Assembly: GCA_951799425.1 (NCBI GenBank) | Contig: OX637392.1 | Coordinates: 41,182,593-41,246,592, forward strand | DNA length: 64,000 bases | DNA from: Ilex aquifolium | Taxonomy: Eukaryota > Streptophyta > Magnoliopsida > Aquifoliales > Aquifoliaceae | Direction of reading: 5' to 3' | Part shown: positions 1-64,000 of the stretch, piece by piece | How the letters are laid out: every line of letters begins with the position of its first letter | Position numbering within the stretch: the stretch's first letter is position 1 | Notes under the pieces: generated by a model | Seen by the model: only the letters and a program-made list of their open reading frames with translations | Database searches by the model: none | What the model was told of the DNA's origin: nothing | Translations under genes and position numbers: made by a program

Positions 1-685
1 AGTTGCATGAGTGGAGATGTTACCAGTCCTGCACAGAGATGTAATCAATTGATATAAATGCCAAATCAGACAAAGGAAGAGAATTAACATGACTGGATAG
101 ACAAATAAATTTCCAACCCTCAATAATTAAAACAGCAGCAGCTATTGGTTCATTCTTGACATCAAATTGTAAACTTAAACATTAAATTTGAAAAACATTG
201 TTCAACTTAAGTAACTAGAACATCAAACATTGTAAACTTAAACATCAAATTGTAATCAATAGCTCCCTCTGCCCCACCTCCCCATGTGATTCCCGCAAAA
301 AGCAACCATACTAGATAGTTGATATCAAAGTTGATGATATGTAGCAGACAAATGACTCCTACATGTTGACTGGTGACAAGGGATCGAAAATAGGTCAATA
401 TTATATTCCTTTAGACTTCACAAAGGGTGGATATCAACTCGATGATGGTTTATGACTTAGTTCAACCATTCCAAATTGCCCACTCAAATGCAATGAGAAT
501 GAGCACACTGCTAGGTGCTAGCTTCTAAATTCATTAAGAAGCCACATGCAAGATACTTCCATTTCCTGCTTGTTTTTATGAACCAATAGATAATTAATCA
601 TATGCTTAGACCATCACTAATTTCATAGTTTGTCAGGATATTGACATCAATATATACTAGAGATGAAAGTTAAACGATACTTCAC
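1..685. other. AT-rich sequence with no gene recognised
   Basis: No coding stretch or RNA gene that I recognise lies here. The segment follows (in minus-strand direction) the RAD16-like exon at 686-755 and could be the intron after it. I looked for the next helicase exon (the DHPYLV region) and did not find it. Confidence 0.4.
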
Positions 686-755
686 CTGCCGCCGACGTGT
701 CAGAAGGTCAAATATATGAGCATAATTATTCATCAAAGTTCCAGCTTCAATATAT
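686..755 (-). pseudogene. RAD16-like SNF2 helicase exon, probably captured
   Basis: On the minus strand a 70-bp open segment is bordered by TGTGCAG on its 5' side and GTGAAG on its 3' side, that is, proper AG and GT splice borders. It encodes 23 residues including AGTLMNNYAHIFDLLTR followed by RRQ. This closely matches the conserved stretch of Rad16/HLTF-type SNF2 helicases that precedes the DHPYLV motif (yeast Rad16 has a similar NNYANIF...TRMRQ block). Rad16-type proteins act in global-genome nucleotide excision repair. No neighbouring helicase exons are visible, and the exon lies 110 bp beyond the end of a CACTA transposase gene on the same strand, with no element end between them. I infer a host exon picked up by the transposon. 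The alternative is a host gene into which an unrecognised element end has inserted. Confidence 0.6.
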
Positions 756-865
756 CTGCACATAAGAAATCACATTGACTGTAAAAAGTATAATAGATGG
801 CCAGGTTAATAGGTACAAGAAAAAGCAGTATTATATGCTATCACGAGAAATAGTGATCACAGAAA

Positions 866-2529
866 CTAAGACTCAGGTGGCATGTCTGCATTATTTGAGG
901 TGCCACCCAGAGCACGTTGCATTTGAAGTTGCATCTGCAAAAGTTGTTGCATCATCTGTTCCTGCGCGTCTTCAAACTTCTCTAGCTTCAATTTCGTTTC
1001 ATCACGTTCCTTCTGCGCGTCATCACGTTCCTTCTGGAGAGAATCTTGAAGAGAATCAACAGTTGCTTGCAACTCTTTTATCATATCAGCTTGTGCTCGA
1101 TACTCATCAGTGGATTTGACTGACTGAGTAGAGGATAAAGGTTTCGGGCCATGTCCAAAGCCATTCTTATATCCACATCGGCTGCCAAGGACTGTACATG
1201 CAATTTCATCCTGTGTCAATGGCTCTACACCCTCTTCTAAGTTCTGTGTGGACAATTCTTTCATCCGCTCCTACAATTTAGTGTATTTACACTCAATTTG
1301 TGAGTGTATCATAAAATTTGTTTAAAAAAAAAACATAATTTTCAACAATTTGAAATACTTACATATCTTGACTCTGCCTCAGAAGAAACCCACTCACCCT
1401 TCTTGTTCACATGAGAATCGTGAAAAAAATCAACAATGTGGGGTGGCTCATCAGTCGTAGGGTCTCTCTGTTACAGTTAATCAAAATATCAATATTCAAA
1501 TTTATGAATTTCCTATATAATTAAAAAATGTAGTTCAAATGCTCAAGTATAACACCTTTTCATATAATGCAGACTGAAAGGACTTTGAACCCATCGAATG
1601 ATTGTATGGCAGTTTGGAACGATTTTCCGCATTTTTTTGAGATTTTTCCTACATCCAAAGAACAAAATTAATACACATTTAGGTAGGACAAAAAATACAT
1701 ATTAATTTGCATAGCTAATAAAAGTTACCTGAAATTTTGGATCCATATAAAGCGTTTCAATTATGTACTCCCAATCCTCTTGACTCACAGCACCATATGG
1801 CTTGCTCTTTGGGTCAACACCGGACTCAACCAAATCCTTGTAGTGCATATGCATATGGTATCGATGGTCCCTGTACCTCGCCGCAAATTTTTTGTCGACG
1901 GCCTTCCTAACGCGAACTTGTTCATGATACTCTCTAATGTTAAACTTTGTCTACAAAAAAATATAAATATACAAATTAATTACAACATGTTGTAACACAC
2001 TACACAAATAAATATATTGTTCAAACAACACCAATATATCCACTAACCAATAACCGTGCAATGAGTGGTGCCTTCTCCTCTTCAGTTAGTTGCTTCCATT
2101 TGTGCACATTTCTAATTGGGGCAAACGTCCTCGCCAGGAAGTCAATCTCTGTCATCACCTTCGCAGAATTTACACCCACTGGAACACCGACTTCATCAGG
2201 AATTAAAACATCAAGGGGACCGTGAGCTGCACGAAGACGCTCAACATTTTTCCCCCTAGACGGTCCTCGACCTCGTTTCTTGCTAGTAGAAGCAGTTGTG
2301 CAAACATTAATAAGTCATAATAGTCCACCATATTAAGAAAAATATGTTTAGAAAGTAAAGTATGCAACAAACCTGTACTGCTACCCTCCGTGCCTGCAAC
2401 AGGCTGTGATATAGGTGCATCAGATGATACAGGCCTAACATGTGTACTCGAGGAAGTTGGACCCCTAGTAGGTGCCTCAGAGGATGCAACCTTACTACCT
2501 GTTTTGGTGGCTCGGCGACCTGGTCCCAT
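866..2529 (-). CDS. CACTA-encoded Transposase_24 (Ptta/En/Spm) family protein, six exons
   Basis: Exons on the minus strand are 2529-2373, 2282-2048, 1950-1729, 1648-1556, 1467-1363 and 1270-866. Introns 2 to 5 have GT-AG borders and are all phase 0. Exon 1 starts with MGPGRRATK and is Ser/Thr/Pro-rich. Exon 2 has the GRGPSRGKN block and a P-V-G-V-N segment; exon 3 has DWEYIIETLY; exon 4 has NRSKLPYNHSMGSKSF. The last exon has CTVLGSRCGYKNGFGHGPKP, the hallmark of plant Ptta/En/Spm transposase-like proteins, followed by a long coiled coil (about residues 45-115 of that exon) and a stop at 866. Such proteins are thought to bind element ends. Oddity: the obvious splice pair joining exons 1 and 2 is out of phase by one base, so either another site is used or this copy carries a small indel. 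The same exon layout recurs in the plus-strand gene at 61899-64000. Confidence 0.75.
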
Positions 2530-4019
2530 ATATATAAAACACCTGCCATATAGAAACATATAAATTATATCGACAATATCAAAAGAACAAAATATACCAA
2601 TTATAGTCATAATATATTAATTACCATGAAATGAAAAAAAGATAAAGAAAATGTTGGTGAAGCTCCAGGCATAGAGGAAGCAGTAAAGCAAGGGGTAACT
2701 AACTGCCCTCTCTCAATAATGACCAATGTAAGGTGGTGTTTATGGGCTACCAATTAAGTCAGTCACTTTGGTGATCAGGTCACTGGAAACCATATGCTTT
2801 AACAGCTTTAATGACCAAACCATGTTACAACACTACCTTGAATATTTGGCATTAATCCAATTCTATAAGTCATGGGGCTAAAGGAATCAAATCCAAATCA
2901 TATTTGGCACCCAAAATATGCATCACATATGTTTCAAATCCAATAGGGCCTCTGTCTTGTTGCTTGAACAAATTAGTTTCAGATGTTCATTCATTGTTTG
3001 TGCACCTATCATGATTCCATCTAAATAAATCTCAAACAAAAAGAATGACAAAACTATTCCATCTAAATAAATCCAAAGCCATCAAAGCTAAGCATGCACA
3101 ACACAAGATTGGTTCAATTCAATCACTCCTCAAGATTTAATCACTCCTCAAGATTGGTTCAGTTCAATTCAATCACTCCTCCGGCTACGATCACTCCTCA
3201 AGATTTAAACATACAGAAGCCTATACATAAGGAGCTCATAAACCAAAACCCAACAGCCGTAATCAAAACAAGATTGGTTCAATTCAATGGCTAGACACAG
3301 AATCATTTTGATTACAATCCATTTGAAACGCCCATATTATGACATATAGAACAAGCACATAATTAGCTCTGATGACAGAAATTTCAAGTACCCAATTTAG
3401 CATGGAACCCAATAAAAAAATCTCATCATATCATTGTGCAGGAATTATAAAAGGAATTTCAAGCCCCAAGTTCAATAATGAAATGTAAATCAAAGGAATT
3501 ATATGATTTCAATTCGTGAAACTCTCATCATATCATTTCAATTTCAGAAAAATAAAAGGAATTAATTGTGCAGAGAGGAGAGACGAGAGAACCTGGGATG
3601 CTTGTGCCTGGCTTGTGGCTTCGAAGATGAGACAGCGAGAGAGGCGACAGTCTCTGAGACTCAAAGAGGAGGAGGCACTAGGGATCGGTGATGGCAGTCG
3701 ATGGTGGCAGTCGGTGATGGTGGCAGTCGGTGATGGGGCTGGGCGTTGGTGGTGGCAGTCGGTGATGCTGCTGGGCTTTGGTGGTTGCAGTCGGTGATGC
3801 TGGATCTGGTGGTGGCTGTCGGTGATGCTGGATCTGGTGGTGGCTGGCGGTGTCGCTGGATCTGGTGGTGGCTGGCGGTGTCGTTGGCCAGGGATTTTGG
3901 AGGGAGAGAGATTTGCTAAGAGAGAAAAGGGAGAGGCAGAATGGTGAGCGAAATAGCTACCCAGTTGGAGCCAATTTTTTGGCTGAGCCCATTGTAGATG
4001 CTCTAAGGGGGTTACCAAA
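2530..4019. other. CACTA internal non-coding region with short tandem repeats
   Basis: This lies between the transposase start and the subterminal repeats. At 3100-3270 short direct repeats built on TCACTCCTCAAGATT and GGTTCAATTCAATC recur. At 3660-3890 there is a G-rich minisatellite of roughly 27 bp built on GGTGGTGGCTGGCGGTG. The long open frames here are products of these repeats and I do not consider them genes. A leader or promoter for the transposase gene may lie here but none can be defined. Confidence 0.5.
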
Positions 4020-7000
4020 ACGACGTCGTTTTATTTTTTTAAAAAATTATATTCTGCAACGTAAATAAAAAAACGTCGCAATTTACTATTTTTTGTTTTA
4101 TTTTAAATTTAAATGGTGTTATAATTTATATTCTGCGACAAAAATAAAACCGTGGCAAACTAAATTTTTATTTTATTTTTAATATTCCCGACAAACTTAT
4201 TTCCTAAAAATATTTTCACTGAACAACATTACTTTTTTTCCCTTTTTCGGGAATTACACCACGTTTATGTATATCGAATACAAAATGTATAGAAAATCAC
4301 CAAAACATGTCCCTCTCCCACAATTCTTCCTCTCACAGCCTGTCCACTAAATCTGCCAGATTTTCAATTGGGATTGTTTCAATTTACAAAACAAAAAGTG
4401 AAAAAAATAAGAAAAAAATAAAATTAAGGGAAAACCCCCAACTTTCTCTGCCGATATCTATCAAAATGACACTCAAGACAAAACAGTTATCCAAATCCAC
4501 AGAGTAATAGTTAAAGAACAAGAAATTCGACACCCAAAACCAGTAATCCCAATAACTTAACCAAGTCATTGCAAATATTTAATTAGTTAAAAATAATAAA
4601 AAATATGAGACTCACAAGAAGCATACGAGTCTGTACTTTCATGTGGAGATGCAAAAACTCACCTAGTAATTCCCCCAATGGGATCTTTACCTCAGTAATG
4701 GGAGGGCAGAAAACGATCTGGTTCGAGAGTGATAGAGGTGGGTTCACTGGTGGTGGTACTCCGGTGGCTTTCGGTGGCAGTGGCGATTCACGAGTCGAAA
4801 TGGTGATTAGGATTAGGGATTTGGGAGTTTGGCGAGGCAGAGTTTAATAAATAGTTACAAATAATTAACATTTTATTTCTATAATACTAGTTAAACATGT
4901 TAATTTCATTGAACAGTTGATAGGCTTACATGATTTCATTGAGCAGTTGAGGAGTTGGGGACGTGTGGTGATTCCATGCAGTGGTTATGTGACAGGCCGG
5001 GGAGCTGAACAACAGGGAAGGTGGAGTTGGGTAAATAGCGGAACACAGTGAGGGAGAGGGAGAGGGAGAGAGAGAGATAGAGGACTTACGGATTAATTAA
5101 ATTATTATTTTTAAATTTGTTTATTCTCGTAAAAATTTATTGGTGACGTTTTTTAAAAAACGTCGCAAAAATAAATTAAATTGTTATTTTTTATTTAATT
5201 TTCCAATTCCCGCCATTTCTCCTGCCAATTCACCCGCAAAAAACAATAAGCATGTAATCTCATTTTGCGACATTTTATAGACGTTTTTATAAAACGTCGC
5301 GAAAAATAAATTAAAATGGTATTTTAAAATTTTTTTATTTAAGGAAATAATTCATTTGCGACGTTTTTTGAAAAACGTCGCTAAAACGTGCCAATTAAAT
5401 TGTTTTTTTATTTAATTTGCCATTCCCGCCATTTCTCCCGCCAAAATTAATAAGCATGTAATCTCATTTTGCGACGTTTTTTGAAATCGTCGTGAAAAAT
5501 TAATTAAATTGTTAATTTTTTAATTTTACATTTAAGTACAAAATTTATTCGCGACGTAATTAGAAAACGTCGCAAAAAAAAATCAAAATTTTTGTTTATT
5601 TAATTTATCAATTCGCGCCATTACTCCCGCCAAAAACAATAAGCATGCAATATTTAAGAAAAAAGTTATTAGCGACGTATATGAAAAACGTCGCGAAAAA
5701 TTTAAATTAATATTTTTAAAATTTTTATTTAAGAAAAAAGTTATTGGCGACGGAAAAATAAAACGTCGCGAAAACAAAATTAAATTGTTATTTTTTAAAA
5801 TTTTTTTAAGAAAAAAGGTTATTAGCGACGTATATTAAAAACGTCGTGCAAAAATTACATTAATATTTTTAAAATTTTTATTTAAGAAAAAATTTATTAG
5901 CGACGTAAAAATAAAACGTCGCGAAAATAAGATTAAATTGTTATTTTTTTAAATTTTTTTAAGAAAAAAGGTTATTAGCGACGTATTTGAGAAACGTCGC
6001 CCAAAAATTAAATTAATATTTTTAAAATTTTTATTTAAGAAAAAGTTATTAGCGACGTAAAAATAAAACGTCGCAAAAACAAAATTAAATTGTTATTTTT
6101 TAAATTTTTTTATTGCAGAAAAAGGGTTACCTTTTGTCGACGTTTTCAGAAAAACGTCGCAAACAATTTCCATGTGGACGATTTTGCGACAAAATTATAA
6201 AATCGTCGTAAAAATGCCTTTTGTTGTCACCCAAGTTCATTTTTTGTTGATTTTTTATTTTATGCAAACTATTATTTGCGACGTTTATAAAAGACGTCGC
6301 CAAAAATCACCCAAGTTCTTTTTGTTGATTTTTTTATTTTATGTAAACTGTTATTCGCGACGTTTATAAAAACGTCGCCAAAAAGCACCCAAGTTCTTTT
6401 TTGTTGATTTTTTTATTTTATGTAAACTGTTATTCGCGACATTTAATAAAAAAGTCGCGAAAAATCATCCAAGTTAATTTTTTGTTGATTTTTTTATTTT
6501 ATGTAATCTGTTATTCGCGACGTTTCTAAAAAACGTCGCCAAAAATCACCCAAGTTCTTTTTTGTTGATTTTTATTATTTTATCTAAACTATTATTCGCG
6601 ACGTTTTAATAAAACGTCGCCAAAAATCATCCAAATTAATTTTTTGTTGATTTTTTTTATTTTATGTAATCTCTTATTCGCGACGTTTATAATAAACGTC
6701 GCCAAAAATCACCCAAGTTCTTTTTTGTTGATTTTTTTTATTTTATCTAAACTGTTATTCGCGACGTTTTATAAAAACGTCGGCAAAAATCATCAAAGTT
6801 AATTTTTTGTTGATTTTTTTATTTTATGTAATCTGTTATTCGCGACGTTTCTGAAAAACGTCGCCAAAAATCACCCAAGTTCTTTTTTGTTGATTTTTTT
6901 ATTTTATGTAAACTGTTATTCGCGACGTTTAATAAAGACGTCGCTAAAAATCATCCAAGTTAATTTTTTGTTGATTTTTTTATTTTCTGTAAACTGTTAT

Positions 7001-7284
7001 TGGCAACGTTTTTCCAAAATGTCGCGAAAAATCAACCTAAGTTTATTTTTTTGTTTATTTTTTATTTCTGTAAAATTTTATTGGCGACGTTTTTAGAAAA
7101 CGTCGCTAATAATTTTTCCCGCCAGCACTCCCGCCAAACACAATTAGGAGGGAAAAGCCTTTTTGCGACGTTTTATTAAAAACGTCGCAAAAAAACTTGC
7201 CAAAACAGAATTTTGCGACAAAACTTTAAATTCGTCGCTCATAGTCTACTTTTTGCGACGATTTTTAAAATGTCGCAAAAAATG
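4020..7284. repeat. CACTA subterminal array of GCGACG/CGTCGC palindromes
   Basis: About 30 short inverted repeats of the form GCGACGTTTT(n)AAAACGTCGC occur, sparse from 4020 and regular from about 5140 to 7270, roughly every 75-85 bp. They alternate with AT-rich spacers such as CACCCAAGTTCTTTTTTGTTGAT. The spacers fall into two or three homogenised subfamilies, suggesting tandem amplification. Subterminal repeats near CACTA ends are the known binding sites of TNPA-like proteins in En/Spm; assigning that role here is inference. Small open frames inside the array are AT-rich artefacts. Confidence 0.8.
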
Positions 7285-7299
7285 TTTTTTGTTGTAGTG
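7285..7299. repeat. CACTA terminal inverted repeat, right end
   Basis: The sequence TTTTTTGTTGTAGTG is the complement of CACTACAACAAAAAA. It directly follows the last GCGACG unit and marks a sharp boundary: the palindromic repeats stop and unrelated LTR-like sequence begins. Confidence 0.75.
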
Positions 7300-7319
7300 G
7301 AGCCAAAATAGGGTGAGAG

Positions 7320-8350
7320 GGAAGAAAAAGGACAACATCGTGAGGAATTAACACGTGAAAATCCCAACAAAACACATTAGGATCAAGATTTGCAGAAATT
7401 AAGGTAAGTGTTCTTTCTCAAATTGATTCATTGAGGAATAAGGTTTATATTATGCATCTTTTCATGCTTTTTCATAATTATATGTAGATAATCAATGATT
7501 TGAATTTTCAATCGATTACTGGTAACTTTTTTATGAATAAACAAATGATTTACATCACAAATTCCATGTTCTCGATTTAAAAATTCTAATTCTTGGTTAT
7601 AATCAATTTAAATATGTTTCTTGGAGATTTCTTACATGTTTTTTTGCAACTATTCTATTTGGACAATTGTGGAACCATGAGTCGTGATTAGATATGAATT
7701 GCATGTAAATTATTTCTTGTATGGGTGAGAGTGATAAATGTGGGTTACCTTCGACTGTATATCGTAGAGTGCATAGATGTGTTTTTTACCTTGAAGACAT
7801 TGAAGGTTCCCTATCATTCGTAGTGAAATTGCTTGGTTCCTTGCGAGTTTCAATAATTCGTATTATTCGCTCACGGGACTAAGGACTGTGAGCTAGTATA
7901 CTATTTTTGGGAAGGATTCATCACTGCCGATGCATTGGTATATGACTTTCTAAAGTGGTGTATCCTTGCGAGAATTGGTTGGATGATTGTGTGTGTGTAG
8001 GTTAGGGTATACTTGATGTGTGGATTCATGCTAATCTACATACGTACATAAGATATAAAAGATTTTAATATCTATTGCTTTGAGAAATTTTTTTTAATTT
8101 TTTTTTTGCTATGAGATTTTTATTATTGAATCTTACTGTGTTGTACGTAAACTTAAGATCTTACTAATTGTCACTGTTTTCCTTCAAATTATTATATGTT
8201 ATTTTATCAACTGAGACTGGTCTGTTTTATTATTTGGAAGTCTTGTTGGGGTTTAAGAAGGTTTTCTTACTGGGCTTGTTGGTCACCTTACCATAAAACA
8301 TTTTTCAGATTTTAATGTTAAAGAGGACCTAGGGCTAGATGATGGGATAC
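7320..8350 (+). mobile_element. Diverged LTR copy of the TGTAAGACC family (opposite orientation to the copies at 10.4 and 22.2 kb)
   Basis: Blocks match, in reverse orientation, the LTR copies at 10390-12050 and 22173-24294. Examples are ATCGTAGAG near 7760, TTTTTTACCTTGA near 7782, CTAGTATACTATT near 7893 and TATCCTTGCGAG near 7958, in the same order and spacing. The match is patchy, so this is an old fragment. The CACTA element ends just inside it. Nothing else is recognised. Confidence 0.45.
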
Positions 8351-9700
8351 TGATATGGATCATAACATGGATCCAGATGCAAAAGTTTAGATATTAACTT
8401 TTAGTTTATAAGTTTTAAATTTGAATGTTTAATCATGTTTTGGATGTTATTTACTTAGTGTTCGTGAATTTTATTTGGATTGGATGTAATCTTAAGGATA
8501 TTTTTTATTTTTTTTTTCTGTTTGATTTTGGAGATTTTAGTTAACTAGATATGGAATAATAAATGTTTGATTTATGTTATAGTTATTTTAGTACGCTCTC
8601 ATGGTTTGAAGAATTATAATTAGTTAATGCCTGAATATGAATTTTGGGTTTTATAATAATGCATCGAGTTTTCTTTTTAAAAAACAAAAGGACATATCCG
8701 TTTAATTTATTGTCACCGATAAAACAAGACTTTTTGTGTATTTCAACTTTTCGGCATCATCATGGGAAAAAAAAGGTTTTCAACATCATCACCAGTAAGT
8801 ACAAAACAATCTAAGATAAACAATACCCCCAACTCCTTCCTCCTTCCCAACATTACAAACCTTTGATCTCCAAAGTAGTTAGGACGTTAATTCCGAAACA
8901 CATTCGAGTTGATCAAATACATGTGGCTTACATATATATCTAGAGGTCATATATATAGTAATCATGAAACGACGAATTATTGAAACTCTTTTGAGAAGAT
9001 TAAAAAAAATAAAAGAAGATACCATGGCAATTGGCAAATACCATGACAATCGATTAACATTTTTAAGTTGTAACATACATAACTTGCTGTTAGCGGACGT
9101 TAATAAGACTAACGATAAAAGATGATATCAAAAAAATAATTTCACATATTTTCATATATCCCCTAGACAGTTTGAACAACATTTGTGAGGCAAAAAAAAA
9201 AAAGAATTAATTTGAAAATTCAATTTTGTTCCTACAAGATGAATAATATGATTGTTACATAATTTAAATAATTAATCACCATAATAATTTTCAAAACTAA
9301 ATATCCACAAGTTAGTCACTTATTTAATTAAACATTATTTAAGTCAAATTCAAAATTAAATGTAGCAGATAGTGCTAAGCAAATTTAATTTATTCCCTAA
9401 ATTCAGCCTAAGTATAATTATATCAATTTAATGAAAAAAAATTCCAACCACTTCACCCCCACCAACTCCTATTACATTTCCTCTATACCAACTCATGACA
9501 CCCGACCCAACTTATGCATATCAGAGCACTAATAGTCTTAACTAGTAATAGATGTTACAACTTCAAATAAATAAGTAAGCTCTAAACATCGGGTGACACG
9601 TCGATTCAATTACTCAAGATTAGATTTTTAATAATCTTAGAAGGCCCATTCTATTATTCCAAAAGCAAATATAGCTATAACTTTAAACGGAATTTTGCGT
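8351..9700. other. AT-rich spacer, no gene recognised
   Basis: No protein motif, RNA gene or clear repeat was found. Since 9701-9717 looks like a primer-binding site of a minus-strand LTR element, part of this stretch could be that element's decayed leader, but no gag or pol motif is visible. Confidence 0.35.
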
Positions 9701-10389
9701 GCCTTGATACCACTTTTGTCACGGCCCAAATCGCCTAAGCAAGCTACGGTAATGCTTCGATTCTCCCAAGCATGTTACTCGATGATCTTAACCCTAAACT
9801 TCACCATCCCAACTTAACTCAGGATATAGGTGTTTGAGTACATGAAACTGTTTCAAAAACATTTCATGGGTCAAATAGTATAAACAGTACACCACTCTCA
9901 CAATAGTTACAATTTCAAATGTAAAGACATGCTCTAGATAGTATAAAATTGTTCCAGGCTTTCTTTCAAATACCACGCCAAACACCCTCGCTACCCGAAT
10001 ACTGTAAAAGAGCTAAACAACGTAGAGTGAGGGTCAAAACTAGCAAAATAGATTAATCCAATTATGTAACTAACAGGGTTTGAAAATAATAAAGCTTTCA
10101 GTAATTTGGATTTAAAGTATCATTTAAGCATGCATATGCATATAAGCCAAAAGCATTTTTGAATGAAAAACAAATTTGTAAATGATGCTTTAAATCCCAT
10201 AGTTGTGCCAAAAGCATCATTTATCAATATTAATGCCATAATTGTGCCGCACCAGGGAAAAAAAATTCAATCAGGTCCATAGACATATCAAATATCTCAA
10301 AATCATTAGATAAATCTTTTAGGGTACCCTCACCCCAAGCATGATACGCTCCATATTTCAACCAGAACCCAAGCTAGAACCAATGAAAC
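9701..10389 (-). mobile_element. LTR 3' end with primer-binding site, old gypsy/chromovirus-like fossil
   Basis: On the minus strand an LTR ends at 9717 (plus strand starts TGTCACGGCCC) and is followed by AAAAG and TGGTATCAAGGC at 9712-9701, close to the initiator-tRNA-Met primer-binding site. The LTR continues rightward at least to 10389, where a second LTR is inserted in it. The part from 9903 on is also present at 21679-22172. The family is inferred from the TGTCACGGCCC-type end. It is a broken remnant with no coding part recognised. Confidence 0.45.
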
Positions 10390-12050
10390 TGTAACGCCCT
10401 AGAATCTATCTCTGAACACATTAGCTATCTACCAAACATTCAATCATGAGAGCATCTACAAACACCCAACAATATATGGAATAATGCTGAAACATTCATC
10501 CATTGAATAAATAAACTAAACTAATTCTAACAAAACGTAGTTAAAAACTTCAATTACATCTCAAAGCCCAAATAATATCTCGCAGTGGAAAAGATAAGAT
10601 AATATTATTAACATTGTCTCATAGTCACTTTAAAAATTTAAAATATTATAGAGAAGTAGCTCTAAACATATACTTCCGGATCCCCTTCATGGTCCACTCC
10701 AAAATTCCAATCAGCTTGCTCACCTATCTCAAGGTTCTCCTCAATCTCGAAATCTGAAAAATATTATTCACATAGGATGAGCAAAAAGCTCAGTAGAGAA
10801 GCCCTCTTAAACCCAACAAGGTTTTGAAAACATAAAATAGGTAAGTCTCGTTTAGGTAAAATAGGTATACGTAAACCCAACAACTATACAATCCTCGCAA
10901 GGATGACACCTTTTCAAGAAGCGTGTATACCGACACATGGGCATTGATGTGACTTTCCAGTAATAGTATACTAACCATCTGTCTCGATTATCATGAGTGA
11001 ATAGTAGTTTGGTATTCAGAAGGCACCAACCCCACTATGAGTTTTAGAAAACCTTCAAATCCCTCAAGGTAAAAAACTCATCCAACCTCTCTACGATACC
11101 CGATCGATTGCAACCCACATTACTCACAATCACCATACAGGGGATAGTTTTCACAATTTTCATGAAACCCAACACTCATCAAGAACCATAGTTTGATATC
11201 CTCTCAAAAAGAACAATTCAAAAAAGTATGCAAGAGATCTTCCATACAGATATTTACATGGTTCATAATAAAATTCTAGAGTTTCAGAAATCAAGAACAT
11301 GCAAGTTTTGATATAAAACATGTGTAGTATTAGTTGTAAATCAAGAACTAGGGTTTTTGATAAGGAACTTATGAAACTTGAATAGAAATCGTTTATGATC
11401 AAGAAACACTTCATATAATTAAAAAGAATCTTCAAGAATAGTCTATCTAGCATATAAATATGAATTGAAAATATATACATAATAATCCTAACCTCAATGT
11501 TGAATTTGAGAACGAAACCCTATCTTTTTCATCGATTCGTGATAATTCTAGTGTGTTTGATCCATTCCAAACGCGAGAATCCCTTCTAATCTTGCGTTTT
11601 CTCCTTTTATCATACTCTCTAGGGTTGTCTAGGGTTGAGAACTGAGGAAATAAGGCTAAAGGAGACGTCCTTCGATATTTATAGGTTCAGAATCTGATCA
11701 GAAATCGTGAACCTGATCGCTGCTAAATGCGTACACGAGTTCGAATGGAGATTGACATTCGAACAGATTCAACTTCCAGTATCCTCTGTTCTGTCAAACC
11801 TTCGATTTTACATTTGATCTACTTTCGAACGCAATTTCATGTTCGAACGTGAAACCCGTTTATTCCTAAACTTCCAATGCAGTTTTGACCTAATTAGAAG
11901 TTGACTCACAAAAATTTTGAAATAGACTTTTGTAGCTCTAGAAGTATAGTTTTTACTGACAAAAATTAGATCATCAGACATCGGACTAAAAAGTTATGAG
12001 CCAAATACTAAGGTAGTTTCTACTTGAATTCTCTCGAAAATGCATTTTAA
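10390..12050 (-). mobile_element. Truncated solo LTR, TGTAA...TTACA family (copy 1)
   Basis: It begins at 10390 with TGTAACGCCCTAG, preceded by GAAAC at 10385-10389. It is collinear with the complete copy at 22173-24294, whose far end is also followed by GAAAC, so GAAAC was the original 5-bp target duplication. This copy is cut short near 12050, where the next duplicated block begins. LTRs with such ends and about 2 kb length are typical of Tekay-like chromoviruses; the lineage is inference. It has no coding capacity. Confidence 0.6.
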
Positions 12051-14312
12051 CTTTAGAAAATTTCCAAATTTGATAATTAGATCTTTCTATGGCATATTAA
12101 AAAAATAAACACAAAAATATCCTTTGCCAAAAAAACGAACGCTACTTCTATCTAAGTCTATTCATTTTGTTTTGGTAAGTAAGGTACCATTGACCGAAAA
12201 GGCATGCATAAGGAGTATACACCATGGTACGAGATATACAACAACCACAGCTGCAAAAAGAGGGAAAAATGGATGGTTGTTCTTCTAGATTTTAAAATCA
12301 GAAGAGGGGAAAATGAATGTTTAACAAGAAAAAAACAGTATCTCCCAATCAACAACATAGATAGCCAACAATAATCAATTTTGCCAAATCTATATAATAA
12401 AATACAATACAATTCAAACCTCAAAAGATAAATAAAATAATTTTTATTTTTCGCAGTTAAGATCTTTTTAAAATTTAATTTAAAGTTAATTCGACGACTA
12501 ATATTAACACCTCAAATTTAATAAGGAAAATAGACAACAAATGGTGTATTTGAGGTGACTTTAAAAGTGCTTATATAACTTATAATTTTTCACAAACACT
12601 TAAAACAAAAATAATTAGTGTTTTGAACTGTCACTACCACCACCACTCCCACCGCTGCCACCTCTTCCATAATAACAACCACCACCGCCGCCATCATTGT
12701 CGCCGCCTCACCCCCACCACCACACCCGTTGCCCCATCACCACCACCATTGCTGCCACCCCACCACCACCGCCCCACCACCATCATCCCCACTACCACCT
12801 CCCCACCACCATCATCCCCACTATCACTAACCCACCACCACCATCACCACCACCGCCACTGTCGTCACCCTACCACCACCGCCATTATTCTACCATCACC
12901 TCAACCACCACCTCCCCTACAACCACCACCATGACAACCACCACTACCCCACCACCACCCCCACCGCTACTGCCCCACCACCGATTGCGACCACTGTCGT
13001 CCACCACCACACCCACCGCCCCACCACCACCATCACCACTACCACCACCACCGCCCCACCACCATCATCCCTACTATCACTAACCTACCACCACCACCGC
13101 AACTGTCTCACCACCACCCCTAAGACTATCATGACTACCACCACCACCCCCACTGCTTGACCACCATCGCCACACACACCATCGATTGTTACCACCGTCG
13201 TCCACCATCACCACTCACCACCATCGTCATCTCATTCTTATATTTATTATCACTACCACCATTATTCCATTACCACTGTCGCCCACCGTCAGCACCCCAC
13301 CACCACCCACCGTCACCCACTACCACAACCAACTACCATCTGTTAGTGCCCACCATCGCCGCATCCATTATCACCCATCCCCACCACATCTACCACAACC
13401 ACACCACTATTATTTGTCACCACCCATCACACTGTCGCCCAAAAGCACTCGTCATTGTCCACCGCCCACCACAACAACTCACCGCCGCTGCCACCACCAC
13501 CGTCGTTGCCCCATCACCACCACTGCCAACCACCATCACCATTGCCCACCACCACTGTCGTCACCCATGGCTGCTACTACCACCATCATCACTCAAAACT
13601 CACCACCACCATCACCACTACCACCCACAGTTGTCACCACTACTACGATTGTTGCCACCCACCACAACTATCACTGTCTCCCACCACCACCACTACTACC
13701 GCTCACCCCCACTACAACCGGTGCTTAAATTTTTTTCTCTCTCTTCTATGTTTCTGATTTGATTTTGGGTGTGAATACAAAATATATTTATTGTTGACTT
13801 TTTTTTTTATTACTCTGTGCCTTTAGGCACGAGCAATAATTAGTTAATCAATATTACCTCTTGTATCACATATCGATTTAAAAGTATCAAGGAGGATCAA
13901 AACGTGTTTTTGGTAGAACTCATTATCTCTCTAACCAGACGATTGGGAAGTTCTCTTATGGCCCCTACTTAGTTTAAACTTGAGTCTTCTTCTATTAATA
14001 ATCTCCTTACATAGACAGAGGTGGAGAATATTCGCTCACTATTCTTTTTATGTAAAAATTCATTGCTCTTAGAAATAACTCAAACCAAAATCAAGTAGAA
14101 ATAATTTTTTAATAGGATACCGAAAAATTATACTACAGTACCATAACTGGACCCCAAAACCTATATGCCACATCGCAACTTCTCCGTATTTTCATTTATT
14201 ATTTTGACTTCTTTCTCAATTCCTGAATATTCCTAGTTTCTTCTGTTTCTAACATCAAAAACTTTATAATAATCACAATTCACACATCTAATACTTTATT
14301 TATGGTCACATA
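12050..14312. repeat. Duplicated block, copy 1 (also at about 26120-29400)
   Basis: From about 12055 (AGATCTTTCTATGGCATATT) to the copia LTR at 14313 this block is repeated with modest divergence at 26120-29400. It holds a unique-looking 550-bp stretch, the CCA-rich tract at 12620-13730 and about 580 bp of AT-rich sequence. No gene is recognised. In the second copy the CCA tract is interrupted by an insertion (27085-28405). Confidence 0.7.
12620..13730. repeat. CCA/TGG-rich simple-sequence tract, 1.1 kb
   Basis: The plus strand is almost G-free and made of degenerate CCA, CAC and ACC triplets. Several open frames cross it in different phases, giving Pro/His/Thr-rich translations, exactly as expected for a degenerate trinucleotide repeat. 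It is therefore annotated as a repeat and not as a gene. Two shorter relatives lie at 26690-27075 and 28410-28810. Confidence 0.85.
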
Positions 14313-14925
14313 TGATAAGAACCCTCATTGTTCGTCAAATAGCTAATGAGCTAATGTTCATCATGTTGTCATCATGACAAGTTTTCTTATACATGGAGTC
14401 TATCTCTATCAAGTCTAGTAGGCTACCACCGGTTGGATTAAGCTTATCATCATAAGCTTTCTTTATACATAGAGTTTATCTCTATTAAGTGTTGGAGGCT
14501 ACCACCGGTTGGATTAAGATAATATAGTTATTTACCTTAGCTAGATTTGTTGATTAGGATTTATTAAGAGTTCTAGTTTAGCAATATTTTATTTCTTGTA
14601 AGGATTTAAATAAGGGAGAATATACACAAATCCTTTACGGCTTTTTGCGAAGGTGTTTTGGTGATATTTCTTTGAGTGTTTATTTTTCTTCATGGTATCA
14701 GAGCTGAAACTCTTGATAAACAAAACCGAATGGCTGAACCATCAAACTCATTCGTCCTCTCTACCGCAAATCTTCACCATCTAATTACAATAGTTTCAAT
14801 CAAGCTTAATGCCACTAATTTTCTGATATGAAGAATGCAAATTCTTCCATTGATACAAAGTCTCAAACTTTCAGATCACCTTTATGCTCCAACATCATCG
14901 TTAGTCTTCGAGTCCGGCACGGTTT
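14313..14925 (+). mobile_element. Copia 5' end fossil: LTR, primer-binding site, start of gag (copy 1)
   Basis: A 380-bp LTR runs from TGATAAGAACCC at 14313 to TTTTTCTTCA at 14692. It is followed directly by TGGTATCAGAGC, the initiator-tRNA-Met primer-binding site usual in plant copia elements. A gag start with MAEPSNSFVLSTANLHHL follows. The fragment stops near 14925. A second copy, reaching further into gag, lies at 29401-30200. It is a broken remnant. Confidence 0.75.
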
Positions 14926-15368
14926 ATGAGGCAAACAATTAGCACGTAAAAAATATACCCTAACTCTGGGAGACTTTCCTTATTTATAGGCTCAAAATTA
15001 GGTTAATCTTGGGGACCAAGTAAACGAGAATTCTCGAATAACCGCTTGAGCAGTGCGAGAGAAGTTGTCATTGGAATGAAAAGAAGAATCAAACTAGATC
15101 AGTGGAGCAGAGACCGCTCAAGCCGTCGGCAGACTGCTAGATTGCCCTACAAACAGCCATGATACTCTCTTTATAAAGCTCAACTTGTCCTTCAATGACT
15201 TATTTTCTTCTTCAAGCTTACAAATATTAGCTGTGAACTTCATTGAGAAATTCTTCAAATAATTCATTGTACACATCATGAATATCCTAAATACTCTCCA
15301 TGTCATCCTCACTTGAGGTGACCTCAAAACCCAAGTCATCTACCTTTGTAGTAGCACTTGATTCCTTT

Positions 15369-15403
<35 letters not shown>

Positions 15404-15500
15404 TGCACCTTTTGAAGTTTCTCTTAGGGGAGAGAAGTATGACCCTACCAAAGATGTTAAAGTTTTCTCATCTTCTTGAGAGGAAGTGTCCCCATTAGAT
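14926..15500 (-). mobile_element. Copia gag fragment, fossil, with unassigned sequence
   Basis: Minus-strand translation of about 15150-15500 gives patches such as SNGDTSSQEDE, a Ser/Glu-rich acidic stretch and KLEEENKSLKDKL, resembling the C-terminal gag region of plant copia polyproteins. A CT/GA microsatellite (about 15373-15400) interrupts it. It is joined directly to the decayed Tat element on its right. For 14926-15130 I see no assignable feature. Broken. Confidence 0.45.
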
Positions 15501-18500
15501 GTCGAGCTCATCATTTGTTTATGAGCTGAAGAGCTCATCGTTTATTTATTAGCTGAAGAGTTTATCTTTAGCTTTAAGCTGCTACTGGAATCTTGATGGG
15601 CTGAACTAAAACTTGTTATTTTATTGAATATAATCTTCTTACAAAAGTTTATTGAAAAAAATCTCTTTAAATGTTCGGCATTCCAAGAGTGAGGCAGGAC
15701 TTTTCCTTCTTCCGTTTGTAACTCGTAGTTCCCAGATCTGATTACTCGCGAGATGATGTAAGGACCTTCCCAGTTGGGACCTAACTTCCCATGTCTGAGA
15801 TCCTTTCTTGTAGGAAGGAGTTTCCTAAGTACTAGATCTCCGACTTTAAAACTCCGATGTCTGACCCTCCTATTGTAGTATCTCGCAGTCTTACTTTGGT
15901 AACTCACAATGCGGTGCAGAGCTTTATCTCTCTTTTCATCCAAGAGGTTGACATTTAGCAGAAGTGATTTGTCATTATGCTCGAGATCTGAGAACTCAGT
16001 CCTGGGAGATGGGATACCGACCTCTACAGGTGGCACTGCCTCGGTTCCAAATGCCAAAGAAAATGGTGTTTCCTGGGTTGCTGATCTGGCAGTTGTCCTA
16101 TAAGCCCATAATACTTTTAGGATGTGTTCTACCCATTTTCCTTTCAGAGCTTCTATTTTGGTCTTCAAGGCTGCCTTTATGGTTCTGATTGTCACTTCTA
16201 CTTGTCCGTTGGATTGTGGATGGGCCAGAGCTGAGAAGTAATTCTTTATTCCTAGCTCGACACAGATCTTTTTGAACTTGGGATTGTCAAATTGCTTCCC
16301 ATTGTCGGAGACGATTGCTCTGGGTATCCCAAACCTGCAGATTATAGATTTCCATGTGAAGTTTGAACCTTCTGCTCTGTGATGGTTGCCAAGGGCTCCA
16401 CCTCTACCTAGTTAGTGAAGTAATCTACCCCAATGATGATGAACTTGCACTGTCCAGTACGGATGGGAAGGGGCCCAAGTATATCCAGACCCCATTGTTG
16501 GAATGGCCAATGACTTACCACCGAAGTTAGGAGCTCTGGTGGACAGTGAGGGATATTGGCATGTAGATGGCATACCTTACATCTTTTGACCACATTTGTG
16601 GCATCTTTGAGTATAGTGGGCCAAAAGTATCCCTGTCTTAGTGCCTTTCCTTCCAAAGCTTGAGCTCCGATATGGATGCCACAAATTCTCTCGTGGACTT
16701 CCCTGAGTATGTAGTTAGCATCTTCATCTCCTACGCATTTAAGGAGAGGCGCTGAAAAACCTCGCTTATACAGGTTTCCTTGTAGGATCGTGAATCTAGA
16801 TGACCTAGCTTTTAGCTTTCTGACCTCTTTGGGATCTTCTGACAAGGTTCCCTTATGAAGATATTCCCTGATTGAGTTCATCCAGTTTGGCGGGGCCAAT
16901 ACAGGGAACACCTCTACGCCTTCATGGCTTACAGATGGTTCAACTAGTTATTCAATTGGGATTAACCTATCCAAGTTTTTCTGGGAAGCTGTAGTCAGCC
17001 TTGCCAAAGCTTCTGCTCGTGAATTTTCAACTCTGGGGACATGCTTGACTTTGACTTGCATGAATTTTTTGATCAATTCCTGCACCTTTTTGAGGTAGAT
17101 GATCATTCTTTCTCCCTTAGCCTCATAAGTTTCTTCTATCTATTTCACCTCGAGCTGGGAGTCACTATAAATTTTGAGCTATTCTGCCTCCATTGAGTGA
17201 GCCAGATTGAGTTCAGCGATGACAGCTTTATACTCTGCTTCATTGTTTGAGGCCCTAAATCCGAATCTGATGGCATATTCGACGTCTATTCCATCTGGGG
17301 AGGTCAGAATCAAACCTGCACCACTTCCCTAAGCGTTGGCAGCTCCATCTACTGAAAGTTTCCAGGTGGGGAGGTCAGGTACTAGTTAGGTTGCTTCCAT
17401 AGGGGCTTCTATGGTTGTAGTGAATTCTGTGATAAAATTTGTCAGAATCTGCCCTTTGATTGCTACTTTGGGTTTGTACCTGATATCGAACTCACTAAGC
17501 TCTATGGAACATTTGACCAACCTCCCTGAAGACTCTGGTTTATGCAATACCTGTTTCATTGGCTGGTCTGTTGGGACCTCAACGGTGTGAGCCTGAAAGT
17601 ATGGTCTGAGCCTTCTTGCAGCTGTAACCAGAGCTAAGACAAGCTTTTCCATATTTGGATATCTCTTCTCTGCTCCCCTGAGAGCTCTACTATAGTAGTA
17701 GACTGGTTGCTAAGCTTTGTCTCGTTCTCTTACTAGTGCTGCGTTGGTCGAGAAATCCGAAACAGTGAGGTAAAGGGTGAGTACTTCCCCTTCCAAAGGA
17801 CTTAACAGAACCGAAGGTGAACTTAGATAATTCTTAAGGGCCTTGAATGCTTCTTCACATCGGGTATCCCATTGGAATGCCTTGTTTAAGATTTAGAAGA
17901 AAGGCTAACACTTGTTGCTTGACCGGGACACAAAGCGACTCAAAACTGTGATTTTTCCTGTAAGGCATTGGACCTCTCTGGTGTTGGAGGGAGGCTGCAT
18001 ATCTAGTATTGCTCTGAATTTCTCTGGGTTAGCCTTGATTCCTCTGCTATTGACTATGCAACCCAAGAATTTTTCTGTAGAGACCCCAAAGGCACATTTG
18101 GCTGGGTTGAGCTTCATTTGGTATTCCTTAAGGACTTGAAACGATTCTTCAAGGTGCCCGATGTGGAGCTCGGCTTGTAGTGATTTTACCAGTATTTCAT
18201 CGATGTACACCTCCATGGATGTTCTGATTTATGTTTGGAACAATCAGTTTACTAGGCGTTGGTAAGTGGCTCCAACATTCTTTAGTCTGAAGGGCTGGAC
18301 CTGGTAACAATATGTCTCTTTCTCTGTTACAAAGGATGTTTTATCTTAGTCACTGGGGTCCATTCTGATTTGGTTATAAAGCTAAGAAGCTCGTGCCCGG
18401 CTGTGGCATCTACAATCAAGTCAATCCGTGGTAACGGGAAGCTGTTTTTGGGACAAGCTCGGTTGAGGTCGGTAAAATCGATCCAGAGGTGCTACTTGCC

Positions 18501-21500
18501 ATTGGCCTTCTTAATGAGGACCACGTTTTCTAGCCAGGTCAGGTAATCCACCTCCTTGATAGCTTTGGCGTGGAGAAGTTTGCTGACTTCTTCATTAATC
18601 ACCTTTTGGCGCTCTTGGGCAAAACTTCTTCGTTTCTGCTTGATAGGTTTACAGGTTGGGTTCATACTGAGTTTGTGTGTGATGACAGAGAGGTCAATTC
18701 CTTTCATATCTTCTTGTTTTCAAGCAAACACTTCCTTATTTCTGCTAAGAAATTTGATCAGGAGGTCTTTAATTTCCCTATTCAGCTTAGATCCCACGTA
18801 TACCAGATACTCTAACTTCTCGTCAAGCTGGATAGACTCTAGTTCTTCTGACGGCATCGGCCTAGCTTCCAGCTCATCTCTCATGTCAAGCTCATCCAGC
18901 TAGATGTTTTCAACCTCCTTCTTTTTCATGGAAGTCATGTAGCATTCCCTTGTTGTACGCTGGTCTCCTCGGACCACTCAAATTTTATTTTCTGTAGGGA
19001 ACTTCATGACGAGGTGATAGGCAGAAGGGATGGCCCTCATGGCATTGAGGGAAGGTCTGCCAAGTAGGATGGTCTGCCAAGCAGGAATCTCACAGTGATG
19101 GTGGTCTGGCAGGGGAAATCTCTCATAGTGAGCACGAGTTGGATTGATCCTAGGGGTAGCACCCTCTCTCTTGAGAATCCCAATAGGTGGGCGCTTATTG
19201 GCTCGAGTTTATGTCTGCCTATATCCATTTTATCGAAGGCAGATGTGAAGATGATGTTAGCAAAACTACCATTGTCAATCAGGACTCGATGGATGGTTCT
19301 GTTGGCGACGATGGCCTTACCACCAGTGGGTCATCATGGGGGTGCTGGTAGCCTTCATTTCTAATTCTGAGAAAGTGATGTCCGTATTCAGGCGAGGTGT
19401 TTTGGACACAGTGTGCACCTCCATTATCTCATCAGCTCTAATTTTACGCAGGTGAGCCTTCTTGGTTGAGCTAGATTCCCTGCCTCTAGCAAATCCTTCG
19501 GATATCACCCTGATCTCCCCTAGAGGTTGTTGATGTTGTGCAGGGACTTGCTGCTGAGGTGCTGGGGGTGGTGGCATAACTGTCCTCGTTGAATCAGGAA
19601 TTCGATCTCCTTTTTCAACTGGATACAATCATCAGTGAGGTGGTCATGGTCTCTATGGTACTCACAATATTTTGTCGGATCTCTTTTTGCTGGGTCTGCC
19701 TTCATTCGAGGTAGCCACCTCAGGAATTTCTCATTCTTTACTTCATAGAGGATCTGGGATATTGTAGCTGTGAGAGGAGTGAGTTGCCGAGGTACGTACC
19801 TCGGCTGCAATTCTGGCTACGGAGGACCTAGGCGGTCCCTGACATCTTCCCTCCTTTTGGGGGAGCGATATATGTCTCTTCTTGTAGACCTGTCTCTGCC
19901 TTTCTCTTTTCTGGTACTTCAATCCCTCTTATTTTCTTCCTTCCCTTTCTCCTTCTGTGCGGATGAGTTTTCCGTTTTAGAGAGAAGAGCCTCTTTGTCA
20001 TTAATGTACTTTTCAGCCTTGGTAAACACCTCGGCCATAATGGCCTGCAGGTTTTTAGATATGGAGAACATCAAGTCCTTTGATTGTACTGCAACCTGGC
20101 GATGAAAGCAGTGATGGCGAATTTTTCGTCTGGAACGTCCACTTTCAGTGACTCTGAGTTGAACTTTTGGACATAAGACCGCAGATTCTCGTCAGGTCTT
20201 TGTTTCACATACAACAAATGGTGGCACGGTTTTCGATAAGTTTGAGCTCCTATGAAGTGCGACACAAAAGATATGGAGAGCTCTCTAAATGAGGAGATAG
20301 ACGCCGGAGCTAGTCTGTTAAACCATGCTAAAGCTGAGCCCTTTAATGTGATGGCGAAAGCTCGGCATCGTATAGGGTCTTGATATCCGTGCAACTCCAT
20401 TTGGTTCTTGTAGGTATTGAAGTGATCCATGGGATCTTTCGTCCCATCGAACGCCTCCATCCTCCATCTGAGGCATTCTGAACTTCGGAGGAAGGGGGAA
20501 GTGTAATACGTCAGCAGTAAAAGGGGACTCAGTCTACTGTACCAGGGCGTCCATAGTTACTGGAGTCTTACCTCTAACAGTTTCCTTCATGTTGTTGAAT
20601 TCCTGCTGGATATCTTTGAAACGTTATTCCCAATATTGTTCTCTTCTTTCCTGCGGGGAAGGGAAAAATTTGTTTATCTCAGTTCCCACGTTCTGGCTCT
20701 ATACTTCTTCGTTGTCTCCGTTTCTGGGAGGTGGATGAGGAGCATAGCCCATGGCTTGGCTATTTTCGCCCCCTTCATTAACTTCCATTAGGGGATCGAG
20801 ATGTTTATGCTCCCCTTGTGGGAGATCATTCAGGGCTGGTCGTGTCTTCTGGGGACCTTGTAGGAGTTTTAGAAGTTCTTCATTCTGTTGAAGTAGACGT
20901 TGATTGACTAGGCGAAGAGCCTCCATTTCATTAGTCGGAGGGGGATTCGCTATAGGAGGGTTATTCTCAGTGGTGGGCAAGAAGTCTTGAAGGTTTTCTT
21001 GTTATCTTCCACTGGTGGCTTCTGTTCATATTACGCGTAGAGACCATCAATTACTGAAGGAGATCAATATTTTTGTAACAGGAACAGTCGTTCCCACAGA
21101 CGGCGTCAAACTGATGGTAGTGTGAGACGTGATCGAGCAGATTTCGTACGTTAGTGGGTTCAATCTGAGCTACAAGGCTCTTGGGAATAATGTTGTAAAT
21201 CGGGGATAAATGATGGATTACACATAATAGTTATATTGGTTCACCAGTTCGGGAGCTCGACTAATCCACTCTTCAATGGAGTCTCTTGCTCCTAAAACTT
21301 GTATTCACAAAAAATTCAGAAAATACACAATATTCTTAGCACTATGATGGTTGTCCGCCTCGAAGTGAGAATGTTACATAGTATTTATAGCATAATTCCT
21401 GATTCTATGCTGTTTGTGGCGAGATCTTCACCTTCTTCTCGCAGAATCTCACTTGATTCCAGGCTACGGTTCGGGTGGTTGAGGATCTTGCGCCTAAACT

Positions 21501-21678
21501 GGCGCTTACTACCGTTAAGGGGCGCTTTTTGGTTGCCAACTGTTTTCATTCATTTTCTTCAGGGTTCAGGTCGAGGGAGCCCTAGGTCTGGACCTCTAAG
21601 CTCAGGGTCTCTTAGCCGAGCTCACTTCCTGACCTCAACTCCCCAGCTCAAACTTTGAATTTCCTCTAGGTATCATCA
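15500..21678 (-). mobile_element. Decayed Tat-lineage Ty3/gypsy element, one LTR present
   Basis: Minus-strand parts in order are: LTR 21112-21678 (starting TGATGG and ending ATCATCA in plus-strand reading), primer-binding region with GTTCCCACAGACGGCGTC at 21088-21105, gag about 19.5-21.0 kb, protease about 19.0-19.3 kb, reverse transcriptase about 17.9-18.7 kb, RNase H regions about 17.0-17.6 kb, and integrase about 15.6-16.9 kb. It is clearly related to the whole element at 39477-53229, including the same LTR ends and a remnant of the same GAGCTGAAGAGCTC tandem repeat at 15480-15560. The 3' LTR and anything beyond that repeat are missing. It carries a dozen or more breaks and is much older than its relative. 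Confidence 0.85.
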
Positions 21679-22172
21679 AGTTACAATTTCAAATGTAAAG
21701 ACGTGCTCTAGATAGTATAAAATTGTTCAAGGCTTTCTTTCAAATACCACGCCAAACACCCTCGCTACCCGAATACTGTGAAAGAGCTAAACAACATAGA
21801 GTGAGGGTCAACTAGCAAAATAGATTAAACTAATTCTGTAACTAACATGGTTTGAAAATAATAAAGCTTTCAGTAATTTGGATTTAAAGTATCATTTAAG
21901 CATGCATATGCATATAAGCCAAAAGCAGTTTGGAATGAAAAAAAAATTTGTAAATGATGATTTAAATCCCATAGTTGTGCCAAAATCATCATTTATCAAT
22001 ATTAATGCCATAGTTGTGCCACACCAGGGAAAAAATATCCAATCATGACCACATCAAGTCCATAGACATATCAAATATCTCAAAATCATTAGATAAATCT
22101 TTTAGGGTACCCTCACCTCAAGGATGATACGCTCTATATTTCAACTAGAACCCAAGCTAGAACTAGTAAAAC
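21679..22172. repeat. Duplicated block matching 9903-10389
   Basis: This starts exactly where the gypsy LTR ends and is collinear with 9903-10389 (for example ACCACGCCAAACACCCTCGC near 21747). It is the flank of the second solo-LTR copy. Confidence 0.7.
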
Positions 22173-24294
22173 TGTAATGCCCTAGAATCTACCTATGAAC
22201 ACATAAACTATGTACCAAACATTCAATCATGAGAGCATCTACAAACACCCAACAATAGATGAAATAATACTGAAACATACATCCATTGAATAAATAAACT
22301 AAACTAATTCTAACAAAACGTAGTTAAAACCTTCAATTACATCTCAAAGCCCAAATAATATTTTGCAGCAGAAAAGATAAGATAATATTATTAACATTGT
22401 CTCATAGTCACTTTAGAAATTTAAAATATTATAGAGAAGTAGCTCTAAACATATACTTCTGGATCCCCTTGATGGTTCGCTCCAAAATTCCAGTCAACTT
22501 GATCACCTATCTCAAGGTTCTCCTTAATCCCGAAATCTAAAAAATATTATTCATATAGGATGAGCAAAAAGCCCAGTAGAGAAGCCCTCTTAAACCTAAC
22601 AAGGTTTTGAAAACATAAAATAGGTAAGTCTCGTTTAACAAAATAATATACATAATTTTGAAGTAAAACAATGACAATAACAATATCTTAGGTTTACGGT
22701 AAACATGATACTAATTCATCAATAAACAATAACATCTCTCAACAGCATAACTCAACAAAATCAACATATATCCCACGTACAACCATAGGTTGGCTAACAT
22801 GAATCCACACATCAAGAATATCCTGTCCCCCCCCCCCCCCCCAACACACACACCCCCATTCAACAATACAATCCTCGCAAGGATGGCACGTTTTCAAGAA
22901 GCGCGTATACCGACACATCCGCATTGATGTAACTTTTCAAGAATAGTATACTAACCCTCTTCCTCGATTACCGTGAGCGAATAGTGGTTGGGTCCTCACA
23001 AGGCACCAATCCCACTACGAGTTTTAGGAAGCCTTCAAATCCCTCAAGGTAAGAAACTCATCTAACCTCTCTACGATACTCGATCGATTGCAACCCACAT
23101 TAATCACAACCACCATGCAAGGAATAGTTTTCACAATTTTCATGAAACCCAACACTCATCAAGAACCATAGTTTGATATCCTCTCAAAAAGAACAATTCA
23201 AGAAAGTATGCAAGAGATCTTCCATAAAGATATTTACACGGTTCAAAACAAAAGTCTAAAGTTTCAGAAATCTAGAACATGCAAGTTTTGATATAAAACA
23301 TGTGTAGCATTAGTTGTAAATCAAGAACTAGGGTTTTTGATAAGGAACTTATGAAACTTCAATAGAAATCGTTTATGATCAAGAAACACTTCACGTAATT
23401 AAAAAGAATCTTCAAGAATAGTCTATCTAGCATATAAATATGAATTGAAAATATATACATAATAAACCCTATCTTTTTCATCAAATCGTGATAATTCTAG
23501 TGTGTTTGATCCATTCCGGACACGAGAATCCCTTCTAATCTTGCGTTTTCTCCTTTTATCTTACTCTCTAGGGTTGTCTAGGGTTGAGAACTGAGGAAAT
23601 AAGGCTAAATGAGACGTCCTTAGGTATTTATAGGTTCAGAATCTGAGCAGAAATCGTGAACCTGATCGTTGCTAAATAGGTACTCGAGTTCGAACGGACT
23701 CAACTTCTAGTATCCTCTGTTCTGTCAGACCTTTGATTTTTCATTTGATCCACTTTCGAACATAATTTCATGTTCAAACGTGAAACCCATTTATTCCTAA
23801 ACTTCCAAGGCAATTTTGACCTAATTAGAAGTCGATTCACGAAATTTTTTGAAATAGACTTTTGTAGCTCTAGAAGTCTAGTTTTTATTAACAAAAATTA
23901 GATCATCAGACATCGAACTAAAAAGTTATGAGATGAAATACTGAGGTAGTTTTAAATTACATTCTACCTGAATTCTCTCGAAAATGCGTTTTAACTTCGG
24001 AATACTTTCAAACTTCTAATACATGCAATATAACCTCTCCCAAGGTTTCTCGACCATCCGGATTCAATGATAGCCTTATTTTGACCTAAAAATATTTAAA
24101 AACTTACCTAACCACCATTCTCAAGCCTAAACGCCTCTGAAACTAAGTTTAACTCAAAAGTCAATTCGCTCAGAACTCAAATTTTATGATCAATCTTTCA
24201 ACAACGATTCGAGTTTTCTATCATCCTTTTATTCTTCCTAGGATAAATCTTAAGATGATATTATCCTTATTTATTTCTAGCACGGGGTCTTACA
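22173..24294 (-). mobile_element. Solo LTR, 2.12 kb, TGTAA...TTACA family (copy 2, complete)
   Basis: Ends are TGTAATGCCCTAG at 22173 and GGGGTCTTACA at 24294. GAAAC follows it, and the 5 bp before it are AAAAC, one base off; the sister copy at 10390 is preceded by GAAAC. In minus-strand reading it starts TGTAAGACCCCG, a style common in Tekay-like chromovirus LTRs (inference). A C-only run of about 17 bases sits near 22827. A tandem duplication has repeated its right half (see 23172-25549). Confidence 0.7.
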
Positions 24295-25549
24295 GAAACC
24301 CTCTACATTCTCAATACCAAACATAGGCCTTCTGCTCCTCAACTCTGTGTGCACAATACTTTTGATATCCTCTCAAAAAGAACAATTCAAGAAAGTATGC
24401 AAGAGATCTTCCATAAAGATATTTACACGGTTCAAAACAAAAGTCTAAAGTTTCAGAAATCTAGAACATGCAAGTTTTGATATAAAACATGTGTAGCATT
24501 AGTTGTAAATCAAGAACTAGGGTTTTTGATAAGGAACTTATGAAACTTCAATAGAAATCGTTTATGATCAAGAAACACTTCACGTAATTAAAAAGAATCT
24601 TCAAGAATAGTCTATCTAGCATATAAATATGAATTGAAAATATATACATAATAAACCCTATCTTTTTCATCAAATCGTGATAATTCTAGTGTGTTTGATC
24701 CATTCCGGACACGAGAATCCCTTCTAATCTTGCGTTTTCTCCTTTTATCTTACTCTCTAGGGTTGTTTAGGGTTGAGAACTGAGGAAATAAGGCTAAATG
24801 AGACGTCCTTAGGTATTTATAGGTTCAGAATCTGAGCAGAAATCGTGAACCTGATCGTTGCTAAATAGGTACTCGAGTTCGAACGGACTCAACTTCTAGT
24901 ATCCTCTGTTCTGTCAGACCTTTGATTTTTCATTTGATCCACTTTCGAACATAATTTCATGTTCAAACGTGAAACCCATTTATTCCTAAACTTCCAAGGC
25001 AATTTTGACCTAATTAGAAGTCGATTCACGAAATTTTTTGAAATAGACTTTTGTAGCTCTAGAAGTCTAGTTTTTATTAACAAAAATTAGATCATCAGAC
25101 ATCGAACTAAAAAGTTATGAGATGAAATACTGAGGTAGTTTTAAATTACATTCTACCTGAATTCTCTCGAAAATGCGTTTTAACTTCGGAATACTTTCAA
25201 ACTTCTAATACATGCAATATAACCTCTCCCAAGGTTTCTCGACCATCCGGATTCAATGATAGCCTTATTTTGACCTAAAAATATTTAAAAACTTACCTAA
25301 CCACCATTCTCAAGCCTAAACGCCTCTGAAACTAAGTTTAACTCAAAAGTCAATTCGCTCAGAACTCAAATTTTATGATCAATCTTTCAACAACGATTCG
25401 AGTTTTCTATCATCCTTTTATTCTTCCTAGGATAAATCTTAAGATGATATTATCCTTATTTATTTCTAGCACGGGGTCTTACAGAAACCCTCTACATTCT
25501 CAATACCAAACATAGGCCTTCTGCTCCTCAACTCTGTGTGCACAATACT
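23172..25549. repeat. Tandem direct duplication of 1189 bp, nearly identical
   Basis: Unit 1 is 23172-24360 and unit 2 is 24361-25549. Comparing them by eye I saw one substitution (near 23577 versus 24766). The unit starts at TTTGATATCCTCTC and ends at GTGCACAATACT; a TTT shared at the junction suggests microhomology. It includes about the last 1.1 kb of the solo LTR and 66 bp of its flank. The event is very recent, or is an assembly artefact. Confidence 0.9.
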
Positions 25550-26119
25550 TTTCACAAACAAAGATAGCTCAGGAACTCAACAAAACACGACTTCACAAAA
25601 CATCATTAGATCAGAAAACATAACTAGTATTCACCAAAAATCTTAAAAGTAGGTTGTTTTATTTCTTTCTTCCAATTCACCAGTGTTGTTCAGTATGTAA
25701 TTTACTTTATGCCATTAAATAATGCAAAATCAGGCCGTAAAGGTCAATTATTATCTCTATGGAGAATGTTTACATACTTGTGGTAAGTACTCTTTGAGAG
25801 TCCATGGGTAATTTTTCCCCATGCGTGTAAGGTTATGGATCATATTAATAATCTAGCAATTTTTGAGCAAAATTTTGTAGTTTGCAAATGCCATTAGTCT
25901 GGCTATCTATCTATGTACAATCCGTTTTGGCGAAGACCATTCTCCATGTAGGAATGAACATGGAACTTTCTTTTAGAACATATCCTTTTCAGGTTAGTGT
26001 GTATGCCATCAACAGAACGAGTCCCTTCCTCAACTGTTCACATACGAATTTATTCAGTAAAAGATGAGATTTTCTCCAATTTCAACCACTGTCCAATGCA
26101 ATTCCAATTCACTTATTTT
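25550..26119. other. Single-copy stretch in window, possible orphan exons
   Basis: This stretch lies between the duplicated blocks and has no counterpart at the first locus. At 25734-25782 a 49-bp segment has AAATCAG before it and GTAAGT after it. At about 25895-25995 an open segment ends TTTTCAG before GTTAGT. Translations are short and I do not recognise them. Nothing else is seen. Confidence 0.3.
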
Positions 26120-27084
26120 GTCAAATTTGATTATTAGATCTTTCCATGGCATATTAAAAAAATAAACAACACAAAATATCCTTTGCCAAAAAAATGAATG
26201 CCACTTCTATCTAAGTCTATTCATTTTGTTTTGGTAAGTAAGGTACCATTGACCGAAAAGGCATGCATAAGGAGTATACACCATGGTACGAGATATACAA
26301 CAACCACAACTGCAAAAAGAGGGAAAAATGGATGGTTGTTCTTCTAGATTTTAAAATCAGAAGAGGGGAAAATGAATGTTTAACAAGAAAAAAACAGTAT
26401 CTCCCAATCAACAACATAGATAGTTAACAATAATCAATTTTGCCAAATATATATAATAAAGTACAATTCAATTCAAATCTCAAAAGATAAACAAAATGAT
26501 TTTTACTTTTCGCGGTTGAGATCTCTTTAAATTTTACTTTAAAGTTAATCTGACGGCTAATATTAATACCTCAAATTTAATAGAAAAAAAAGAACAAAAA
26601 TGGTGTATTTGAGGTGGCTTTAAAAGTGCTTCTAGAACTTATATTTTTTCATAAATACTTAAAAAAAAAGTAGTGTTTTGAACCGCCACTACCACCACCA
26701 CCCCCATCAAGACCACCGCCGCCACCCCACCACCACCTCTGCCACAACAACAACCACCGCCGCCGCCGCCGCCGCCGCCGCCACTGTCGCCTCCCCACCC
26801 CCACCATCACCACTACCACCACCACCACCGCCGCCACCCCACCACCATCATCCCCACTATCACTACCCCACCACCACCCTCCCCACTATCACTAACCCAC
26901 CACCACCAACACCACCACCGACACTGTCGTCACCCTACCACCACCACCACTATCCCACCATCACCCCTACCACCACCTCCCCCACAACCATCACCACAAC
27001 CACCACCATCGCTGCCATCCCACCACCACGACCACCACCACTACCCCACCACCACCTCCACCCTTACTACCCCACTGCTTCAAC
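26120..27084. repeat. Duplicated block, copy 2, left part with CCA tract
   Basis: This is collinear with 12050-13150. The CCA-rich tract runs 26690-27075 and includes a CCG run near 26757-26785. No gene is recognised. Confidence 0.7.
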
Positions 27085-28405
27085 TTTAATATTGTAAACC
27101 CAAGTGCAGGTTGAGCGAAGTAATATATTTCTCGGAAGACCGAGGTCGAACCCTTAGGGAATTGTAAAATAGCAACAATCATACAAATACTAAAGCAAAC
27201 TTGTAAGAACAATTTGTTTAAGAGATTGTTGAGTTGAAAATATTGATTGAAGTAATTAAAACAGTATAATAAAAATACTAGAGCATCAGGTACTCCCTCT
27301 CAATTCCATACAATAATGATTAAAGACTTAAATCATAATTCTAGACAAGAATCAAATGTCGGTTGATTCAAGTCACCGAATTAAGCAATAAAACCACAAT
27401 TTATAATCAAAGGACTATTCAGGAACTTGAATAATCATCCAATTATATTATTCTATGAAATAATAATAATCAACTTAAGCGTGGAATAACCAGTTATTTA
27501 CTCGCAGGGAAATTCAAGCAATCCATGTACATGGCACAATGACTCAAGGATTTTTACAGAGCAAAAACTTTGCTAAGAAATCAAAAGCTGAATTAACAAA
27601 ATATCACATATCATTAAGATCAGAGTCAATAATATTACCGTACTTTATTGAGAGGTCCTCCCCTAGCCCTAGCTAAACCTTTTAGCCAGACATGACGAAC
27701 TAAAATAAAAAGATGGGAAAAGAATAATAATGCTAATCCTAATTCTAATTCCTAATTCCCTCTCTCAATAGATGAGAGCCTTTATTTATACTAAAATAAA
27801 TCATATGTACATGTAGAAGATATAAGGTTGCTTGGGAGAAATTTCTTTCCAAACAGAAGTCTTTTAAAGTTAAATCCCGTGCATAAAATCTTGGGGCCCG
27901 CGGGTACACAATCTGTCCAGATTTTGATCTTGAATTTCGCATATTTGGAGGCTGAATCACGAAATTTTCATGAAATACACTTCTGTAGCCCTTGAAATCT
28001 TCTTTACAACCCCACAAAAATCAGGTCATTCCGATATTGGAGTCAAAATTTATGTCTAAAATACTGAAAACGTGCCAAATCTTTATCTTCTAGGAAACTT
28101 TTCTAATCCAACTTTAAATGAGTTTTCTTCAAACTTGGACTCTTATAAGGATTAAATTGCTGATTTATCTTCAAGTCTTCTTATCTCAATCTTGACTCTT
28201 CAATCCTTATCAGTTATGATTCTTCCTCTAGTGATTGTTTCACCTGCATTATCCATTATTACTTTAAATCAACCAATTTACCTGCAAAATAAACCAAACA
28301 ACTAGAAAAAGTATCAAACTAGAAAATCAAGCAATTTAACACATTTAATCACAAATAATATGAAATTAACCAATCATTAATTATAATAAAATAGCACTTT
28401 TGATG
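27085..28405 (-). mobile_element. LTR-like insertion in the CCA tract
   Basis: Copy 1 of the block lacks this segment, so it inserted after or independently of the duplication. In minus-strand reading it ends with CCCTAAGGGTTCGACCTCGG and then CTTGCACTTGGGTTTACA-like sequence, a pattern common at the 3' end of plant gypsy LTRs. A TATA-like TATAAATAAAGG lies near 27780. It looks like a solo LTR; exact ends and target duplication could not be fixed. Confidence 0.5.
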
Positions 28406-29400
28406 GTTAATCACACACCACCATCGCCACCCACCACCGATTGCGACCACCGTCGTCTACCACCACCACACCACTGTTATTTGCCACCACTCATCACACT
28501 GTCACCCAGAAACACCCGTCGTCGTCCACCACCTCCATCGTCACTGCCCATCACAACAACTCACCGCCCGCCACCACCACCGTCGTTGCCCCACCACCAC
28601 CACTACCAACCACCATCACCGTTGTCTACCACCACCCACACCAACCACCACTACCGTCACCCATGGCTGCCACTACAACCATCGTCACTCAAAATTCACC
28701 ACCACCATCACCGTTACCACCCACAGTTGCCACCACCACTACGGTCATCGCCACCCACCATAACAATCACCGTCTTCCACTATCACCGTTCACTCTCACT
28801 ACAACCGGTGCTTAAATTCCTTTCTCTCTTCTCTATGTTTGTAATTTGATTTTGGGTGTTAATAAAAAATATATTTATTGTTAACCATTTTTTTTATTAC
28901 TCCTTGCCTTTAGGCACTAGCAATAACTAGTTAATCAATATTACCTCTTGCATCACATATCGATTTGAAAGTATCAAGGAGGATCAAAACGTGTTTTTGG
29001 TAGAACTCATTATCTCTCTAACCAAATGATTGGGAAGTTCTCTTATGGCCCCTACTTAGTTTAAACTTGAGTCATCTTCTATTAATAATCTCCTTATATA
29101 GACAGAGGTGGAGAATATTTGCTCACTATTCTTTTTATGTAAAAAGTCATTGCTCTTAGAAATAAGTCAGACAAAAATAAAGTAGAAATAATTTTTTAAT
29201 ACGATACCGAAAAGTTATACTACAGCACCATAACTAGACCCCAAAACCTATATGCCACATCGCAACTTCTCCGTATTTTCATTTATTATTTTGACTTCTT
29301 TCCCAATTCCTGAATATTCCTAGCTTCTTTTGTTTCTAACATCAAAAACTTTTATAATAATCACAATTCACATATCTAATACTTTATTTATGGTCACATA
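28406..29400. repeat. Duplicated block, copy 2, right part with CCA tract
   Basis: This is collinear with 13160-14312. The CCA tract runs to about 28810, followed by AT-rich sequence leading into the copia LTR. No gene. Confidence 0.7.
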
Positions 29401-30200
29401 TGATAAGAACCCTCGTTGTTCGTCAATTAGCTAATGAGCTAATGTTCATCATGTGGTCATCATGATAAGTTTTCTTTATACATGCAGTCTATGTCTATCA
29501 AGTCTAGGAGGCTACCACCGGTTGGATTAAGCTTATCATCATAAGCTTTCTTTATACATAGAGTTTATCTCTATCAAGTGTTGGAGGCTACCACCGGTTT
29601 GATTAAGATAATATAGTTATTTACCTTAGCTAGATTTGTTGATTAGGATTGATTAAGAGTTCTAGTTTAGCAATATTGTATTTCTTGTAAGCATTTAAAT
29701 GAGGGAGAATATACACAAGTCCTTTACGGCTTTTTGCGAGGTTTTTTGGTGATATTTCTTTGAGTGTTTATTTTTCTTCATGGTATCAGAGCTGAAAATC
29801 TTGATAAACAAAACCGAATGGCTGAACCATCAAACTCATTCGTCCTCTCTACCGCAAATCTTCACCATCTAATTACAATAGTTTCAATCAAGCTTAATGC
29901 CACTAATTTTCTGATATGAAGAATGCAAATTCTTCCGTTGATACAAAGTCTCAAACTTTCAGATCACCTTTATCAAAATGCTCCAGCATCATCGTTAGTC
30001 TTCGAGCCAGCACTTAGCCTTGTTGTTGGCTTAAATACTTCTCAAGAAATATGGAATTGCTTGGAAGAAAACTACCTTCAGGCAACTAAGGAAAGAGAGC
30101 TCAACTCAAACGCCAACTCCAAGCACCTAAGAAAGACTCAAAAAATTCAAAATGACTTGCCGTATTACTTGTTATCACTTATTCCTCTAGGGTCCATTTA
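29401..30200 (+). mobile_element. Copia 5' end fossil: LTR, primer-binding site, part of gag (copy 2)
   Basis: A 380-bp LTR at 29401-29780 is collinear with 14313-14692. It is followed by the TGGTATCAGAGC primer-binding site and a longer piece of gag with LVVGLNTSQEIWNCLEENYL, typical of the UBN2 gag domain of plant copia elements. It stops near 30200. Broken. Confidence 0.75.
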
Positions 30201-30239
30201 ATCAGCTCACCTTAGTACCTCTATGTTGCTACTGCTTTT

Positions 30240-30900
30240 CACTAACCTCTTTCCATAGGAATTACTTTTCCACAATAGTAGCTACCACCACCAATTCACC
30301 AAAACTTCCAATCTGGAGTGGACGAATACTTTCCCAAATTGGTGATTGTAACCCTTGCTCAAAAAGTTTTGCTTTCTTTGCTTCAGTTACAATATAATCA
30401 CCAGCATGATGAGATAACTCCGTAAAACATGCTTTATACTCAACTATTGCCATAGTATTTTGCTAGACATTAAGAAAATCCAAACCTATATTATCTCATA
30501 TACTCTCAGTGAAATGTTTACTATATTGAAGATTTTCTCAAATCTATCACACGTCATTCCTTCAGTTGCTTCTCTTACTTTCACTGATTCTCACCATTGA
30601 TCTACTTCCCCGACAAATAAATATGTTGTTAAGCTCCTCGCAAAGTTGATGGGATTTTCATTGCATCCATAAATTTCTTTACTTGTCGGAGATAGTTCTC
30701 CACATCCAACGGCTTCATCATTCCTTGAAATGTTGGTGGATGTTTCATAAATTCTTTCAAAACTATCATTTGTCTATCCTCGGGCTCTCTTGGATCAACT
30801 AGGTGTTGTCTTTCCTCATTCACTACCGGTGCATTTGGTGGTGGTGGTGCTTCCCTATCTCTACTAGTTAGATATCTGGTTGCCTTGCTTCATTCTCAGG
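30240..30900 (-). mobile_element. Gypsy gag fragment, fossil
   Basis: Minus-strand segments encode EFMKHPPTFQG...DVENYLRQVKKFMDAMKI and, further on, YKACFTELSHHAGDYIV with LFEQGLQSPI. These are successive pieces of the retrotransposon gag domain of Ty3/gypsy (chromovirus-type) elements. No pol is attached. Broken, with several breaks. Confidence 0.65.
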
Positions 30901-31048
30901 ATTACTTAATAGATCAGTCCTATACACGAGATTAGGTTGACCTTAAACGAAGCAATGGCTAAATAAACTCAAATTGCATGATGGAGATTGAAGCTACATT
31001 GCTACATTTAGAGTTATATCTGAGTTCTATCCTTGTCATCCAACAGTA
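30901..31048. other. Short spacer before the young copia element
   Basis: No feature is recognised. Its last bases match sequence near 36507, on the other side of the insertion. Confidence 0.4.
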
Positions 31049-31053
31049 TAAGT

Positions 31054-31613
31054 TGTTAGTTTTTATAAACTCAATTCTTAAAGGGTTGGTTTTGTATTTT
31101 TGGGTTTATGATAAGTCATGGTATTTGAAGAGGTAGTCACTAGAAGTGTCCAAGGTATTTTTGGGAGGTCTATTTATGGTCTTGGGAGTCTTGTTCATGT
31201 ATGGCTGCATGGGAAGTTGAACAGATTTTTCCTTGGGACTGCCGGTCATTAAGTGGCCAAATTTAGGGTGCTTTGACTAGGAAAAATGAGTTAAAAAGGG
31301 GCTGAAGTTACTGCCCAAAACAGAATGTTCTGTGCAGAAAAAACAGAGGGAAAACAGAGAGAAAAAAACAGTGTGTTGCTGCCAGAAAAATCAGCAGCCT
31401 GTTCAAGAGCAGAAGCTCTAGTTGATAGCTTATTTTGTGAGTTTTTTCTTGCTGAAAAATCAGATTGTTCTACCCTTTGTATTCCTTGATATTGTGATCA
31501 TTTTGGTTGAAATATAGATGTGTTTATTGAGTGAAATTTGTGTGATTGTGTAGCAGAATTTTATTCTCTGTTTTGTGTTCTTTGGTGATCCATTTTGCTT
31601 CCAATTTCCAACA
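31054..31613 (+). repeat. Left (5') LTR of the young copia element
   Basis: 560 bp, TGTTAG to CCAACA, paired with 35815-36374. The transcribed leader ends just before the primer-binding site. Confidence 0.93.
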
Positions 31614-31638
31614 AAAGTGGTATCAGAGCAAGGTTGTT

Positions 31639-34600
31639 ATGGCTACTATGAGTAATGTGCTTCAACCCCAATTTCCCAAATTGGGGAAAGATAATTATGG
31701 GAATTGGATTATTCAAATCAAAGTGTTGTTACAATCACAAGATCTTTGGGACATTGTTGAAAAAGGTTACATCGAGCCGACTACGGAGGAAGAACAAGCA
31801 CTTAGTGATGCTCAAAAGATGGTGCTTAAGCAATCAAGGAAGACGGATAAGAAGGCTTTATTCCTACTTTACCAATGTATTGACGATAATACTTTTGAGA
31901 AGATTTCTTCCGCCACCAACTCGAAGCAAGCTTGGAAAATTTTGAAGAGTATGCATAGAGGCATTGAAAAAACAATTCGGGTTCGTCTTCAAATATTGCG
32001 AAGTGAATTTGAAAGTTTGAATATGAATGAAGCCGAGTCAATTTCAGAGTATTTTTCAAGAACTTTGGTGATTGTGAATCAAATGTGAAGATATGGAGAA
32101 GATATTGATGATGTTCGTGTTATGGAAAAAATACTACGAACCTTAACCCCAAAATTTGAGCATGTTGTTGTAGCCGTTGAGCAATCCATGGATTTCAAGA
32201 CTACGAGCGTTGATGAATTGATGGCGACATTGGAGATACATGAGCAACGTATTAATAAAAAGACTTCAAGTTCTCTTGAACAAGCTCTCCAATCCAAGCT
32301 TTCTTTAAAAGATGAAAAAAGAGAATTTCAAGGTAGTACATCTCAAAGAGGAAGAGGTAATGAAACACGAGGTAGAGGTTATGGCAATCGAGGAAAAGGC
32401 TATGAAGGTCGTGGAAGAGGCTATGCTAATAGAGGTAGAGGAGGAAGAGACCAATTCACTAATGATGCAAGAAATCAAAATTCTTATGGTTCAAGAGGAA
32501 GAGGACGAGGAAGACCAAGAGGCAATTACAACAATCAAGGTTTTGACAAGAGGAATGTTGAATGCTTCAATTGTCACAAGTTTGGGCATTATAGCAATGA
32601 GTGTTGGGCAAGTGCAAATAAAAGTGTTGAAGAACATGTGAATTATGCCGAGAAAGCAAGTAATGAAGCGGCATCTACTTTGTTGTTGGCCTATGATGGA
32701 TCCGAGGAAGATAATGGCAACGTGTGGTTTCTTGATTCCGGGGCGAGCAACCATATGTGTGGCAAGAAGCATATGTTTGTAGAACTTGATGAAGTGGCGC
32801 AAGGCAAAGTTACTTTTGGTGACTCCTCCAACATTCCGGTGAAAGGCAAAGGTAAAATTCTTATTAAGCTCAAGAATGGCAATCATGATTTTATTTCCGA
32901 TGTATATTATGTGCCGGATATGAATAATAGCATTTTGAGTTTGGGGCAACTTTTGGAAAAGGGTTATGATATTAGCATGAAGAATCTCCACCTTACAATT
33001 AAAGATGCTCGTGGTAATTTGATTGCTAATGTGAAAATGTCCAAGAATAGAATGTTTCCTTTGAATATTCAACATGATGCTATGAGATGTTTGAATGCTA
33101 TGATTAAAGATGATTCTTGGTTGTGGCACTTGAGACTTGGACATCTTAATTTTGGTGGCTTGAAGCTTTTGTCTAGTAAGAAAATGGTGAAGGGTCTACC
33201 CTACATAGACCATCCAGATGAGTTATGTGAAGGGTGTATTCTTGGCAAGCATCACAGATTAAGCTTCTCAAGAGAAGTCAAGTGGAGAGCATCACGACCC
33301 TTGGAGCTTGTGCACACCGATGTTTGTGGTCCTTTGAAGCCTATGTCAAATGGTAAGAATCGCTATTTTCTTACTTTTATTGATGACTATAGTCGGAAGA
33401 CTTGGGTGTATTTTTTAAAAAGGAAGTCCGAAGTGTTTGAAGTTTTTAAGGAGTTCAAGAATCTTATTGAGAAGCAAAGTGGCTATTTTATCAAGAGGTT
33501 GAGATCCGATCAAGGTGGTGAGTATAGTTCCGATTTATTTGAAGACTATTGCAAGGAGCATGGAATTGTGCATCAATTCACGCCAAGCTACACACCTCAA
33601 TTGAATGGAGTTGCGGAAAGAAAAAATAGGACTATTCTTGATATGGCTAGAAGCATGTTGAAAGGAAAGAGATTGCCTAGAGAATTTTGGGCCGAAGCTG
33701 TAGCATGTGCTGTGTACTTGTTGAATCGATGTCCAACCAAAAGTGTTCGTTTCAAGACCCCGGAGGAAGCTTGGTGTTCATTCAAGCCAAGTGTAGCCCA
33801 TCTTAGAGTTTTTGGATGTATTGCTTATGCAAAGATTCCCGAAGTAAGGAGGACAAAGCTTGATGATAAAGGTGAAAAGTGCATTTTTCTCGGGTATGGT
33901 GATAGAACAATGGGCTACAAGTTATACAACCCCATTACCAAGAAAGTGATCATGACTAGAGATGTTATTTTTGAAGAGGAAGACATGTGGGATTGGAAAG
34001 AAAAAATTTCAGCCACCGAAGTGGAACTTATACTTGAAGAAGAAGAGTCCGAAGTACCAAGGGAAGTCCAAAGAGAGCCACAGACACCTCCACATGGATC
34101 CCCCTCATCTTCTACAAGTGAATCATCATCATCACCATCATCATCTTCATCATCGGATTCAAGTTCAAGTGAAAGACCAAGGAAAATGAGAAGTTTGCAA
34201 GAGATTTATGAATCTTCAGAAAATTTTGAAGGTAACTTGAATTTATTTTGTTTGTTTATGGATTGTGATCCTTTATGTTTTGAAGAAGCGGTTCAAGAAG
34301 AAAAATGGAGAATAGCAATGGAGGAAGAAATGAAGGCAATTGAAAAGAATGATACATGGGCACTAGTTAATCTTCCCCAAGGTCATAAAGCAATTGGTGT
34401 GAAGTGGGTATATAAAACCAAAAAGAATGCAAATGGTGAAGTCCAAAGATACAAGGCAAGGTTGGTTGCTAAAGGCTACAAGCAAAGGGCCGGAATTGAT
34501 TATGATGAGATATTTGCTCCCGTTGCTCGTTTGGAAACAATTAGGTTGATGATTTCTTTGGCAGCACAAAACAAGTGGAAGATTTACCAACTTGATGTGA

Positions 34601-35820
34601 AATCGGCATTCTTGAATGGATTTCTTGAGGAGGAGATTTATGTTGAACAACCTTTGGGGTATGTGAAAAAGAGACATGAAGATAAAGTGTACAAGTTGAA
34701 AAAAGCTCTCTATGGATTAAAGCAAGCACCGCGTGCATGGAATGCTAGAATTGACAAATATTTTCGTGAGAATGGTTTTCAAAAGTGTCCTTATGAGCAT
34801 GCATTATATATGAAGATGGATGGCAATGGAAGTGTGCTACTTGTTTGCCTTTATGTTGATGACTTGATCTTCACCGGCAATGATCCAATGATGTTTGATG
34901 GATTCAAGAGAAGTATGATTAAGGAGTTTGAAATGACTGATATTGGCTTAATGTCTCATTTCCTTGGCATTGAGGTTAAGCAAAGTGAAGATGGAATTTT
35001 TATTTCTCAAAGTGGCTATGCAAAGGAAGTGCTCAAGAAGTTCAAGATGGATTCTTGCAACCCGGTGAACAGACCCGTGGAAATTGGATTGGAATTGAGG
35101 AAGACCATTAGTGGTGGAAATGTTGATCCAACTTACTTTAAAAGTTTAGTTGGAAGTCTTCGGTACCTTACTTGCACAAGGCCGGACATTCTTTATGGAG
35201 TTGGCTTGGTTAGTAGATACATGGAAACACCGGATCAAACTCATCTTAATGCGGCAAAGAGAATTTTACGTTACATCAAAGGTACACTCAATGATGGCTT
35301 ATTTTATTCTTGCACTAATGATTTTAGACTTGTTGGATATTCGGATAGTGATTGGGGACGAGACTTGGATGAAAGGAAAAGTACATCGGGTTATTGTTTT
35401 TTCATGGGAGATACGGTTTTTACTTGGTCATCCAAGAAGCAAGCAATTGTTACTTTGTCTACGTGTGAAGCGGAGTATGTGGCTGCAAATTCAACGGTGT
35501 GTCATGCTGTTTGGTTGAGGAACTTGTTGAATTATTTGGGATTTTCTCAAGAAATTCCTACGGAGATCCTTGTTGATAATAGATCGGCGATGGCGTTGGC
35601 AAAGAACCCGGTATTCCATGAAAGGAGTAAACACATTGATACGCGCTACCATTTTATTAGAGAGCATGTGAAGAATGGAGAAGTGAAGTTGGTGCATTGC
35701 AAGACTCAAGATCAAGTTGCCGACATTTTTACAAAGCCATTAAAGCATGATGTGTTTGGAAGATTGAAAATGATGCTAGGCATGAGAACTCAAGGAATTG
35801 AGTTTAAGGGGGTATGTTAG
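31639..35820 (+). pseudogene. Copia gag-pol polyprotein region
   Basis: Order along the frame: gag starting MATMSNVLQPQFPKLGKDNY; an Arg/Gly-rich stretch; zinc knuckle [14 protein letters not shown] near 32570; protease with [11 protein letters not shown] near 32735; pre-integrase [11 protein letters not shown] near 33130; integrase core with [17 protein letters not shown] and NGVAERKNR (33310-33630); a Ser-rich linker; reverse transcriptase with YVDD near 34855; RNase H up to the end. The stop codon lies within the first bases of the right LTR. It is the standard Ty1/copia order with integrase before reverse transcriptase. The region appears to have about one break, so the copy may depend on others to move. 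Confidence 0.9.
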
Positions 35821-36374
35821 TTTTTATAAACTCAATTCTTAAAGGGTTGGTTTTGTATTTTTGGGTTTATGATAAGTCATGGTATTTGAAGAGGTAGTCA
35901 CTAGAAGTGTCCAAGGTATTTTTGGGAGGTCTATTTATGGTCTTGGGAGTCTTGTTCATGTATGGCTGCATGGGAAGTTGAACAGATTTTTCCTTGGGAC
36001 TGCCGGTCATTAAGTGGCCAAATTTAGGGTGCTTTGACTAGGAAAAATGAGTTAAAAAGGGGCTGAAGTTACTGCCCAAAACAGAATGTTCTGTGCAGAA
36101 AAAACAGAGGGAAAACAGAGAGAAAAAAACAGTGTGTTGCTGCCAGAAAAATCAGCAGCCTGTTCAAGAGCAGAAGCTCTAGTTGATAGCTTATTTTGTG
36201 AGTTTTTTCTTGCTTAAAAATCAGATTGTTCTACCCTTTGTATTCCTTGATATTGTGATCATTTTGGTTGAAATATAGATGTGTTTATTGAGTGAAATTT
36301 GTGTGATTGTGTAGCAGAATTTTATTCTCTGTTTTGCGTTCTTTGGTGATCCATTTTGCTTCCAATTTCCAACA
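35815..36374 (+). repeat. Right (3') LTR of the young copia element
   Basis: 560 bp, almost identical to the left LTR, followed by the TAAGT target duplication. Confidence 0.93.
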
Positions 36375-36379
36375 TAAGT

Positions 36380-37337
36380 GAGGTAACTGACTTAGAGACC
36401 TATTAGGCTTAGTAAGGTTTTGACTTAGTTTATAATTTGACTTTAGCACTACTCTCATATTTACACTAAAATTTCGTTGAAGCATATAATATTATATGCT
36501 TCAACGGTATAAGTGAGGTAATTGACTTTAGCTTCGATTTTGCTAGTGATCAATGAACCAATGTCAACAGTCCACTTACCAACTTATTCCTTGATTGACA
36601 CACCCCAATCAAAGAAATCCACCAAGAACTATGGTTCAGTACTCTTCTGTAAGATCAAATAATCTGTTATATACTAGTCTTTACACTATGACCTCACAAC
36701 TTTTGGATCGAATCATGCTTTTGATTCAATTAAAGGCTAAGTTTGCTATCTATAGCTTAAAATAATCCTTTTCTATCATTTAGCCTCTACCCTTCATGGC
36801 CTGCCTTTCTCTTTTATTTTAGAAAGAGTCCAGAAATTAAGGAAATCTCTGGTAAGGTTTCTCATATGCCTTCCTCTTGAATTGCCTGAAGCTTTCAAAT
36901 AGAGGTCTCTTGAAAACTAAGCGAGCACCTAATGTACGCCCATCTATAGATTCCGCTTGAGCACCTAATTACATACCATGACCTCTAATATAATTTGTAA
37001 ACAATCTTTCCAAGTGTGAACGCGTGGGTACTATATGGATCGCCCAAGTCTTGGTCAAGTCCGACTTTGAACCAAATTACCAACTAGTTATCTTGGTTAC
37101 TTCCGTCGTCAATCTTCGTTGCTCGTTGACCCAATGGACTCAAGACTCAACACATCTGATTCATGTAATTATGCTAACGCACTAATTCCCAACAATCTCT
37201 AATGGACGATTTTCGGATTGTTCAATTGTGGATAGTTTGGAAATGCATAATTCAATGTCAAGTTAGTAGCCATTTGCTTTAGTGTATTCAGGGAGATTTT
37301 CTCATAAAAATTTATATATTGTGTATATTTTTTTTCA
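36380..37337. other. Spacer with a perfect 32-bp palindrome
   Basis: No gene is recognised. At 36475-36506 there is a perfect palindrome with half-arm CGTTGAAGCATATAAT and no loop. The sequence ATAAGTGAGGTAA(C/T)TGACTT occurs on both sides of it (36374 and 36510). Confidence 0.5.
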
Positions 37338-38101
37338 ATATTTCAACACGAAATATGACCTTTAAACAATAGAGTGACAACTTTAGTTATAGAGAGCAAT
37401 AACGATAAGTGGTCAATAGTAGTAGAATGCTCGTGAACAAAAAACCAATAGCTAAATTGGTAGAAATAAAACTTGTCGTTATTACTAAATAAAATAGAAT
37501 ACGAGTATATCTATATAAATAGAAAATCTAACAAGTAATTTAAATATTGATAAAAATAGAATATATATAATAAATAAATATATATGTATATATATAATAT
37601 AATATAATATATAAGATAAAAAGAAAGAGTTAGCCGGCGAGTTCCGAGAAGCATGTAATTCACTGTCCTAAAGCGACTGAATTTCCCCACGTGAGGATAC
37701 TAATGAACACCAACAACTCTAAGATCTAACTCAAACGCTTGCAACACCACTTTCTCAATAATCACGTCCACTAGAAGGTAGGGAAAAAACCTAACACTAA
37801 TCGAGTTGTCCAAAATAATAATAAAATAATACCAAATCTGGTATGGATATAAGTAAATAGTAAGAATAAGTCAAAAAGAACAGTCAGTAGAAAGCTTTTG
37901 GAAAATTGTTTTTGCGAAAAGGACACTTTAATAATAAGAAGAATTACCAAAGGGCAAAGTAAGGAAATCAGTGGACTAGCAAAAGATGTTTGGGACAGAG
38001 AGAATAGAAATTGATAGTAGAATCTCATCTCACCACATCTCCTTTTATAGCCAATAATTTAGCAAATTAAATACACCCTTGTTATTGCTCCTTTAAAGCC
38101 A
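37338..38101 (-). repeat. Probable 3' LTR of the old copia element
   Basis: This is collinear with 61086-61826 over its whole length (for example AACAATAGAGTGACAACTTT near 37365 and 61110). In minus-strand reading it has a TATA-like CTATAAAAGGAG near 38045, placed as expected for an LTR promoter. Confidence 0.6.
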
Positions 38102-39471
38102 TTAAAGTTTTGCACAATAACTGTCTATTGGAACGTTGGTGCATATCAGTTATATATATATACACACACACAATGAATTCAAAATAAACACCATGATGTA
38201 ATTGAAAATCAATAAATCCTAGTATTTAAATTGATAAAATTTTATAAGAAAATTAAGAAGTTTTAAAAAAATTTATTTTATTCTTACAATCCCCAAAAGT
38301 TTTTAAAACTTTGAAATATCTCAAAATATTTATGAAAATATATATACATAGGAAATAGGGCAACTATAGTTCTGTGCAATGGGTGTAGGTGTCTTCCGGA
38401 CTTGAACCTCACTTAGTTTTAACAGTTTCCCCATAAATGATCATAGTGACCAAAGGCTTGAACTAGACCCATTAGACCAGAGTTCAACAGGTCACACACA
38501 CACAGTACCGATGTTTGTTAAGATTCGCGGGGCAGTACTATTAACGGTCATGCACTTGATCTTGATTAATCTCATAAAAGTTTCTAGAGAATAACCCAAT
38601 TCTCATAGTCGTGGTCTCACGACAGCTCTCACTTAGGTGAGCCCTTCAAGGATACATGCGCACGATACTCTGCAAGAGTGTTCTTTTTTCGGTCTCATTC
38701 AGGGTATGAAAGCTTCCTTACCGTCACACTATGGATGCACTTCTGCCATAGGGATGAGCAAAAAAATATCTCATCTTGGATATTTCCTCAATAACAATGC
38801 TAATGAGTCACACAGTATTGAGTGTTTTTACCCATTGAACTTCCTTCATGGGGTCCCCAATCACAAAAGTTGGGTTACCTCCTTATGTGACTCTTTGTGG
38901 GCTTAAGTTCATCCCTCTCGACAGTTCTAAGACTACTTTCCTTGAAAGCCCTTTAGTTAGTTGATTAGTTATATTTAGCTCACACTTCACAAGTCTAGTG
39001 AGATTATGCTTTTACTCAACATTTTCTTTACTGATTTATATCTCACTTGTATATGTCTATTCATCTTTTTATTATTATGATTATGCTTCACAAGCTTAAT
39101 CACTGTCTTTCTGTCACAGTGTAATGAAATGGCGGCATAAGTTTTTCCACTAGAGGTATCTCAAGTAATAAGTTCTTAATCCACTCAGCCTCAGTGCATG
39201 TGGTAACTAAGGCTATAAGTTCTGACTCCATAGTACTTCTTGATATTATGGTTTGTTAGATACCCAAGATATGGCTGCTCCTCCTAACAAAAAGACATAA
39301 CCAGTAGTGAATTTTATATTTAAACTATTAGTGATCCAATTTGCATCAGTGAAGCCCTCAACCACACTTGAAAATCCACTATAACATAAAAGATTAGTCT
39401 AAGGTTCCTTTAAGAAACGTAAAGACTCTGTCTAAGGCAATCCAATGCTCTTTACTTGGACTATAAGTGTA
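38102..39471 (-). mobile_element. Old copia: RNase H part and 3' non-coding part
   Basis: Minus-strand translation of 39471-39100 shows RLSRYTYSPSKEHW, GYVFLLGGAAISW and the following RNase H motifs in copia order, and continues toward the LTR. It is fossil sequence with many breaks. The same gene resumes at 53235, past the Tat element. Confidence 0.6.
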
Positions 39472-39476
39472 CCTAC

Positions 39477-40169
39477 TGATGGTGTAAATCCACAGAGATG
39501 AGCTATGGAACTAAATTGAATGGCATAAACAATCTGCGTGGGGATTGGTAGGGCGTCTGAGCTACAAGGCACATGAAGTGGTGGGTGAATGTTCTAATTC
39601 ATGATGTATAGCGTGTGAAAATACAATAGAAGTATAGTGGTTCACCGGCTAGTGAGCTCGGCTAATCCACTCTCTAATTGAGACTCTTACTCCCTTGTCT
39701 TTATTGATGAAATTGAATGTGTTACAGTAGAATTATTCGAGTCTTCCCGTTTCTGGTTGTTCTCCCCCTCTTTTATGGCCTCATGCTTACCTCTAACGCG
39801 GAATTACCTCCCATATTAAAGGGATTGTGCCCTATCTTCATCCATAATTCCGGAGTTACCTAAACTCCATATGGCTGGCTTCAAACGGAGAGTTCTTTGC
39901 CTTCTTTCGTGGGATTCTCCTTAGCTTTAGGAGGGGATCGTGGTTGATTACGGGTCTTATGCCTTGGAATGGTTCTACTTTCCTTTTAGTGATATCCGTA
40001 GTTACCTTGCTGTCCTTTCACCATTTCTTAACTCGTGTCCTCAGCTGGGAGCTCACAGCGTTGACTAGATGAGCTCTGGCCAATGCCAGATGAGCTCTGC
40101 CTCTTCTGTCTGAGCTCCCGACCTGGGCTCATTTCCTGAGCTCGTGTCTGTTCATCTCAGGTATCATCA
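39477..40169 (-). repeat. 3' LTR (left in window) of the Tat element
   Basis: 693 bp, paired with 52537-53229, flanked on the left by CCTAC. Confidence 0.95.
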
Positions 40170-40183
40170 GTTGCCCCCCAGCC
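40170..40183 (-). promoter_or_regulatory. Polypurine tract of the Tat element
   Basis: In minus reading GGCTGGGGGGCAAC directly precedes the 3' LTR, the expected place for the plus-strand primer of reverse transcription. Confidence 0.7.
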
Positions 40184-40817
40184 CTTGCCTTAGGTTAGCC
40201 TGGGCAGGGGCTGATCTACACGAACTGAATTAGACCCGCACGTGGCCAGCATGTGGCTTTAGGATTTTTGACGGTTTACAGCAATCATGTCTTTCCTTGA
40301 TTCCCGCGCATGTCTTTGCCCACGTCCCTCAAGCTTTAAAGACCCAAACGACTACCTGAACCGTCTTTTCACACTATTCATCTTCCTCGCTGCTCCTTGT
40401 CTCCATTCTCTCTGCGATTTCGGACCATTTTGCTTGAGCCTTTCTGTTTTCTTGCTTGAAATCGGATTCCCTACCCTCGTTTCGAAGATTCGCATCGCCT
40501 TCTTCCTCTGACAGTGTTCCAGGCTATTGTTGCCGCTATTCCTGAGTTAGGTACGTTCCTTGCCCCTTCCTCTTCCTTCTTTTGCTCTGGATCCCTCGGA
40601 TTCGAGGTGGTTGCTTCATTTCTGGGCTTTTCGATTCTTTTATTTTTGGAATCGTGACCGTTGTTTAGCCCTCCTTCCTCATTTCGTTGATTGGAGCTCT
40701 ATAGCTCACATCCTTGCCATCGGAAGTTACTGTGCCGACCCAAGGGTTATTAGGGAGTGTCTGACCCGTGCTCCTTCGCTTTATCGTTCCTTTAACCTTC
40801 CTTTTTCTCTTCCTATC
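40184..40817 (+). other. Leader region of antisense gene 1
   Basis: Between the polypurine tract and the likely start at 40818. An open frame in phase with the gene begins earlier, at 40560, so the true start could be either codon. No convincing TATA box was picked out. Confidence 0.35.
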
Positions 40818-43443
40818 ATGTCTGCCTCTTCTGGGGCCACTCGCTCCTCTGTTTCACTTTTAGGGGCTAGGTCAGCCGAAGAGGATTCCGAACTAGGGGA
40901 GGTGGGTGACGAGATAGACAACTTCCCTGGGGTGGACGCCGTTGATTCTGAGGTTAATACCGAAGAGCCTCCCTCAGCGTCCCCCTCCGTGCCTCCTAGG
41001 CCAGACAAGGGCAAAGGCAAGGTCAGCGGAGTCGGGGTTGAAGGGAAGACCTCATATTTAGGGCTTGCCTTTAAGCATGCCGAGTCGGTGGGCTATAGTA
41101 AAGAGCACCCTGAGCTGATGAAAGTTTATAAGCTTCGTTACGGCTTTCCTCCTGGGGTCGAACCCTGGTGCTCAGACAAATCTGTCTACTATGTAGAACA
41201 AGTACACAACAGGGTCTGCTTCTTTCTTGCCTCCTTTGAGAACGGTCTTCGCTTTCCTCTGCACCCCTTCATTAAGGCTATTCTGCAACATTTCCATGTG
41301 TGCCCTTCCCAGGTTTCCCCCAATTTCTATGGTGTCATGGTTGGTCTTCTAGCCATCTTTAAGAAGCATAAGCTTGGGCTTCCCAGTGTTTCTTTGTTTT
41401 TGGAGCTCTTCAACGTCAAGCCGACCTCTGGAGGCTTCTTGTATGCCTCTAAGCGTGCCAACGTTAGGCAGCTTATCTCCAACATTCCGACCTCTCATAA
41501 GCACTGGAAGGAACACTTCTTTTTTGTTGGGGGCATCAATTGGGAGTATAATCCCGCTGATAGGACGGATACTCTTGGTATCCCTACAGCCTGGGCTGAA
41601 CCAGACAACTTGCGTGAGTCTTTTCTCAAGTCAACTTAGCTCTGACCTGGAACTGGCAGACCTTTTGTCTTTTTCTTATTTGCTTACTTTCTTCTTTTCA
41701 GGTGATCGTCTAGAGCTCAGCCCTGAGGATAGGGAATTGCTAGTGGAGTTGGAGAAGATCAAGCCAGAGAGGTACGCTGACCTCATTGAGTCACGAAATT
41801 TGGTGCGGATAGGTCTGAGTCCTCCCGAGGTGACCTTGGCGATCCCGTTATCGGTTTTAGGAGCTGACGAAGGTACCTTTTTTCTTTTCCTCTTCATTGT
41901 GCCTCCTCCCCTTCTTTTTCTCCTTACATCTCCCTATTCCCCCCAGATATTCCGGGTTCTTCTACTATGAAGTCTACCCCAGAAGAGCTCCAGGCCAAGG
42001 TGGATGAGCTGGTGAAAGGTGGTAGATCCAGCAAGCGCAAGTCCCGGGTTAGTTCTGGGAGTGGTCCCGGTACCCGGGCTAAAATTCCCAGATTAGAGGT
42101 GTCTTCTCCCCCCACTGTAGCTGAAGGACAGGTTCCAAGCAAGGCTCTGCCCTCCTCCTCTGGGACTCCACAATCCACAATCCCCCCCTCCCCTCCAGTG
42201 GCTCCTTCTGAGTTGGCGTCTGCTCAAGAGGGGGGGCAGGCTTCCCCTTCCTCTTCTGAGGTCGAGAAGGCTTTGAAACTAATTCCCGACCTCCAACCCT
42301 TAAATTTCAAGTATAGTGCCTCGGGGAAGGTGATTGAGAAAAAGGGGGAGGATGAGGACTCCTTTTTTGACAACATGGACCTTGCTGCTGGAGCTCTGTC
42401 CTCTATTTTTTCTGAATCTGATGTCTTGAAGGCTGCTTCCATGCCCCTCGAGGAATCCATCTCTTCAGCTCTTCAGGGGGTGGCTGCCGTAAGTGCTGGC
42501 CCCTTTTCCCCTTTGTTTATTCGTATTTTACGGTCTGATGTAATTTTCTGTTCTTTCTTTATATTCTCAGGCTGCCCTTCATACGAGAGGTCTGCTGCAC
42601 CGGGTCCAGTCTCAAGAAAGCTCCTTTAAAGTTCTGAAGACATATAAGGCCAAAATTTCTGAATTGTCTCTTGAGAATGAGGGCCTTAGAACTCAGAATG
42701 AAGACCTCAGAGCTCAGGTGGAGAACCTGAAAGAGCAATCGGTGAAGCAAGCTTCCTACCTTAAGCATACATTGACCGTCAAGGCCAGAGCTGAGGAAGG
42801 GGAGAAGAGAGCTCAGGACGAGCTGAGGCTGGTTAAGGAGGACCTGCAGCTTAAGGTTGAGGCGTGGACCAAGGCCAGCCAGGAGGCTTTTGACGCCAAG
42901 AAAGAGCTCAGCCAAGCCAAGCAAGACTATCTTGCCCTCAATGAAGCAAACGGCAAACTCTGTGAGGAGCTTGAGGAGCAGAAAAACTTGGTCACACAGA
43001 AAAGTAAGGAGATTACCGAGCTTAAGGATGAGGCCACCACTTTGTGGGCTACTGGGTGGGTTGCTTTTAGGCGTAAAGCAATCAAAGCTTACCCAGATCT
43101 CGCATTCAATTTCCCTATCCCTACTGAGGAGGAAATGGAAGAATCTGACTCTAGTGGTGAGGAAGACAACTCAGCTCTTCCTCCTGTAGCTCCACTCCCA
43201 GATGCCTCTGCTTCCCCCTCTACTGTTCTTGCTGTGGCCTTATCTGCTGTCCTGGTGACTAAGGTACCTGAACAAACAACATTGCCTGGTACGGCAGAGG
43301 CTCCTGGGGTCAATGTTTCCGTAAATTCCACTCCTCCGGCATCAGGATCCTTGCCCCCTGAGCTCCTGGGTTCTGCTTCTCCTGCTGATGCTATGTCTGC
43401 CGAGCTGCAGGGTCTTCTGTCCACTCCCCCTTCAGAAACTTAG
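40818..43443 (+). CDS. Antisense accessory gene 1 of the Tat element, PF04195-like, intron-containing
   Basis: This lies on the strand opposite gag-pol. It starts at MSASSGATRSS (40818; an in-phase ATG is also at 40560) and appears to have four exons separated by short introns with GT-AG borders, ending at 43443. The first exon has an acidic, Ser/Pro-rich head, then NGLRFPLHPFIKAILQHF and a long globular part. This resembles the 'putative gypsy type transposon' domain (Pfam PF04195, Transposase_28), found in antisense frames of Tat/Retand-type elements. The third exon is Ser/Pro-rich with a basic SSKRKSR patch; the last exon has a long coiled coil (SLENEGLRTQNEDLRAQVEN) and an acidic, Pro/Ser-rich tail. 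Its function is unknown to me. Domain recognition is by eye. The open, regularly bordered blocks indicate selection or a very recent origin. Confidence 0.75.
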
Positions 43444-44592
43444 GTCTTTTTGATTGTAATTTTTTTTGTAAAGAATTTTTGAGATGTAACTTTGACTTGG
43501 GCTAGGGCCTTGTGCTACTTTGTAATTTCTTTGTTATTTTGTTTTTTCATTGCTGGTTTATCATGTTCATATGTCCCTTCGAATTCCAGCACATATATGT
43601 TTTTGAATATATCTTTGAATTTGCGCACCTGTATGTATTCAACTTTGTATACTCCCCTTGTCCCCTTTTGCTTTGAGGGGTGCTGTGCACTTCTTGAAGC
43701 AAACTTACTAGATTTGAAGGGTACAGGAGACTTGGTGCTATGCTCAATTGCTTTTCCTTAGCCTTTTAAGCTCAGTGGTTGGCACCCTAAGAATCCATTA
43801 CTTATCCTTCTTCGTTTTGAGCAACTCAGACTGATATTCTGAACTGGCGTGCTCCTTCCGGGTTGCATAGCTCATGCTTGTGAATTCTTGCTGAGCTATG
43901 CAGCTCTTCTTTCCGAACCTAAGAGCTCTTACTGCGCTTTTTAACTCTTTTTGTTATCTTAAGAGCTCCTTCTGAGCTACTCGGCTCAGTTGTCTGACCT
44001 TAAAGGTTATTTCTGAGCTTCATTGCTCTTTCGACAGATCTCTTTCTGGAATAGATAACAAATCCTAGTGGCCTTCTTTGAGCAAGGCTATGAACTTTCA
44101 CCTGCTGTCAAGTTCCCTTGATGAACTGAAGAAACTATTAAGAGCTATTCCTCTTTAAGGTGAACAGGGCTGTTATGATCGCCGGCCTTAAAGACTTGCT
44201 ATGCCGGTGTCTTGTTTTTGACTGGGCTGAGCTAAAATGTGGAGGATATGTGGCTTGGTGGGGTCAGAATGTTCCGTTGTTGTCTTGAATGCAATATAAG
44301 GGGTGATCCTGTACGTATTTCTTTTCCCTCGTTTTTTCTCTCAACCGTTTCCCATAACCGTCACGTCTTTTCCCTTTCCATAACCGCAACCCCTTTCCAT
44401 AACCGTAGCCTCTTTCCATAACCGTAGCCACTTCCCATAACCGTAGCCTCCTTTATTAATTCAGAAACTACACAGGCAACTTGATTCCCTCTTTCTTGGT
44501 TCTTGGTTTCCTGAAAAGCTCCCAACTTTTCCTAACATATTTTTGACTCTCTTCTTGATTTCTTGCGTCTTTTTCCCTTACCAGCACTTTCG
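43444..44592. other. Spacer between the two antisense genes
   Basis: No open gene is recognised. It is rich in GAGCTC, AGCTC and GAGCT words (43800-44060). Just before antisense gene 2, at 44342-44450, a unit of about 18 bp with core CCATAACCGTAGCC is repeated about five to six times. Confidence 0.6.
44342..44450 (+). promoter_or_regulatory. Tandem CCATAACCGTAGCC boxes upstream of antisense gene 2
   Basis: Five to six direct repeats each contain TAACCG, which resembles plant MYB-type binding cores (AACCG/AACNG). They end 143 bp before the ATG at 44593. The position suggests a promoter role for the antisense gene; this is inference from motif and location only. Confidence 0.4.
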
Positions 44593-45682
44593 ATGGCTGC
44601 CCCTGCTTCTTCTTTGTTCCAGGAACGATCCTCTTTCGGAATCGGATGGAATTGGCATTGTCGCTATCTGTCCCCTTCAGTACTTGAATCTTCTGATTTG
44701 GTGGACATCAAAAAACGGTTTTTTCCTTATCTTGACTTGCCTTTGCGAGTCCCTTCCTCCGATGAGCCTTGCAACTACCTCCCCCGAGGGGAAGTCTGTT
44801 TCTTTGAAGGTGCTATGGACATGGGACTTCGCTTTCCCATTCATCCGGCCCTTGGGCGAGTTCTTGCCTACTATGGCCTGTGCCCTTCTCGCCTTTCTCC
44901 ACGAGGGTGGGCTGCTATGGTAAGCTTCTTCTTGTTCTGCCGCCTGCATGCTCTTGGCAGGTTCCCCTTTGTCTCTGAGTTCCTGTACTTCTTTGAGATT
45001 GAGGAAGATGATGCCCCCTGCTTCAGTTTCTTTCGTTGGAAGGATGTCAATTTACGCCCTTTGGTTCTAGATCTTCCCTCCAATCCTGAAGGGTGGTCTA
45101 AGCGTTTCTTCTTCGCCTCTGGAGGGTCTTGGAGGTCTCCTGAGGATCGCTGTCGTAAAGCTAGGATTCCTCGGTCCTGGAAGAGCTTCTCTCGCATTGG
45201 TAAGCTCGAGCTGAGCTCTTTTGGATATTTCTCCTTTTAAAGATATGCTCTTACTATGTCTCTGCTGCGCAGATCCACCTGATCTGGATTTACCAGGGAT
45301 GGTGAATATCAACGAGTTGCTGCTTGTGGAGTCCAAGACTTATTCCGAGCTGATGACGAGTGCAAACCTCTATTTGCTTGGGGCTGAGGCTACTGAGTTT
45401 GAGTTCTCCACTATTCCTTACCCTTCTTGGACCTCTTTCTCTGATTCTGATGAGGACGGGGGTTCTGACAAGGATGGAAACACCGTCACGAGTTCAAGGA
45501 AGCGTAAGAGGGATGACTCTCCTTCTCCTGACTCTTTGTCCACCATTTTTCTTACCTCCATTGGTCAGAAGCTCCTTGACTTGCTTTACAAGGCTGAGCA
45601 AGAAAGGGATGAGCTGAAGAAAGAGAATGCTAGCCTGAAGGGAGAGGTTGCTGAGCTAAGATCTGAACCTAAGAAAGACTAG
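44593..45682 (+). CDS. Antisense accessory gene 2 of the Tat element, PF04195-like, intron-containing
   Basis: This is a second plus-strand gene, starting MAAPASSLFQERSS at 44593 and apparently with two exons split by one short GT-AG intron near 45200-45272; it ends at 45682. The first exon holds GLRFPIHPALGRVLAYYGLCPS, HALGRFPFVSEFLYFFEI and WSKRFFFASGG. These align in order with GLRFPLHPFIKAILQHFHVCPS, LGLPSVSLFLELFNV and WKEHFFFVGG of antisense gene 1, so the two are diverged paralogues. The second exon has an acidic Ser/Asp stretch, a basic SSRKRKRDD patch that could be a nuclear signal, and a C-terminal coiled coil. It is shorter than gene 1. Function is unknown. I rate the paralogy as well supported by eye and the family name as likely. 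Confidence 0.7.
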
Positions 45683-46287
45683 GATCTTTGTTCTCCTGTA
45701 TTTTTCTTTCTTTTCCTGAACGATATCGGACTATGATTTTTTTTATACTTGTCCGCACGTTTATTTTCTTGGATATTCTGAATTCTAGTTTGTTCATTCT
45801 TGAGAATGCAAGCCCACATACGAGCTCTCTGTGTTTGAAATACGAACGTAGAAGGAAAACAGAAGATCATGCTTGCACTGACCTTAGTTCCTGACTAGTC
45901 TCAGAGATCAGTCCACGAACATTGATGGAAAACAGAAAATCATGTTTGTGCTGACCTCAATTCCCAACTGGTTTCCATTGGTCGTACCACGAGCGTTGAT
46001 GGAAAACAGAATATTATGTTGGTACCGACCTCACTTCCCATCTGGCTCTGCGAGCGCTCTCTGCCGCACTGGACATTTTAGGGTGTTCGAGGGTGTAGCC
46101 AGTGCATAAGGTGTCTCTAAGAAGAGTTCTTCCCTTAATCTGACTGTTGGTGTCTCAAAGAAGAGTTCTTCCCTTAATCTGACTGTTGGTGTCTCAAAGA
46201 AGAGACCAGTCTTGAATTCTACGAACCTAGAAGCTTGTACGCGCCGAGGAGTTGTAGAACTCATCTTGTTTTTGGGTAAGCTTGGAA
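45683..46287 (-). repeat. Short tandem repeats of 73-74 bp and 39 bp
   Basis: Units starting GGAAAACAGA lie at 45854, 45927 and 46001 (73-74 bp apart). A 39-bp unit starting GTGTCTC lies at 46111, 46150 and, in part, 46189. The 39-bp repeat is a codon multiple and is crossed by an open minus-strand frame (46031-46264), whose ATG overlaps the stop of the next frame upstream in an ATGA arrangement. Whether it is translated is unknown. Confidence 0.7.
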
Positions 46288-46935
46288 GCTTATCGCTTGT
46301 ATATGAGCTGAAGAGCTCATTTTATATTTATAAGCTTTGAAGCTTATCGTTTGCTTATGAGCTGAAGAGCTCATATTGCATTTATAAGCTTTGAAGCTTA
46401 TCGTTTGCTCGTGAGCTGAAGAGCTCATCTTGCATTTATAAGCTTTGAAGCTTATCGTTTGCTCGTGAGCTGAAGAGCTCGTCTTGCATTTATAAGCTTT
46501 GAAGCTTATCGTTTGCTCGTGAGCTGAAGAGCTCGTCTTGCATTTATAAGCTTTGAAGCTTATCGTTTGCTTATGAGCTGAAGAGCTCGTCTTGCATTTA
46601 TAAGCTTTGAAGCTTATCGTTTGCTTATGAGCTGAAGAGCTCGTCTTGCATTTATAAGCTTTGAAGCTTATCGTTTGCTTATGAGCTGAAGAGCTCGTCT
46701 TGCATTTATAAGCTTTGAAGCTTATCGTTTGCTCGTGAGCTGAAGAGCTCGTCTTGCATTTATAAGCTTTGAAGCTTATCGTTTGCTTATGAGCTGAAGA
46801 GCTCGTCTTGCATTTATAAGCTTTGAAGCTTATCGTTTGCTCGTGAGCTGAAGAGCTCCTCTTGCATTTATAAGCTTTGAAGCTTATCGTTTGCTCGTGA
46901 GCTGAAGAGCTCCTCTTGCATTTATAAGCTTTGAA
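46288..46935 (-). repeat. Twelve-unit 54-bp tandem repeat, open as an 18-residue repeat
   Basis: Twelve units of 54 bp, with minus-strand translation SFKAYKCKTSSSAHEQTI and a few substitutions, form an unbroken 226-codon frame (46261-46941) 61 bp downstream of the gag-pol stop. Each unit contains two dyads: ATAAGCTT-TG-AAGCTTAT and GAGCT-GAAG-AGCTC. Unit length is exactly 18 codons and none carries a stop. A relic of the same repeat lies in the older relative at 15480-15560, so it is a family feature. It could be a structural or regulatory RNA/DNA element, or a coding repeat; which is undecided. Confidence 0.9.
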
Positions 46936-47002
46936 GACCATTAAAGGGTGAATAGAGGACTTGCTCTTTTTTATTTAAAAGTAGTTCTATTACAGGTAAT
47001 AC

Positions 47003-50000
47003 TTACTGGAAAAACTTCTTAAGGTGCTCGGCATTCCATGAGTGAGGTAAAACCTTTCCTTCCTCTGTTTGTAACTCGTAATTCCCTGGTCTGATTATCC
47101 TTGACACGATATAGGGCCCTTCCCAATTGGGTCCCAATTTCCCATGCGTGGGATCCTTTCTCGCAAGCAGAAGCCTCCTAAGTACCAAATCTCCAACCTT
47201 GAAACTTCTGTGTCTTACCCTCCTGTCATAGTACCTTGCAGTTTTCCTTTGGTAAGCTCGGACACGGTGCAGAGCTCTGTCCCTCTTCTCTTCCAAGAGA
47301 TCGAGGTTTAGCAAGAGAGACTCATCATTGTGCTTGGAATCTGCAAACTCCACCCTTGGTGATTGGAGCCCTATCTCCACTGGGGCCACTGCCTCGGTTC
47401 CAAAGGCCAAAGCAAAGGGGGTTTCCTGAGTCGCAGATCTGGCGGTGGTCCTGTAGGCCCACAATACCTCCGGAATGTACTCCACCCATTTGCCTTTCAG
47501 GTTTTCTAGCTTGGTCTTCAAAGCTGACTTTATTGTTCTTATTGTGACCTCTGCCTGTCCATTAGACTGGGGATGGGCAGGAGCTGAGAAATAGTTTTTG
47601 ATTCCGAGCTCAGCACAAAAATTTTTGAACTTTGAATTATCAAACTGCTTTCCATTGTCAGATACGAATGCTCTGGGAACTCCAAACCTGCAAACTATCG
47701 ATTTCCAAACGAAGTTTTGAACTTTCTGCTCTGTGATCGTTGCCAAAGGTTCGACCTCTGCCCATTTAGTAAAGTAATCCACTCCTATGATGGCGAACTT
47801 GCACTGTCCCACACCGGTGGGAAGGGGTCCCAGAATGTCCAACCCCCACTGTTGAAAAGGCCATGGGCTTACCACCGAGGTTAGGAGCTCGGGAGGACAG
47901 TGGGACATATTGGCATGCTCCTGGCAAGTTTTACATTTTCTTACTAAGTCAGTAGCGCTTTTGAGCATGGTGGGCCAATAATACCCTTGCCTCAGTACTT
48001 TTCCTGCCAAGGCCCGAGCTCCTATGTGATTGCCACATATCCCCTCATGCACCTCTCTGAGTATGTAATTAGCATCTTCATCTCCTACGCACTTAAGGAG
48101 AGGCGTTGAGAATCCTCGTTTATACAGGCTTCCTTGGAGTAGGGAGAATCTAGCTGACCTGGTCCTCAACTTGGATGCCTCCTTAGTATCTCTTGGCAGA
48201 GTCCCATTTTGCAAGTATCCGATGATGGGGTCCATCCAGCTTGGCTGAGCTTCAACCGACAGCATGTCCTCTTCATTGATGCTTACTGAAGGCCCCGGGA
48301 GGTGCTCCACTGGAATTAGCCTATCCAAATCCTCTTGCGAGGCAGTTGCTAACCTTGCCAGGGCATCTGCTCTTGAATTTTCCGTTCTAGGCACGTGTCT
48401 GACCTTAACCTGCACAAACTTTTTCATTAGTTCTCGTACCTTTTTGAGGTAAAGGATCATCTTTTCGCCTCTTGCCTCGTAACATTCTTCTATCTGCTTC
48501 ACCACCAGCTGAGAGTCACTGCAGATCTCCAGCTGCTCCGCTTCCATAGAATGGGCAAGATTGAGCCCAGCGATGACAGCTTCGTATTCTGCTTCGTTAT
48601 TTGAAGCTCTGAACCCAAATCTAAGGGCGTACTCGACATCTATTCCTTCTGGAGAGGTCAAGATCATCCCTGCGCCGCTTCCCTGAGCATTAGCAGCTCC
48701 ATCTACCGAAAGCTTCCAGATGGGGAGGTCTGGTATTAAATCTGTGGTCTCCATAGGAGCTGCTGCTGTGAACTCTGCAATAAAATCTGCCAAAATTTGT
48801 CCTTTGATGGCAGTTCTTGGCTTATACCTAATATCAAATTCGCTGAGCTCCACGGCCCATTTAACCAACCTCCCCGAGGACTCTAGCTTGTGAAGTACTT
48901 GCTTCATTGGCTGATCTGTTGGAACCTCGATAGTATGAGCCTGGAAATAAGGTCTAAGTCTCCTAGCTGTTGTAACCAGAGCTAGAACGAGTTTTTCCAT
49001 TTTTGGATATCTCTCTTCTGCCCCCCTCAGAGCTCTGCTACAGTAGTAAACTGGTTGCTGAGCTCTGTCTCGCTCCCTAACCAGGGCTGCACTTGTTGAA
49101 AAATCTGAAACCGCTAAGTAGAGGGTGAGGACTTCCCCTTCTAAAGGGCTCACCAGAACAGGAGGAGAGCTCATATATTTCTTTAGGGCTTCGAATGCTT
49201 CTTCACACTTGGCATCCCATTGGAATGCCTTCTTCAATATCTGAAAAAATGGCTGGCATTTATCGCTGGACCTAGACACAAAACGGCTCAGTGCAGCTAT
49301 CCTACCTGTCAATCGTTGCACCTCTTTTGTGTTGGATGGTGATTTCATTTCCACCATTGCTTTAACCTTTTCTGGATTGGCCTCAATCCCTCTGCTGCTG
49401 ACTATAAAGCCCAGAAATTTTCCAGCAGAGACCCCAAATGCGCACTTCACAGGGTTTAGCTTCATTTTGTACTCCTTTAGAATTCGGAATGACTCGGCTA
49501 AGTGCTCGATGTGGAGCTCTGCCCTTAGTGATTTCACTAGCATGTCATCAATGTAAACTTCCATGGACGTTCCTATTTGCTTCTGGAACATTTTATTTAC
49601 TAACCGCTGGTAAGTGGCTCCAGCGTTCTTCAATCCGAAGGGCATGACCTGATAACAATATGTCCCTTGTTCTGTTACAAAGGAGGTCTTTTCTTGATCG
49701 CTGGGATCCATCTTGATCTGGTTGTAGCCTGAGAAAGCATCCATGAAACTGAGGAGCTCGTGCCCTGCTGTGGCATCCACTATTAGGTCAATCCGAGGTA
49801 AAGGGTAACTGTCCTTGGGGCATGCTCGGTTGAGATCAGTGAAGTCGATGCACAGTCGCCACTTCCCATTGGTTTTCTTTACAAGAACTACATTTGCTAG
49901 CCAGGTGGGGTAATCAATCTCCCTGATAGCCTTGGCATGGAGGAGTTTACTGACCTCCTCATTGATTGCCTTTTGTCTTTCAGAGGCAAAGCTCCTCCTC

Positions 50001-52474
50001 TTCTGTTTGATGGGTTTGCAAACTGGGTTCACGCATAACTTATGGGTAATGACCGAAGGGTCAATTCCTTCCATGTCTTCTTGCTTCCAAGCAAACACTC
50101 CTACATTCTCTTTTAGGAACCGGATGAGGAGTCCTTTGAGCTCAGCGTTCAGTTTGGACCCCATATAAACAAGATGTTCTGGCTTCTCATCCAGCTGAAC
50201 TGGTTCCAGCTCTTCCGATGGTATTGGTCTTGTCTCCATTTCATCTCTCATGTCGAGTTCGTCTAGTTGGATATTCTCCACTTCCTTCCTTTTTATGGAA
50301 GCCATGTAGCATTCCCGTGCTACGCGCTGGTCTCCTCGGACCACCCCGATTCCATTTTCCGTAGGGAACTTCACGACTAAGTGATAGGCAGATGGGATTG
50401 CCTTCATAGAATTCAGAGATGGCCTTCCAAGCAAGATGTTGTATGCCGATGGCGCATCGACTACTAGGAATTTAACAGTGGTAGTGGCTTGGCAAGGTGG
50501 ATCCCCTAAAGTGAGCACGAGTTGGATTGAACCTTGGGGGAGGACCCTTTCCCCAGAGAATCCCAGCAAGTGAGTGCTTACTGGCTCAAGTTTCTCCCTT
50601 CCTATTTCCATCTTGTCGAACGCAGGTGCGAAGATAATATCTGCCGAGCTTCCGTTATCAATTAGAACCCGATGAACGGTTCTATTTGCCACCACAGCTC
50701 GTACCACCAATGGATCATCATGGGGGTATTGGCACCCTTCTAAATCAGCATCTGAAAAAGTGATAGCTGTATCTAAGCGTGGTGCTTTGGATACAGCGTG
50801 CACTTCGAGAGCTTCTTCGGCTCTGATCCGCCGGAGGTGCGCCTTCCGAGCTGAGCTTGACTCTCCACCTCCAGCGAACCCTCCAGATATCACTCTGATT
50901 TCCCCTAGAGGCTGTTGGTGTGGTGCGGGTGCTGGCTGCCGAGGTGGTGGTGGTGGAAGAGCTCGGTTCTGGTTGTCGTTGGCTACAAAACGACGCAGCT
51001 GACCTCGCTGGATCAAAAACTCGATTTCCTTCTTTAGTTGAATGCAATCATCAGTGTGGTGTCCATGATCCCTGTGATAATCACAGTATTTCGTGGGGTC
51101 TCTCTTTGCCGGGTCTGCCTTCATCCGAGGCGGCCATTTCAAGAACTTCTCATTTTGGACCTCATACAATACTTGTGACACAGCGGCAGTGAGCGGGGTA
51201 AAACGCTGAGGTCCATATCTGGGCTGTAGTTCAGGCTGCATGGGTCCCAGACGATCTCTGACATTTCCTCTTCTCTTGGGTGAGCGGTCTCTATCCCTCC
51301 TTGGGGACCTCTCCCGCCCTTTCTCCTTCCTGGGACTTCGGTCCCTTCTCTTTTCTTCTTTTTCCTTGTCCTTTCGTGAGGATGTATCTCCCACCTTAGA
51401 AAGGAGTGCCTCTTTGCCATTTATATACTTCTCTGCCTTGGCTAACACCTCAGCCATACTTGCCTGAGGGTTCTTTGATATAGAGAACATCAAATCTTTT
51501 GACTGCACTCCCAATCCGGCAATGAAAGCTGTTATGGCAAATTTTTCGTCAGGGACGTCCACCTTCAACGTCTCTGAATTGAACCTTTGGACATAAGACC
51601 TCAGGTTCTCTTGGGGTCCCTGCTTCACGTTCAACAGGTGGTAGCTGGGCTTTCTGTATATCCGGGCTCCTATAAAGTGGGACACGAAAGCTATGGAGAG
51701 CTCTTTGAAGGATGAGATCGAGGCTGGTGGGAGCCTATGAAACCAGTTCAAGGCGGATCCTTTCAAGGTAATGGCAAAAGCTCTGCAGCGCACGGGATCC
51801 TGATATCCATGTAACTCCATCTGGTTCTTGTAAGTGTTGAGATGATCCACAGGATCTTTCGTTCCGTCAAAGACCTCTATCTGTGGCGTTCTAAACTTCG
51901 GTGGGAGTGGAAAATGTAGCACTCCAGTGGTGAATGGAGATTCGGTTTGCTGTACCAAGACATCCATTGTAACCGGGGCCTTGCTCTTCACCGCCTCCTT
52001 CATGTGGCTGAGCTCCTGTTGCATGTCTTTGAAACGTTGCTCCCAACGTTGCTCTTTCCTGTCCGGCGGATGGGGAAAAAATTCATCCCTATCACCCCCA
52101 TTATTCTGACTTAGCACCTCGTCGTTATGGCCGTCCCTAGGAGGTACATAAGGAGCATACCCCCTGGGGTGGCTGCTTTCTCCTCCTTCACTGACCTCTC
52201 TGAGGGGGTCCCAGTGTCGCCGTTCCCGGTAAGGGGGATTACTCTGGCCTTCTTGGGCCGGTCGTGCCTCCTGTGGGCGTTGCATGAGCTTCGTTAACTC
52301 TTCGTTTTCTTTCAGCAAGCGTTGGTTGACGAGGCGAAGGGCCTCTAACTCGTTATTGATGGGGGAATTAACCTCTGGGATATTCTCGGGTTGTCTGCCG
52401 TTGGTAGCTTCCAGTGGGTCTTGCATTCGCGGTAGGTTTGTTCGGCTTCTGCTCATATTTCGTGTCGTTACCAT
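47003..52474 (-). CDS. Gag-pol polyprotein of the Tat element
   Basis: This is a single 1823-residue frame. In order: gag domain about residues 200-330 (GTKDPVDHLNTYKNQMELHG); an Arg/Ser/Asp-rich basic stretch about 365-410; a Cys/His cluster YCDYHRDHGHHTDDC about 463-477; aspartic protease with LIDNGSSADIIF about 604-615; reverse transcriptase about 830-1060 with YIDD at 974-977; first RNase H about 1115-1215; second, archaeal-type RNase H about 1255-1380 (VDGAANAQGSGAGM, NNEAEYEAVIAG); integrase zinc finger about 1470-1520; and integrase core about 1545-1642. The C-terminus is GPNWEGPYIVSRI...WNAEHLKKFFQ with no chromodomain. Order and dual RNase H are characteristic of the Tat clade. The frame looks whole. 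How gag and pol are balanced from one frame is not evident. Confidence 0.95.
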   Translation of the reverse strand: MVTTRNMSRSRTNLPRMQDPLEATNGRQPENIPEVNSPINNELEALRLVNQRLLKENEELTKLMQRPQEARPAQEGQSNPPYRERRHWDPLREVSEGGESSHPRGYAPYVPPRDGHNDEVLSQNNGGDRDEFFPHPPDRKEQRWEQRFKDMQQELSHMKEAVKSKAPVTMDVLVQQTESPFTTGVLHFPLPPKFRTPQIEVFDGTKDPVDHLNTYKNQMELHGYQDPVRCRAFAITLKGSALNWFHRLPPASISSFKELSIAFVSHFIGARIYRKPSYHLLNVKQGPQENLRSYVQRFNSETLKVDVPDEKFAITAFIAGLGVQSKDLMFSISKNPQASMAEVLAKAEKYINGKEALLSKVGDTSSRKDKEKEEKRRDRSPRKEKGRERSPRRDRDRSPKRRGNVRDRLGPMQPELQPRYGPQRFTPLTAAVSQVLYEVQNEKFLKWPPRMKADPAKRDPTKYCDYHRDHGHHTDDCIQLKKEIEFLIQRGQLRRFVANDNQNRALPPPPPRQPAPAPHQQPLGEIRVISGGFAGGGESSSARKAHLRRIRAEEALEVHAVSKAPRLDTAITFSDADLEGCQYPHDDPLVVRAVVANRTVHRVLIDNGSSADIIFAPAFDKMEIGREKLEPVSTHLLGFSGERVLPQGSIQLVLTLGDPPCQATTTVKFLVVDAPSAYNILLGRPSLNSMKAIPSAYHLVVKFPTENGIGVVRGDQRVARECYMASIKRKEVENIQLDELDMRDEMETRPIPSEELEPVQLDEKPEHLVYMGSKLNAELKGLLIRFLKENVGVFAWKQEDMEGIDPSVITHKLCVNPVCKPIKQKRRSFASERQKAINEEVSKLLHAKAIREIDYPTWLANVVLVKKTNGKWRLCIDFTDLNRACPKDSYPLPRIDLIVDATAGHELLSFMDAFSGYNQIKMDPSDQEKTSFVTEQGTYCYQVMPFGLKNAGATYQRLVNKMFQKQIGTSMEVYIDDMLVKSLRAELHIEHLAESFRILKEYKMKLNPVKCAFGVSAGKFLGFIVSSRGIEANPEKVKAMVEMKSPSNTKEVQRLTGRIAALSRFVSRSSDKCQPFFQILKKAFQWDAKCEEAFEALKKYMSSPPVLVSPLEGEVLTLYLAVSDFSTSAALVRERDRAQQPVYYCSRALRGAEERYPKMEKLVLALVTTARRLRPYFQAHTIEVPTDQPMKQVLHKLESSGRLVKWAVELSEFDIRYKPRTAIKGQILADFIAEFTAAAPMETTDLIPDLPIWKLSVDGAANAQGSGAGMILTSPEGIDVEYALRFGFRASNNEAEYEAVIAGLNLAHSMEAEQLEICSDSQLVVKQIEECYEARGEKMILYLKKVRELMKKFVQVKVRHVPRTENSRADALARLATASQEDLDRLIPVEHLPGPSVSINEEDMLSVEAQPSWMDPIIGYLQNGTLPRDTKEASKLRTRSARFSLLQGSLYKRGFSTPLLKCVGDEDANYILREVHEGICGNHIGARALAGKVLRQGYYWPTMLKSATDLVRKCKTCQEHANMSHCPPELLTSVVSPWPFQQWGLDILGPLPTGVGQCKFAIIGVDYFTKWAEVEPLATITEQKVQNFVWKSIVCRFGVPRAFVSDNGKQFDNSKFKNFCAELGIKNYFSAPAHPQSNGQAEVTIRTIKSALKTKLENLKGKWVEYIPEVLWAYRTTARSATQETPFALAFGTEAVAPVEIGLQSPRVEFADSKHNDESLLLNLDLLEEKRDRALHRVRAYQRKTARYYDRRVRHRSFKVGDLVLRRLLLARKDPTHGKLGPNWEGPYIVSRIIRPGNYELQTEEGKVLPHSWNAEHLKKFFQ

Positions 52475-52520
52475 CAGTCACTGAAAGATCAGCTTATTTG
52501 TAGAAGGAACAGTCGTTCCC

Positions 52521-52536
52521 ACAGACGGCGCCAAAC
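52521..52536 (-). promoter_or_regulatory. Primer-binding region of the Tat element
   Basis: In minus reading GTTTGGCGCCGTCTGT directly follows the 5' LTR, at the usual place for tRNA priming. The TGGCGCC core is common in plant Ty3/gypsy elements; I cannot name the tRNA with confidence. The older relative has nearly the same sequence at 21096-21111. Confidence 0.65.
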
Positions 52537-53229
52537 TGATGGTGTAAATCCACAGAGATGAGCTATGGAACTAAATTGAATGGCATAAACAATCTGCGTG
52601 GGGATTGGTAGGGCGTCTGAGCTACAAGGCACATGAAGTGGTGGGTGAATGTTCTAATTCATGATGTATAGCGTGTGAAAATACAATAGAAGTATAGTGG
52701 TTCACCGGCTAGTGAGCTCGGCTAATCCACTCTCTAATGGAGACTCTTACTCCCTTGTCTTTATTGATGAAATTGAATGTGTTACAGTAGAATTATTCGA
52801 GTCTTCCCGTTTCTGGTTGTTCTCCCCCTCTTTTATGGCCTCATGCTTACCTCTAACGCGGAATTACCTCCCATATTAAAGGGATTGTGCCCTATCTTCA
52901 TCCATAATTCCGGAGTTACCTAAACTCCATATGGCTGGCTTCAAACGGAGAGTTCTTTGCCTTCTTTCGTGGGATTCTCCTTAGCTTTAGGAGGGGATCG
53001 TGGTTGATTACGGGTCTTATGCCTTGGAATGGTTCTACTTTCCTTTTAGTGATATCCGTAGTTACCTTGCTGTCCTTTCACCATTTCTTAACTCGTGTCC
53101 TCAGCTGGGAGCTCACAGCGTTGACTAGATGAGCTCTGGCCAATGCCAGATGAGCTCTGCTTCTTCTGTCTGAGCTCCCGACCTGGGCTCATTTCCTGAG
53201 CTCGTGTCTGTTCATCTCAGGTATCATCA
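52537..53229 (-). repeat. 5' LTR (right in window) of the Tat element
   Basis: 693 bp, paired with 39477-40169, followed by CCTAC at 53230-53234. Confidence 0.95.
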
Positions 53230-53309
53230 CCTACTTAGTCTCTATATGGCATACAAGTTAATGGGGCTTAGGGAGGCCGGTACCTCCCTAAAAACTTAAT
53301 AGGATAAAA

Positions 53310-53563
53310 GTACATTTTTTAAAATAATTGGAATAGAAGTACATCTCTTAAAAAAAAGTCATAAAAGTTCTTTTACCCCTACCATAAATAGTGCATACCT
53401 AATTGACAACTTTTATATTTTCAATATCTAAATATTAGAATGTGAGACTTTCAAGATTCCAATATCTAAATATTAGAATGTTAGACTTTCAAGATTCCTT
53501 TTGATATATGTGTATCATTTAAATTTTGAAATTTCATATATATATATACACACACACACACAC

Positions 53564-53631
<68 letters not shown>

Positions 53632-54200
53632 GTAACATCAAACAGTAACATGCTCAACAAAAAATAGTAACATTAAACAGTAACACACTAAACAAAAAAA
53701 TAGTAACATCACACGCTCAACAAAAAAATAGTAACATCAAACAGTAATACGTTCAAAAAAAATAGTAACATCAAAAATTAAATTTTTAATTAATTTTTTT
53801 ATTGAGTATGTTACTGTTTGATGTTACTATTTTTTTGTTGAGTGTGTTACTATTTGATGTTACTATTTTTTTGTTGAGCGTGTTACTGTTTGATGTTACT
53901 ATCTTTTTGTTGAACGTGTTACTGTTTGATGTTACTATATACGTGTGTGTGTGTGTATATATATATGTGTGTGTGTGTGTATATATATGTGTGTGTATAT
54001 ATATATATGAAATTTCAAAATTCAAATGATACACAAATATTAAAAGGAATCTTGAAAGTCTCACATTCTAATATTTTGATATTGAAAATATAAAAACTGT
54101 CAATTAGATATGCACTATTAATGATAGGGGTAATTATGGAATATATTTTTGAAATAATTTGAAGATGTTTTAAAATATGTACTTATTGACAACTATTTGA
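53310..54200. mobile_element. Foldback (long hairpin) element with internal tandem repeats
   Basis: Two arms of roughly 400 bp are inverted copies around an AT centre near 53790. From the centre outwards each arm has about four units of a 35-38 bp repeat (TTGTTGAGTGTGTTACTGTT, then TGATGTTACTATTTTT), then an AT/GT microsatellite, then TGAAATTTCAAAATTCAAATG, then ATTCTAATATT and CAATTAG blocks. The left arm has an extra copy of a 50-bp segment. There is no coding potential: the small frames on both strands are the repeats. It lies inside the old copia element. Family could be a MITE or foldback-type DNA transposon; exact ends and target duplication were not resolved. Confidence 0.75.
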
Positions 54201-54886
54201 TGAAAAAGATGACTTAAATGAGGATAAGTTTAGAGGTGGTACTTTAACCCAAATAAGTTTTGAAAAAGGTACTTACATCCCATTATCTCCAAGATAATCA
54301 ACCTAGACTTATTGGTTATGTATAATAAAGACCCGATCATTTGTGAGTACTTCAATTGTGAAATGGGTTCTCCTTTATTTTTCTTCAAAGGCACATGAAG
54401 ATCATATGGTGTTGATATAGGCTTACTATCATAAAACTCGAACTTCTTCAACATTTTCTCTATAGTACTAGATAGACTAAGAGATATTTCACTGGATGTT
54501 TTCTCTATTTTCATTCCCAAGACTACATAAGCTTCTCTCAAGTCTTTCATATCAAACTTAGTAGATAAATAAGGTTTAACATTATTAACTACCTCGAAGT
54601 TTTTCCCAAAAATTAGTATATCATCAACATAGAGACATAAAATCACACAGCCAATAACACTATCCTTGTAGTATAAACATTTATCACTTTCATTAATTTT
54701 AAAATCATACTCTAGTATCACTTTATCAAACTTCTCATGTCATTGTTTAGTAGCTCGCTTAAGACCATATAAAGACTTCACTAACTTACAAACCTTTTGT
54801 TATTATCCTTTTACCATAAACCCCTAAGGTTGTTCTATATATATCTCTTTATCTAAATCCCCATTTAGAAAAGCGGTGTTGATATC

Positions 54887-56888
54887 TATAACGCCCCAAA
54901 ATCCCCATTGGACGGCATTACTATCTAAAACCATTCACATCAGGAGAACAACTAATAATTTCCATAAGTAAAGAAAATTTAATTCATCATGCACAATATC
55001 TATAACATCATCTAAAAGAATATGCCAAACCATAACCATTACATCCAAAAATAATATGTCCCACTATGACAAGTACATCAAAAATCAATTGTTATCTTGC
55101 AGCGGAATAAACAAAATATCATCTATACATTGTCTCAAAATACTCTTCTAGTCTAGGACATAAAGAGAACAACTCTATACGTTCCCCTCGGGATCCACGC
55201 TTCCATCCAATTGAGTTTCTCAAGCTACCTGCACATCAACTTTGAGCTCTTCCTCTAAGCCATAATCTGAAAATGATGTTGTTTGTAGGGGGTGAGCACT
55301 AAGCTCTGTAGGAAAATCCTCTCAAACCCAAACAAGGTTTTAAAACAAGTAAAAGATGACAAGTCTCTTTTGGAAAATAGCATATATAAATTTTGAGAAT
55401 AAAACTATGATAGTTGTAATGATCTCAAGTGTACGGAATACAGTAAATCAATGACAGGAATAAACTCACAAGAAATTAAAGCAATCCATAAATAATTCAG
55501 TAACATCATTCCATATTCTCATGTATGTTGGTTGCTTCTCCGGAATCTACACAACGATTCTACCTCGTTCACCCATCACAATCACACAATTTCAATCATT
55601 CCCCACAGGGCACCTCACCGACATTTTAGGAAGGGCGTATACCGTCTCCCACGACATTGACGAATCCTTCCCAGGAAAGGTATACCATCCCTCAGTCTCG
55701 AACCTACGTGAACAATAGTGGTTGCTCTCAGAAACAACAATCCACTACAAGTGTTAGGAAACCATCTCACCCCCATTGGGATAGACTAACCTCTAACACT
55801 CTACGACAGCTATCGAAGGTAATTCAAGTCCGTCACAACAAAGCATACAAGAGATAAAACCAACATTTTTCTCAACAACCACAATCTTAATCAATCACCA
55901 TTTCCCTTAATAATTCAAGTATCACAATTGTACCATTCTCAATATACTACAATAATAAAGGAATTAAAATATGAAAGAGATCATATCAATAATATCTTCA
56001 CAATCTTGATATCAAAATTCTAGGGTTTTGCCAAAAACCATAATTTCTTGGAACAAGAACCAGTATTAGATGAAAACATGATTTAATCAATAATAGAACT
56101 TTAAAAATCAAGATCAAATGAAAATTGAGAGAAAAACCCATTTTTCTTGAAAATTAGGATTTTCAAGACAATAGAAAAAGATTTCATGGCTATTCCACCG
56201 TAGCTTCCTTCAAAACATGGTAATCTTTGCAAGAGCATCAAGAAATGGGGCTAATGGAGGTTTCCTTAAGTATTTATAGGGGATGAAATGGTCCCCTGTG
56301 CGCGAATCTGAAAGTCAGAATTCGTAACTCACGTTCGAACGTCATTTGGCATTCGAACGTCAATAATGCAAATTATTGATTCACATTCGAACGACATTTT
56401 GGCGTTAGAACGTTGATTACTCCCAGTACTTTTGCATTTCCATCAGAGCTCTGCAGACACCAAAGTACTGGGACTCACTTACGTTCGAACGTCGATTTAT
56501 GTTCGAACGGACTCCCAATTTCAGCTGAAAGTTCCAGTGAAGTTTTGACCTGTTTAGAGGTCGATTTGAAAAAGTTTCATGAAATATACTTTTGTATCCC
56601 TAGAAGTCTAGTATCTACTGTAAAAATTTCAGCTCAAAAGGACATCAGGGTAAAAAGTTATAGTCCAAATACTAGGCAGTGTCCAAAATCCTTTCTACCC
56701 AAATTTTCTCTAAAGTGTGCTTTCACTCCAGAATACTTCCTAGCTTCCAATACATACCCTATTACCTCGCTTGACATTTTTATTTCTACTCTTAAAATTT
56801 ACATAGTTCATGCATACATCATCACATATATTAGCTTCTAAAAGCATAATCATAATACTATATAAGGATACAAATGTGGGGGTTTACA
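54887..56888. mobile_element. Solo LTR, 2.0 kb, with ATATC target duplication
   Basis: It starts TATAACGCCCC at 54887 and ends GGGGGTTTACA at 56888. The duplication ATATC is at 54882-54886 and 56889-56893. The copia reverse-transcriptase sequence around it reads on from one side to the other, confirming a clean insertion. The interior shares layout with the solo LTRs at 10390 and 22173 (GAACGTTCGAACG-type words, a GATGAGCA-like block), so it is a diverged member of the same superfamily. No coding part. Confidence 0.85.
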
Positions 56889-57656
56889 ATATCCATTTGA
56901 TGTATTACTAAGTTATGGATAGATGCTAGGGCTACTAGTATTCTAATGATAGTGATACTAGTTACAGGCGAGTATGTATTAAAATAATCTATCCCTTTCT
57001 TTTGTGTAAATTCTTTATCCACCAATCTAGCTTTATATTTATCTATACTTCCATCAGATTTTATTTTCTTCTTAAATACCCACTTAGACCCAATAGCTTT
57101 GCTTCTAGAAGACAATTCTACTATCTCCCAAGTATTATTTAGAAATATATATATTCAATTTCACTATTAATAGCCTCCTTCCAAAAAGGTGCATCTATAG
57201 AGGACATAGCTTCTTTATATGTCATTGGCTCTCCTTTTACTAGAAAAGTAAAAAATCCTTCTCCTAAGTCCTTCTCTATTCTAGGTCTTTTATTTCTCCT
57301 TAATTCTACATGTTGTTCTATATTTTTCTCTAAGAGAGCAATAGAACTAGTAGAAGGAAAATATATTTTTAAAAGGAAAAATATCTTTAAAAAATGTAGC
57401 ATCTCTAGATTCAATTATAGTATTATTTGAAATTCCACTAACTTTCGAGTTAATAACTAAGAATCTATTAGCGCTACTATTTTGAGCATATCCTATAAAG
57501 ATGGTGTCTATAGTCTTAGGACTTATTTTCTTCCTCTTTAGTTCGGGAATAGCTACCTTAGCTAAACACCCCCACATTTTCCTGATATTCAGATGAGGAA
57601 CTCTTTGATGAGTCGGTTTTATACCTACGAATTGAGTACTTTCGGCTTGAGGAATT

Positions 57657-59405
57657 TGCAAGTTTTTAATTATTTTATGTTCTTTTTTATTTGTTTTGTG
57701 TGTTTTGATGTTATTTTGTAGGAATCATTATTTGGAAGCAATCAAGATCATTTGGAAGGAAACAAAGATTTGGAGGCTTAAAAGTGAAAGAAATTAAGGA
57801 GGTATTGGTGTTTGGTAACAAGGACACTAGAACTAGCACCATCTGGTGGAAGTACCTCGGTTTTCCTCCATTTTTACCATGATCCACTCAGAATATGGAA
57901 AAGTTTAAAACATAAAAGTTGTAGATCTGGATGTCTTCTGTATTGTGTCAAAATTTCAGCTCAATCCAACGGTTGGATCAAAAGTTATGGCAATTTTACG
58001 AAAACTGGTCCAGAGCTGAAGGCTTAAAAAAGGGCCAGCGCTGTTTCAGCGCCCCAGCGCCCATTCACTGCCTTCCCAGCGCTGTTCCAGCGCTGTCCCA
58101 GCGCTGTCCCAGCGCCCCAGCGCGCCCCCACGGAAGTTGGACCCGATTTCTGACTTGTTTGACCCAAAATTAGACTCTTATGCCTCTTATGTGCTAGGGT
58201 TTGAGGGGAATATAAAGAAGGATTTTGGGGGCTGAAAATATAGAGAAGAAGACCAAGTATTGATAGAAAATTGAAGGCAAGAATCGAAGAAACCGACACG
58301 AAGAAAATCGGACTTGAAGGCTAGAGAGGGATTGAAGCTTGCAACTAAGTTTTCATTCTTTTCCCTTACTTTTACTTCTTGATTTTCTAAGATGTTGTTT
58401 AATTTGAGAAGGATATTTTTCAATTACATTATGAACTAAATCTTTATTAAGGTTGCAACGGAACCTAATGTCTAGTTAAATTTATCTACTCTCGTTTCTA
58501 GTTCTTGTTGATCATATATGAGTTGTTTGTCATATTTTGTGTTTAATATATAATTATTTGGCCATCAATTAATTTGATAACCTAGATGAAATTGGGAGAT
58601 AAATTCTAGGTTTAGATCTGAATATGATGACATGCGTCTGGTTAATTCTTCTTCGGATTGAATTGCTGGGTTTGAGAAGGATATTTTTCAATTACATTAT
58701 GAACTAAATCTTTATTAAGGTTGCAACGGAACCTAATGTCTAGTTAAATTTATCTACTCTCGTTTCTAGTTCTTGTTGATCATATATGAGTTGTTTGTCA
58801 TATTTTGTGTTTAATATATAATTGTTTGGCCATCAATTAATTTGATAACCTAGATGAAATTGGGAGATAAATTCTAGGTTTAGATCTGAATATGATGACA
58901 TGCGTCTGGTTAATTCTTCTTCGGATTGAATTGCTGGGTTTGTGTATAGGATAGGAATATACCTATATGCCGTGTGTAACTTGTATGAGAGTTTGAACTT
59001 AATGAATCTATTCCAACTTATTTTGCATAGGAATATAGCAATTTAATTGGGAGAGATATGTTTATCTTGCTATCGGAAGAGGTTTGATAAATACTTTTGA
59101 AGTCTCAGTTAACAATTCAATTTGATCAATTAACTGGAAAGAGAGTGGAAAGATTTATACGAAACATTAGGGGAAGTTGTAATCTTAACTTCTTTTATCC
59201 GTTAAATTCAATCTTTGATTATTAAGTTTAGATTTAGTTAAATTATTCATTCCATAGTTCAATTCCAATTGTTTAAATAAAATTGAATTGATATAAAGTT
59301 AGTACTTGAAATTTATTATTAATAATTCTCCGTGGGAACGATACTCTACTTATCACTTTATTACTTGTTGATCGTGTATACTTGCACGTTAATTGTCAAT
59401 ACCAA
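57657..59405 (+). mobile_element. LTR (about 1.75 kb) inserted in the old copia integrase
   Basis: It separates two pieces of copia integrase that continue one another in the family. It starts near TGCAAGTTTTTAATT (57657) and its right part has CTCCGTGGGAACGATACTC and CTTGCACG near 59385, a typical 3' end of plant gypsy LTRs. A GC-rich patch of repeated CAGCGC and CAGCGCTGTCC words lies at 58035-58125. It contains a 268-bp tandem duplication. The exact ends and target duplication are not certain. Confidence 0.6.
58403..58938. repeat. Tandem direct duplication of 268 bp
   Basis: Unit 1 is 58403-58670 and unit 2 is 58671-58938, both starting TTTGAGAAGGATATTTTTC. I saw one substitution between them, so the duplication is recent relative to the LTR that holds it. 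Confidence 0.9.
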
Positions 59406-60544
59406 ATTTGGACAACACTCTTCCCTTCCATATCTCATATGGAGTTTTCTCATTATCTTTTACATATACTCTATTTTAGATGAAACAAGCACTCAGTATT
59501 ATAGCTTTACCCCATAAATTCTCAGATAAGCCGAAACTAGTCAATATTGAATTTACCATATTCATTAAGGTTCTATTCTTTCTTTCGACTACTCCATTTG
59601 ATTGAGGGGAATAAAGAGGTGGCAGTTCATGTATTATTCCATGTTCTTCATAAAATGTACTAAGGTCGGTTATAGTATATTCACCTCCTCTATCGGACCT
59701 TAGTCTTTTAACCTTTCTTTCTAATTGATTTTCAACCTCATTTTTATATATCTTAAACTTATTAAATACTTCATATTTGCTCTTGATAAGATAGATATAA
59801 CAATATTTAAAACAATCATCTATAAAAGTCACAAAATATTTATTTTCAGCTCTTGTGGGCAGTTTACTAGAATCACATACATCACTATGTATAAACTCTA
59901 AAAGTTGGGTATTTCTTTTTACGCTGAGGGTTTTTCACACTCATGTTTAAAATTTACATGAGATTTGGGAATAAGATTGAGATCCATCAATCCTTTTGAT
60001 TTTCTTTAGATTTATGTGTCCTAATCTTCAATGTCATACATTGCAAGATTCAACATTGAAAACTTGATGAGAAATTTCATTAACTTCCGAAAGTACATTC
60101 AATTTGAATAAACCATCATAACACATATCCTTTGCCAACAAATACATCATTCCTAGTTGTCACAACTTTATTTGACTCCATTACAATCTTATAACCTCGT
60201 TGGACTAAGGTTTCTTCTAACTTTAGGAACATGTCGCGCTCCCTAAAGAATCAACATTTTTCCAGATGTCATTTTTAATTCTATGTCTCCAATTCCAAGT
60301 ACTTGTGTGACAGAATCATTGCCTAGGGTTATACTATCTTCATTTGATTTTTGATAGTTTTTAAACATGTCACGATCAAAACAAACATGTATATTAGCCC
60401 TCGACTCTGACCACCAATCTTTATTTTGATAGGTAAAATTAACTAATGAAGTATTATTCCAAATGGTGGGTTTGTTAGAATTATCTCCATCCACTAGCAC
60501 ATTGACTTGACCTCTTAGATCTCTTTGATACTCTATAATCACCT

Positions 60545-61085
60545 TTAGTTCTAGAATTCAAGGGCAAAGAAATAGTAAGAGATATGTAAAGAACATGTAT
60601 TGAATTTAAATGCCAACTGTCACTAGAAAAAAAAGACTTTAGTTGCTTTAATTCGTAACAAATTGAGGAAATGTTTTAAGTATACACGGTTTTACATTTC
60701 TTGTAATACCTCTAGAAACTTTTGGCATCTCAAACTGTTTTTTTTTTTTTAAAAGAACACAAAACTACTTTTTTTGAATAGAACCAAATAGCTACTGTTT
60801 TTTTTTTAAACAAACTGCTACTGCTTTTTTTTTTAAAAAAAAAAAACAAACTGTTGCTGTTTTTTAAAAAAAAAAAACTGGTACTGTTTTTTTTTTTTTT
60901 TTTTTTTAATAAAGCTAAGCAGCTACTGTTGCTTTTGTCATAGCTTCCTTTTTAAAAAAATATTTTAAAAGTAAATAAATCTCTTTTTTAGAAAAATATT
61001 TTTTTCCTTTATTACTCAAAACTAGTTTTAACTTTTTTTTTTTTTAAAGAATCTGTTTTTTGTTTTTTCCAGATTATAAGAAATA
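60545..61085. other. A/T homopolymer-rich stretch
   Basis: This lies between copia protease and its presumed 5' LTR, where gag would be expected; no gag motif is visible. Runs of 8-20 A or T with CTGTTGCTGTTTT-like words fill 60730-61060. A CACTAGAAAAAAAAG sequence at 60622 resembles some transposon ends, but no partner was found. Confidence 0.4.
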
Positions 61086-61826
61086 TGTCAACATGAAATA
61101 CGACCTTTAAACAATAGAGTGACAACTTTAGTTATAGAGAGCAATAACGATATGTGATCAATAGCAGTAGAATGCTCATGAACAGAAAACCAGTAGCTAA
61201 ATTGGTAGAAATATAGCTTGCGGTTATTACTAAATAAAGTGGAATACGAGTATATCTATATAAATAGAAAAGCCAACAAGTAATTTAAATCTTGATAAAA
61301 TAGAATGTATATACTAAATATATATATATCAGGAAAAAAAAAAAAAAAGAGTTGGCTTGCGAGTTCCAAGAGGCGTGTAATTCATTGTTCTAAAACAGCT
61401 AAGTCTCCCACGTGAAGGTACTAACGGACACCAGTAACTACAAGAGCTAACCCAGACGCTCACAACACCACCTTCTCAATGGTCACATCCATTAGAAGGT
61501 AGGGATGAACCTGACACTAATCGAGTTGCCCAAAACAATAATAAAGTAATACTAAATGTGATATGAATAATAAGTAAACAGAAAGAATGAGTCAAAAAGA
61601 ACAGTCGGCGGAAAGCATTTCTGGCAAATTATTTTTGGGAAAAGGAAACTTTAATAACAAGAAGAACTACCAAATGGCAAGGTAAGGAAATCAATGGACT
61701 AGCAAAAGACGTTTGGGATAGAGAGAATAGAAGTTTATAGTAGAATCTCATCTCACCACATTTCCTTTTATAGCCAAATATTTAGCCAATTAAATACACC
61801 CTTGTTATTACTCTTACATATTTCAT
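61086..61826 (-). repeat. Probable 5' LTR of the old copia element, or a solo LTR
   Basis: This is collinear with 37338-38101. It runs from TGTCAACATG (61086) to CTCTTACA (61826). The TATA-like CTATAAAAGGAA in minus reading is near 61765. No clear target duplication is seen, so the link to the 37338 copy is by similarity and position only. Confidence 0.55.
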
Positions 61827-61898
61827 CTAATATATCCTCTTATTCCTTTGGAGGAAAAAAGGAGTAGCTTGAAACTTGCTTTTAATTCTTGAATGCAG

Positions 61899-64000
61899 AA
61901 AATGAGCGAAAGAAACAAGAAGAACCGAGCCAAACAGGACATGGGTCATATTGCAGGGACGAAGAGTTTCGCTCGAATTAGTTATGATAGCGTGAGTTGT
62001 TTTTTAAATGTATATTTCACTTATGTGATTAATTATATACATGTATACATGCATATTTATGTAAATTTTTTCTATTAATGTTAATGCATGATAGCGTAAT
62101 CCCGAGACTGGAGAGAAGCCGAACCGTACAGAACTGTGGTTAACAACCAAGTTTAGTATGAAGAGGAATGCTTGGGCTGGCAGGAGATCGGGAGAATTCT
62201 ATGTAAGTTTTTTTTTTTTTCCTCAAAGCCACCCAGTGTGGGTGGGGGGTTTGGCAGGACCCCTACCAGTATAAATAACTAAAAGGAAAAATGTACAAGG
62301 GAGGAGGTCATAAAGTCAAGCCTCCAGAAGTGGAAGAAAGTCAAAGCAAAAGCGAGGTGACTCGCCACCAAAAACATGAAAAGAAATAAATAGAAAAGCA
62401 AAGTGGGAAATTCCCACAGAACAAAATAATAGAAAACATCAATTAAAATAAAACTCAACGACGAACGTGAGGGGTCTGTCGAGCGTCCAAGGCGAGGATG
62501 CCAGCAATCCCAGAAGGAAGGGATGACGAATCAGGGAATCGCTGATTGAGCTGCTGAGAGCAAGCCCAATTAGCCATGAAGTCTGCAGCCTGATTCGCCT
62601 CCCGTAGGACGTGGCAGACGCGAGCCGAGAGAGAAGCACACAGAACCCGAATCTGAGCAAGCAGGTAAGCATAAACTCATCACCCAGTACCCTGAGAAGA
62701 AACCCAAGAAACCACTGTAGCTGAATCTGACTCTACTACCAACTCAGAAGCTCCCAATCTGCGGCCAACTCCAACCCAGCACAAACAGCCTGCAACTCCG
62801 CATACAGAATAGGCTGATGCCCCAAAAACGAGCAAAAAGCCCTAAGTACCCGACCCTGGTGGTCCCGAATAATACCCCCTGCCGCAGACAGCCCCGGATT
62901 ACCTTTAGAACAGCCGTCAACGCTGATCTTCAAGCAACCCGCTACAGGACAAGTCCAAGCAACCAAGCGAAGAGGTCGAGGCCGAGGAGCCAAAACCCTA
63001 AGAGAACCTACAAACTCAACTGACTCATCCCGACGCAACTGACTTGGAGCAAACCCAAAAGCAAGCCCAACCAACTGCATATCGGTCATAACCCTCTGAA
63101 TCACAACGGTCACCTGAAAGGCCTGACCATCAAACCTATAAGCATTACGCGTCTTCCATAAGTGCCACAGAATGAAGCACGGTAGCAGTACCCGCACGTG
63201 ACCTGCAGAAGGAACACAACGCCGCCAATGAAGTATCAAAGCATAAGGAGACTGAAACGGCCAACATCTGATCACAAACATCCGATAAAAGTGACCACAC
63301 ACCTGAACTGCAAGCGGACAATCCAGAAAAAGATGTCTAAGAGTCTCAACAGCCCCACCACACACACACCGGGATACTAAATGGAAACCCCGTCTCTCTA
63401 AGCCATCATCTGTGGTCAGGAAACCATGAAACAACCGCCACATAAAGAAGGAGATCTGAGTCGGAATATGCCTCTGCCAGACACAAGAAAACCCAGCACG
63501 AACTGGAGCCACACCACGAATATCAGCCCAAGCAGTCCTCACATGAAGAATTCTATGTAAGTTATCCTATCCTTCTCCATTTCCTTGAAATATCTTCTTA
63601 CGTAATGCTAAATTGATAGATTGTAATCTTTCCAAATGTAGAGCAACCTTAAGAGGCTAGAGGCTGAATCAATGGAGGAAGGAGCTACCCCCATGACTGA
63701 GGATCAGAGGTTTGAAGTAGTGCTCAGTCCGGAAAAATCAAGATATATACGTGGTCGTGGGGCTGGTCCAAAGCCCACAACATCTACAGCTGGACAGCGC
63801 ATCCGTGCACAACTAGAGAAGGAGAATGAGGAATTGAAACGGCAAACTGAAACAAATAGGATGTGTTGGGAGTCGTTGGAGAGGGAAAACAGTGATTTGG
63901 CTTCGCGACTAGAGTCCTTAGAGTCCAACATGCATGTTGAGATACAAACACAGGTGCATGTCGTGCTTCAAACTCAGCTCACCACATTTTTTCAGCAAAT
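61899..64000 (+). CDS. Second CACTA-type Transposase_24 family gene, partial
   Basis: Three exons are visible: 61899-61991, 62095-62202 and 63642 to the window end. Borders are GCAG before and GTGAGT after exon 1, ATAG before and GTAAGT after exon 2, and AATGTAG before exon 3. Exon 1 has GHIAGTKSFARI, exon 2 has ELWLTTKFSMKRN, and exon 3 has MEEGATPMTEDQRF, YIRGRGAGPKP and a coiled coil (QLEKENEELKRQ). These align exon by exon with exons 4-6 of the minus-strand gene at 866-2529: first exon 93 bp in both, second 108 versus 105 bp, introns at equivalent sites and all phase 0. Upstream exons are not present; old copia sequence lies directly before it. The intron before exon 3 contains a LINE. 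It runs off the window, so completeness is unknown. Confidence 0.75.
62193..63563 (-). mobile_element. 5'-truncated LINE with poly(A) and 17-bp target duplication
   Basis: The identical 17-mer AGAATTCTATGTAAGTT flanks the insert at 62193-62209 and 63547-63563. The insert begins on the plus strand with a T run of about 14, the poly(A) tail of a minus-strand element, and ends abruptly inside a coding region, so it is 5'-truncated (about 1.34 kb kept). All three hallmarks of LINE target-primed reverse transcription are visible. It lies in the intron of the transposase gene. The duplicated 17-mer spans the exon end and splice donor. Confidence 0.92.
62455..63542 (-). pseudogene. LINE ORF2 C-terminal part: zf-RVT and RNase H
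   Basis: Minus-strand translation starts MRTAWADIRGVAPV and shows the zf-RVT region (PTQISFFMWRLFHGFLTTDD, then C-x-C and HLFLDCPLAVQV), then a plant LINE RNase H: KISVDGCSKGNPGLSAAGG, YAELQAVCAGLELAAD, ELVVESDSATVVSWVS and REANQAADFMANWA, with the natural stop at 62455. There is a frameshift near 62737, inside RNase H (one base missing between AAD and the next motif), then a TGATGA double stop near 62675 with a further small frame change after it. The copy is thus dead. The 3' UTR is about 62222-62454. The family is a plant L1-like LINE; the reverse transcriptase core and endonuclease are absent through truncation. Confidence 0.85.

Follow-up and report, generated by a model that had tools for sequence, protein, structure and literature searches.

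Antisense open reading frames (ORFs) for proteins of the family PF04195 (Transposase_28, TRP28) are a known trait of Retand elements, in which they occupy the gap that separates pol from the 3' LTR and adjoin a tandem array (Vicient 2025, PMC11963269). In the available parts of that survey, 97% of the recently active Retand clusters carry antisense TRP28 ORFs, and 104 antisense ORFs are counted in 63 clusters (PMC11963269). Another study, also available in part, reports Transposase_28 in 23% of Retand elements and describes a second domain of RNase H type, situated between RNase H and integrase, as a Retand trait that is shared with Ogre; Ogre, in the Tat clade too, has an intron, but this separates gag-prot from the rest of pol and is part of the element's own transcript (PMC6317226). 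Antisense accessory genes are also known from maize Grande (gene23), Silene Retand (ORF3 and ORF4, of which ORF4 holds PF04195), and PvRetro13 (ORF2), and the accessible portions of these accounts describe no spliced paralogous pair (PMC7264820, PMC11728184). A more distant parallel is provided by the VANDALs, which are DNA transposons (PMC12844716). Their accessory VANC proteins have DUF1985 and bind, as has been proven, short motifs that are clustered in non-coding DNA and in fast-changing tandem repeats (Hosaka 2017, PMC5735166; excerpts).

Here, we analyze a stretch of 64,000 nt of Ilex aquifolium DNA (the window), which contains a Retand-type (Tat) element of 13,753 bp on the minus strand (39477-53229). 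The sequence-only reading of this DNA had taken it for a young, whole element of the Tat lineage with gag-pol in a single open frame of 1823 codons, and both points are borne out:

39472-39476, unstranded: target-site duplication CCTAC, left copy, identical 5 bp flanking both LTRs
39477-40169, minus strand: 3' LTR, 693 bp, 2 differences from the other LTR
40049-40143, unstranded: cluster of five GAGCTC palindromes, at the LTR end read as U3, spacings 22, 21, 20, and 26 bp
46277-46936, unstranded: tandem array of a 54-bp unit, 12 GAGCTC in all (L059-L062 have 54-bp arrays with GAGCTC too)
47003-52474, minus strand: gag-pol, one open frame, 1823 aa, with gag, RT, RNase H, RVT_3, and integrase domains (Pfam)
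52516-52535, minus strand: primer-binding region, putative, by position
52537-53229, minus strand: 5' LTR, 693 bp, 2 differences from the other LTR
53230-53234, unstranded: target-site duplication CCTAC, right copy, same 5 bp as the left copy

The putative region at 52516-52535 we take to be a primer-binding site from its position. Target-site duplications of plant LTR elements usually measure 5 bp, as they do here. Within gag-pol, the domain RVT_3 (residues 1257-1375), which we read as an archaeal-type RNase H, lies between RT_RNaseH (1117-1213) and Integrase_H2C2 (1469-1520), the place of the second RNase H-like domain of Retand; the frame is free of a splitting intron of the Ogre type, and two antisense TRP28 genes are located between pol and the 3' LTR. 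These traits are those of the Retand lineage of Tat Ty3/gypsy, for which we use the term Retand-type. A single gag-pol ORF is also found in 59% of the Retand clusters in the available survey text, and the gap of 6,833 bp between pol and the 3' LTR is slightly above the range of 2,933-6,566 bp given there (PMC11963269). For an old Tat relative elsewhere in the window (about 15.5-21.7 kb), tblastn found no antisense genes (E up to 0.01).

Both antisense genes are encoded on the plus strand within 40170-47002:

40818-43443, plus strand: gene 1, 4 exons, 793 aa
40818-41613, plus strand: gene 1 exon 1, PF04195 domain (E 9.5e-9, 35.8 bits), 796 nt in 20/20 rows
41614-41701, plus strand: gene 1 intron 1, phase 1, GT..AG in 20/20 rows, length 85 or 88
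41702-41872, plus strand: gene 1 exon 2, 171 nt in 20/20 rows
41873-41946, plus strand: gene 1 intron 2, phase 1, GT..AG in 20/20 rows, length 74-88
41947-42488, plus strand: gene 1 exon 3, length 541-557 across 20 rows
42489-42570, plus strand: gene 1 intron 3, phase 0, GT..AG in 20/20 rows, length 58-84
42571-43443, plus strand: gene 1 exon 4 and stop, possible coiled coil (open frame, splice model, heptad pattern)
44593-45682, plus strand: gene 2, 2 exons, 338 aa
44593-45199, plus strand: gene 2 exon 1, PF04195 domain (E 7.5e-10, 39.3 bits), 607 nt in 20/20 rows
45200-45272, plus strand: gene 2 intron, phase 1, at the position of gene 1 intron 1, GT..AG in 20/20 rows, length 72-93
45273-45682, plus strand: gene 2 exon 2 and stop, RKRKR patch and three leucines seven apart, 410 nt in 20/20 rows

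The long open blocks and GT-AG borders that had been noticed are both confirmed: every junction of the two splice models is in frame, and the stop-free runs on the plus strand of 40170-46248 (362, 299, 253, 234, and 205 codons) exceed the longest run of any of 200 dinucleotide shuffles (at most 204). The genes had been described as lying opposite gag-pol; their orientation is indeed antisense, but the separate coordinates rule out an overlap, and they adjoin gag-pol instead. On the genomic sense strand the introns read CT..AC and are thus not introns there, in agreement with the proposal that they are invisible to the genomic sense RNA. Transcription and splicing of both genes are predicted, the splicing from sequence conservation. 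All nine rows compared retain a TATA-like word ahead of gene 1, and three of the nine lack the one ahead of gene 2. The 58-nt case of gene 1 intron 3 belongs to L054, where the donor context is damaged.

The rows are the 20 aligned sequences from the Ilex aquifolium genome that served as the conservation set. All four introns keep GT..AG in each of them while their lengths drift, whereas exons 1 and 2 of gene 1 and both exons of gene 2 have a single length throughout, with the gene 2 coding sequence staying at 1017 nt; the open blocks and intron borders are kept in other family members. A comparison of synonymous and nonsynonymous change had been suggested as a further check, and in eight between-subfamily comparisons with the window Ka/Ks is 0.17-0.26 for gene 1 and 0.17-0.24 for gene 2, with values of 0.15-0.33 in four comparisons among copies. 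In L001, whose gene 1 exon 1 is 67% identical to the window copy, and in L002, introns 1 and 2 were read by eye at the same places. Among the matches listed, 88 of 144 gene 1 matches have a gene 2 match 3.0-5.7 kb downstream on the same strand. By these sequence comparisons both antisense genes are real and under purifying selection, and the pair recurs in many copies; since the genes are paired, the introns conserved and the selection purifying, this strongly indicates that in the Ilex aquifolium genome the proteins, not only the transcripts, are selected.

The expected relationship to PF04195 was found in the Pfam profile search, where both genes exceed the curated cut-off of 26.2 bits. In a Pfam scan of six plus-strand pieces, DUF1985 gave no match at E up to 1, and in this respect the two proteins differ from VANC. 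In a two-sequence comparison the spliced proteins align across the common phase-1 intron with 30% identity over 221 aa (E 2e-27), which upholds the view of a duplicated and diverged pair; judged from this alignment, gene 1 and gene 2 are old paralogues. All four quoted peptide motifs (GLRFPLHPF and GLRFPIHPA, HFFFVGG and RFFFASGG) are present in the order given. The basic patches said to be common to both proteins are only partly recovered, as a pattern search picks up RKRKR in gene 2 but no such patch in gene 1, where SKRKSR is visible by eye. C-terminal coiled coils are suggested for both proteins by one heptad run in gene 1 and by the gene 2 leucines at 317, 324, and 331, but gene 2 shows no heptad pattern and all Pfam coiled-coil matches of the antisense proteins are below cut-off. 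A structure model of gene 2 exon 1 from a two-row alignment (mean pLDDT 37.8) is too poor to judge DNA binding, and the only matches among solved structures, to a tRNA deaminase-like protein (E 0.08-0.11), were taken as chance. Viral contigs gave no relatives when searched with exon 1 of gene 2, with 500 aa of pol or with a 20-base primer-binding pattern, nor did plasmids for gene 2 exon 1. The HTLV-1 gene HBZ is a spliced antisense retroviral gene with a leucine zipper. We liken the window genes to it only as spliced antisense genes; HBZ is named as nuclear in the passage on antisense genes of the Retand survey (PMC11963269).

The pair had been regarded as an elaboration on the single antisense frame usually noted. 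Since more than one antisense ORF per element has already been reported, the points added are the TRP28 pairing and the introns. Antisense TRP28 genes as such are known in Retand; in the literature as far as available, the paired spliced arrangement was not found in print, and the accessible text of the survey does not contain the word "intron" or describe two TRP28 genes per element (PMC11963269). Paired and selected genes bear on the role of these widespread ORFs, and ORF surveys that are blind to introns will split such genes into pieces.

A second feature of the element is the palindrome GAGCTC, which occurs 51 times, 12 of them in the 54-bp array. Its density in the element outside the array is 29.9 per 10 kb, compared to 0.92 in the 43,479 bp of the remaining window, and none of 14 further palindromes with the same base content (10 lacking CpG, 4 containing it) exceeds 5.4 per 10 kb in the element. 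The non-coding parts of the element hold 10 GAGCTC where 0.9 are expected and where 200 shuffles give no more than 5, and gag-pol holds 14 against 5.3 expected, a count reached in none of 200 shuffles that kept the protein, codon use and codon-junction dinucleotides. The gene 2 coding sequence and the 3,699-bp copia pol frame in the window have none. The enrichment of GACCTC in gag-pol and gene 1 equals or exceeds that of GAGCTC, and in the strictest shuffle GAGCTC ranks third among 6-mers in gag-pol and outside the top eight in gene 1, with some shuffled sequences reaching such maximum 6-mer scores. The codon shuffles speak against a purely coding by-product, though less strongly because GACCTC behaves alike.

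The five LTR sites are kept, in order, in 14, 20, 17, 18, and 17 of the 20 rows. In four diverged copies 6/6, 6/6, 5/6, and 4/6 of the LTR sites are kept, compared to 53, 55, 23, and 18% of LTR hexamers. Genome-wide, GAGCTC triples with gaps of 12-22 bases number 4678, against 58 for the backwards pattern (the control, CTCGAG, holds CpG and is expected to be rare anyway), and spacings cluster at 20-22 and 27 bp in the first 50 places among the matches listed. Spacers in phased clusters look related, read in both orientations, so that old tandem duplication may account for part of the phasing.

We tentatively propose, with confidence a little below even, that the TRP28 pair binds GAGCTC of its own element and adjusts transcription or silencing. 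The accessory cassette would consist of two tandem, antisense, spliced genes for paralogous TRP28 proteins, driven by promoters that lie in the gap from pol to the 3' LTR; both proteins would be imported into the nucleus, where, as dimers, they would bind GAGCTC sites in the element's DNA, mainly at the phased LTR cluster and the 54-bp array. Nuclear entry, dimer formation, the link between protein and motif, and the outcome are all conjectural steps. As the genomic RNA represents the other strand, the introns are passed on unspliced in each round of copying. In favor of this mechanism, Grande GENE23 is, in the available text, nuclear and has its own promoter (PMC7264820), and TRP28 is predicted to bind DNA (PMC11963269, in part). 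As for VANC, motif clusters and tandem repeats are found in non-coding DNA, here the LTR and the arrays; VANC21 has its motif mainly in non-coding regions according to the accessible text, whereas GAGCTC is also found in coding DNA, and binding, proven for VANC, is a guess for TRP28 and GAGCTC (PMC5735166). Against the mechanism, GAGCTC is common to families that diverge by a third in gene 1, while VANC motifs change between families; GACCTC enrichment, the GAGCTC-free gene 2 coding sequence and the incomplete retention of its TATA-like word also count against it. If the link is true, these would be retrotransposons with a sequence-specific self-regulating or anti-silencing system, and phased GAGCTC clusters are candidate ligands for a family without a known one.

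Alternatively, the two proteins could be nuclear accessory factors of another step, such as import of the pre-integration complex or insertion-site selection, with GAGCTC unrelated. We consider this unlikely, though a serious candidate: a role of antisense ORFs in retrotransposition including nuclear entry has been suggested (PMC7264820, in part), gene 2 has its RKRKR patch, and selection on the genes is independent of the motif, but the phased LTR clusters and arrays across subfamilies are left unaccounted for and the pattern search found no basic patch in gene 1. Rather unlikely is the view that GAGCTC is a host transcription-factor site, a palindrome for RNA dimerisation or packaging, or a tandem-duplication relic, and that the pair has another target. 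The enrichment in gag-pol and gene 1 coding DNA could stem from an RNA signal or from sequence bias, array units carry the motif by copying and phased spacers look related; however, in the four copies tested the LTR cluster is better preserved than local identity would predict, and the motif is absent from the copia pol frame. Antisense transcription could itself act through dsRNA with the genomic RNA, limiting the element and leaving the frames as by-products, as is discussed beside a protein role in the text available (PMC7264820), but Ka/Ks near 0.2, constant exon lengths and frames kept across drifting introns make this very improbable. The idea that the frames are open by chance and represent no gene is refuted, with a negligible residual probability, by the Pfam matches, the paralogy across an intron, the selection and the runs beyond shuffles.

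Returning to GAGCTC binding by the TRP28 pair, a more specific version, quite unlikely in our view, is self-recognition, in which a slow- and a fast-evolving TRP28 protein would pair on GAGCTC phased by two turns in LTR and array and keep the element unsilenced. If true, LTR retrotransposons would have a counterpart of VANC, and this would explain why Retand retains both antisense TRP28 genes and tandem arrays. The LTR spacing of 21, 20, and 26 bp recurs in another family, L001.

The two antisense genes lie in a complete Ty3/gypsy element on contig C2 of the 800-Mb assembly G000, and what the window contains looks like plant DNA. The sequence-only reading had placed them opposite gag-pol; both instead adjoin it, between pol and the 3' LTR. 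The features of the window are as follows.

39477-40169 and 52537-53229, minus strand: LTRs of the complete Ty3/gypsy element, 693 bp each
Both sides of the element: target-site repeat CCTAC, 5 bp
47003-52474, minus strand: gag-pol, one open frame
40818-41613, 41702-41872, 41947-42488 and 42571-43443, plus strand: exons of gene 1 (793 aa)
44593-45199 and 45273-45682, plus strand: exons of gene 2 (338 aa)
14921-21678, minus strand: older Tat relative, 73-75% identical in DNA across gag-pol
About 21113-21678: 5' LTR of the older Tat relative
31054-36380, plus strand: young Ty1/copia element with 566-bp LTR pieces that are 99.5% identical
54230-54739, minus strand: copia-like reverse transcriptase frame

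The two LTRs differ at 2 positions, which at 1.3e-8 substitutions per site and year gives an age of about 0.1 million years and, with the flanking repeat, bears out the description of the element as young and whole. A Pfam profile search finds gag, reverse transcriptase, RNase H, a second RNase H-like domain and integrase in gag-pol. The unsplit frame and the position of the second RNase H-like domain, which matches the published description of the Ogre and Retand subclades (PMC6317226), fit an assignment to Retand. Directly after pol, the 54-bp array unit divides evenly into codons, and the minus strand is open there for 237 codons (46261-46974), so that this frame would encode a repetitive peptide.

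All exon junctions of both genes are in frame, and the proposed membership in PF04195 is confirmed for their first exons, which score 35.8 (gene 1) and 39.3 bits (gene 2) against a cut-off of 26.2. In a two-sequence comparison, the spliced proteins are 30% identical over 221 residues (E 2e-27), as expected of the duplicated and diverged pair that had been suggested. This alignment crosses a phase-1 intron at the same place in both genes and continues into the next exon, and would be hard to get unless the introns were real and predated the duplication. When codon preference is taken from gag-pol, the modelled frame is the one chosen in all six exons, with low scores for the first exons (0.03 and -0.11 per codon). 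The basic patches thought to be shared were found by pattern search once in gene 2 and not in gene 1. A 19-bp tandem repeat (CCATAACCGTAGC..., 44372-44454) stands immediately upstream of gene 2; it is present with varying copy number in all nine aligned rows inspected and is possibly part of the gene 2 promoter.

The open blocks and intron borders are conserved among copies in the same genome. No internal stop occurs in 140 of the 144 best gene 1 exon 1 matches (of 8129 candidates), and 15 of the 150 best gene 2 exon 1 matches (of 7367) contain one. The antisense region was taken from 20 copies; one, L047, matches the window only to 43283, where a second LTR follows, and was left out, no gene 2 being seen in its 7 kb. 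The remaining 19 copies were aligned with the window, giving 20 rows. All four introns start with GT and end with AG in every row, the donor context of intron 3 being damaged in L054, and an intronless form of either gene is found in none. Intron lengths drift (85-88, 74-88, 58-84 and 72-93), while the first two exons of gene 1 and both gene 2 exons keep a constant length. The gene 1 frame is intact in 16 rows (exceptions L043, L046, L049 and L055), one of which carries an in-frame 411-nt deletion, and gene 2 is stop-free in 18 (exceptions L040 and L042).

The proposed comparison of synonymous and nonsynonymous change also points to constraint. It covered nine of the 19 copies, chosen from those with intact frames. 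Against the window, Ka/Ks in eight of them is 0.17-0.26 (gene 1) and 0.17-0.24 (gene 2); four copy-to-copy comparisons give 0.15-0.33, these comparisons being mutually non-independent. The ninth, L041, belongs to the window's own subfamily and has too few changes to tell (0.95 and 0.69). At silent sites, gene 2 of L056 and L057 is far closer to the window than their gene 1 is (in L056, Ks 0.23 vs 0.87). Because the two genes of one copy differ in this way, the copies look like mosaics, which points to subfamilies having recombined somewhere between gene 1 and gene 2.

That the introns persist can be reasoned from the known life cycle. They read CT..AC on the genomic sense RNA and do not act as introns in it, so they would be copied faithfully each round, while the antisense message could be spliced. 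This agrees with the suggestion that they are invisible to the genomic sense RNA.

The pair also recurs together. At least 88 of the 144 gene 1 matches listed have a gene 2 match on their own strand, 3.0-5.7 kb downstream; of the first 52 PF04195 matches, 14 show this arrangement. Introns 1 and 2 were read by eye at matching places in two relatives, L001 and L002, whose gene 1 exon 1 is 67% and 57% identical to the window's, the latter alignment including translated intron. Judged by sequence, L001 is of a different family, and its neighbouring gene 2 is 92% identical to the window's; in this comparison one member of the pair has changed quickly, the other slowly.

In a published survey, 97% of the Retand clusters with recent activity have an antisense TRP28 ORF in the region from pol to the 3' LTR, and tandem arrays accompany about half (PMC11963269); an earlier survey put the share of Retand elements with the domain at 23% (PMC6317226). 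Both PMC11963269 and PMC7264820 propose a regulatory role, and PMC7264820 also calls for a look at antisense and spliced transcripts. The word 'intron' is absent from the texts of PMC11963269 and PMC7264820, and a spliced antisense TRP28 pair was not found in the literature searched, the original Grande gene23 and Steinbauerova 2011 (extra ORFs) papers lying outside its scope; parts of the finding may already be in print.

The palindrome GAGCTC occurs 51 times in the 13,753-bp element, including 12 in the 54-bp array. Without the array its density is 29.9 per 10 kb, vs 0.92 in the rest of the window (43,479 bp, older Tat relative left out). Fourteen further palindromes with this base composition, 10 of them free of CpG and 4 containing it, each reach at most 5.4 per 10 kb in the element. 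Non-coding element DNA without the array holds 10 sites vs 0.9 expected (maximum 5 in 200 dinucleotide shuffles). Five sites at the U3-reading LTR end are spaced 22, 21, 20 and 26 bp apart and are kept, in order, in 14, 20, 17, 18 and 17 of the 20 rows, and every row retains a sixth LTR site. In L001 there are four such sites, at spacings of 21, 20 and 26. In four tested copies (of 19), 6, 6, 5 and 4 of the six LTR sites are kept vs 53, 55, 23 and 18% of LTR hexamers overall (binomial 0.02, 0.03, 0.003 and 0.01, non-independent). Copies of three other subfamilies (L059-L062) carry 54-bp arrays with GAGCTC.

In coding DNA, shuffles preserving protein, codon use and codon-junction dinucleotides give 5.3 expected sites vs 14 in gag-pol (count reached in 0/200) and 3.1 vs 8 in gene 1 (0/200; 1/150 in a repeat run); gene 1 in four other copies has 7-8 vs 2.0-2.8 (at most 2/150). 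The coding sequence of gene 2 and the 1232-aa pol frame of the Ty1/copia element have none. GACCTC is enriched at least as much in gag-pol and gene 1, under the strict shuffle GAGCTC takes third place among gag-pol 6-mers and misses the top eight for gene 1, and the maximum 6-mer score in single shuffles can equal its own, so the case for GAGCTC rests mainly on non-coding DNA. Genome-wide, GAGCTC triples with 12-22-base gaps number 4678 vs 58 for the pattern read backwards, a weak control that holds CpG. The first 50 triple places listed, all within the first 9 Mb of contig C1, give 59 distinct spacers: 19 are array-type (17 at 27 bp, 2 at 26), 9 of the other 40 are 13 bp, from an extra site within a gap, and 27 of the remaining 31 are 20-22 bp where 18-28 was permitted, these 31 being varied but related-looking and not independent, the same element type being readable in either orientation.

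The two-turn spacing of a promoter-region palindrome, the possible coiled coils of the two proteins and the predicted DNA binding of the TRP28 domain (PMC11963269) fit together, and the pair may act as dimeric self-binding regulators at GAGCTC. The outcome could be activation, anti-silencing or restraint. The worked-out model is that of the VANC proteins of VANDAL transposons, which remove methylation and whose short binding motif gathers in non-coding DNA and in changeable tandem repeats (PMC5735166). However, DUF1985 was not found in gene 1 or gene 2, so membership in the VANC family is unsupported, and in this element GAGCTC occurs in coding DNA too.

Elsewhere in the window, the Ty1/copia element has a gag-like frame besides its open pol frame, and the Retand element may have inserted into an old copia remnant (38637-39471 and 53235-54739), a reading based on the copia-like reverse transcriptase frame. 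In the older Tat relative, a 3' LTR and an antisense gene were looked for and not found; two 27-bp units at 15504-15560 resemble the young element's array. This relative is bracketed by two long direct repeats, at 9905-14920 and 21679-30013, whose pieces are 86-96% alike, the right-hand one containing a 1,189-bp tandem duplication that is 99.9% identical (23172-25552).
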